Of a stretch of DNA of 43,176 bases, positions 1 to 43,176 are shown piece after piece. The notes beneath the pieces are model-generated. The model was not told where the DNA came from, did not search any database, and saw only the letters and a list, made by a program, of their open reading frames with translations. Positions within the stretch are counted from its first letter, which is position 1. The number at the start of each line of letters is the position of its first letter. The translations under genes and the position numbers were made by a program. The DNA comes from a virus, in IMG/VR virus record IMGVR_UViG_3300017986_000047, positions 1-43,176 of that record; one strand, written 5' to 3'.

Positions 1-3000
1 AAGGTTGTCAACAACCAACGTGACGAGACAATCGCTGCATATAAACGTCTGAAAGAACAGACAAACGAAATTATCGATGGAACATCTTATGTCGGTTCAA
101 GTCGTGCAGACTATGCATTCGATAATATTATTGATGCACTAGAAGAGAAACGTCATACTTACACTCCTACTTTTGCTGAGTATGATCCAATTTCTGGTCT
201 TATGACGATTGAAATTGGTGCGCACCGTCTTGTAACAGATCAGAAAATTGTTTTGGAAACAGAAAGTTTCACATTTGAGTGTGGACTGTCTGGTAAAGAT
301 GGTATAATTACTCACCCTCGTCCAACTGATCCAGCTGCACAAAAAGGGTTGCCAATTATCGAAACAACTGATACATCTATTACAGTTCAGGTTGGTAACG
401 CTGGTGGTTACAGAGGTATCCACTTCTTTAAGAGTGCAGATGCAGATTCGGTAAGACTGGAAGAGAATTGCTACACACCAGTTGGTTCTACATACAACCC
501 AACCACTGGGGAAACAGTTGTTTCATTTAAACAACCTCATGGTATAATTGTGGGCGATCTTATTGAGATTTCACCAAATGGTATCACATATAGTTGTGCA
601 AACAATGTAACGCTTCAAACAATTTCTATTTCTCACCCACGCCCATCAGATCCTCTGTTCAAAAACCCAACGCAGGTTCTTGAAACAACGCCTTACACAA
701 TCACTTTCAATTCTGGTGATGCGGGTGGATACACTGGTGCACACTCTTACGAGAGCACGTTAGAGAATTCAATTCAAGTTGTTGGTACAGGAATTAGATT
801 TAGTGATAACGCATCTATTTCTGCAGACAAAATCAATGCACGTAAACAACTTCAATCTAACAAGAAGTATATCCAAGATTATATGATGGGTTGGATTGAT
901 AGTAACTATTTCATCTACGACAGCGAAAAGTGTGCACGTGATGTTCAGAAACACATTCTTCCTGCAGTTCAACAGGATATGGTACTTGGTACTAACTTCA
1001 ACTCTGTACAGACTGGTGTAGGTTACTACTTCGGTACTGCAAGTGAAGTTGTTGGCGATCAACTACCAGAAACAGTTGGTGCAGTATCAGAACTTAAAAA
1101 TCTTGTCAAGTCACAATCTAGTGCGACATTCACACCTACAGATTCTACATATGATCCGCTGACTGGTGTAACTGAACTAACAATTGGTGATCACAACATT
1201 CAAGTTGGTCAGTCTATCAAAATTGCAAAAGAAGGTATTACATACTCTTGTGTGAATGCGACAACATCTGATACAGTTGAGATTTCTCACCCACGTGTGA
1301 CAGATCCCCTGTTCGATAGACCAATCCCAATTACTGCAGTGACTGCAACAACCATTACCTTTAATGGTGGCGATGCTGGCGGTTATGCAGGTGCGCATAC
1401 ATTTGTATCTGCACAAGATGATGCGGTTTCGCTACTTGCGCATGACAGTTCTGCAATTGCAAAATCAGATGCTGCATTTGATGAGATTATTCACATCATG
1501 CAAGGTTCTGGTCGTTCGTATACCCCAACAAATGCGACATACAACCCTGTTGATGGTGAGTTTGTCATAACTCTTGGAGTACATAATCTAGAAGTTGGTG
1601 ATCATGTTCTACTTGCTCCAGAATCGTTCCATTTCTACTGTACAGATGGTGCAAACAATGTCATCATCTCTCATCCTCGTCGCACTGATCCTGCATATAA
1701 GTCACCAGTTGAAATTACTGCAAAAACTGCAACAACAATTACTCTTAATGTTGGTGATGCTGGCGGTTACACTGGTACTCATACCTTCTATCGTGTAGAA
1801 GACAATGCGGTTTCTGTATACAATGCAACTCGTAAAAATACATACACTCCAACTGGTGCAACTTATGATCCAGTATCTGGTGACATGGTGGTTACAGTTG
1901 GTGTACATAACCTTGCAGTCGGTTCTTATGTTGAACTTGAACCAGAAAGCATGACATTCTCTTGCGACGATGCATATGGAAACACAATAGAAATTACTCA
2001 TCCACGTGCAACAGATCCTTTCAATAAGAAACCAATCAAGATCAAGGCTGCAACAGAAACCACATTTACAATCAATGTAGGTGATGCAGGTGGTTACACT
2101 GGAACTCACACATTCGTGAGTGCGGATGCGGATTGTATCCGTGATGACGTGATCGTCTACTCAGATCCTGCACAGTATGCAGAATTTAAAACACCAACTG
2201 CCGCCGCATACAATGTTGCGACTGGTGTATTCTCAATCACAATTCCAAATCACGGATTGGTGGTAAATGATCGTATTGAGTTGATGCCAGGATCGTTCAC
2301 ATTCACATGTGGTTCTGACAACAACCTACAAGAGATCTCCCATCCACGTCCTTCAGATCCACCATATCGCACACCACTGCCAATTACTGCAGTTCCAGAC
2401 ATCAACACAATTCAAGTACAAGTTGGTGTTGGTACTGGTGGTATTCACACATTCATCCGTTGTGCAGACAATGCAGTGGGTGTAATGACTGCGAATGTTG
2501 ATGAAGTAAATGCTGCTGCAACACTGCAGAAAAACCGTGACTTCCTTGCAAACGAGACAGTTGGTTATCTTGCGAATACTTACTTTATCTACGACTCAGA
2601 AAAGTGCGAAAGAGATACAGGATACATCATTGATGCAGTTAAACGTGACGTTCTAACTGGTTCAAACTACAACGCAGTATTCAATGGACTTGCGTATCGT
2701 TCTGGTACAGTAGGTGCAGACAATGTTGTTAACGAACAGTTGACTGAGACTGTCGGTGCATATACATGGTTGAAACAACAGGTCGCCGTATCCCTATCTG
2801 GTACTTCACTAACTCGTTCTAATGATGCATTCGATGAAATCATCGATATCATCACAAATGGTTCGAGCGCTGCAGCTACAATTAACTTCGGTGACTCTTA
2901 TGTTTCTAATGATGCACTGAATACTCGTGGTATTCTTCAGTCTAACAAAGCATTCCTACAAGCTGAAATCACTGCATGGATTACTGCGAACTACCCATCT

Positions 3001-6000
3001 CTAACTTACGATGCTGCGAAGTGTGAGAGAGATGTTGGTTACCTAGTTGACTCTGCATCATTTGACATCCAACATGGTTCGAATGTTGCGTCTATTAACA
3101 ACGCAAGAATTTATTTCGAAAATGCGGTTTCTATTCTTCCTGCAGATCAAAGAGCAATCACTGCAGAAGCGTTCATGCATATCGCAAGTGTTGCGAAGAA
3201 ACTTGCACGTAATGAGACTGTCACTCCTACAACTGGTAACGTAGAAACTCCTGTAACATGGACTAATGTAGAATATACACCAATCGATGTAAACTACAAT
3301 CCAGTATCTGGTATCATGAATATCGATCTTGGTGCAACTCACTCATTCTCAAATGGTGATTACATCATCTTTGATCCTGAGTCAATCACATTGTCTTGTG
3401 GTTCGCCTGCACAAAATATCGTTCATCCTCGTACAACAGATCCTGCGTATGAAAAACCAATTAAGGTTCTTGCATCAACTGCAAATACTATTACGTTGGA
3501 TGTTGGTGATGCAAATGGTTATCAAGAAGAACATACATTTGTTTCTGCAACTGCAGGAGCGGTTAAGAAATACTTCTCTGACTTCATGAGTCAACGTGTA
3601 GAAGACTTGATCAACATCGTATCTGATGCAATTGAACTAGATGCGCCTGTATATCCAAACCCAGTTGAACCAAATGATGTTGGTACAGAATTCTATCAAA
3701 CATCTGCAAAAGGAACCATCGTTGGTGGTGGATCCACTGCACGTGAAGGTGTTGTAAAAGGCGGATCTGGTGGTGTCGAAGGTGCACAGTCGGGTCTATT
3801 GTCCTACAATGTTGGTGGACCAGAAATGGAAGACCCAACTGATAAGTTCTCTCCATTTGAATTTGGACCAGGCGAGACTGGTTATGCTTCTGAATTCCAA
3901 GTTGCAACTGGTATCATCAACGGTTTGACAGAAAAACTACAGACAGAAATTACAACATACATCAACGAACAATATAACGGTATTGGTTTCGTAGAATCAA
4001 AATGTATTCGTGACAGTGGATATCTGATTGATGCGATCACTGAAGATCTTCTGTATGGTGGAAATGAAGCAACAATCAAAGCTGCACAAGCATACTTCAT
4101 TAACTCTATCAACCTACTACCAGATTATCAGTACGATGCAACTAAGGCTGCGTTTGATCACCTTGCGGTGTCTGCAGAAAAAGTTGCACTTGAACAAACT
4201 GTTATTCCACACTTCAAACAGTCTTTCACTCCAACTGATGTTGTATATGACGCAAACAATGGTGTTATGGAAGTTACTGTTGGATCTCACGATCTTGAAG
4301 TTGGTGATTTTGTCTGGTTTGAAGAAGAGTCAATCACATTCTCTTGCGCAAACACAGACACTCTTGTAGTAACAAACATCTCGCATCCTCGTGCTGCGGG
4401 TGGTGCAGGTACACCTGATTATGCATTCGAACGTCCAATCAAGGTTACTCAGACAACTGCAACCACATTCACTGTAACAGGGTTCACAATTCCAAATGGT
4501 TACACTGGATCTCATACATTCGTAAGTGCGGATGCTGATGCAGTTAAACAAGTTACTAAAAACTTCTTGAAACAAGACAAGACTGGAACTGCAACATCTG
4601 TAAGTGTCGGACAACGCATTGAAGATCTTATTAAGATTATATCTGGTGTTGTAGATGATCGTACAGATGAAAACATTCCTGCAATTTCTGGTGCACCTGA
4701 GTATACACCTCTACGTACATTCGCACGTGATCAGATCCATGCAAACCGTAAGTTCTTGATCGAAGAAGTTGTTGCATATCTAAACGACAGATACTTCACA
4801 TACGATGGTGACAAGTGTTTCCGTGACACTGGGTTTATTCTAGATGCGGTTAAACAGTCTGGTTCTATTGCCGGTGCACAACCATTGATTCAAGTTGGTC
4901 TTGCATATGTAAGTGGTACAACTGGTGCAAATGAAGTCAAGTGGGCACAGTTAAGTGAGATGGTTGGCGGTCTGCGTTATATCAGAGATCAACTTGTAGA
5001 AGCTGCAAGAACTGAAGAGATTGCACTGTCTCCATATGATGACACATATATTGTAGAAAATAACATCAAAGCGAACTTTGATACGATCATCGCAATTATG
5101 ACTGGTGAAGTGTCTAACCCAGTTCCAGTATGGCCATCAGTCCTACAGGGTGGTGATCCAGATGGAGTAAATGCAAGAATTATTCTACAAAATAACAGAA
5201 CATTCTTACAAGCAGAAGCTCTTGCATGGTTGGCATTGAACCATCCTTCATTGACTTTTGATACTGCTAAGTGTACAAGAGATGTCGGTTACTTCGTAGA
5301 CGCAGTTTCTTGGGATATCTCACAAGGTGGTAACCAGTCTTCTGTAAACACTGCGAGACTATACTTTGAGAATGCAGTAAGTGTTCTTCCTGTAGATCAA
5401 CGTGAACCAACAAGAGGCGTATTCAACCGTCTTTCAGAAATCGCAGATGAGATCGTTCAAAACATTGCAGTAACTAAGACTTCTGGTAACGCACAGAACC
5501 AAGACACAACAACCACTGCAGCGAATGCTGTAACAGGTGCACGTGTGAGTTCTTTGATGTCTATCGTAGTAGATGCGATTGATGAAAACGATATTGACAA
5601 ACTACCTACAGTCGTAGACAACTATGCATTCGCAATTGCTAATAACCCACAAGATAAGAGAATGTATGATCTTATCACTAAGAAACAGGGTGCAATGCAG
5701 GGTGCAATTTTGAACCACATTGCAGAAGAGTACAACGGTCTTGCATATAACGAAACTAAGTGTCGTCGTGATCTAGGTCATATCATCGATGGTATTGCGC
5801 ACGATATGCAATACGATGGTAACTCTGCAACTCATAAAAATGCACTTGCATACTTCGAAAATGCAATCAATGTTCTTCCAATGTCACAACGCAAACCAAC
5901 ACGTGAAGCGTTCAAACATCTTGGAGAAACAATTGAAACCATTTTGATGAGAGTAGATGTCGAACCAACTATTCAGAAGTTGACAAGATTTACTCCAACT

Positions 6001-8319
6001 ACTGCAACATACAACCCTGCAACTGGTGTGTTTGTCGCAACTATTGGTACACACCAATTGAAAGTTGGTGATGCAATTATGTTTGCACCAGAATCGATCA
6101 CATTCTCTTGTGGTGTAGCACCTGCAGGTGCAACAGTGAACATTTCACACCCACGTGCGACAGATCCGTTCTTCAATAAACCAGTAGTAATTACTGCAGT
6201 TGATGCAACTACAATCACTATGAATGTTGGTGCTGCAACCAACTATACTGGGGTTCATACATTTGTATCTGCACAGTACGATGCGATTGTTCATGTAGAA
6301 GGTAACTTTATCCATCAAGATAAACGTCATCTACCTGCAGTATATCCAGAACGTGCGGATCTTAAAGGTGAAGCAATGAAACTTGCAAACATGATTGCGG
6401 ATGCTGCAGATGATGTAGATCCATCCAAGATCCCTGCAAGAGTTGCACCAGATACTTCTTGGACTCCACAGAACTATATTGCATCTAAAACATTGATCCA
6501 AGACGAATCAGAAACTCTTTCCAAACATGTTATTGAATATGTTGGACGTGAGTGGAATGGATTGTCCTTCCCACGTGCTAAGTGTCGTCGTGACATGGGC
6601 TTCTTGGTTGATGCTGCATCACATGATGTTCAGTATGAAACAAACTATGCATCTCGAATTGCTGCGCAAATTTACTTTGAAAATGGCGTCAGTGTCCTTC
6701 CTGTAGATACTCGCAGACAGACTGCAGATGTTTATCGCACAATGAAATTGTTGATGTCTGATATCGTTCAAGAGATCGATACAACTAACACAACAATCAC
6801 TTCTACTGCACAAGACATCTCAGGTACACCTGCGACTGCAACAGAAGGTGCAGAAGTTGTATCTCTGATTGGTATCGTAGAAGATGTGATCCGTGAAGAT
6901 AGTCTTGCCCCAATCCCAACACTGCAGTCTCCAAATACTGCATGGGTTGACAGTGAAGTAGTAACTGCATTTGGTGAGATTGAAGACAATACAGTTCAAC
7001 TTGCAGATGACATGATCCACTTCATCAACACTGAGTTTGATGTACTTGACTATAACAAGTCTAAGTGTCGTCGTGATGTTGGTTATCTGGTAGATGCATT
7101 CTCTTATGACTTGAACTACGGTGGTAACACTGCATCTCGTTGGAACGCAGAGTTCTACTTCTGGAACTCAGTATATCGTATCCCAGAAGATCAACGTGTT
7201 GCAACTGCGAAGTCTTATCGTCATCTTGGTAAGATTTGTGCAGATATTGTTCAAGGTAAGTATGATGGTCAAAAAATTAAGTCTGAAACTGCGACTGAGG
7301 TCGAAGCAGCAAAAGTTGTCGGACTTGCAAATATGTTCTATCTAACTCAGATAAATAAAGATACAAAAGAACTACAAAAACTTGATGAACCAGATTATGG
7401 TTGGGTTCAAAAACCCTTTAGAGATGCAGCAGATATCTTGCTATCAAAACGTGGTCCTTTGCAGTATGATGTTGTTAGATTTGTTAATGCAGAATATAAA
7501 TTTGTTGACATTAACTTGACTAGACGTGATGCGGGCAACTTGTTGCAGACGATTGTGAATGATGTTAAATTCGTTAATCCGAATACAGGTCAGAGAGGGT
7601 CTACAAAAGCGACTAGAACATTCTCGCAGTCTCTATTTGACCAAAAAGGACAACACGTGTTCCCAGTATTCAACCCACAGACACAAGGGTTGATCTTCAA
7701 AGGAACAGTCCCAAGTATTTCTGCTCGTAATGATTTGCAGACTAATCCAAATGTGACCTTGAAAAAGAATCACGCATATATTGTTTCTGATGATGTAAAT
7801 ATCAACTTCTACGCAGGAACTATATACTATTGGAATGGAAGTGCATGGGTTGATGATGGTCCAAACAATACGGATCTTCTATATGCGTTCTACGCATCAT
7901 GGGATAAGATGAGAGACTTTATTATTGCGAACTATTCACCAGATGCAGAGCATAGTGCAATGATTACGCTTCTATTTGATGAATGTCTGAAAGACAACGT
8001 CTTGAAACCAGATGTGTTGACATTCGGTTCACTTGTTGAATCAATTGCGCACCAGTTTAACGGTGGTGCTGCAGGTGTTAACAGAACTGCGTTGCCACTG
8101 AACTTTAGAAACCTTGGTCCTGCGACTTCTGCGATTTCTTCGGTTCTTTCAGAAGACGGTGGACGTGTAAGATGGTCGGGTGCTGATGAATTGAACAACC
8201 AGTACTTCGCAAGAGGTTTGAGAATTAACGGTAGAACAGGTCGAATTGAAGGTAGACCATTTACCTCTTCGGTTCGTAAACTCGCAAGACGTGCTTCGAA
8301 CTCTAGAGCCGTAGTATAA
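1..8319 (+). CDS. Giant modular virion structural protein (5' end outside window)
   Basis: The frame is open from base 1, so the start lies upstream; 2772 residues are visible. It alternates two modules. Module A (about 100 residues, nine copies starting near 160, 472, 1129, 1519, 1843, 2188, 3274, 4225 and 5989) runs YTPTxATYDP, then HxLxVGD, an F/Y/L-x-C cysteine, HPRxTDP, and GDAGGYTGxHTF. Module B is alpha-helical looking and carries KCxRDxGYxxDA followed by YFENAxxxLPxxQR; nine copies have KC-x-RD and a tenth near 7510 is degenerate. A shorter Gly-rich insert lies near 3720-3800. The C-terminus (about 7600-8319) is unique and ends in a basic Arg-rich tail. Proteins with these modules are, to my knowledge, virion or tail components of marine T4-like phages; the exact position in the particle is inferred. 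No enzymatic motif is recognisable. The following gene starts 13 bases downstream with a good ribosome site. Confidence 0.8.
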   Translation, partial: KVVNNQRDETIAAYKRLKEQTNEIIDGTSYVGSSRADYAFDNIIDALEEKRHTYTPTFAEYDPISGLMTIEIGAHRLVTDQKIVLETESFTFECGLSGKDGIITHPRPTDPAAQKGLPIIETTDTSITVQVGNAGGYRGIHFFKSADADSVRLEENCYTPVGSTYNPTTGETVVSFKQPHGIIVGDLIEISPNGITYSCANNVTLQTISISHPRPSDPLFKNPTQVLETTPYTITFNSGDAGGYTGAHSYESTLENSIQVVGTGIRFSDNASISADKINARKQLQSNKKYIQDYMMGWIDSNYFIYDSEKCARDVQKHILPAVQQDMVLGTNFNSVQTGVGYYFGTASEVVGDQLPETVGAVSELKNLVKSQSSATFTPTDSTYDPLTGVTELTIGDHNIQVGQSIKIAKEGITYSCVNATTSDTVEISHPRVTDPLFDRPIPITAVTATTITFNGGDAGGYAGAHTFVSAQDDAVSLLAHDSSAIAKSDAAFDEIIHIMQGSGRSYTPTNATYNPVDGEFVITLGVHNLEVGDHVLLAPESFHFYCTDGANNVIISHPRRTDPAYKSPVEITAKTATTITLNVGDAGGYTGTHTFYRVEDNAVSVYNATRKNTYTPTGATYDPVSGDMVVTVGVHNLAVGSYVELEPESMTFSCDDAYGNTIEITHPRATDPFNKKPIKIKAATETTFTINVGDAGGYTGTHTFVSADADCIRDDVIVYSDPAQYAEFKTPTAAAYNVATGVFSITIPNHGLVVNDRIELMPGSFTFTCGSDNNLQEISHPRPSDPPYRTPLPITAVPDINTIQVQVGVGTGGIHTFIRCADNAVGVMTANVDEVNAAATLQKNRDFLANETVGYLANTYFIYDSEKCERDTGYIIDAVKRDVLTGSNYNAVFNGLAYRSGTVGADNVVNEQLTETVGAYTWLKQQVAVSLSGTSLTRSNDAFDEIIDIITNGSSAAATINFGDSYVSNDALNTRGILQSNKAFLQAEITAWITANYPSLTYDAAKCERDVGYLVDSASFDIQHGSNVASINNARIYFENAVSILPADQRAITAEAFMHIASVAKKLARNETVTPTTGNVETPVTWTNVEYTPIDVNYNPVSGIMNIDLGATHSFSNGDYIIFDPESITLSCGSPAQNIVHPRTTDPAYEKPIKVLASTANTITLDVGDANGYQEEHTFVSATAGAVKKYFSDFMSQRVEDLINIVSDAIELDAPVYPNPVEPNDVGTEFYQTSAKGTIVGGGSTAREGVVKGGSGGVEGAQSGLLSYNVGGPEMEDPTDKFSPFEFGPGETGYASEFQVATGIINGLTEKLQTEITTYINEQYNGIGFVESKCIRDSGYLIDAITEDLLYGGNEATIKAAQAYFINSINLLPDYQYDATKAAFDHLAVSAEKVALEQTVIPHFKQSFTPTDVVYDANNGVMEVTVGSHDLEVGDFVWFEEESITFSCANTDTLVVTNISHPRAAGGAGTPDYAFERPIKVTQTTATTFTVTGFTIPNGYTGSHTFVSADADAVKQVTKNFLKQDKTGTATSVSVGQRIEDLIKIISGVVDDRTDENIPAISGAPEYTPLRTFARDQIHANRKFLIEEVVAYLNDRYFTYDGDKCFRDTGFILDAVKQSGSIAGAQPLIQVGLAYVSGTTGANEVKWAQLSEMVGGLRYIRDQLVEAARTEEIALSPYDDTYIVENNIKANFDTIIAIMTGEVSNPVPVWPSVLQGGDPDGVNARIILQNNRTFLQAEALAWLALNHPSLTFDTAKCTRDVGYFVDAVSWDISQGGNQSSVNTARLYFENAVSVLPVDQREPTRGVFNRLSEIADEIVQNIAVTKTSGNAQNQDTTTTAANAVTGARVSSLMSIVVDAIDENDIDKLPTVVDNYAFAIANNPQDKRMYDLITKKQGAMQGAILNHIAEEYNGLAYNETKCRRDLGHIIDGIAHDMQYDGNSATHKNALAYFENAINVLPMSQRKPTREAFKHLGETIETILMRVDVEPTIQKLTRFTPTTATYNPATGVFVATIGTHQLKVGDAIMFAPESITFSCGVAPAGATVNISHPRATDPFFNKPVVITAVDATTITMNVGAATNYTGVHTFVSAQYDAIVHVEGNFIHQDKRHLPAVYPERADLKGEAMKLANMIADAADDVDPSKIPARVAPDTSWTPQNYIASKTLIQDESETLSKHVIEYVGREWNGLSFPRAKCRRDMGFLVDAASHDVQYETNYASRIAAQIYFENGVSVLPVDTRRQTADVYRTMKLLMSDIVQEIDTTNTTITSTAQDISGTPATATEGAEVVSLIGIVEDVIREDSLAPIPTLQSPNTAWVDSEVVTAFGEIEDNTVQLADDMIHFINTEFDVLDYNKSKCRRDVGYLVDAFSYDLNYGGNTASRWNAEFYFWNSVYRIPEDQRVATAKSYRHLGKICADIVQGKYDGQKIKSETATEVEAAKVVGLANMFYLTQINKDTKELQKLDEPDYGWVQKPFRDAADILLSKRGPLQYDVVRFVNAEYKFVDINLTRRDAGNLLQTIVNDVKFVNPNTGQRGSTKATRTFSQSLFDQKGQHVFPVFNPQTQGLIFKGTVPSISARNDLQTNPNVTLKKNHAYIVSDDVNINFYAGTIYYWNGSAWVDDGPNNTDLLYAFYASWDKMRDFIIANYSPDAEHSAMITLLFDECLKDNVLKPDVLTFGSLVESIAHQFNGGAAGVNRTALPLNFRNLGPATSAISSVLSEDGGRVRWSGADELNNQYFARGLRINGRTGRIEGRPFTSSVRKLARRASNSRAVV
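160..6294 (+). repeat. Nine dispersed copies of a ~100-residue Cys/HPR/GGYxGxHTF module
   Basis: In-frame protein-level repeats inside the giant gene. Copies 1-6 lie in the first 2.5 kb; copies 7-9 (from 3274, 4225 and 5989) are separated by KCxRD modules. All nine keep one Cys, the HPR triplet and the His of GxHTF. Synonymous codons differ between copies, so they are old duplications rather than recent DNA repeats. Confidence 0.8.
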
Positions 8320-8331
8320 AAGGAAAGAGAA

Positions 8332-8787
8332 ATGTCATTTACACAATATGAAGATGCAAATACTGGTATAACAGTCATTGTTACCTCTCAGGCGCCCGAT
8401 GCGTATCCTATTGGTTTCAATAAAGTTTTGACAACGGAATATTTTCCGATTATAACTGTGCCTCAATTTAGAGTTCCCGAACTTGTGTTTGGTGGTTCTG
8501 AAACTATTGAGCCAGGGATTGGGGAAGTTATTTCCCCTCTCATTTTAACCAACACTAGTGCAAATACGGTTTCAGTTGATGTGCAAATTTACAGATATGA
8601 TAATTCATTAACATTTGATCTAATTAAACAATTACCAGTGCCCTCATACGATACTATTCCGATTCCTATCAATGGTCAATTCTTTGCATCTGGTGATTTG
8701 TTACAAGCCAGGTGTAGTGCAAACCTTGCAATTACTGCAACTTTGTCATATACGATAGGTCAATCGGAGGAATACGATGTCGACTAG
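8332..8787 (+). CDS. Small beta-rich virion-associated protein, 151 aa
   Basis: I do not recognise a named family. The protein has a predicted all-beta pattern: alternating hydrophobic strands, a segment with TNTSANTVSVDVQIYR typical of an immunoglobulin-like sandwich, and an acidic C-terminus. It has no signal peptide, membrane segment or catalytic motif. The start ATG follows a clear ribosome site (AAAGGAAAGAG). The last 11 bases overlap the start of the collagen-like fibre gene, indicating translational coupling. Its place between a giant structural gene and a fibre gene suggests a fibre adaptor or minor baseplate or whisker component. That role is inferred from context only. Confidence 0.6.
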   Translation: MSFTQYEDANTGITVIVTSQAPDAYPIGFNKVLTTEYFPIITVPQFRVPELVFGGSETIEPGIGEVISPLILTNTSANTVSVDVQIYRYDNSLTFDLIKQLPVPSYDTIPIPINGQFFASGDLLQARCSANLAITATLSYTIGQSEEYDVD

Positions 8788-11700
8788 GTTTCGCACTTTT
8801 ACTGGTCGTGGTTACACGATTGGTAATGGTATCCCACAAGATCCAGCGCAGTTAGATCCTGCTGCATTTAAAGGTTCGGTAATTTACACGATTACCGACG
8901 AAATCCGATATTCGGATGGAACGGCATGGTTGCCAGTTGCAGGTGTGCAAGGGGCTGTTGGCATACAAGGAAACCAAGGTACACAAGGTGTTCAAGGTAA
9001 TTATGGACCAGGCTTCACAATCATTGGTTCTGTACCAGATGTAGATGCGGGCGGTGATCCACAAGCAACTCTTAATACTGCATTCCCATCCGCAAGTGTT
9101 GGTGACGGTGTCATCGATGATGCGGATGAAGAACTTTGGATATATGACGGCGTTAACTGGATTAACATTGGTACATTTAGAGGTGTACAAGGTTTTCAAG
9201 GCGTACAGGGAACACAAGGTACACAGGGTGACTTAGGTGCAAAGGGTGTACAAGGTTTCCGTGGTTTCCGTGGATTCCAAGGTCTTCAGGGCGTTCAAGG
9301 TACACAGGGTTTCCAAGGTATCCAAGGTGATAAAGGTAACCAAGGTATTCAAGGCGTACAAGGAACCCAAGGTTTACAAGGCGATCAAGGCACACAAGGT
9401 TTACAGGGTCCTCAAGGCCCACAAGGTTTGCAAGGCGTCCAAGGGACCCAAGGACCACAGGGTACGCAGGGTTTACAAGGTAATCAAGGTACAGATGGTG
9501 CATTCGCAGGTCAGGGTGTACAGGGTCCTCAAGGAACGCAAGGCGTGCAGGGAACGCAAGGCGTTCAAGGTACTCAGGGCCCACAAGCATTCCAAGGTGT
9601 ACAAGGTACACAGGGTTGGCAAGGTGAAGCGATCCAAGGTACGCAAGGCGTTCAAGGTACTCAGGGTCCACAGGGAACCCAAGGTGTTCAAGGTGTCCAA
9701 GGCACACAAGGTGTGCAGGGTCGTCAAGGCCCACAAGGTACGACTGGTATTCAAGGTGCGACTGGTTTACAGGGCGATGGCGGTTCTCAGGGTGTTCAAG
9801 GCGTACAGGGTGTGCAAGGCGTTCAAGGACTTCAAGGTTTTGAAGGTTCTTACGGTGGATTGACATTCCAATGGGAATTGAACCCAACCTCTGGTAATAC
9901 ATTCCCAGGCGTTGGTAAATTTGGTCTGTCTGAAGGAAACACTCCAAGTGCTGCAAACGTTTATGCAGTTGACACAATTTGGTTTGACGATAAACCTTCT
10001 GATAGTAACAGAAGACTAGATGATATCTTCAATTATATTGACAGAAATCCAAGTACTCCAAAAGGTCAACTTGTTATCAGAACTCCACGTGATACTGCAA
10101 CAAATGACTTCGAAGTTATTATCTACGAAATTAATGACTGGACATGGGCTCCACCAACTGGATATGAAGATAATGGTTGGTTTGATGTTACATTCATCGA
10201 AAAATCATTCTTGGGTGCGGGCGGCGCAAACACTAACTCTTGGTTAGATGCGACTGCACGATACGGTGACGAAGCGATTGTTTCTTTCATTCCCGCTGGT
10301 CCAGTAGGCGACACTGGTGTTCAAGGTGAAACTGGTATTCAAGGTTTCCAAGGCATTCAAGGTGTGCAGGGATGGCAAGGTATTCAAGGCGTCCAAGGCG
10401 TTCAAGGCACACAAGGTTTCCAAGGTGTGCAGGGTCAAGCGATCCAAGGTGTACAAGGTATTCAAGGTGGTCAGGGCACACAAGGTTTCCAAGGCTTCCA
10501 AGGTATTCAGGGACAAGAGGGATCTCGTGTCTTTGAAGTTACCAATGTAGGTAATATTGCATATGAAGTAGACGGCGTCAACAATCCAACACTACAATTG
10601 TTGAGGGGTTTCACATACACGTTTAACGTCAATGCATCTGGTCACCCATTCTACATCAAAACTGCGCCAGGTACTGGTACAGGTAACCAATATACTACTG
10701 GTGTAACAAACAACGGTGTTGATGTTGGTCTTATCACATTTAGAGTTCCATACAACGCACCAGACACATTATACTATCAATGTTCTAACCATGCGGGTAT
10801 GGTTGGAATTCTTTCAATTTCTGATTTGGGACCACAAGGACCACAAGGACCGCAAGGAACACAGGGGTTCCAAGGTATTCAAGGTGATTCTGGCGGATTT
10901 GGTGGTGCAACCTTCGATTATACATTCGACGGTTCTGGTACAACTGCAATCAATACTGCAGTCGGTGATATCAGATTCAACAACGCAACTCCTTCTGCAG
11001 TTACAGAAATCTATATTGACGAACGTGACGATAACTTTGCAAACCTAGACAACTATTATGCATCTCTTGATACTGTAACAGGTCTTGTCAAGGGTACATT
11101 GAAGATCATGCGTAAAGCAGATCCAAACAACTTCTTTGTCTTTGATTACGAAGATATTACTGACAGTACTGGTTACTGGACATTTGAAGTTAATTACCTA
11201 ACTGGTAATGGTGCTGCATTCAATGATAACGAAGACATCATAATTACGTTCACACGTGGTGGTTCTACTGGTGCAGGTGTACAGGGTGCGACTGGTGCAG
11301 ACGGACTTCAAGGTTCTATTGGCGCACAAGGTATTCAAGGTGTGCAGGGTATTGCACAACAAGGTACACAAGGTGTTCAAGGTATCCAAGGTGGTTTGGG
11401 CACACAAGGTTCAAGTGGGACTGGGGTTCAAGGCCCACAAGGTCCACAGGGTGCTGATGGTTTCCAAGGTAGTGTTGGTTTCCAAGGTCCTTCTGGTCTA
11501 GGATCTCAGGGTGTTGCAGGTTTCCAAGGCGCTCGTGGTTTCCAAGGTGATCTTGGTGGTGCTGGTGCGCAAGGTGGTCTTGGACCACAAGGTATCCAAG
11601 GTGTGCAAGGTTTACAGGGCCCGCAAGGTCCAACCGCACAGGGTGCAGGTGGTTTGCCTGGACCGCCCGGCTCACAAGGGGTCCAAGGTCCACAAGGTAC

Positions 11701-12682
11701 ATCTGGTTTCCAAGGTGCGACTGGATTTGGTAACCAAGGTAACCAAGGTACTCAGGGTATTCAAGGTGTTCAAGGTTTCCAAGGCGGCGGTGGCGGCACT
11801 GGTATCCAAGGTGTTCAAGGTTATGTTGGTCCACAAGGTACACAAGGTGAAGCAGCTCAAGGTGGATTTGGTGTACAAGGTATCCAAGGTGTACAAGGTA
11901 CACAAGGACCAGTATCACAAGGTACTGGCGGTTTGCAAGGTATCCAAGGTCCACAGGGTACTCAGGGTATTCAAGGTGCTGATGGTACTAATGGAGATGG
12001 AATTCAAGGTTTCCAAGGTGTACAAGGTGTTCAAGGGGACGGTGGTTTCCAAGGTCCTGCAGGTACTGGTACAGATGGTGTTCAAGGACCACGTGGTTTC
12101 CAAGGACCAACTGGTGTAGGCCTACAGGGTCCTACAGGTGATGGCGCACAGGGTATCCAAGGTGTTCAAGGTGTTCAGGGTGATACAGGCGCCACAGGTC
12201 CAGCGGGTTCGGGTGCTGATGGTATTCAAGGACCACGTGGTTTCCAAGGTGATATCGGGGAAATTGGTCCACAAGGTGTTCAAGGTGAAGCAATCCAAGG
12301 TGAAATTGGTGCACAAGGTGCAACTGGTTCGATTGGCGCACAAGGTACTGATGGTTTGCAGGGCCCTGCAGGGCCAGGTAACTCTGCTGCAACTGTTGAT
12401 GTTGCCAACATATATGGTACTGGTTTAGAATCATCTAATATGTTTGTAACATTTGTGCCTGGCGGTTCTGGTGCAAGAACTATCTACGCAACGACTGGTC
12501 CAAACACTGGTGGCGAACAGAACTTCTTCTATAATACAAATGCGGATACATTATATTTGGAAAATATCACTGCGGATGGTAACCTCTTTGCAGGGGGTGC
12601 ATTGATTGGTTCTCATCAAGACCCATCAAACAGAACGTTAATCATCAGAGACTCTGCAGGAACGGTAGTGTGGGGTACTTAA
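8777..12682 (+). CDS. Collagen-like (Gly-x-Gln) fibre with two globular knobs and a cupredoxin domain
   Basis: 1301 residues. A short N-terminal head (about 1-55) is followed by alternating stalk and globular parts. The collagen-like stalks lie at about 8941-9006, 9184-9848, 10309-10521, 10829-10887 and 11272-12380, roughly 230 Gly-x-y triplets, with Gln dominating the third position. Two related globular domains occupy about 9853-10305 and 10897-11270 and share TF...SG, PSA, NLDxY/LDDIFNY-like, KGxLxI and a W-F-V strand. A cupredoxin-like domain (10526-10827) has His623, Cys669, His672 and Met675 in type 1 copper order. The C-terminal 100 residues are non-collagenous and may trimerise the stalk. 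The start ATG lies 8 bases after GGAGG and overlaps the previous gene. Collagen-like stalks are common in phage fibres, where they form trimeric rods; this one is probably a tail or virion-surface fibre. No prolyl hydroxylase is encoded here. Confidence 0.8.
9184..9848 (+). repeat. Collagen-like Gly-x-Gln repeat, main stalk 1
   Basis: About 74 near-continuous Gly-x-y triplets, mostly [12 protein letters not shown] and GIQ. Synonymous Gly and Gln codons are mixed (GGT/GGC, CAA/CAG), so there is no perfect long DNA repeat. One interruption of the GxAIQG type occurs near 9628. Confidence 0.85.
10526..10827 (+). other. Cupredoxin-like (type 1 copper) domain inside the fibre
   Basis: About 100 residues reading [26 protein letters not shown], Tx[35 protein letters not shown]. 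The ligand set His (10643-10645), Cys (10781-10783), His (10790-10792) and Met (10799-10801) matches the His...Cys-x2-His...Met order of plastocyanin-like domains. The Cys-His-Met loop is shorter than in plastocyanin. Whether copper is bound is unknown. Confidence 0.7.
11272..12380 (+). repeat. Collagen-like Gly-x-Gln repeat, main stalk 2
   Basis: About 120 triplets with more interruptions than stalk 1, for example GIAQQG, GEAAQGG, GLGSQG and GEAIQG, and more Pro and Ala. It ends in [14 protein letters not shown], where the non-collagenous C-terminus begins. Confidence 0.8.
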
Positions 12683-12699
12683 TTGCTCTGAGTCTATTA

Positions 12700-12707
12700 T
12701 ATAAATA
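12700..12707 (+). promoter_or_regulatory. T4-type late promoter element TATAAATA
   Basis: An exact match to the T4 late promoter box sits in an AT-rich 46-base gap, 21 bases upstream of the next start codon. It probably drives the 12729 gene and the two large fibre genes behind it. Confidence 0.6.
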
Positions 12708-12728
12708 AAATAAAAAAAGAGTAATGGA

Positions 12729-13067
12729 ATGGCCTCAACAGCAAACATCTACATAGACAAAGGAACGGATTTTCGTGTCGAATTAACTTTATTCGATGGT
12801 GACGACGATCCGCTTCCAATCTCTGTGCTCGATTTCTTTGCGGATATTCGTAAAGTATATTCAGAGTCCTCTCCACTAACAAGCTTTACAGTAGAAAAAA
12901 GTACTCAGGTTGCGGGTTTGGTTACACTTGTGTTAACTGATACGCAAACAAGAACGTTAAAGCCAGGGAAGTACCAATATGATGTGTTGATGCGAAAACA
13001 ATCTGGGGAAATGTCTAAAATTCTTGAGGGACTTGCTTTTGTTGTAGATACAGTAACAGAGGTCTAG
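12729..13067 (+). CDS. Small beta-sandwich-like structural protein, 112 aa
   Basis: The sequence opens with ANIYIDKGTDFRVELTLFDGDDDPL and continues as alternating strands, ending in a strand with GKYQYDVLM. This pattern resembles short immunoglobulin-like or baseplate-upper-protein-type N-terminal domains found beside fibre genes in marine T4-like phages. The family is recalled rather than demonstrated. There is no enzymatic motif. The start is ATG 12729; an ATG five bases earlier is out of frame. The ribosome site is weak (AGAG). The gene follows a late promoter box and is separated by four bases from the next fibre gene, so it is probably a fibre adaptor or chaperone made with that fibre. 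Confidence 0.6.
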   Translation: MASTANIYIDKGTDFRVELTLFDGDDDPLPISVLDFFADIRKVYSESSPLTSFTVEKSTQVAGLVTLVLTDTQTRTLKPGKYQYDVLMRKQSGEMSKILEGLAFVVDTVTEV

Positions 13068-13071
13068 ACGC

Positions 13072-16000
13072 ATGGCAATTAAAGTCGTAGTAGGTGACTC
13101 ACCAGAAAGATCCGTCACAACGGTTCTAGAAGGCGAACAAAAACCCCTCATCACCCCAGATTCCGTTACACTTGGTGTTGATACGGTTGGTCCCTATGTT
13201 GCCACGCTCTCTTCTGGTAATGGTGTTATTCTATTTCCAGAAGATGCAAATACTCGCAACATCGAAACTGCAAATATTACCATTGTTCACGCAAACACTT
13301 CTGGTGAAATTAGCACAAACAATGATGTCTTACAATTTGTAAGAAACGTAGAAATCGATCAGTTCGGTCACGTTACTGTTTTTGCAGGCACAGAATTCAA
13401 CCCAGATCAGTTCTACGCATCTAATGGTGTCATTTTCACAAATGATATCACCATTGGTAATACTGTTATTGGTAACAGTGGAAATACTTTTACACTTGAA
13501 GGTCTGACATCACTTATTGTTGGTGAACTGACCTTAGCGAATAATACTATCGCTACAGGCGAAGAACTTGTATTCCAAACTGGTGCAAACTCATACATTT
13601 CTGTTTCTAATGCACGTATTTCAGATCTTGCAGAACCAGTTGCGAACACCGATGCTGTCACAAAATCGTACATCGATACCGCATTGGACAATTTGGAACA
13701 GGGTCTTCTATTTGTTGCAGATCCGCAAAGTCCAAATGATGCCACCAACAAACGGTATGTCGACAACCTCGTACAAGGTCTAAACGTAAAACCGTCTGCA
13801 CTCGCTGCGACGACTGGCGATCTTGCAGGTGCATTCAACTCTGCAAATAATACTCTTGTTCTTCCCCCATACAATGTAATGAACATCGACGGTGTCACTA
13901 CATGGGAAATTGGGGATAATATTCTTGTTAAAGATCAGACTAATCCTGCAGAAAATGGTACATATGATGTTATTCAATTGGGTAACGCATTTGTTCCATG
14001 GGTTCTTAAAAGATCCGAATATGCAAATGAGAGTTCGGAACTGCCAGGCGCATTTGAGTTTGTCGTTGATGGTACAGTTAATGGTAACAAAGCATTTGTT
14101 GCAACTGTTATAGACGCTGAAACATTTACTATCAACCAAGACGCAGTCACGTGGACTCAGTTCTTCGGTGAAGGTAACTACTTTGCAGGTAAAGATCTTA
14201 CACTCGTCAATGGTAGAGAATTTGTTTTAAATTCAAATGTAAATTTGGAAACAATCACGTCTCTTGACTTAGAGACACTTACAATCGTATCTAATACAGT
14301 CGTCATCGACTCAGAAGGTGGACTTGTTCTTCCTGTAGGATCTACAAACGATAGATCTGGTAACATACAAGGTATGATTCGTTATAACACGACTGATGGT
14401 CAGTTTGAAGGTTATGACGGTAATGCATGGTCAGGTCTTGGCGGTGTTATCGATGTAGACCAAGACACATATATTTCTGCAGAAGATACTGCAGGATCAG
14501 ACAATGATCAACTAAAATTCTATACTGGTGATGTCAACAGACTGACAATCGATCAATATGCAATCACTGCAAACGTCGACATCAATCTAGATACAACTGG
14601 TGCACTAACACTTCCAGACGGCACATCTGCACAACGTGATGCAATTCCTCAATTCCGTAGAGGTATGATCCGTTATAATACTTCAGACGATCAGTTCGAA
14701 GGATACAATGGTAATAACTGGCAAGGTCTTGGTGGGGTTGTTGACGTTGATCAAGACACAAAGATTACTGCAGAATATACGCCAGGCGGAGATCAGGATG
14801 AACTGAACTTCTATGCGGGTGGAAACCACGTTGCACAGTTCTATGCAAACAAAGATGTTTACTTCTATGGAAACATGGATGTTTCTGGTAACGTTGTTAT
14901 CGGTGGTAACATCAGACTTGGTGATAACGAGATTGACAACATTGAAGTTGTCGCAGACTTTACATCTAACCTGTTGCCAAATGACAACGACACATATATG
15001 TTGGGTGGTACTGGTAAGAACTGGTACAAACTATTCACAGGTAGAATCGGTCATGACAGTAATGTTGTCATCATCGAAACAGAAGGTGCCCTAACACTTC
15101 CAGTTGGTTCAACAGCTAAGAGACCACCTGCATACGAAGGTATGATTCGTTTCAATACGGATGACAATCGTTTTGAAGGATATGATGGAAACATCTGGGC
15201 AGGTCTTGCAGGATCAGTTATTGACGTTGATCAGGATACAAAGATCACTGCAGAAACGTCTCCTAATGCAGACAATGACCAACTGAACTTCCATACTGCA
15301 GGTCATCTAAGACTGACTATTGATGAAGATGGTATCATCAAAGTGCCAGCAGGGAACAATATGTTCCTTGAAGCGCCTGGTGGTTTTATCAATGTTGGCA
15401 ATACTATTATAACAAATCTTGCAGACCCTGTCAATGACCAAGATGCAGTTACGAAGTATTATTTGGAAAAAGGTGGTTTTGCATCCACACTTACTCTAAA
15501 AGACAACTCTAATACTCACTTAGTTGCACTTCTACAATCTCCCACGGTGACTGTAGGTAGAGGTCTTGAAGTACAGAATGCAAACAGTACTGCATTTGAA
15601 CTTGCAGTTGATGTGACAGGTGTTCAGCCAGGTATCTACGGTAACGATGGTTATGTTCCTCGTGTTCGTATTACAGAAGATGGTCGTATTGACTTTGCGA
15701 CAGAACTTCCAGTAGAACTTCAGGCGAATGCGATTCCAGACTTTACAGAGGTGTCGATGGACATCACTGGTCTGATGTTCCGTGACGGTACACACACTGG
15801 TGTGTATGTGTACTACGATGACGCTGGTAACACGATCAACATTTCACACAACACGTCTCCTATCACTAATACTGATAATGCAGATGGTGAGTTTATTCAG
15901 AACTTGGAGTTCGATGAATTTGGTCACGTTGTTGTTTTAAATTCTGCAAACTTGGATCTTCAGTATATTCGTACTGATGGTACAATCCCCGCATCCAACA

Positions 16001-19000
16001 CAATTATTGCTCCTCGTTTTGCAGACTCTGCAAACATCGAATACTTTATTGATCCATTTGAAACATCGCAAATCAGAAACTTGATTTTGGGTTTTGGTTC
16101 TAATACTGCATCTATTGAAATGTCTGATGGTCCATTACCCACAGATAAATCATTCATCTATGCTTCTGCAGGCGTTATTGGGTTCGTTGATAATTCACTC
16201 AATTACTTTGCATCTGCAAACCGTACTACTGGTGACTTCACGGTTACTGGTAACTTGATTGCGGGTGGGTTTGCAGACTCACAAGATACAAGTTTTGTTA
16301 TCAACCCTGCAGACATCTCAAACGTAAACAAATTCTACGTTGAAGACCATGCATGGTTTGGATATAACATATCTCTAAACCAACAAGGTTTCTCTGCAAA
16401 CAATGGTGTTATCGAATTTGGTGGTGCAAAACTTCGTAACGTTGGTATTCCAGTTGAAGTTCACGATGCAGTTACCCTTGGATTTATGCAAGCTGCAATC
16501 CAAGGTGGTGAAGGTACAAGTCTTTCTAACACATTTACAATTGACGTTAACGTCGATGGTTCAACTCTTGAAATCGTTAACGATATCACTCGTGTTAAAG
16601 ATGGTGGTATCACTAATGCGAAGATTGCAACACCTTACATTACTATTGCGGGTGAAACTCAAGCAACAATTCCACCATTCTTTGTCACTGCAAACCTAAC
16701 ACTATTTGATGGTGATCAGTGGCAAGTAAACGGTACTCTACGTGATGAGACATATTCTTTCACAGAAGAACCAACACTTCAAGTTTATATTGGTGATACA
16801 CTTAATTTTGCAGTAAGTGGTGCAAACACCATTTCACTTTATATTAAAACTTCCGAAACATCTGGTACTGGTGATGCGGCATTTGGTGTAACAAACCAAG
16901 GTGCAACAGGTGGTGAAACACTTACATTTGTTCCAGATACGGTTGGTACATATTACTATATTGATATTAACAATACAGATCGTTCTGGTCAAATTACTGT
17001 TTCAGAACAATATACTCCTGCAGAAAATATCAATTTAGGTGAGACACTTACCTTTGCTGCGGGTGAAGGTATCAACACTGAAGTCACAAACAATACGATC
17101 ACAATCTCTGCAGAACTTGCTACTGCCTTTGCGTCAAATGACAACAGAGGTATTGCTGCATTTGCGAACGCAGACTTTGTAGTGACCAACGGTGTCGTAG
17201 AATTTGCAACATCTGGTGTCACTGCAAACACTTACGGTTCTTCTACTGCAATTCCAATTCTGACAATTGACGAACATGGTCTTGTCACTCTTGCAAGTAC
17301 TGCATCAGTTGCAGGCGTCGACGGTGTAAGTTACGAGAATTCGAACAACACAATTACTATCGTTACTGGTGATGGTTCTGAGTTCCATATTCAGACAGAG
17401 ACCACAGTAGAACTTTCTGGTAAAGTAACAGGAACTGCAACCTCTTCAAACGGTACAGTTCAAATTGCAACTGAACTAGAAGACACTGGTGTCGTTGCAA
17501 ACACTTACGGTTCGTCTACTGAGATCCCAGTCATCACAATTGATGTTGATGGTAGAATTACTCTTGCAAACACTGCATCTGTTGCGGGTGTCGATAGTTT
17601 CTCATACGATCCTGCAAACAATACCATCACACTGATTACAGGTGACGGATCAGAGTTCCATATTGCTACTGAAACTGCAGTTGAATTAACTGGCAAGGTT
17701 ACTGGTTCTGCCACTTCTTCAAACGGTACTGTACAAGTAACGACAGAACTTGAAGATACTGGTGTTGCTGCGGGTACATATGGTTCTGCATCTCAGATCC
17801 CAGTGTTTACAGTTGATGACGATGGTCGTATTACTGTTGCAAATACCGCAGCGGTAGGTGGTATCGATGACTTCTCATATGATGCCGCTAACAATACAAT
17901 CACATTGTCTTCTGGTGATGGATCAGTATATCATCTAAGAACCGAAACAACTGTAAACCTTCTTGGTGATGTGACTGGTACTGCGACATCTTCGAACGGT
18001 ACAGTCGAAGTCACTGCAGACATCTCAACCACTGGTGTTGTTGCAGGAGTTTATGGTACTGCTTCCCAAATACCAATTATCACTGTAGCTGCAGATGGTC
18101 GTATCACTACAATGTCCAACACTGCAGTCGCAGGTGTTGATGACTTTGTTTACACTTCTGCAAATAACACACTAGGAATTTTCACTGGTGACGGATCTGT
18201 ATTCCTACAGAAGATTGACTCATTTGATGAGACTGTAAACTTCGGTGCAGACATTGATGTCACAGGAAACGTTACTGTAAGTGGTACTGTTGACGGACGT
18301 GATATTGCGGCAGATGGTGCGAAACTAGACAACATCGAAGCAGGGGCGACAGGGGATCAAACTGCAACAGAGATCCTTAATCTTCTTCTGACAGTAGATG
18401 GGGATGGATCAGGCCTTGATGCAGACACTGTTGATGGATACTCTGCACAAGAAATCTTAGATGCGTCTGCTAACAACGCACAAAACCTTATTGGTGACGG
18501 TGAAGTATTCATCTATGCAAACACTGGTGTAACAGTTAATTCGACAAATGTCAACTATAGATTTAACTTAAACAGTGCAAACAGTTTTACGTTCGATGTT
18601 GGTCACGCAGACACTTCTAGTATTGCAAACACAAGTTTGTCACTTCCAAATGTTTTAACTGGTATTACCTTTGATGAGTTCGGTCATGCACAAACAACTT
18701 CTTCTACGGATCTCGACGGTAGATACTACACTGAAGCAGAGTTGGATGGTGGTCAACTTGACAACCGTTACTACACAGAAACTGAACTGGATGCAGGTCA
18801 ATTAGATAACAGATACTACACTGAAGCAGAGTTGGATGGTGGTCAACTAGATTCACGTTACTTCAATCTGACAGGTGATACAGTAACTGGTAACTCTACA
18901 TTTGAACAGAATGTGATAATTGATGGAACAATCAACCGTGATCCTCGTATCACACTATATGGTTTCGTCAACGGTTTCACAGATCTAGTAAACCTCGCAA

Positions 19001-19635
19001 ACGGTTCTATGTTCACATCTTCTGATACTGTAATCAGTGTTGGTGATGGTTTGGATATCGTTGGTGGAACGATCAATGCGAACGTTGAAATATCTCATAC
19101 AGATACTTCTAGTCAAGCAAATGTTGCATTCGCAAATACTGCACTTGCACCAGAATTTATCTCTGCAGTTGACGTAGATCAGTTTGGTCACGTTGTTGGA
19201 GTTTCCAAAGAAGTCAGACTTTATCTTGACCAAGCAACTGCAGATAATAGATATGTAAACGAAACTGGTGATACGATGACAGGGAACTTGGAAGTCCAAG
19301 CTGTCATCTCACAAGATTATTCTGCATTCCATTCTGAGTCATTAACACTAACAACAACATCTCCAACTGTATTGTTTAGTTTCGCTCATGCAGATTTTAT
19401 GGGTGGTGAATTCATTATTACTGGTAAAAATGGAATAAATAAACATATTACAAAAATGTTGATTGTTCATGATGGCACTACTGCATCAGCAACAGAGTTT
19501 GGTAAGGTGGTGACAAACACTGACCTTGCAACTTACGATGTTATAATTAATGGTAGCGATGTTCAAGTTTTGGTTACTCCATCACAATCATCATCTACGG
19601 AGTTCGTAACCTTTGCAACTCTAATAAAAGATTAA
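13072..19635 (+). CDS. Large repeat-containing tail fibre protein, 2187 aa
   Basis: This is a fibre-type protein without enzymatic motifs. In order it shows: an N-terminal region with an FGHV motif; DAVTKxYID segments (near 13660 and 15450), a known fibre signature; an ILVKDQTxxxENGTYDV segment (about 13920-13970) common in phage fibres; three copies of a GMIRYNTxDxQFEGYDGNxWxGL block (about 14370, 14665 and 15145); a degenerate cupredoxin-like domain (about 16750-17008); four copies of a 91-residue repeat with exact 273-base spacing (from 17215); three tandem 15-residue RYYTEAELDGGQLDN repeats (18722-18856); and a C-terminal beta domain (about 19370-19632). The motif D-E/Q-FGHV recurs four times. 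The start ATG has GAGG ten bases upstream. Neighbouring fibre genes and high Asn/Thr/Val/Gly content support a trimeric elongated fibre. Receptor specificity cannot be read. Confidence 0.75.
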   Translation: MAIKVVVGDSPERSVTTVLEGEQKPLITPDSVTLGVDTVGPYVATLSSGNGVILFPEDANTRNIETANITIVHANTSGEISTNNDVLQFVRNVEIDQFGHVTVFAGTEFNPDQFYASNGVIFTNDITIGNTVIGNSGNTFTLEGLTSLIVGELTLANNTIATGEELVFQTGANSYISVSNARISDLAEPVANTDAVTKSYIDTALDNLEQGLLFVADPQSPNDATNKRYVDNLVQGLNVKPSALAATTGDLAGAFNSANNTLVLPPYNVMNIDGVTTWEIGDNILVKDQTNPAENGTYDVIQLGNAFVPWVLKRSEYANESSELPGAFEFVVDGTVNGNKAFVATVIDAETFTINQDAVTWTQFFGEGNYFAGKDLTLVNGREFVLNSNVNLETITSLDLETLTIVSNTVVIDSEGGLVLPVGSTNDRSGNIQGMIRYNTTDGQFEGYDGNAWSGLGGVIDVDQDTYISAEDTAGSDNDQLKFYTGDVNRLTIDQYAITANVDINLDTTGALTLPDGTSAQRDAIPQFRRGMIRYNTSDDQFEGYNGNNWQGLGGVVDVDQDTKITAEYTPGGDQDELNFYAGGNHVAQFYANKDVYFYGNMDVSGNVVIGGNIRLGDNEIDNIEVVADFTSNLLPNDNDTYMLGGTGKNWYKLFTGRIGHDSNVVIIETEGALTLPVGSTAKRPPAYEGMIRFNTDDNRFEGYDGNIWAGLAGSVIDVDQDTKITAETSPNADNDQLNFHTAGHLRLTIDEDGIIKVPAGNNMFLEAPGGFINVGNTIITNLADPVNDQDAVTKYYLEKGGFASTLTLKDNSNTHLVALLQSPTVTVGRGLEVQNANSTAFELAVDVTGVQPGIYGNDGYVPRVRITEDGRIDFATELPVELQANAIPDFTEVSMDITGLMFRDGTHTGVYVYYDDAGNTINISHNTSPITNTDNADGEFIQNLEFDEFGHVVVLNSANLDLQYIRTDGTIPASNTIIAPRFADSANIEYFIDPFETSQIRNLILGFGSNTASIEMSDGPLPTDKSFIYASAGVIGFVDNSLNYFASANRTTGDFTVTGNLIAGGFADSQDTSFVINPADISNVNKFYVEDHAWFGYNISLNQQGFSANNGVIEFGGAKLRNVGIPVEVHDAVTLGFMQAAIQGGEGTSLSNTFTIDVNVDGSTLEIVNDITRVKDGGITNAKIATPYITIAGETQATIPPFFVTANLTLFDGDQWQVNGTLRDETYSFTEEPTLQVYIGDTLNFAVSGANTISLYIKTSETSGTGDAAFGVTNQGATGGETLTFVPDTVGTYYYIDINNTDRSGQITVSEQYTPAENINLGETLTFAAGEGINTEVTNNTITISAELATAFASNDNRGIAAFANADFVVTNGVVEFATSGVTANTYGSSTAIPILTIDEHGLVTLASTASVAGVDGVSYENSNNTITIVTGDGSEFHIQTETTVELSGKVTGTATSSNGTVQIATELEDTGVVANTYGSSTEIPVITIDVDGRITLANTASVAGVDSFSYDPANNTITLITGDGSEFHIATETAVELTGKVTGSATSSNGTVQVTTELEDTGVAAGTYGSASQIPVFTVDDDGRITVANTAAVGGIDDFSYDAANNTITLSSGDGSVYHLRTETTVNLLGDVTGTATSSNGTVEVTADISTTGVVAGVYGTASQIPIITVAADGRITTMSNTAVAGVDDFVYTSANNTLGIFTGDGSVFLQKIDSFDETVNFGADIDVTGNVTVSGTVDGRDIAADGAKLDNIEAGATGDQTATEILNLLLTVDGDGSGLDADTVDGYSAQEILDASANNAQNLIGDGEVFIYANTGVTVNSTNVNYRFNLNSANSFTFDVGHADTSSIANTSLSLPNVLTGITFDEFGHAQTTSSTDLDGRYYTEAELDGGQLDNRYYTETELDAGQLDNRYYTEAELDGGQLDSRYFNLTGDTVTGNSTFEQNVIIDGTINRDPRITLYGFVNGFTDLVNLANGSMFTSSDTVISVGDGLDIVGGTINANVEISHTDTSSQANVAFANTALAPEFISAVDVDQFGHVVGVSKEVRLYLDQATADNRYVNETGDTMTGNLEVQAVISQDYSAFHSESLTLTTTSPTVLFSFAHADFMGGEFIITGKNGINKHITKMLIVHDGTTASATEFGKVVTNTDLATYDVIINGSDVQVLVTPSQSSSTEFVTFATLIKD
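16750..17008 (+). other. Degenerate cupredoxin-like domain (no copper ligands)
   Basis: The region reads LQVYIGDTLNFAV, ISLYIKT, FGVTNQG, LTFVPDTVGTYYYIDINNT, SGQITV. It aligns segment by segment with the cupredoxin domain of the 8777 gene. At the ligand positions His becomes Ile, Cys becomes Asp, His becomes Asn and Met becomes Arg. This suggests a copper-free structural relative. Confidence 0.55.
17215..18215 (+). repeat. Four tandem 273-base (91-aa) repeats
   Basis: Copies begin at 17215, 17488, 17761 and 18034, exactly 273 bases apart, with the fourth shortened. Each reads TGVxAxTYGSxTxIPxITIDxDGRIT, then NNTITLxTGDGSxxH, then VTGTATSSNGTVxVTTEL. Synonymous divergence between copies is high. 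Confidence 0.85.
18722..18856 (+). repeat. Three tandem 45-base (15-aa) repeats
   Basis: Consecutive RYYTEAELDGGQLDN units. Units 1 and 3 are nearly identical in DNA, while unit 2 differs at several synonymous sites plus E-to-T and G-to-A changes. This type of repeat is common in phage fibre shafts. Confidence 0.8.
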
Positions 19636-19669
19636 ATAATACTGCCTAATTCTGGGGAGAGTGAACCGA

Positions 19670-22600
19670 ATGGCAAACGATAAGAAATTTATAGTCAAAA
19701 ACGGCCTCCAAACTCTTGGAGACGTACTCATTGGTACGTCTACTGACGATGGTGTTAGTAAACTTCAAGTAGATGGTCCTACTCATATTGAGGCCACTCT
19801 TCCTTCATATCCTACCTTAAAAGTTACGAACGACTCTGGTTCTGCAGGTGCACCCATCATTCAATTCGTTGGACCTTCTGGTGCATTGAATGTTGAGAAC
19901 CTTGGAACCCTAAACGATTACGGTATCTTTAACTCTACAAATGGTATTGAGTTTCATAACGGTGATGATGGTCTAGTCTTCAAACAAAACGGTGTTGCAA
20001 GACTTTCTATTGAAAATGGTAACACAACTTTCACAGGTTTGTCAACTACAAATATCGAAGGTCGTCGTATTATTACGACAGATGACGAAGCACGTAATGG
20101 TGGTTCATTCGACGCTGCAACACTTGATGGTTTAGACTCTATCCAGTTTGTTCGTTCTGATGAAGACGATACAATGGATGGTTCGTACATTATCACAGGT
20201 AACTTGACAGTTTTCGGTACGACGACAACCATCTCTTCTGAAACAGTAACAATCGCAGATAACATTCTATTGTTGAATAGTAATGTTACAGGTACGCCTT
20301 CTGAAAATGCAGGTATTGAAATTGAAAGAGGAACATCTACAAATGTTTCCTTCATTTGGAATGAAGCTGCAGACTGGTGGACAATCGGTGATTATGCACT
20401 TGAAACAATTGAGATTAGATCAGTTGCTGATAATGATCTTCTTCTTCGTGCTGCAAGTTCAGGTAGTGCAAATGTTAACATCACTGGCGGATATGGTACT
20501 TCCTACCAAGGTCTAAGATCTGCAAAAGTTGGTGTCGAAGGTTGGGGTGAGATCCTTTACAATAGTGCGACAAAACTTAAAGGTATCTCTGACGGTATAG
20601 AAGCAACCGAAAACCTTGATGTTAAAGGTGATATCACTATTGGAGACAACAATGGTGCTGCACAGATTTTCTTTGACGGTAGTGGTCTTAATAATACTCT
20701 GTATTCAAACAATGGGGAAATTGGTTTCCTCAAACAGAACTTTAACTACGGTGCATATCTAAACTCAGACGAAGACTGGATTGTATCTGGTAACAATGTT
20801 GCACAGGGTAATATTATTTCAGAAGGCGACATCACTGCGTATGATGATATCGTTGCAAACAATAATATCAATGCAACTAATGGTAATATCACTGCAGATG
20901 CGGGTAATATCGCAGCTACTACAGGTAATGTAACTGCAGGAAACAGTATTACTGCACAGAATAACATTACTGCAACAACTGGTAATATCGATGCGACTGC
21001 AGGAAACGTAACTGCAGGGAATGATGTATCAGCAGGTAATGACGTTACCGCTGCAAACGATGTGACTGCAACTGCAGGTGACGTAACTGCAGGACAAGAC
21101 GTTATTGCAACACGTGACATCTCTGCAGGTAGAGATGCAAACATCACTGAAGACTTAACTGCGAATAATGCGTATATCACCAATGATCTGACCGCTGACG
21201 ACATTATCTCCCAGACTATCAATGCGAACAGTGCAATCATTGGTGATATCACTGCGAACAATATTGTTGCAGATCAGGATATTCGTTCTGGTCGTTTCGT
21301 CGACAATGACGATGACACATATTTCTTCGATGGTGATAAAGCGTCTGTTGCGAATACAATCGGTATCGATACTTACATCTTCCATAATGGTGATACAGAC
21401 ACACGTATGGGATTTGATGGTGCGGATCAAATCAGTTTCCAAACTGGTGGTACAGAAAGATTAAACATTGACAACAACTCTGCAGACTTTACTGTAGGAG
21501 TTTATGCACCAACATTCTATGATTCAGATGACTCAAACTACTTCGTCAATCCTGCATCTGCGTCGATCATGTCAAGTATCTACATCGACGACTTTATCTA
21601 TCATGCGCAATCAATCAATGACTATATGGGATTTGCCGCTGCAAATGATTGGCGAGTTACGATTGGTAGTACACTTAAACTGAATGTTACAGATGCAATC
21701 ACGCAATCTTTCAATAACGTTCGTGCACCAAGATACCTTGGTGCATCTGGCACAACATATTACTTAGACCTAGACAACACAGGAAACAATACGTCTCTTG
21801 CGGTTGATGGTCGTGTCCAAATTGGTAACGTTACTGATGTTGACAGATGGAACGACAACACTGGTACTGGTGGTATTTCTCTTGCATCTTACAATGGGTT
21901 TGGTGGAAACAACAACCCATCTATCGCCATCTCTGGTGCGAATGGTGCATATGCACTAATGTACATGAACCGTATCGATATGGGCAACAACCCATTCGAT
22001 AACAGCAACAGATATATTCATTTCTATAACGATGGTACTGGTGTTCAAAAGATTGCGGGTGACGCAACTGGTAACCTTAACTTTGTACCAGATTCAGATG
22101 CGACTGCAGTTAAGTTCTGGAACGCAAGTGCAGACAATCTATTCACTATTAATGGTGGTGGTGCAGTTGTTGTCGGTGGTGAATCTGCAACTTATGGAAG
22201 TTCAGATGCTACTCCTGTTCTGGGTAGTATTACCAACAATAGACTACATGTAAATGGTTCTATCCAACTTAATGGAAACAATGACGCAATCGTATTTGGT
22301 CGTGGAACTTCATCATTCCTAAAAGACGAAGAACTAGGATTTGGATGGGGTTCTGGTTGGTATCAAACAGATGCAACGTATTTGCGTGTACGAAACAATG
22401 CAACTATCTACTCAACTGGTGATATCCAAGCTGGTAATTTTGTGTCGTCTGCAAATACAACTTACTTTGTTGATCCAGATGGTACTTCAGTTCTTTCTAC
22501 AATTGACATTGATGATTATATCAGACATCGTGGAGATGTCAATACTTATTTTGGATTTGAAGCAAACGATACAATCCGTTTCTGGACGAATGGTACACAA

Positions 22601-25600
22601 CGTCTGAATATTGATAATAACTCTGCAGACTTCTCAATTAATGTCTATGCACCTCGTTATTATGATTCAAATGACAATGCATATTACGGCGACTTCGCAT
22701 CTACATCAAATATGTCTCGTATCGACATCGACGACTTCATTCGTCATAGAGGTGATACAACCACATACTTTGGATTTACCGCCAACGATCAAATCCGTTT
22801 TTTCACTAACAACGCACAACGTGTAAACATCGATAACGATTCAGTAGACTTCCTTGTTGCTGATTACGGAACACTTGCATATCGCAATGTCTTCTACGAT
22901 AGAAATGACACATCGTTCTATATCGATGGTAACTCTGAGTCAAGACTGAATACTCTTCGTCTGAGAAAGACAGGAGATCCAAGCGACGACTTCAATGCAC
23001 TTTGGATTGACAACGGTACTGGTACAGGTGACATTGATACACCTGAGTCGTGGATCAACTTCCAGTTCCAAGACAGCAACGCAAACTTCACACCACAAGT
23101 AAGAATTGGTGCAACAACTGGTTACAACGATGGTTCGTCTTCAGATAACCTTGACAAAGAAGGTTCTGGTAACTTCATCGTTCAGACTGCAGAAGGTACT
23201 GGTGGCGCAGGTGCAGGTGCACTCGCAACAACATTCTATGTAAACTATCGTGGTGACGCATACGCATCTAGATCTATGCGTTCACCAATCTTCTATGATC
23301 ACAATAATGATGCTTTCTTCGGTAACTTCGCTGGTCAGTCTAGAATGTCTACCATTCAACTTGATGACGGTGTAGTTCTAAGATCTCCAAACGGTGATTA
23401 TGGTTCATTTGCAATCACTGGACAAGCACGTGGTGGATACGAAGGTTTCTCAATTAATGACCGCATGGTCTTCATGCATGATAATAACAATCGTGTTGGT
23501 GTATATAACGATGTAGACAACGAGTGGATTTGGTACGCAGACAGAAACGCTGCAATGCGTTTGATGTATAACGGTGGAGAACAATTCCGTACAGAAAATG
23601 GTTATGCGTTTGCACCTAACCAGATGCGTTCACCTATCTTCTACGATTCGAATAACACATCATATTACGCAGACCCTGCATCAACATCGATATTCAACAT
23701 AATGAGAGCCAACCGTTATCAGGTTGATGGATCTACTTACTACATTGATACTGCATCTGGTGACTATGGTTCGATTAGAGTTGAAGGTGCGAAGAACGGT
23801 TGGGCAGGATATGCAATCCGTGACGACTATGTCTTCATGTCAAACGGTGCAAACGAAGTAGGTATCTACAATGATACCGATAACGAATGGATCTTGAAAG
23901 GTTTCAGAAACAATCGTCTGGAACTAATGTACAATGGTGGTGTTCAAGCGCAGACGCAAAACGGTTACTTCGACATGATTAATCAGGCACGTTCGCCGAT
24001 TTATTATGATAGAAATAACACTGGTTACTATGGTGACTTTGCGTCTCATTCACGTATGAGTTCTATCTCAGTTGGTAACCAAGGTGCAATTGCAAATAAC
24101 ACTTATGCAATGTCCTTGTATCATAACAATAGATATATGCTTGCAATTCGTTCAAGTCTTGCAGGATCACAGTATCCTTGGCTTGTAAACGAAAACTGGA
24201 ACGGTTATGATGGAACTGCTCGTGAATCGCTTATTTTCCACTTTAACGCAGTTGGTGATAGATTCTGGTTTGATAAAGCAGGTAACTTTAAAGCATCGAA
24301 ATCTATTACTGCACCAGAAATCAATCTAAACGGTGGTAATGGTAACCTTAACCTTTCACCTGCATATGGTTCTGGTCATGCAGATCAGGTACTATTTGAT
24401 GGTACAGAGTATTTTGACAAACGAGTTACGCAAGCTCTTGCACCTAACGAAAACAGTTTGACAACGTCGACTAGTGAGTTTGTTCGTGCAACAACTGGAC
24501 CATTTGCAGGATCTTATGTACTTCAGACTTCTGGTTACCGTGACTTCTACTCTGCATATATTCCAGTCGAACCAGGCGAAGAACTCTATGGTGAGATTTC
24601 TGTTCGTAGAATTTCAGGTTCGGGTGGTGTTCTTTACTACGGTATTGAACGTTATGATCAAAATATATCTCCAATTGCAGGTAACTCAGGTACAACTTAC
24701 TTTGTTGCAAGTAACGTAAACTATACAAGCACTAATTGGAGTACCTATAGAGGTTATACAACGATTCCATCGAACTGTTATTATGTTCGTATTCGTATTT
24801 TGATGAACTATTCAGGCGGTGGTGCACTGCGTCAATATGCAGGTATCATGTTGAAACGTTCTAACTATCATGGACGTTTGCGTGGTGATGATATTGTTGT
24901 GACAGGTGACGTAACTGCTGATCGTTACTATGATCGTAACGATACGAACTATTATCTAGATCCTGCATCTACTTCTTATGTGAACGATATTCGTTTTAAC
25001 ATTGGGTATGATCGTAACAATACGAACTACTACATCAATCCAGCTTCGACATCACGTCTTGCGAATATTGACATTGCACCTACTTTGTCAAATGGTTATG
25101 CACGTATTCGTTCGATTATGACATCTGGATATCCTGCACTTGAATATAGTGATAGTGCGCCAGGGAACTCTTCTGGTGACCAACACTTTGTTTGGGGTGC
25201 AAACGATACTGGTGCAGGTCGTATGCAACTTCGTTGGAGAGGTGGCACTGCATTTGGTAGTGCATGGTACAGTGAAGGTACACTTCTTGCAGAATTCATT
25301 GGTGACAACAGTGCAGTTAACTTTCCACAAAGTGCGGGCGTTCGTTCGCCTATCTTCTATGATTACAATAATACAGGTTACTATGTAAACCCTGCGTCGA
25401 CTTCTCGTATGGTTCACCTACGTTTGAGTTCTGGTGATTCATATTTGAAAGTTGGTTCGAACGCAGCAACGCAGACAACACGTGATGGTAACAGACCACA
25501 GATTGAAATTGGTGCAAACCATGCGTACCCACACTTTACTCTAAGTTCTTGGGGTACAAATACGAACCACGGTGGGGTGATTTCGTTCCGTTCAAGACGT

Positions 25601-28600
25601 GACTCTTCGAACAACGTTCGTCGTTGGAACATTGGTACTGCAAACTATCAAGCGAACTCACTTGACTTTGGTTACTATGACAACCAAGAAAACCCACACT
25701 ATGGTGTTGGTACAAGTTGGTCACAAGACGCTTACACAAGATTTATCATCCGCACAGGTTACACTGAAGCAAAAGGATCTATGAGATCCCCAATCTTCTA
25801 TGATGTTAACGATACAAACTACTATGGTGACTTTGCATCCACATCTAGATTGAATGATAGTTGGCACAACCAACTTCGTATGCGCAATGGCGGACAGATG
25901 TTGTTCTACACCAATGAAGGTAATGGTGAACAAACAATTCGTGGTTATATTCGTGCAACCTCATCAAATGACGCCCACTTCCAATTTGCAACATCTGGTG
26001 GCGAAGATATTAGATTTATGGATGGTGGTCTGAGTGGTACGTGGAACATGATCATCCGTGGCGATGGTGATACTCTAATTAACCGCAACATCTATGCTCA
26101 AGTTTTCTACGATAGAAACAACAGCGGATACTACACAAATCCTGCTTCTACTTCTCGTATGAATGTTGTCACTGCCGATCAGTTTAACATGGCTGATCGT
26201 GGTGATTGGATCACATTCTATGGTGATGATTCAACATATCATGGGATTGCATCTCGTGATAGTGGTGGTAGTACTTCGGATGACATCCGTATCAACACAT
26301 ACGGTAGTTTGTTTATCAACCTAGACTCAAACAATAACAACAGTTCAGGTGCAGACTTCCGTATTGGTCGTCATGGTGCTGCAACTGGTACAATTTCTAA
26401 CTTTGGATTGTTTGATGTTTATGGTGACGCATTGTATGTCTACACTGGATACAGCTTCCGTGCGCCAATCTTCTACGATTCGAACAACACTGCTTATTAT
26501 GTAGATCCGGCAGGCACCTCACGTCTTGCAAACATCACTGCAAACTTCCTACAGTTCGACAATGGATTTGACATCTACGACGATGACGCTGATACACTGA
26601 GTATTCGTTCAAACAACTCTGATCATGGTGAAATCATTTTCCGTGACTCCAACTCCACTGCATGTGGACGTATCTATTGGGATGATGACGGACAACACTT
26701 CGGTTTAAGACATGCTAATAACGAGTGGGGTATATATCTATACGAAAATTCCCATACTTACATTTATTACAATGGTAGATGGGAAGCTCGTGCAGATAGC
26801 GGTTACTGGCGTTCTGAAAGATCATCTCGTGCACCTATTTTCTATGACTTGAATAACACGTTCTACTATACGAACCCTGCAAGTACTTCTAGATTGAATG
26901 CTGCAGAATTCTATGGTAAAGCGTACTTCTATGCACGTCAAAATGACTCTGCAGGATCTCACTCTTCATATGACGTTACAGGTACTGACTATCTAAACAA
27001 CGTGGCGGCAGAATTCTGGTCAGGTAACGATGCGCCTGTAACGATTTACTTCCGTTCTGGTGTTAACGCACCATCAGACCACGCTTACATTACGTTTGAT
27101 CCAGACTTCAACAACACTGGTGAAAACGCTGCACTTGTACTTGGTGTTGATAACGATGGTACAGGTTCTTCGGACTACATTCGTCTACAAGGTCGTGTAG
27201 AACTTCACTCAAACCTTTCTTCTTCTGACAACTCAGAGATGCAGGGTTGGTGGTATCAGACTACAAAGTATGCTCGTCTAAACACAGATTACTTTGATCA
27301 TATTTCTGATATTCGTTCGCCTATCTTCTACGATAGAAACAATACTGGTTACTATGTAAACCCTGCAAGCACTTCGAACTTGAACACTGTTCTCATCAAC
27401 AGACTTCGTCTTGATGACGGCGGTTCTTCTGGTCACCTTTACACTGATGATACCTATTTGGATCTACGTTATGGTGCAACAGGTGGCGGTGGTGTTCGCC
27501 TCTACGACAGTCAAGGTCAACTTCAGGGTTACTGGTATGGTTCTGGCGGTGGCGAACACGGTCTTTTGGATAATGATGGCGCATGGGCAGTTCGTGTTAG
27601 AACAAGTACCAACCCACTAGAACTTCGTTGTAACAACAACACGGAATTCTATGTGTATACTTCTTACACATATTCGCCTGGCTCATCTCGTGCCCCAATC
27701 TTCTATGATGCAAATAATACTGGTTACTACTTCGATGGTGCGTCGACTTCACGTTCGAACTACCATAGAATTAACAACCTGTATGACTCGCAAGAACGCA
27801 GATACACTTCACCAAATGGTGGTACATATACTACAACATCAAGTTCTGTAACTGGTGCAATTCGTATTGGTCTACCAAGAAGTAGATATCGTTCTGCAAC
27901 CATGATGAAGTTCAAGGTTACGGTTTACGAATACTCAACAGGTAGAATGCATGAGTTCATAATCGGTGGTTACAACTACTCAGGAGACAACAACTGGTAT
28001 AACGAATCTGCAACCCAGTTGACAGATGATAACCGTGGAGCCTATACAGTTCGTTGGGGTAGAGAAAACTTCTCTGGTGGTAACAGAGATGTTGTTTGGA
28101 TTGGTGAATCTAATTCTAGTTGGTCTTATCCACAAGTTCATGTTCAGTGGATTGATGTTGGTTATTCTGGTTATTCAACTGCATGGGGTCAAGACTGGGT
28201 TATTGGATTTGACTCAAATGGTTTCTCAAATGTTTCTCGCACAAGAACTGCATCCCTAGTTTATACTCTGAACAATAGAGATAACTGGGCATATGATATG
28301 CGTGCTCGTATCTTCTACGACAATAACAACACTAGTTATTATGTAGATCCTAACGGTACGTCACGTCTTGCAAACGTTACTATGAACTTCCTTCAGTTCG
28401 ACAATGGTTTCGACATCTATGATGACGATTCCGATACAATGTCGATCCGTTCAAACAACAGTGACCATGGTGAAATTATCTTTAGAGATAGTAACTCTAC
28501 TGCATGTGGTAGAATTTACTGGGATGATGATGGACAACACTTTGGTTTACAACATGCGAATGGTGAATGGGCAGTTTACATGTATGAGAACTCTCATACC

Positions 28601-29551
28601 TATATCTACTATAATGGTAGATGGGAGGCTCGTGCAGACTCAGGTTATTGGAGATCAGAACGTTCGTCACGTGCGCCTATCTTCTATGACTTGAATAACA
28701 CTGGTTACTACTTTAACGGTGCATCTGATACTTCTGCAGTAGTTAATGGTGGTATTAAGTGGGGTGCAACCAACGCAGAATCTCGTGGCGGTTTCATTGG
28801 TCGTCATGGTTCTAACTCAGGTGGATTGAACACAGATGCGTATCCATCGCCTGGTTACTCTATTGGTTACAGTTACCGTCCATCTGGTACTGGTCTGTCA
28901 AACCACTATGGTTATGGTTATGCGCACACCAACGCATCCTTCTTTAGTCTGTCTGGTCAGTCTGGTTGGGGTTTCTATGTCTCTGCAGACGGTGACGCTC
29001 GTGTTCAGTTGTCTGGTTCAAATGGTACAGTTTCTTGTACAGGTAACGTGGTTGCATATGCTTCAGACGGACGTTTGAAAGAAAATGTAACACCAATCAC
29101 TGAAGCGCTTGATAAACTACATAAGATCCGTGGTGTTGAGTACGACTGGGTAGAAAACATTGAATCAGAATATGATTTCCACCCAACTAAGATGCATGAA
29201 GTTGGTGTGATTGCACAAGAAGTAGAAGCAGTACTTCCAGAAGTAGTTGTTGAAGCACCATTTAATGCTAACTACACAATGCAACTGGGTCGTAAAGCGT
29301 ATAAGAAATACCTAGAAGAACGTGATGGTGAAGAGTGGGATACACTAAAAGCCAAAGAAGAGTTTGAAAAACTCACTAAAGATGAGATGTTAGAGTGGGG
29401 TACAGATCACAAGTACCTAACAGTAAACTATGAAAGAATAACTGCACTTCTAATTGAAGCTGTGAAGGATGTTGATAATAAATATAAGGAAGAAGTGTCA
29501 TCACTTCGTGAGGAAATCGCAGAATTGAAAAAGATGATTTTGAATAAATAA
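19670..29551 (+). CDS. Giant tail fibre with C-terminal S74 intramolecular chaperone
   Basis: About 3293 residues from ATG 19670. A GTG at 19661 is in frame but abuts the GGGGAGA ribosome site, so the ATG is preferred. The N-terminal part (to about 20400) carries TLKVTNDSGSAG, ATLDGLDSIQF and a conserved SETVTIADNILLLNSNVTG block. It is followed by a 6/7-residue TAGN-type repeat (20850-21290), about 20 copies of a RSPIFYDxNNTxYYxxPASTSRL block (21505-28720), and a near-identical module present twice (26539-26870 and 28381-28710). The C-terminal 161 residues are an S74-type peptidase and chaperone, starting at SDGRLKENV and ending in a coiled coil. This family folds trimeric fibres and then cuts itself off between Ser and Asp, here predicted at residues 3132/3133. 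It is the likeliest receptor-binding long fibre; the host receptor is unknown. Confidence 0.85.
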   Translation: MANDKKFIVKNGLQTLGDVLIGTSTDDGVSKLQVDGPTHIEATLPSYPTLKVTNDSGSAGAPIIQFVGPSGALNVENLGTLNDYGIFNSTNGIEFHNGDDGLVFKQNGVARLSIENGNTTFTGLSTTNIEGRRIITTDDEARNGGSFDAATLDGLDSIQFVRSDEDDTMDGSYIITGNLTVFGTTTTISSETVTIADNILLLNSNVTGTPSENAGIEIERGTSTNVSFIWNEAADWWTIGDYALETIEIRSVADNDLLLRAASSGSANVNITGGYGTSYQGLRSAKVGVEGWGEILYNSATKLKGISDGIEATENLDVKGDITIGDNNGAAQIFFDGSGLNNTLYSNNGEIGFLKQNFNYGAYLNSDEDWIVSGNNVAQGNIISEGDITAYDDIVANNNINATNGNITADAGNIAATTGNVTAGNSITAQNNITATTGNIDATAGNVTAGNDVSAGNDVTAANDVTATAGDVTAGQDVIATRDISAGRDANITEDLTANNAYITNDLTADDIISQTINANSAIIGDITANNIVADQDIRSGRFVDNDDDTYFFDGDKASVANTIGIDTYIFHNGDTDTRMGFDGADQISFQTGGTERLNIDNNSADFTVGVYAPTFYDSDDSNYFVNPASASIMSSIYIDDFIYHAQSINDYMGFAAANDWRVTIGSTLKLNVTDAITQSFNNVRAPRYLGASGTTYYLDLDNTGNNTSLAVDGRVQIGNVTDVDRWNDNTGTGGISLASYNGFGGNNNPSIAISGANGAYALMYMNRIDMGNNPFDNSNRYIHFYNDGTGVQKIAGDATGNLNFVPDSDATAVKFWNASADNLFTINGGGAVVVGGESATYGSSDATPVLGSITNNRLHVNGSIQLNGNNDAIVFGRGTSSFLKDEELGFGWGSGWYQTDATYLRVRNNATIYSTGDIQAGNFVSSANTTYFVDPDGTSVLSTIDIDDYIRHRGDVNTYFGFEANDTIRFWTNGTQRLNIDNNSADFSINVYAPRYYDSNDNAYYGDFASTSNMSRIDIDDFIRHRGDTTTYFGFTANDQIRFFTNNAQRVNIDNDSVDFLVADYGTLAYRNVFYDRNDTSFYIDGNSESRLNTLRLRKTGDPSDDFNALWIDNGTGTGDIDTPESWINFQFQDSNANFTPQVRIGATTGYNDGSSSDNLDKEGSGNFIVQTAEGTGGAGAGALATTFYVNYRGDAYASRSMRSPIFYDHNNDAFFGNFAGQSRMSTIQLDDGVVLRSPNGDYGSFAITGQARGGYEGFSINDRMVFMHDNNNRVGVYNDVDNEWIWYADRNAAMRLMYNGGEQFRTENGYAFAPNQMRSPIFYDSNNTSYYADPASTSIFNIMRANRYQVDGSTYYIDTASGDYGSIRVEGAKNGWAGYAIRDDYVFMSNGANEVGIYNDTDNEWILKGFRNNRLELMYNGGVQAQTQNGYFDMINQARSPIYYDRNNTGYYGDFASHSRMSSISVGNQGAIANNTYAMSLYHNNRYMLAIRSSLAGSQYPWLVNENWNGYDGTARESLIFHFNAVGDRFWFDKAGNFKASKSITAPEINLNGGNGNLNLSPAYGSGHADQVLFDGTEYFDKRVTQALAPNENSLTTSTSEFVRATTGPFAGSYVLQTSGYRDFYSAYIPVEPGEELYGEISVRRISGSGGVLYYGIERYDQNISPIAGNSGTTYFVASNVNYTSTNWSTYRGYTTIPSNCYYVRIRILMNYSGGGALRQYAGIMLKRSNYHGRLRGDDIVVTGDVTADRYYDRNDTNYYLDPASTSYVNDIRFNIGYDRNNTNYYINPASTSRLANIDIAPTLSNGYARIRSIMTSGYPALEYSDSAPGNSSGDQHFVWGANDTGAGRMQLRWRGGTAFGSAWYSEGTLLAEFIGDNSAVNFPQSAGVRSPIFYDYNNTGYYVNPASTSRMVHLRLSSGDSYLKVGSNAATQTTRDGNRPQIEIGANHAYPHFTLSSWGTNTNHGGVISFRSRRDSSNNVRRWNIGTANYQANSLDFGYYDNQENPHYGVGTSWSQDAYTRFIIRTGYTEAKGSMRSPIFYDVNDTNYYGDFASTSRLNDSWHNQLRMRNGGQMLFYTNEGNGEQTIRGYIRATSSNDAHFQFATSGGEDIRFMDGGLSGTWNMIIRGDGDTLINRNIYAQVFYDRNNSGYYTNPASTSRMNVVTADQFNMADRGDWITFYGDDSTYHGIASRDSGGSTSDDIRINTYGSLFINLDSNNNNSSGADFRIGRHGAATGTISNFGLFDVYGDALYVYTGYSFRAPIFYDSNNTAYYVDPAGTSRLANITANFLQFDNGFDIYDDDADTLSIRSNNSDHGEIIFRDSNSTACGRIYWDDDGQHFGLRHANNEWGIYLYENSHTYIYYNGRWEARADSGYWRSERSSRAPIFYDLNNTFYYTNPASTSRLNAAEFYGKAYFYARQNDSAGSHSSYDVTGTDYLNNVAAEFWSGNDAPVTIYFRSGVNAPSDHAYITFDPDFNNTGENAALVLGVDNDGTGSSDYIRLQGRVELHSNLSSSDNSEMQGWWYQTTKYARLNTDYFDHISDIRSPIFYDRNNTGYYVNPASTSNLNTVLINRLRLDDGGSSGHLYTDDTYLDLRYGATGGGGVRLYDSQGQLQGYWYGSGGGEHGLLDNDGAWAVRVRTSTNPLELRCNNNTEFYVYTSYTYSPGSSRAPIFYDANNTGYYFDGASTSRSNYHRINNLYDSQERRYTSPNGGTYTTTSSSVTGAIRIGLPRSRYRSATMMKFKVTVYEYSTGRMHEFIIGGYNYSGDNNWYNESATQLTDDNRGAYTVRWGRENFSGGNRDVVWIGESNSSWSYPQVHVQWIDVGYSGYSTAWGQDWVIGFDSNGFSNVSRTRTASLVYTLNNRDNWAYDMRARIFYDNNNTSYYVDPNGTSRLANVTMNFLQFDNGFDIYDDDSDTMSIRSNNSDHGEIIFRDSNSTACGRIYWDDDGQHFGLQHANGEWAVYMYENSHTYIYYNGRWEARADSGYWRSERSSRAPIFYDLNNTGYYFNGASDTSAVVNGGIKWGATNAESRGGFIGRHGSNSGGLNTDAYPSPGYSIGYSYRPSGTGLSNHYGYGYAHTNASFFSLSGQSGWGFYVSADGDARVQLSGSNGTVSCTGNVVAYASDGRLKENVTPITEALDKLHKIRGVEYDWVENIESEYDFHPTKMHEVGVIAQEVEAVLPEVVVEAPFNANYTMQLGRKAYKKYLEERDGEEWDTLKAKEEFEKLTKDEMLEWGTDHKYLTVNYERITALLIEAVKDVDNKYKEEVSSLREEIAELKKMILNK
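20850..21290 (+). repeat. 6/7-residue TAGN-type solenoid repeat
   Basis: Units such as ITADAGN, VTAGNS, ITAQNN, ITATTGN, VTAGND and VTAAND follow each other. An Ile or Val recurs every six or seven residues and an Ala follows two positions later. The pattern suggests a beta-helix or beta-roll shaft. Confidence 0.7.
26539..26870 (+). repeat. Duplicated fibre module, copy 1 of 2
   Basis: About 110 residues starting NFLQFDNGFDIYDDD and ending RSSRAPIFYDLNNT. They match 28381-28710 at all but roughly ten positions, while the DNA differs at many third codon positions. Confidence 0.8.
28381..28710 (+). repeat. Duplicated fibre module, copy 2 of 2
   Basis: Partner of 26539-26870. Shared landmarks are SIRSNNSDHGEIIFRDSNST, CGRIYWDDDGQHFGL, YENSHTYIYYNGRWEARADS and RSSRAPIFYD. 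Copy 2 has GEWAVYMY where copy 1 has NEWGIYLY. Confidence 0.8.
29063..29548 (+). other. S74 peptidase/chaperone domain of the giant fibre
   Basis: It begins SDGRLKENV, the consensus start of the S74 fold, with the predicted cut between Ser (29063-29065) and Asp (29066-29068). The GVIAQEV motif follows near 29203. A charged helix (KEEVSSLREEIAELKK) forms the trimeric coiled coil at the end. Confidence 0.85.
29543..29550 (+). promoter_or_regulatory. Late promoter-like element AATAAATA
   Basis: This matches the looser NATAAATA form described for cyanophage late promoters. It overlaps the fibre stop codon and lies 35 bases before the next start. One base off the T4 consensus, it could be coincidental. 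Confidence 0.35.
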
Positions 29552-29585
29552 ACAGCAAAGTTTAAATTAAATTGGAGAAAAACTT

Positions 29586-30023
29586 ATGTCATATACATAT
29601 TCGTATAAAATTAATAGTGTGAAACTCAAGGATGAAACAAATCACGAAGGCGTAACACTAAACCGTGCAGTATATCAAACATACTGGACTATTACAGGAA
29701 CAAACTCTGCAGGTCAGTCTGCAACTTGGTCAGGTGCAACACCTTTGTCTGCAGCTAATGTGCCTGCAGGATCGTTTGTTGCATTCGAAGACTTAACAAA
29801 CGATATCGTTTCTGGTTGGATTCGTAACATTGTTGAAGCAGATCAAGGATATCTTGATCACATCAACGAACGTCTAGATGATGAAATCGAACGTGAACAT
29901 GGTGGTATTGAAGAAGTAGAAGGTAGTGCGCTGCCATGGGAAACTGCAGATGATCCTGAAGCACCAGAAGGAGGTGCAGAAGATCCCGATCCTGCTCCAG
30001 ATGCAGAAGAAACACCAGAGTAA
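29586..30023 (+). CDS. Small fibre-associated protein with acidic tail, 145 aa
   Basis: The body (about 1-100) reads YSYKINSVKLKDETN, TLNRAVYQTYWTITGTNSAG, SATWSGATPL, FEDLTNDIVSGWI and a helical end. This pattern is shared with the next gene and with short proteins of unknown function found near fibre genes in marine T4-like phages. I recall a DUF-level family but cannot verify its number. The last 40 residues are strongly acidic and Pro-rich, absent from the paralogue. The start ATG follows TTGGAGAAA. It may be a fibre tip adaptor or chaperone; this is inferred from position. Confidence 0.65.
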   Translation: MSYTYSYKINSVKLKDETNHEGVTLNRAVYQTYWTITGTNSAGQSATWSGATPLSAANVPAGSFVAFEDLTNDIVSGWIRNIVEADQGYLDHINERLDDEIEREHGGIEEVEGSALPWETADDPEAPEGGAEDPDPAPDAEETPE

Positions 30024-30034
30024 GGTAATCTAGA

Positions 30035-30373
30035 ATGGCCATTACATATGTTTGGGAAATTGTGAACATGGAGACGAAGGATGAAACCAATTCCAATGGT
30101 GACGTTCTTCAAAACTCTGTTGTTCGTGTTACTTGGAAAAGAACAGGAACAGATGAGACAGGATCCAGTCACAGTTTCCTAAGCAATTCTTGGTTTACAT
30201 CTGCAGATACTTCAGTAGACGATTTTATCAACTTCTTTAGTCTTACAGAAGAAACAGTTGTTGGATGGATTGAAAACAAACTGACTGCAGGCGAAATCTT
30301 AAAAATCGACAATATCATCGAAAGAAGAATCGACAAGAAAAATACTATTGTCAGACAAGTACCTTGGTCTTGA
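30035..30373 (+). CDS. Paralogue of preceding small protein, 112 aa
   Basis: It shares with its upstream neighbour the order aromatic beta strand, KDETNxxGxxL, VxxTWxxTGTDxxG, DDFINFFxLTEExVVGWI and a helix rich in Ile and Glu. It therefore looks like a tandem duplicate without the acidic tail. The function is unknown. It starts 11 bases after the previous stop, with a weak AAGG ribosome site. Its final codons overlap the -35 box of the promoter for the glycan cassette, so late transcripts may read through into that cassette as well. Confidence 0.65.
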   Translation: MAITYVWEIVNMETKDETNSNGDVLQNSVVRVTWKRTGTDETGSSHSFLSNSWFTSADTSVDDFINFFSLTEETVVGWIENKLTAGEILKIDNIIERRIDKKNTIVRQVPWS

Positions 30374-30398
30374 CAAGACACTATTGACGTGATATAAT
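30370..30398 (+). promoter_or_regulatory. Consensus sigma-70 promoter before the glycan cassette
   Basis: TTGACA at 30370-30375, a 17-base spacer, and TATAAT at 30393-30398. Both hexamers are perfect and the spacing is ideal. A second weaker -35 (TTGACG, 30384) lies too close to pair with this -10. The start site would fall near 30405, leaving a leader of about 27 bases with GGAGG before the ATG. Confidence 0.75.
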
Positions 30399-30431
30399 AT
30401 TAGCATTTGAAACATTAATTATGGAGGTGTC

Positions 30432-31466
30432 ATGCACGACATGCATCTTTATGGGCTTGCAACCTTTGCATTAAAGCGAGGCGGTAAGATACATCCCATA
30501 ACTCTCCCCAAAGAACTTACTGGCGAAACAGGGATAATGAACCCTTCCATTTTCATGCATAATGGAAAAATTCTTATGAATGTTCGTCATGTAAATTATA
30601 CCCTTTACCACAGTGAAGGGAAAAAGTGGCCTCACCAGTTTGGTCCACTTGCATACATCCACCCAGAAAACGATGTGACACTCACAACATATAACATCAT
30701 GTGTGAACTTGATGAGAATATGAATGTTGTACATGCAGGGCGTATTAATACTTCTGAACTAGATACAGAACCCACTTGGAACTTCATTGGTCTTGAAGAT
30801 GGGCGACTTTTCTCTTGGGATAATAGACTTTTCCTTTGTGGTGTTCGTCGTGATTGTTATGATGACAAAGGCACTGGTCGTATGGAAATGCAAGAGATTG
30901 AATGGATTGATAATGAGTGGAAAGAAGTTGCACGTCACCCAATTCCTGCACCACCACCAAACGAAACGTATTGCGAAAAGAACTGGGTTCCAGTACTTGA
31001 CATGCCATACCATTTTGTCAAATGGACAAATCCTACAGAAGTAATTAAGTTCAATATAGAAGAGGGCACTACAGAAACGGTGGTACTTGATGAGAGTAAG
31101 AAGATCCCTCTGCCTAGGGATATTCGTGGTGGTACACAAGTTCTTAAGTTAAATGAAAATCAAAGGATTGCAATTACTCACGAGGTTGATTTAGGAAGAG
31201 ACTTCTTTGGGAGAAAAGATGGACACTATGTTCATCGTGCAATTATTTGGGATCATGATTGGAACATCCAACATCACACACAAGAGTTTCACTTTATGGG
31301 AACTCAAACTGATGTGGTAACAGGAAATCAATTTCATATTGAGTTCGCAACTGGTATGATGTTCCACAATAATAAAGTGTATATTTCTTATGGTCTGCAA
31401 GACAACGCAACATTCATTCTTGAATTGCCTATCGATGTCTTCACAGAATTTTTGAGTAGAGGTTAA
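30432..31466 (+). CDS. GH130/GH43-like five-bladed beta-propeller protein
   Basis: 344 residues, typical of a single five-bladed propeller. Landmarks are GIMNPSIF (residues 34-41), GLEDGRLF (120-127, resembling the EDxR catalytic-Asp motif of GH130 phosphorylases), EKNWVPV (182-188), FVKWTNPTEVIKF, RGGTQVL and a closing FATGMMFHNNKVYISYG strand. GH130 enzymes break beta-mannosides with phosphate, and related propellers are hydrolases. Here the activity and sugar are inferred, and a non-catalytic glycan-binding role is possible. No signal peptide is seen, so it should act in the cytoplasm. The start ATG lies four bases after GGAGG; ATG 30441 is an alternative with longer spacing. It is the first gene behind the sigma-70 promoter and is separated by one base from the methyltransferase. 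Confidence 0.65.
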   Translation: MHDMHLYGLATFALKRGGKIHPITLPKELTGETGIMNPSIFMHNGKILMNVRHVNYTLYHSEGKKWPHQFGPLAYIHPENDVTLTTYNIMCELDENMNVVHAGRINTSELDTEPTWNFIGLEDGRLFSWDNRLFLCGVRRDCYDDKGTGRMEMQEIEWIDNEWKEVARHPIPAPPPNETYCEKNWVPVLDMPYHFVKWTNPTEVIKFNIEEGTTETVVLDESKKIPLPRDIRGGTQVLKLNENQRIAITHEVDLGRDFFGRKDGHYVHRAIIWDHDWNIQHHTQEFHFMGTQTDVVTGNQFHIEFATGMMFHNNKVYISYGLQDNATFILELPIDVFTEFLSRG

Positions 31467-31467
31467 T

Positions 31468-32694
31468 ATGAGTCTGCAAGAACTATTAAATGAACACGTA
31501 CTTGATCCAAAAAACACATATAAAATGTTTGATCTTGCACGTGAGTATGATAAATTAGAACAAGGTGCTGCAGCAGTATCTTTCTACATTAGATGTGCAG
31601 ATCTCGAAGAAGAAGATAAAGAACTCCAATATAAGTGTATGATTTATTGTGCGCTTGCATATGATAGACAGGGTGGACGTAATTATACAGTGACAGGTTT
31701 GTTGCAACATGCGATTAGTATTCTTCCAACTCGTCCAGAAGCTCATTACTTTCTTGCGAAACATGGAGAAAAGATTACTGACTGGCGTATTTGTTTAAAT
31801 CACGCACTACTTGGTTTGGAGTTTAGAGACAAAAACGATATTGGTATTGATTGGCCTGGCGAAAAAGAACTCTGGTATATGAGAGCGCTTGGAACATGGC
31901 AGATCTCTGGTGTTGAACATGGTCGTCAAATGTTGTTTGATTTGATATATAGAAGAGAATTCAAAGCAGAACAAAGTTTTACAAACTGGGTGACAACCCT
32001 TCTAAACGAAAAGATTGGATGGCCTGATGCGGTTCCTTACAGGGGCGAAGACAGGAGTATGTTTGCTGTTCAATTTGATGGTATAGAAAACATTAAGAAA
32101 AACTATTCAAAACATTTACAAGACATGTGGGTACTTGCATGTTTGAATGGTAAACGCAATGGTACTTACTTAGAGATTGGCGCAGGTAATCCATATACTC
32201 ACAATAACACTGCACTATTGGAAACGGAATTCGATTGGAAAGGTATTTCTATTGAATGGTCTGCACATCTAGCTTATGACTTTGCGCAAAGAAGATCTAA
32301 TACTATCATTAATGCAAATGCGTTAGAAATAGACTTCGAAGATCTTTTGGTAAAACACTGTATGGAAAACACAATTGACTTCTTGCAAATTGATACAGAT
32401 GAAACATCCATTCAAGTCTTAAGAAATATGCCTTTCCATAGATACAAATTTAATGTCGTCCAGTTCGAACATGATGCGTATAGACTTGGTAATGAAATTC
32501 GTGCAGAAGCAAGACAGATAATGAAAGACAATGGATATGAGATTGTTTGTCAGAATCTTTGTTTTAGACCAGACATGGAATATGAAGATTGGTTTGTTCA
32601 TCGATCAATTATAGACAAAATTCCAAATGAACTGCATAGAGGTTCTGAAAAGAATTTCTTCTGGGATTATTTAATGTGGAGAAAAGGAGACTAA
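31468..32694 (+). CDS. TPR-like plus FkbM-type SAM methyltransferase
   Basis: 408 residues in two parts. Residues 1-120 are helical repeats (LAREYDKLEQGAAAVSFYIR, CALAYDRQGGR, LLQHAISILPTRPEAHYFLA) resembling TPR units found before glycan enzymes in marine phages. Residues 200-400 form a Rossmann methyltransferase: TYLEIGAGNP (233-242) is the SAM-binding glycine motif, followed by SIEW, then FLQIDTDE (305-312) and VVQFEHD (330-336), as in FkbM enzymes that O-methylate sugars. The substrate is unknown, presumably a glycan made or trimmed by the adjacent genes. It lies one base after the propeller gene and two bases before the next enzyme, so all three appear to be one operon. Confidence 0.7.
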   Translation: MSLQELLNEHVLDPKNTYKMFDLAREYDKLEQGAAAVSFYIRCADLEEEDKELQYKCMIYCALAYDRQGGRNYTVTGLLQHAISILPTRPEAHYFLAKHGEKITDWRICLNHALLGLEFRDKNDIGIDWPGEKELWYMRALGTWQISGVEHGRQMLFDLIYRREFKAEQSFTNWVTTLLNEKIGWPDAVPYRGEDRSMFAVQFDGIENIKKNYSKHLQDMWVLACLNGKRNGTYLEIGAGNPYTHNNTALLETEFDWKGISIEWSAHLAYDFAQRRSNTIINANALEIDFEDLLVKHCMENTIDFLQIDTDETSIQVLRNMPFHRYKFNVVQFEHDAYRLGNEIRAEARQIMKDNGYEIVCQNLCFRPDMEYEDWFVHRSIIDKIPNELHRGSEKNFFWDYLMWRKGD

Positions 32695-32696
32695 GT

Positions 32697-33455
32697 TTGA
32701 AAATTGTTGTGGTTACTGGGGGATTTGATCCACTTCATAGTGGACATATCGCATACTTTGAATCTGCAAAGTTTTTAGGTGATCGATTAGTTGTTGGTGT
32801 AAATAGTGATGATTGGTTGCAACGTAAGAAGGGCAGATATTTCATGCCTCAAAAAGAAAGAGCGTCAATCATTCGTGCATTAGAAGTAGTTAATTCAGTA
32901 GTGCCTCTTAGTAGTGAGATGGATGGTGATGATAGTTGTAAGAAATTTTTGGAATACATGTGTGCGCACAATCAAGAAGATGAGATTATCTTTGCTAATG
33001 GTGGAGATAGAAATTCTGGCAACATACCTGAAATGGAAGTTGCGGCTTCGAATTTATCTTTCAAATTCGGAGTGGGTGGCGAAGATAAAAAGAATTCTTC
33101 GTCGTGGATACTAAGTAACTGGGAGAAACCCACAACCCAAAGAAATTGGGGTAAATATCGAGACTTAGATCAAAACGGTCATTGGAAGGTAAAAGAACTT
33201 TCAATTGAAACATCACTAAGTGACCAAAGACATTTTCACAGGTCCGAACACTGGCACATTGTTGACGGCGAATTGCAAATGGATCTAGAATATTTAAATG
33301 GATATAAAACAACAAAAATTTATACTTCAGGAGAAAGTATTGACATTCCAAAAAAAACTTGGCACAAAGCGTCAAACGTTGGGCACTATCCGTGCAAAGT
33401 AATTGAGGTTTGGATGGGAGATCAATTATCTGAAGAAGACATAGAGCGGCGTTGA
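32697..33455 (+). CDS. Sugar nucleotidyltransferase fused to ManC-type cupin
   Basis: 252 residues from a TTG codon. AGGAGA lies six bases upstream of that TTG and the preceding gene stops two bases before it; GTG 32676 is in frame but lacks a ribosome site. Residues 1-140 are a nucleotidyltransferase: GGFDPLHSGH (8-17, the HxGH site), GDRLVVGVNSD (28-38), NGGDR (101-105) and SSSWIL (134-139). It resembles the HldE/RfaE adenylyltransferase half and related cytidylyltransferases. Residues 148-252 are a cupin like the C-terminal isomerase of ManC: NWGKY, QRHFHRSEHWHIVDG (177-191, metal-binding histidines), IPKKTWH and VIEVWMGDQLSEEDI. Predicted role: activating and possibly isomerising a phosphosugar. 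Which sugar cannot be told. The gene ends the glycan cassette. Confidence 0.75.
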   Translation: MKIVVVTGGFDPLHSGHIAYFESAKFLGDRLVVGVNSDDWLQRKKGRYFMPQKERASIIRALEVVNSVVPLSSEMDGDDSCKKFLEYMCAHNQEDEIIFANGGDRNSGNIPEMEVAASNLSFKFGVGGEDKKNSSSWILSNWEKPTTQRNWGKYRDLDQNGHWKVKELSIETSLSDQRHFHRSEHWHIVDGELQMDLEYLNGYKTTKIYTSGESIDIPKKTWHKASNVGHYPCKVIEVWMGDQLSEEDIERR

Positions 33456-33463
33456 TATAAATA
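33456..33463 (+). promoter_or_regulatory. T4-type late promoter element TATAAATA
   Basis: An exact TATAAATA directly after the stop of the glycan cassette, 37 bases before the gp13 ATG. A near copy, TATAAATC, follows about ten bases later. It probably restarts late transcription for the neck and packaging genes. Confidence 0.65.
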
Positions 33464-33500
33464 TCTATAAATCTAATTAGAAGTTCACAGGGAACACGTC

Positions 33501-34244
33501 ATGGCACAGCCAGTTAATAGACAAGAATTTATAGAGTACATCCTAAGAAAAATTGGTGCACCAGTTATAGAGGTGAACGTTTCGGACGATCAGGTAGAAG
33601 ACCGTGTAGACGAAGCGGTTTCCTTTTGGCGTGACTATCACTACAATGGTAGTCAACTTGTATATCTAAAACATCAAATCACTCAAACCGACATCAATAA
33701 CGGATACTTCCCCCTTCCTGCAAATATACTTGGTATCTCAAAAGTATTTGATTTGAAATCATCTATTTCTGCAGGATCAGGCGCATTCAATGTAACCTAT
33801 CAATACGTTTTGAATAACGTTGCAGATATCACAGGGTATGACGTTGCAAACTATTACATGACAATGTCTCATCTAGAACTTCTTCAAGATATGCTTGTTG
33901 GTCAACCAATGGTCAGATATAACAAGCACGTCAACAGACTTCACATTGACATCACTAAAGATTTGTTTGTTGTTGGTGATTATATTGTCATCGAAGCATA
34001 CGATGTAATCGATGCTGGCACTTATCCAGATGTGTGGGGTGACCGTTGGTTACAGAACTATGCATCTGTTTTGGTACGTGAACAGTGGGGACTGAACTTG
34101 ACTAAGTTCGTAAACATGCAACTTGTTGGTGGTGTCCAATTTAACGGAGAACAAATTTTACAAGAGGCTCGTGCAGAAAGAGAAAAGATGGAAGAAGATG
34201 CAATTCAAAGTCTTCAACCACTCACATATAACTTTATTGGTTAA
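33501..34244 (+). CDS. 13: gp13 neck protein (head completion)
   Basis: 247 residues, somewhat shorter than T4 gp13 (about 309). Characteristic stretches are FIEYILRKIGAPVIEVNV, DQVEDRVDEAVSFWRDYHYNG, FPLPANILGISKVF and DVWGDRWLQNYASVLVREQWG. In T4, gp13 and gp14 join the filled head to the tail by forming the neck beneath the portal. The assignment is supported by its position immediately before gp14, gp15, gp16 and gp17. The start ATG follows CAGGGAA. It is the first gene after the late promoter box. Confidence 0.9.
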   Translation: MAQPVNRQEFIEYILRKIGAPVIEVNVSDDQVEDRVDEAVSFWRDYHYNGSQLVYLKHQITQTDINNGYFPLPANILGISKVFDLKSSISAGSGAFNVTYQYVLNNVADITGYDVANYYMTMSHLELLQDMLVGQPMVRYNKHVNRLHIDITKDLFVVGDYIVIEAYDVIDAGTYPDVWGDRWLQNYASVLVREQWGLNLTKFVNMQLVGGVQFNGEQILQEARAEREKMEEDAIQSLQPLTYNFIG

Positions 34245-34247
34245 AAC

Positions 34248-34958
34248 ATGGCAACTTCAACCTTCTTCCGCAACACCACACATTTCAATGAACAACAACT
34301 CATTGACGACTTAGTTATTGAGTCGATTAAAATCTATGGCGTTGACATTGAATACTTGCCTCGTTTCGCAGGGTCCGTAGACAACATCCTTAACGAAGAC
34401 GACACACCTCTATATAATACTGTATATAAGATGGAGATGTATGTCAAGAGTGTCGATGGATTTGAGGGAGAGGGTGACTTCCTGTCTAAGTTTGGACTAC
34501 AGATCAGAGATCAAGTTACTTTCTCTGTGGCTATTAGAACATTTGAAAGATATGTCACTAAAGAAGATTCGACAAGACAACGTCCATTAGAAGGGGATAT
34601 TATTTACTTCCCAATCAATGGTAAACTATTTAAAGTCATGTACGTTGAACATGAGAGTGTGTTCTATCAAAGTGGCGCACTACAAGTGTATGACTTACGT
34701 TGTGAATTGTTAGAGTACAGTAACGAAAGAATTGAAACTGGTTACAACCATATTGACAAAATTCTTAAAGATTACACAACAAGAGTTGGTGGTACTTCAA
34801 ATACAAATACATTGGAGGCACTTGCAAACGCAGATCCAATTGCTGACAACTTCTTCTTCGAAAAAACTGCAGACGACATCATTGACTTCACAGAAATGGA
34901 TCCGTTTAGTGAGACGATCAATTTCGCAGATGATGAACCACCTAAGGCGAATACCTAA
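34248..34958 (+). CDS. 14: gp14 neck protein (head completion)
   Basis: 236 residues, close to T4 gp14 (256). Typical N-terminus: FFRNTTHFNEQQLIDDLVIE followed by IKIYGVDIEYLPR. The middle contains FGLQIRDQVTFSVA and GDIIYFPINGKLFKVMYVEH. It forms the neck with gp13 and receives the completed tail. It begins three bases after the gp13 stop without a strong ribosome site, and its TAA overlaps the gp15 ATG (TAATG), so all three are probably translationally coupled. The C-terminus is acidic. Confidence 0.9.
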   Translation: MATSTFFRNTTHFNEQQLIDDLVIESIKIYGVDIEYLPRFAGSVDNILNEDDTPLYNTVYKMEMYVKSVDGFEGEGDFLSKFGLQIRDQVTFSVAIRTFERYVTKEDSTRQRPLEGDIIYFPINGKLFKVMYVEHESVFYQSGALQVYDLRCELLEYSNERIETGYNHIDKILKDYTTRVGGTSNTNTLEALANADPIADNFFFEKTADDIIDFTEMDPFSETINFADDEPPKANT

Positions 34959-35779
34959 TGGCAATAGCAAATTATTTTTACAACGAAACAACAAGAAAGT
35001 ATGTCGCAATTTTTGGGACATATTTCAATCAACTTAAAATCAAAAGAACTATCGATGCTAACACAGAGCAGGAAATGATAGTTCCTATTTCTTATGCGCC
35101 CTTCCAAAAAATTCTTGCACGGATAACACAGGATGCAAATCTTGATCGTCCAACTGCAATCACTTTGCCTCGCATGTCATTCGAATTGAACAGCATGACA
35201 TATGATGGCGAACGAAAAATTAATCCCACAACCAAGATCCGAAAACAAACCATTGAAGATGGTTCAAATGGTCGTGGGTATGTTTACGCAGGTGTTCCAT
35301 ATAATTTGGAATTCTCTTTGTACATCATGACTAAGTACTCAGAAGATGCTGCAAAAATTATGGAACAGATTGTTCCTTTCTTTAACCCCGATTTCACATC
35401 AACGGTAAAGTTGATGGATAATCTCGAACCGATTGATGTTCCTCTTGTTTTAAACAGTGTAAGCACAGAGGAAGTGTATGAAGGAGACTTCACCGAAAGG
35501 CAGAGTGTTCTTTATACTTTAAGTTTTACTATGAAAGCGTGGTACTTTGGACCAAATAGAACAAAACCAGTCATCAAATTTGTAGATGTAAAGTTAACAC
35601 AAAATACAAGTCCAACCGCCGATATTGACGAGGTCTGGGAAACCAGATTCACAACACAGCCTGGTTTGACCGCTAACGGCGAACCAACAACTGATATTGA
35701 TGATACTATACCATACACACAGATTGAATTTGACGACGATTGGGGAGTCATCAATCTTATAGAGGTGAATACAGAATGA
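34958..35779 (+). CDS. 15: gp15 tail terminator / sheath stabiliser
   Basis: 273 residues, matching T4 gp15 (272). Landmarks are YFYNETTRKYVAIFGTYFNQL, RITQDANLDRPTAITLPRMS, YAGVPYNLEFSLYIMTKYSEDAAKIMEQI and FTMKAWYFGP. In T4, hexameric gp15 caps the finished tube and sheath and docks the tail to the neck. The ATG overlaps the gp14 stop by one base, and its own TGA overlaps the gp16 ATG (ATGA). The last 25 residues are acidic. Confidence 0.92.
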   Translation: MAIANYFYNETTRKYVAIFGTYFNQLKIKRTIDANTEQEMIVPISYAPFQKILARITQDANLDRPTAITLPRMSFELNSMTYDGERKINPTTKIRKQTIEDGSNGRGYVYAGVPYNLEFSLYIMTKYSEDAAKIMEQIVPFFNPDFTSTVKLMDNLEPIDVPLVLNSVSTEEVYEGDFTERQSVLYTLSFTMKAWYFGPNRTKPVIKFVDVKLTQNTSPTADIDEVWETRFTTQPGLTANGEPTTDIDDTIPYTQIEFDDDWGVINLIEVNTE

Positions 35780-36366
35780 TAGATGATAAAATTTCACAAT
35801 CAATGGGGGTACGTTCACTTGCAGAAACTCAAGCAGAAGACACTACAGAACCACATGAGAATGTTGGATCTCTACGAGGACTCGGATCTAGTGGAGAACA
35901 AAGTCAAACTGACGAGGATAGACAACCGAACGCACAGGTACTGGCGGAACCTGAATTGGAGAAAAATTCGCAAACAGAAGGATCGCAGACGGAGGCGAAC
36001 GATCTGCAAATTGTTGAAGGAGAGGTACGATCACTTTCAACGACAAACGATGAAAATTTAAATGACATCGAACTCGCCAGATCTAACGTCCAAAGTATCA
36101 TAGAACTAGGCGATGATGCTGTAAAAGAAATGGTCGAGATCGCCAAACAATCGGAATCACCTCGTGCATTCGAGGTGGTTTCGACACTTATGAAAACATT
36201 ACTTGATGCAAACAAAGAGTTTGTAAATATTTCTTCCCAAAAGAAATTAGTTAAAGACGAAGAACAGTATGGCCGTCCTGAAACCAATGTAACGAATAAT
36301 AACTTGATCGTCTCTACTGCAGACCTACTAAGTATGATTAAAGGTGAGGGTAATGCCAATAATTGA
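35776..36366 (+). CDS. 16: gp16 small terminase subunit
   Basis: 196 residues from ATG 35776, which overlaps the gp15 stop as ATGA with AGAGG upstream; an upstream in-frame TTG (35740) inside gp15 is rejected. The first 100 residues are polar and low complexity, rich in Glu, Gln, Thr and Asn. The C-terminal half, about residues 105-160, holds the conserved helices of the family (DAVKEMVEIAKQSESPRAFEVVSTLMKTLLDANKEFV). In T4 the gp16 oligomer recognises concatemeric DNA and stimulates the gp17 motor. It is longer than T4 gp16 (164) because of the polar N-terminal part. Its end overlaps the gp17 start by 14 bases. Confidence 0.88.
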   Translation: MIDDKISQSMGVRSLAETQAEDTTEPHENVGSLRGLGSSGEQSQTDEDRQPNAQVLAEPELEKNSQTEGSQTEANDLQIVEGEVRSLSTTNDENLNDIELARSNVQSIIELGDDAVKEMVEIAKQSESPRAFEVVSTLMKTLLDANKEFVNISSQKKLVKDEEQYGRPETNVTNNNLIVSTADLLSMIKGEGNANN

Positions 36367-37981
36367 TGCCTTAACGAGAGGGTATCTTGGTAACAACAAC
36401 CTTAAAAGGGTTGGAGAACAAATAGAATACACACAAGAGATGCTCAAAGAGTATATGAAGTGTGCCCAAGATCCCATCTACTTCGCAAAGAATTATATCA
36501 AAATCGTACACGTTGACAAAGGTCTCGTGCCTTTTGACATGTATGATTACCAAGAAGATATCGCAAATAAAATTGCTAACCATAGACGTGTCGCAGTTCT
36601 AACTGCACGACAGTCTGGTAAGACAACAACTGCAACTGCAGTCATTCTTCACTACATTCTATTCAACGAATTCAAGACGGTTGCAATCCTTGCAAACAAA
36701 GGTGACGCTGCACGAGAAGTTATGGCGAGAGTCAAACTTGCATACGAAGCGTTACCTAAGTGGATGCAACAGGGCGTCGAAGAATGGAACAAAGGTAATA
36801 TCGCATTAGAGAATGGGTGTCAAATTCTCGCAGGTACAACATCCTCTAGTGCAATCCGTGGTAAATCTGTTAACTTCCTGTATTTGGATGAGGTTGCATT
36901 TATTGAAGGATATGATGAGTTCTTCGCATCTGTGTATCCTACAATCTCATCTGGTGAGTCGACAAAACTGTTGATGACATCCACACCAAACGGTTTGAAC
37001 CACTTCTGGAAAACCTGCAAGGGTGCAGAAGAAGGAACCAACGGATACGAATTTGTCAAGGTCATGTGGAATGACGTGCCTGGCAGAGATGAAAAGTGGC
37101 ACCAAGAAACCTTGGAAGCTCTTGATTATGACGAACAGAAGTTCAGACAGGAATACTGTTGTGAGTTTCTGGGAAGTTCTGGTACATTGGTTAATGGTGC
37201 AAAGTTGAAAGAACTCGCACCATCACGTCCTATTGCAGAACAAGACAATCTATTCCAGTATGAAAGACCAGAAGAAGGTCGCACATATGTGATGACTTGT
37301 GACGTTTCTCGTGGTAAAGGATTAGACTATTCTACATTCTGTGTTATTGACATCACTGAGATGCCTTACAAACAAGTTTGTGTCTTTAGAGATAATATGA
37401 TAACACCAGTTGATTTCGCCTCAATTATATATAGAGTAGGAATGTTGTACCATGAAGCAGCAGTACTGGTGGAAATTAATGACATTGGTGAACAGGTTTC
37501 AGATGTCTTATTAATGGATTATGGTTATGAAAACATTCTATATACAGAGAACGCAGGTCGAGCGGGCAAGAGGATATCAGCGGGGTTTGGCCGTGGCGTT
37601 GACAATGGCATAAGAACAACAAAAAGTGTAAAATCTGTTGGATGTTCTATTTTGAAAATGTTGGTAGAACAGAACCAACTGATTTTACAAGATTTTAATA
37701 CAATTCAGGAATTATCACGTTTTTCTAAAAAAGGAAGCTCTTACGAAGCGGAGTCTGGTTCACATGATGATTTGGTAATGAATTTGGTAATTTTCTCGTG
37801 GTTGACGGATCAGTTATACTTTAAAGACATGACGGATATCAATACCATGATGATGTTGAGAGAGAAGACAGATGAAGAAATTGAAGAAGGATTATTACCC
37901 TTTGGATTCATCGATGTGGGGGAAGATTTGCCTCAAGGCGGATTCCAACCTGTGAATGGTGACGACGACTGGATATTTTAA
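36353..37981 (+). CDS. 17: gp17 large terminase (packaging ATPase-nuclease)
   Basis: 542 residues from ATG 36353; an in-frame GTG at 36344 lies within the GGTGAGG ribosome site and is less likely. Residues 84-92 (TARQSGKTT) are Walker A, 175-180 (FLYLDE) Walker B with the catalytic Glu, and 209-214 (TSTPNG) the coupling motif. The C-terminal RNase H-like nuclease shows Asp317 (TCDVSRG), Glu374 (VLVEIND) and Asp472/Asp473 (ESGSHDD), the expected acidic triad. The enzyme cuts concatemers and pumps DNA through the gp20 portal. It is shorter than T4 gp17 (610). No intron or intein is seen. The start is nested in the gp16 tail, suggesting coupled translation. Confidence 0.96.
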   Translation: MPIIDALTRGYLGNNNLKRVGEQIEYTQEMLKEYMKCAQDPIYFAKNYIKIVHVDKGLVPFDMYDYQEDIANKIANHRRVAVLTARQSGKTTTATAVILHYILFNEFKTVAILANKGDAAREVMARVKLAYEALPKWMQQGVEEWNKGNIALENGCQILAGTTSSSAIRGKSVNFLYLDEVAFIEGYDEFFASVYPTISSGESTKLLMTSTPNGLNHFWKTCKGAEEGTNGYEFVKVMWNDVPGRDEKWHQETLEALDYDEQKFRQEYCCEFLGSSGTLVNGAKLKELAPSRPIAEQDNLFQYERPEEGRTYVMTCDVSRGKGLDYSTFCVIDITEMPYKQVCVFRDNMITPVDFASIIYRVGMLYHEAAVLVEINDIGEQVSDVLLMDYGYENILYTENAGRAGKRISAGFGRGVDNGIRTTKSVKSVGCSILKMLVEQNQLILQDFNTIQELSRFSKKGSSYEAESGSHDDLVMNLVIFSWLTDQLYFKDMTDINTMMMLREKTDEEIEEGLLPFGFIDVGEDLPQGGFQPVNGDDDWIF

Positions 37982-37992
37982 ACTTTTGTTTT

Positions 37993-38000
37993 TATAAATA
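37993..38000 (+). promoter_or_regulatory. T4-type late promoter element TATAAATA
   Basis: An exact late box in the 70-base gap after the terminase, 51 bases before the gp18 ATG. The gap is otherwise AT-rich and ends in AAAGGAG. It likely gives the abundant sheath and tube transcripts. Confidence 0.7.
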
Positions 38001-38051
38001 AAAACAGTGATATGAACTGATAAAAAATAAATTTATTCAAAGGAGAAAAAT

Positions 38052-40073
38052 ATGGCTTTTTCCGTAAGTCCTTCAGTAATCGTTCGTGAAGTAGACGCAA
38101 GCCAAGTCGTCCCAGCCATTGCAACGCCTCCTGCTGCAATTGCGGGGGTGTTTGGATGGGGTCCTACCGACGAAACAATTCTTATTACATCAGAAAATCA
38201 ACTTGTGGATCGTTACCACAAACCAACTGATAGCAACTATGAAACTTGGTTTACTGCGTCCGACTATCTTGCATACTCTAATGCATTGTATGTTCGTCGT
38301 GCAGAAACAACAGGATCTGCGAAAGCAGATGGTGACACAATCGTATTATTCGATGCAGATACTGCATATGCAAACACATCTGCAAATGGATATGTCGAAG
38401 GTGTAACGCCTGGATCAATTGGTACTGTAGATAGTGCAAACTCTACTTATGGTGCTTTTGAAGCGAAGTACGTGGGTGCGCTTGGTAATGCAATTGATGT
38501 TGCATATGTTAAAGCGGGCGCATACGAGGCAGATATCTTTGATGCAGGCGACATTGAAAATCAAACTGTTTTGTTTGGTGGAGATGGTACGCCCGCTGCA
38601 CAGGTAACACAAGAAATTGGTTTTGCAACTCAGACAACAACATTCCAGTCAGTAGCAACAAACATCACTGATCTAAGTGATGGTGACCTTGTTACTATTG
38701 GTAATGACTCGGTAGGTTATCAAAACCTTGTAGTTTCGTCGTTCACTAAAGAGATCATCGGTTCGAATGGATCTGTACTAACAGGAGACGATGCATCCAA
38801 CACAGCATTGTTTGGAACATACCAATACACAATCAATTTCGAGAAGAAGTATACACTTGCAGAAACTGAGTTGAATAAACTTTCAATGAAGCGTAAGTGG
38901 AAACATGCAAGTCTATTTGGTAAAGCACCAGACACAAACAACTACCACGTTGCAGTTATTGACCGCACTGGGGATGTTAGTGGTGATGCAGGAACTGTAC
39001 TAGAAAAATTCGAAAACATTTCAACAACTGCAGGAGCAACACTTTCAGATGGTAGAACTAACTACTATGAAACAGTGATCGAAAATCTAAGTTCTTGGGT
39101 TAATGTTGCAAATACAGCTGCATTCCTTGCGGGTACTTCAGAATACGAATCAATGTCAAATGGTGCAGATGGCACTGCAGAAGGTTCTGCTTCGTTTGGA
39201 CCAACTGCTCTTGCATATGACAACTTCGCAAGTGCGAATGAAATTGACATCTCGTTTGTCCTACAGGGTAAAGGTGATGATAATGGTCAGATCGCAAACT
39301 ATATCATCGGCAACATTGCAGACAGTAGACGAGATTGCGTTGCATTCGTTTCGCCTTCAAAAGAAGCAGTTGTTGATGAACTTAAAACAAATACTAAGTT
39401 GACTAATGTCATTGAATACCGCAATAAACTCACATCAAGTTCTTACATGGTTCTAGACTCTGGGTATAAATATCGTTATGACAAATACAATGATGTATAC
39501 CGTTGGACTCCATTGAACGGTGACATGGCAGGGTTGTGTTCACGTGTACAACCATTTGAATCTCCTGCAGGTTATCGTAAGGGTGTGATTAAGAATGTTA
39601 TTAAACTTGCATTCAATCCGAACAAAGATCAAAGAGATCAACTTTATAGTTCGGATGTCAACCCAGTTATTTCACAAGTAGGTCAAGGTATTTTGCTATT
39701 CGGTGATAAGACTGGACAAGGTTTTGCAAGTGCGTTTGATCGCATCAATGTTCGCAGATTGTTCATTGCAATAGAAAAATCAATTGCAACTGCAGCACAA
39801 TCGTTCTTGTTCGAACTTAATGACGAGTTTACACAGACACAGTTCCGCAATATTGTTGAACCGTTCCTGCGTGAAATTCAAGGTAGACGTGGTATCATTG
39901 ACTTCCGTGTGGTGTCAGATGAAACTGTCAATACCCCACAAGTCATTGACTCGAACATGTTTAAAGCGAGTATCTTCATCAAACCTGCACGTTCTATTAA
40001 CGTAATTGAACTTACATTTGTCGCAACAAGGTCTGGTGTCGAATTCGACGAGATCGTTGGACAGTTGACTTAA
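38052..40073 (+). CDS. 18: gp18 contractile tail sheath protein
   Basis: 673 residues, close to T4 gp18 (659). N-terminus: PSVIVREVDASQVVPAIATPPAAIAGVFGWGPTDE in two adjoining parts. The middle part is variable and surface-like (Asn/Thr/Gly rich). The conserved C-terminal sheath core includes DRRD-like SRRDCVAFVSP, YKYRYDKYNDVYRWTPLNGD, RINVRRLFIAIEKSI and GRRGIIDFRVVSDE. It polymerises around the gp19 tube and contracts on infection. A strong ribosome site (AAAGGAG) and the upstream late box fit a high-copy protein. The gp19 gene follows after 13 bases. Confidence 0.96.
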   Translation: MAFSVSPSVIVREVDASQVVPAIATPPAAIAGVFGWGPTDETILITSENQLVDRYHKPTDSNYETWFTASDYLAYSNALYVRRAETTGSAKADGDTIVLFDADTAYANTSANGYVEGVTPGSIGTVDSANSTYGAFEAKYVGALGNAIDVAYVKAGAYEADIFDAGDIENQTVLFGGDGTPAAQVTQEIGFATQTTTFQSVATNITDLSDGDLVTIGNDSVGYQNLVVSSFTKEIIGSNGSVLTGDDASNTALFGTYQYTINFEKKYTLAETELNKLSMKRKWKHASLFGKAPDTNNYHVAVIDRTGDVSGDAGTVLEKFENISTTAGATLSDGRTNYYETVIENLSSWVNVANTAAFLAGTSEYESMSNGADGTAEGSASFGPTALAYDNFASANEIDISFVLQGKGDDNGQIANYIIGNIADSRRDCVAFVSPSKEAVVDELKTNTKLTNVIEYRNKLTSSSYMVLDSGYKYRYDKYNDVYRWTPLNGDMAGLCSRVQPFESPAGYRKGVIKNVIKLAFNPNKDQRDQLYSSDVNPVISQVGQGILLFGDKTGQGFASAFDRINVRRLFIAIEKSIATAAQSFLFELNDEFTQTQFRNIVEPFLREIQGRRGIIDFRVVSDETVNTPQVIDSNMFKASIFIKPARSINVIELTFVATRSGVEFDEIVGQLT

Positions 40074-40086
40074 GGAGAGGTAAGAT

Positions 40087-40620
40087 ATGGCTTTTAATAT
40101 CAACGAGTTTAAATCTGAACTGACAGGTGGGGGCGCACGTCCCACCCTGTTCCAATGTCAGATCACGAACCCAGTCGTACCTGCAGCGGACTTCAAAGTA
40201 CCATTCATGGCAAGGGCAGCGGGCATTCCCGAATCAAGTATCGGGGCATATACCGTACCTTACTTTGGTCGAGAAGTTAAGTATGCAGGGGACAGAACGT
40301 TCGCTGATTGGACAGTTACAATTATCAATGACGAAGATTTTATTGTGCGTAATGCTATGGAAGCATGGATGAACAGCATCGCATCACATGATGCAAACGT
40401 TCGTTCTCTTCCACAAGACTATAAATCTAATGGTTTGATTACACAATATTCGAAGAACGGATCCGCACTTAGAACTTACATTTTTGAGGGTATGTACCCA
40501 ATTAACGTAAGTGAAATTGCATTGGATTGGAGTTCTACAGATCAAATCGAAGAGTTTACCGTTACGTTCCAATACGACTTCTGGAGAGTAGAGGGATCGA
40601 CTGGTATTTCTACTTCATAA
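40087..40620 (+). CDS. 19: gp19 tail tube protein
   Basis: 177 residues, slightly longer than T4 gp19 (163). Typical features are FKSELTGGGARPTLFQCQI at the N-terminus, a FMARAAGIPESSIG segment, PYFGREVKYAGDRTFADWTV, IRNAMEAWMN-like VRNAMEAWMNSIASH and a closing IEEFTVTFQYDFW strand. Hexamer rings stack into the inner tube through which DNA passes. AAGGAGAGG precedes the start. It is transcribed with gp18. Confidence 0.95.
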   Translation: MAFNINEFKSELTGGGARPTLFQCQITNPVVPAADFKVPFMARAAGIPESSIGAYTVPYFGREVKYAGDRTFADWTVTIINDEDFIVRNAMEAWMNSIASHDANVRSLPQDYKSNGLITQYSKNGSALRTYIFEGMYPINVSEIALDWSSTDQIEEFTVTFQYDFWRVEGSTGISTS

Positions 40621-40637
40621 TTATAGGATGAATTAAA

Positions 40638-42161
40638 GTGAAATTATTTGGTTTTGAAATCAAAAGAGACTCAAACGAGGAGCAGTCAAAGACTGTCTCC
40701 TTTGTTGAGCCTTCTAATGATGACGGTGCGATTACAGTTGGTAACGCACTGGGTGGGTTTTATGGCACCATGCTTGACATGGAAAGTAATGCCAAAAATG
40801 AATCTGAACTTGTTACGAAATATCGTAGTATGTCTTTACAACCTGAGATCGCTCAAGCGTTAGAAGAAGTGGTCAACGAAGCAATCAGTGTGGATGTATA
40901 TGATAAAGTTGTAGAAATTGTACTAGACGAACTTGATGATGTTCCAGATAAAATTAAAGAAAAAATTACAGAAGAGTTTGACAATGTTCTTTCTCTTCTT
41001 GACTTTACAAATAATGCATATGATCTATTCAGTAGATTCTATGTTGATGGAAGACTAAACTTTCATATCATTATCGACGAAGAAGATCTAAAAAAAGGCG
41101 TTGTAGAACTACGTTATGTAGATCCACGCAAGATCAAACTTGTCAGAGAAATTGATAAAAAAGAAAAAGACGTTTCTGGTGTGCCAACTAAGAAGGTGAA
41201 GAACGAATACTTCTTGTACTCTGATCAGGGGTTCGGAAATTCTTCAAACACACTAGGCGGAAACGGACAACAAAACCAACATAGAATTTCAAAAGACGCT
41301 GTTGCACGTGTTACTTCAGGCATTATGAATGAAAGTAACTCTATGGTTCTTGGTCACTTGCATCCTGCAATCAAACCATTGAACCAACTTCGTATGTTAG
41401 AAGATGCTACGATTATCTATGCACTGACTCGTGCACCAGAACGTAGAATATTTTACATCGATGTGGGTAACCTTCCTAAAGCAAAAGCAGAACAATATTT
41501 GCGTGATATGATGGTTCGTCATAAAAACAAGTTGCAGTACAACTCTGCAACTGGCGAAATCACAGACGCAAAAAAGATGATGACAATGACAGAGGACTTC
41601 TGGTTCCCTCGTCGTGGCGGTGAAAGATCTACTGAGGTTGATACTCTTGTAGGTGGCGGTGCACAGGTTCTTTCTACTGATGAGAACATGCAATACTTTT
41701 TGAAAAAAGTTTATAAGTCTTTGAAGGTTCCGATTTCAAGACTTGAACCAGAAACTATGGCTACATTTGGTCGTACTTCTGAGATTACACGTGACGAACT
41801 TAAATTTGGTAAATTCATTCGTCGTGTCCGTGCACGTTTTTCTAACCTGTTTAACATCATTTTGGAGAAACAACTTATCTTCAAAGGTGTCATGGGTCCA
41901 GAAGAGTTTGCGGAGATTAAAAACAAAATTCGTTATGACTTTGTCAAAGACAATTACTTTGAAGAACTTAAACAGTCAGAGATTATTCGTGAACGTATGA
42001 CAACGCTTCGTGACGTTGAAGATCATGTTGGTGTTTATTATTCACGTCAATGGGTGGTTAAAAATATCCTTCAAATGTCTGAAGAAGAGTTCAAGGACGA
42101 ACTTCAGGTAATTGAAGACGAAAAGGAAATCTTTGGTAACGCCGAAGACGAATTTGAATAG
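40638..42161 (+). CDS. 20: gp20 portal protein
   Basis: 507 residues (T4 gp20 has 524). The start is GTG at 40638 with AGGA nine bases upstream; the nearby ATG at 40628 stops at once. Conserved segments include MKLFGFEIKR, LVTKYRSMSLQPEIAQALEE, FYVDGRLNFHIIID, VELRYVDPRKIKLVREI, LGHLHPAIKPLNQLRMLEDA, YALTRAPERRIFYIDVGNLP, WFPRRGGERSTEVDTLVGG and RTSEITRDELKFGKFI. The dodecamer forms the DNA entry vertex, nucleates the prohead and docks gp17 and later gp13. A GTG start may keep the protein at low copy. Confidence 0.96.
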   Translation: MKLFGFEIKRDSNEEQSKTVSFVEPSNDDGAITVGNALGGFYGTMLDMESNAKNESELVTKYRSMSLQPEIAQALEEVVNEAISVDVYDKVVEIVLDELDDVPDKIKEKITEEFDNVLSLLDFTNNAYDLFSRFYVDGRLNFHIIIDEEDLKKGVVELRYVDPRKIKLVREIDKKEKDVSGVPTKKVKNEYFLYSDQGFGNSSNTLGGNGQQNQHRISKDAVARVTSGIMNESNSMVLGHLHPAIKPLNQLRMLEDATIIYALTRAPERRIFYIDVGNLPKAKAEQYLRDMMVRHKNKLQYNSATGEITDAKKMMTMTEDFWFPRRGGERSTEVDTLVGGGAQVLSTDENMQYFLKKVYKSLKVPISRLEPETMATFGRTSEITRDELKFGKFIRRVRARFSNLFNIILEKQLIFKGVMGPEEFAEIKNKIRYDFVKDNYFEELKQSEIIRERMTTLRDVEDHVGVYYSRQWVVKNILQMSEEEFKDELQVIEDEKEIFGNAEDEFE

Positions 42162-42162
42162 T

Positions 42163-42170
42163 AATAAATA
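42163..42170 (+). promoter_or_regulatory. Late promoter-like element AATAAATA
   Basis: Directly after the gp20 stop, 31 bases before the next ATG. It fits NATAAATA but differs from the T4 consensus at the first base. Confidence 0.45.
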
Positions 42171-42201
42171 AAACTACAACAAATTTAATAGGAACAGAAC
42201 A

Positions 42202-42723
42202 ATGAAATCTTTTAAGGACTTAGTATCAGAGGTTGCAATGCCAAATAACCCTGAAGAACTAAAGCATTGGAATCAACATACTGTTGAGGTCATTGACCAT
42301 CCAGTAGCGGAACCAGAACAGTTTTCGGGTGACATTCCAGGCAAGTCAAGAATTAAACGACTTTCCGATTACGTTGCGGGTGAAGACGAAAAAGCGTATG
42401 ACGTAGCATATAAAGAAGACGTTGATGTAGAAGACAATTCTGAAGATCTCCAAGAGAACCCTGCAGAAGAAGTTCCTATGATGAAACGTCAACTAGAATT
42501 CATTTGTTATGCTGCCGAGGAAATCATGGATTACCTTGAAATGGGCGGTGACCCAGAAGAATGGTATCAAAACAAACTTGCATATGCGTTCAGTCAAATG
42601 AAAACTCTACATGCATATGCAGAGGGATCGAAACGTATGAATGCGGGTTATAGAGATTCGGATGATTATGACTACTATGCTGCATCTTATGGTTACGGTG
42701 AATCGGTAGAGAGTGACGACTAA
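42202..42723 (+). CDS. Putative prohead core protein (gp67/gp68 position)
   Basis: 173 residues, very acidic. It lies between gp20 and gp21, where T4 encodes the core proteins gp67 and gp68. The first 90 residues are polar (KHWNQHTVEVIDHP, GKSRIKRLSDYVAG). The second half has PMMKRQLEFICYAAEEIMDY followed by DPEEWYQNKLAYAFSQMKTL, a helical block I recall from marine phage proteins in which EEW-x-QxK-x-A recurs. The C-terminus is Asp/Tyr rich. A scaffold or core role is inferred from position and acidity; similarity to T4 gp67 or gp68 is not evident. The start ATG has AGGAA upstream, and the stop overlaps the next start (TAATG). Confidence 0.6.
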   Translation: MKSFKDLVSEVAMPNNPEELKHWNQHTVEVIDHPVAEPEQFSGDIPGKSRIKRLSDYVAGEDEKAYDVAYKEDVDVEDNSEDLQENPAEEVPMMKRQLEFICYAAEEIMDYLEMGGDPEEWYQNKLAYAFSQMKTLHAYAEGSKRMNAGYRDSDDYDYYAASYGYGESVESDD

Positions 42724-42944
42724 TGGCTTGGGTTGTTGTGCCAGGCACTGGTGGAATTTGGGAGTATGACAACGCTGCAACTGGAGCGGATACTTACTCA
42801 GATACGCCTGGTACTATCAGTGGTGGAGTGAGAACTTACACTACGTCTGGTGCAAACCCAAGACAGACATATATTAAGTGTCGTAAAATTAGTCAACCCC
42901 CAAGTACTGGGGAACTAGACAAAACCTATTACGATGCACAATAG
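42723..42944 (+). CDS. Small unknown protein, 73 aa
   Basis: The protein begins MAWVVVPGTGGIWEYDNAAT and contains TYSDTPGTISGGVRTYTTSG, then a YIKCRKISQPP segment with one Cys and a short polar end. It looks like a compact beta domain. I do not recognise a named family, although short MAW-type proteins near the capsid genes occur in marine T4-like phages as I recall. The ATG shares a base with the preceding stop (TAATG), so it is probably translationally coupled to the core-like protein. It might be a small capsid accessory protein; that is only a guess from position. Confidence 0.6.
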   Translation: MAWVVVPGTGGIWEYDNAATGADTYSDTPGTISGGVRTYTTSGANPRQTYIKCRKISQPPSTGELDKTYYDAQ

Positions 42945-42945
42945 T

Positions 42946-42953
42946 TATAAATA
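42946..42953 (+). promoter_or_regulatory. T4-type late promoter element TATAAATA
   Basis: An exact late box two bases after the stop of the small unknown gene, 31 bases before the gp21 ATG. It probably begins the prohead protease, scaffold and capsid transcript that continues beyond the window. Confidence 0.7.
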
Positions 42954-42984
42954 AAAAGAAAATATTCGAGAGGAAACGAGAACA

Positions 42985-43176
42985 ATGAAACTGATCTCAG
43001 AAATCACAGAAGATATCGGTGTCTCTACCGAACTGAATGAAGAGACTGGTAATAAGAGTTTCTTTATCGAAGGTATCTTTATGCAAGGTAACCTAAAGAA
43101 CCGCAACGGACGTATCTATCCAAGTGAAGTTCTTGATAAAGAAATGAATCGTTATCAAAGAGAATTCATCGATACA
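42985..43176 (+). CDS. 21: gp21 prohead protease, N-terminal 64 codons (3' end outside window)
   Basis: The frame is open to the last base. Residues 1-27 are an acidic lead (MKLISEITEDIG). The conserved start of the protease core follows: SFFIEGIFMQGNLKNRNGRIYP, split around residues 25-46, which matches the IEGIFMQ and NRNxRxYP pattern of T4 gp21. The active serine, histidine and aspartate regions lie downstream and are not visible. The enzyme cleaves scaffold and capsid precursors during prohead maturation. The start ATG has GAGAGGAAA upstream and a late promoter box before that. Confidence 0.88.
   Translation, partial: MKLISEITEDIGVSTELNEETGNKSFFIEGIFMQGNLKNRNGRIYPSEVLDKEMNRYQREFIDT

Follow-up and report, generated by a model that had tools for sequence, protein, structure and literature searches.

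A widely conserved trio of sugar-enzyme genes beside the tail-fibre genes of a T4-like aquatic phage, with a probable role in making and methylating a mannose-type sugar

The window, i.e., the whole 43,176-nt stretch of viral DNA analysed here (IMG/VR record IMGVR_UViG_3300017986_000047), contains three co-directional ORFs on the plus strand, gene 1 (30432-31466), gene 2 (31468-32694), and gene 3 (32697-33455), separated by gaps of 1 and 2 nt. This confirmed the three tightly packed genes that a first-pass annotation, made from the sequence alone, had placed between fibre accessory genes and gp13. Two plus-strand genes encoding DUF7936 proteins, on the fibre side, precede them, protein a of 145 aa (29586-30023; PF25590, 36.2 bits), a constant upstream neighbour in the marine lineage, and its paralogue, protein b, of 112 aa (30035-30373; PF25590, 62.4 bits). 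The cassette starts 58 nt past the second DUF7936 gene and ends 45 nt ahead of its downstream border, the gp13 neck protein gene (head-tail adaptor Ad2; 33501-34244, plus strand; phrog_211, E 5e-39). When the 9.2-kb gp13-gp21 stretch was compared with phages by megablast, no close isolate relative emerged at the DNA level.

Gene 1 encodes a protein of 344 aa whose AlphaFold model (pLDDT 78, pTM 0.83) is a five-bladed beta-propeller. The structure-based search suggested with the first-pass annotation, performed with Foldseek, places it among GH130/GT108-type proteins, which occupy the first 43 rows, with an E of 1e-9 to GH130 and with top PDB matches that are all mannoside phosphorylases. Fold comparison gave Z scores of 20.5-23.1 for GH130, 17.4-18.0 for GT108, and at most 17.2 for GH43, so that only the first half of the original label, a GH130/GH43-like propeller, can be kept. 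An hhalign comparison with real GH130 proteins (E 1.6e-6) aligns N37 with the FNP position of GH130, D123 with G-ED-R, and D324 with the C-terminal Asp, and H250 and Y266 fall within the C-terminal region that aligns with this family. N37, E122-D123, H250, Y266, and D324 are invariant among 102 propeller sequences. In BF0772, Asn73, Asp131, and Asp344 hold mannose at subsite -1 (PMC4264767), and gene 1 has the residues for a putative Asn-Asp-Asp mannose subsite of the same kind. A residue of the Glu122 type is found in both the phosphorylases and the hydrolases of the GH130_NC cluster (PMC4264767).

Fold comparison and hhalign are the only two links between gene 1 and GH130. A sequence-profile search of the PDB gave nothing useful, its single match (E 0.28) being an antibody chain, and the Pfam GH130 match (PF04041) is partial (231-339) and reaches 19.8 bits, with a gathering cut-off of 26. 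Gene 1 is best filed as a divergent sister family of GH130 and not as a Pfam-defined member. Its identity to the solved GH130/GT108 structures is only about 13-15%, and the model contains a low-confidence insertion of 25 residues near the active site (residues 57-82). Both features would suit a propeller that now acts on a different sugar or serves as a scaffold, in which case the TPR-FkbM protein would be the working methyltransferase and a protein would be modified by something other than mannose. We regard this as improbable, given that N37, D123, D324, H250, and Y266 are invariant in 102 of 102 sequences, which speaks for an enzyme that still acts on a mannose-like sugar.

The GH130 and GT108 families share fold and mechanism (PMC8950772), and enzymes of this superfamily produce beta-mannosides with Man-1-P or GDP-Man as the donor (PMC8950772; PMC4264767). 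Gene 1 is predicted to encode a mannoside phosphorylase or mannosyl-transferring enzyme. The initial statement that the window lacks a glycosyltransferase, leaving the pathway incomplete, is probably wrong, because mannosyl transfer could be the task of this very propeller, a member of the GH130/GT108 superfamily. The nine cellular matches of gene 1 lie in MAG contigs, and since at least some of them carry DUF7936-sized genes upstream, the contigs are most likely of phage origin and were binned together with cells. Gene 1 belongs to a phage-enriched, strongly conserved branch of the mannose phosphorylase/transferase superfamily that has been overlooked in phages.

Gene 2 encodes a TPR domain (residues 1-190, approximately) followed by an FkbM-family methyltransferase (approximately 200-405), as had been proposed at the outset. 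The match to PF05050 (27.6 bits) is above the cut-off of 22.7, and the model (pLDDT 90) shows an all-helical N-terminal half and an alpha/beta methyltransferase domain. The segment 1-185 can be superposed on TPR structures (rmsd 2-4; Z scores 15-17), and TPR Pfam models match relatives. A full-length match to OGT/SPY was rejected (rmsd >20), the proteins being comparable in the TPR part only.

Gene 3 starts with a TTG codon just downstream of an AGGAG site and encodes an HxGH nucleotidyltransferase (NT; residues 1-142; PF01467, 47.6 bits) fused to a cupin (146-251; PF01050, 76.2 bits, cut-off 23.6), in agreement with the predicted nucleotidyltransferase-cupin fusion. The HxGH motif is kept in 68 of 68 nucleotidyltransferase domains and the SxQxHxxRxEHW motif in 70 of 73 cupins. 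The latter contains the Ser/Gln/His/Arg isomerase residues of type-II phosphomannose isomerases (PMI) (PMC9602691), and the cupin is assigned from this intact catalytic motif as a putative enzyme of that type. Two other assignments were discarded, the bifunctional ManC/AlgA (GMP-PMI, TIGR01479; 65.6 bits, cut-off 372.95), whose match covers only positions 358-460 of 467, the N-terminal half of gene 3 being the HxGH transferase, and the HldE/RfaE heptose-1-P adenylyltransferase (TIGR02199; 64.4 bits, equivalog cut-off 181.5).

Upstream of gene 1, a predicted sigma-70 type promoter (30370-30398, plus strand) consists of a -35 box, TTGACA (30370-30375), that shares bases with the stop codon of the preceding DUF7936 gene, a 17-nt spacer ending in TGA, and TATAAT (30393-30398). 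It is the sole 12/12 sigma-70 site within 24000-43176 of the window. Perfect sites with a spacing of 15-19 number three in the window versus 0.09 expected, the other two lying antisense inside fibre ORFs. Both hexamers are invariant across five lineages while the spacer varies, and the site is therefore more than a chance occurrence. Sites matching at least 11/12 precede 18 of 98 propeller genes versus 2 of 367 other genes (TPR, NT, gp13, gp14, gp15, gp17, and gp18), although many relatives carry the cassette genes without a strong promoter. The idea of a host-type promoter belonging to the cassette within the late region has thus held up, and it would let the enzymes appear ahead of the structural proteins, whose genes are transcribed late. 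A T4-type late promoter motif, TATAAATA (33456-33463, plus strand), is also found upstream of 23 of 56 gp13 genes and 10 of 12 gp18 genes, and we read it as a putative restart of late transcription for gp13.

The comparison of related loci showed that the cassette is a tight pair, propeller plus TPR-FkbM, with a looser NT-cupin. The TPR gene is adjacent to the propeller gene, or fused with it in one ORF, in 74 of 77 propeller loci, whereas the NT-cupin is also kept in 45 of 64, and the distance correlation is higher for propeller-TPR (0.91) than for propeller-gp13 (0.77). The proposal of a glycan-metabolism cassette inherited as a unit is thus supported, with the third gene attached more loosely; the three genes are inherited together, and they do not each match an unrelated function. 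Propeller, TPR, and methyltransferase form one ORF in two loci, and among distant phages the TPR module is fused with the glycosyltransferases GT25, in three loci, and GT17, in one. A further fusion, TPR-methyltransferase-NT-cupin, was dismissed because the ORF crosses a masked N gap. In distant phages the propeller-TPR pair comes after collagen-like fibre genes, which lie directly or closely upstream in nine loci, and in Synechococcus phage DSL-LC02 fibres flank the pair on both sides in opposite orientation. Synechococcus phage S-SCSM2R is another isolate with the pair. Hydroxylase- or radical-SAM-like enzymes occur in the same clusters, and public cyanophage records label the components 'mannosyltransferase', 'MGP protein', or 'CcmH/NrfG'.

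This tight pairing and fusion, together with the constant fibre-side place, would be unexpected if the propeller phosphorolysed a host beta-mannoside or mannan and the cupin turned mannose-6-P into fructose-6-P that feeds the carbon flux of the host, with the methyltransferase and NT only loosely associated. Metabolic genes of T4-like phages are, moreover, usually located elsewhere. We consider such a catabolic or storage role to hold little promise, even if the GH130 enzymes characterised so far are mostly catabolic phosphorylases (PMC8950772) and phage PMI genes have been interpreted as feeding central metabolism (PMC9602691).

The reading that we favour, at slightly under an even chance, is that a mannose-type glycan is assembled and completed by the cassette, with the tail fibre of the phage itself, or a DUF7936/fibre complex, as the most likely site. 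The cupin, having the type-II PMI residues, would interconvert fructose-6-P and mannose-6-P, and a host phosphomannomutase could supply alpha-Man-1-P; no phage gene for this step was seen. The propeller, with its fold and mannose-site residues, would then transfer mannose with inversion to give a beta-mannoside, the donor and direction possibly being Man-1-P by reverse phosphorolysis or GDP-Man, like GT108, and a classical glycosyltransferase would therefore not be needed. In the ten long related records, the classical families PF00535 and PF00534 are not consistently present, and no GMP-type NTP_transferase pyrophosphorylase was found. The FkbM domain would O-methylate the sugar, in keeping with its family, and the TPR domain may dock the enzymes on a protein target, as proposed because relatives fuse it to the propeller, GT25, and GT17; TPRs can also serve dimerisation rather than target binding. 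The nucleotidyltransferase domain fits a simple mannose route poorly; its substrate for activation may be a second phospho-sugar, or else a polyol.

The fold and active site, conservation as a unit, fusions, fibre linkage across unrelated backbones, PMI motif, and promoter all support the fibre glycan. The enzyme activities and the target, own fibre or host envelope, are inferred. Linkage to fibre genes also fits the remodelling of host receptors, the view taken of such islands in pelagimyophages (PMC7029224), and an early-type promoter is not needed to decorate late proteins and is absent from many relatives. Cytoplasmic mannosylation and O-methylation of LPS or capsule precursors could alter the receptor, blocking superinfection or progeny re-adsorption. 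The promoter, conserved in several lineages, fits action during infection; epimerase-family genes (sugar-nucleotide type) occur in 8 of the 10 related records, with a UDP-galactopyranose mutase in one, and the glycosyltransferases of the same pelagimyophage island (PMC7029224) and the cell-wall genes of cyanophage S-SCSM1 (PMC9602691) have been interpreted likewise. We nevertheless judge envelope remodelling rather unlikely. Near-constant content across presumably different hosts (marine alphaproteobacterial-type backbones, for example, and cyanophages of both fresh and marine waters) would be odd for genes fitted to each host's glycan, the TPR fusions suggest a protein target, and neither lipid-linked sugar enzymes nor membrane proteins are part of the cassette unit. 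The first-pass annotation also raised the remodelling of host surface glycan; trimming it from outside is unlikely, as no cassette protein has a hydrophobic N-terminal segment.

Extending the fibre-glycan reading, we tentatively propose a phage system dedicated to protein glycosylation. The propeller would serve as its glycosyltransferase, and a TPR adaptor, itself mobile, would steer mannosyl, GT25, GT17, and methyl transferases, possibly also hydroxylase- or radical-SAM-like enzymes, onto collagen-like and other tail fibres, a bacterial-virus counterpart of collagen/OGT-type glycosylation in many aquatic T4-like phages. Sugar genes are often found near phage fibres, with enzymes and target rarely defined. 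Here, in candidate contigs that number in the hundreds, synteny and gene fusion tie the propeller branch to fibres as well as to the TPR-methyltransferase, and the scattered cyanophage annotations hide one system. A short testable pathway is offered (PMI, Man-1-P, propeller, O-methylation), raising the question of whether the tail fibres of abundant aquatic phages are mannosylated and methylated. If so, receptor recognition would be affected and a new soluble mannosyl-transfer enzyme gained.

Our literature searches gave no description of GH130 or TPR-FkbM in phages, which does not in itself prove their absence. The closest known systems are the GH130 mannoside phosphorylases (RaMP1 5ay9, BF0772 3was, Teth514_1788/1789), with which gene 1 shares the five-bladed propeller, a full-length match (Z 21-23), and the Asn-Asp-Asp site, as well as, with the GH130_NC cluster, a Glu preceding the catalytic Asp. 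Gene 1 differs from them in its low identity (about 13%), Pfam score below the cut-off, and 57-82 insertion, and in being phage-encoded, located next to fibre genes, and either paired with a TPR-methyltransferase or fused to it. The Leishmania GT108 mannosyltransferases/phosphorylases (6q4x, 6q50) share the fold (Z about 18) and set a precedent for mannose transfer from GDP-Man or Man-1-P, but they score below GH130, have a eukaryotic storage-mannan role, and lack a TPR or FkbM partner. The type-II phosphomannose isomerase of cyanophage S-SCSM1 has the same Ser/Gln/His/Arg motif in a phage protein (PMC9602691), whereas the gene 3 cupin is fused to an HxGH nucleotidyltransferase in a fibre-side cassette. 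The host recognition cluster of pelagi- and cyanomyophages is likewise a variable island, set between the neck gene and the baseplate/fibre genes, with fibres, glycosyltransferases, and radical-SAM cassettes; the part of PMC7029224 consulted describes no three-gene GH130-type cassette, and our locus differs in its fixed three genes, GH130-type enzyme, and, in several lineages, own sigma-70 promoter. Finally, the TPR-containing protein glycosyltransferases OGT and SPINDLY, the best Foldseek rows for gene 2, also combine a TPR superhelix and a sugar-modifying enzyme in one chain, but the TPR part alone superposes (about 165 residues, rmsd 3-4; full length, rmsd >20), and the catalytic domain of gene 2 is a methyltransferase.

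The three ORFs of the cassette are located on the plus strand and separated by gaps of only 1 and 2 nt, as the first-pass annotation had placed them. Two paralogous DUF7936 genes precede the cassette, the second one ending 58 nt before it, and the neck protein gene gp13 starts 45 nt after it. The genes around the cassette in this 43-kb virus fragment form a late module of T4 type, with fibres, neck, sheath, terminase, and portal. Both the G+C and the third-position G+C of the cassette match those of the neighboring genes, and thus, the cassette has not been acquired recently from a foreign source. The DUF7936 pair (29586-30373) is the constant upstream neighbor in the marine lineage and could encode fibre accessory proteins, or a carrier or reader of the glycan. 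Further upstream (19661-29551) lies a gene for a fibre protein of 3296 aa, in which a repeat of the form FYDxNNTxYYxDPASTSR recurs many times and whose C-terminal portion by eye resembles an S74-type chaperone domain.

The first gene (30432-31466) encodes a propeller with a weak Pfam match to GH130. A structure model (pLDDT 78, pTM 0.83), for which 14 phage sequences were used, is closest in fold to GH130 mannoside phosphorylases (Z 20.5-23.1), followed by Leishmania GT108 enzymes (Z about 18) and GH43 (17.2), so that of the GH130/GH43 likeness proposed earlier the GH130 part holds and GH43 ranks behind. Comparison with a profile of genuine GH130 sequences from Bacteroidota genomes gave a full-length alignment (E 1.6e-6), in which N37, D123, and D324 fall on the GH130 Asn-Asp-Asp that binds mannose in subsite -1 (PMC4264767). 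N37, E122, D123, H250, Y266, and D324 are invariant across 102 sequences. GH130 phosphorylases are reversible, and GT108 enzymes transfer with Man-1-P or GDP-Man as donor (PMC8950772; also PDB titles). Therefore, this gene can be the glycosyltransferase that the pathway had been said to lack, a claim that becomes doubtful; mannose would be the sugar, and the direction may be synthetic. Among predicted viral structures, the same fold appears in giant viruses as well as in uncultured phages, and several of the giant-virus proteins are named as glycan enzymes (e.g., fucosyltransferase, pyruvyl transferase, LicD).

The second gene (31468-32694) encodes a TPR plus FkbM methyltransferase, which might methylate that sugar, and the third (32697-33455) an HxGH nucleotidyltransferase (NT) joined to a type-II phosphomannose-isomerase (PMI) cupin, in agreement with the domains first assigned. 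The type-II PMI motif (Ser, Gln, His, Arg; PMC9602691) is found in 70 of 73 homologues, its core being retained in the other three. The NT domain has its closest stand-alone relatives in cyanophages, where they lie in the replication module with DNA polymerase on one side and uvsX on the other, suggesting that this domain was probably recruited separately. At this place in T4-like cyanophages (L222, L223, L224), such relatives have no evident role in sugar metabolism.

The order DUF7936, DUF7936, propeller, TPR-FkbM, NT-cupin, gp13 is kept in close relatives. In 77 loci collected by the propeller alone, the TPR gene lies within 150 nt of it in 72 and is fused to it in one ORF in two, and the NT-cupin is present in 45 of the 64 having enough sequence. 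As to whether relatives carry the three genes as a unit, 15 of 20 loci collected by gp13 (at least 3.5 kb of upstream sequence) have the full set, and 18 at least the methyltransferase and NT-cupin. Pairwise distances correlate best for propeller-TPR (0.91), followed by propeller-gp13 (0.77) and propeller-cupin (0.57), and thus, the comparison of sequences describes a two-gene core plus a third gene exchanged more freely. Nine contigs of bacterial or archaeal MAGs (L182-L190) also carry propeller genes; these are probably phage contigs that were binned into the MAGs.

The proposed host-type promoter also withstood comparison. TTGACA-17-TATAAT upstream of the cassette is the sole 12/12 site within 19 kb, and its hexamers are identical in five lineages of relatives while the spacer sequence differs. 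The window has three perfect sigma-70 sites with 15-19 nt spacing (0.09 expected), and the two besides that of the cassette (15406-15434 and 22515-22542, minus strand) are antisense within fibre ORFs. Among 98 non-redundant propeller loci, 13 have a perfect site upstream (some in near-identical relatives, covering at least six lineages) and 18 one of at least 11/12, versus 2/367 for the TPR, NT, gp13, gp14, gp15, gp17, and gp18 genes. The late motif TATAAATA precedes gp13, its first base being one base past the cassette end, and is found upstream of gp13 in 23/56, gp18 in 10/12, and TPR genes in 0/105. The cassette is thus flanked by its own host-type promoter and by a late promoter, and might be expressed early. 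Most relatives carrying cassette genes have no strong sigma-70 site, so this promoter is a lineage trait and not a requirement.

In freshwater-type contigs and cyanophages, the propeller and TPR-FkbM pair lies downstream of collagen-like fibre genes, in which Gly-X-Y triplets number as many as 188. In Synechococcus phage DSL-LC02, two fibre genes flank the pair on the opposite strand, and therefore the linkage to fibres is not merely co-transcription. Nearby are glycosyltransferases (GT2, GT7C, GT11, GT17, GT25), further methyltransferases, radical-SAM/SPASM, and DUF6445 proteins. Fusion partners of the TPR module are GT25 (L023, L171, L174), GT17 (L165), the methyltransferase, and the propeller; the use of one adaptor with several kinds of sugar enzyme suggests that they share a protein target, on which the TPR would dock and which may be the fibre. 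In contig L168 (8919-11965), the pair is followed by a radical-SAM/SPASM protein, GT25, and a DUF6445 protein. DSL-LC02 likewise has DUF6445 and SPASM domains similar to these, and S-SCSM2R has a DUF6445 domain. These are possibly further fibre-modifying enzymes. In a related 101-kb phage record (L234:8014-9018), there is a gene for UDP-galactopyranose mutase (GLF, E 1e-54), unusual for a phage, with an epimerase-family gene nearby.

The cassette may instead act on the host envelope, which is how the glycosyltransferases of the equivalent island in pelagimyophages have been read (PMC7029224). The cassette proteins have no apparent signal peptides or membrane segments, which argues against the trimming of surface glycans from outside.

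The third gene resembles ManC in layout, but its nucleotidyltransferase is from a different family, and it scores under the equivalog cut-offs of both GMP-PMI and HldE. Phage PMIs are already known, as are sugar genes located in fibre islands. The partial literature covered gave no description, for phages, of a GH130/GT108-type enzyme that is paired with TPR-FkbM or fused to it.
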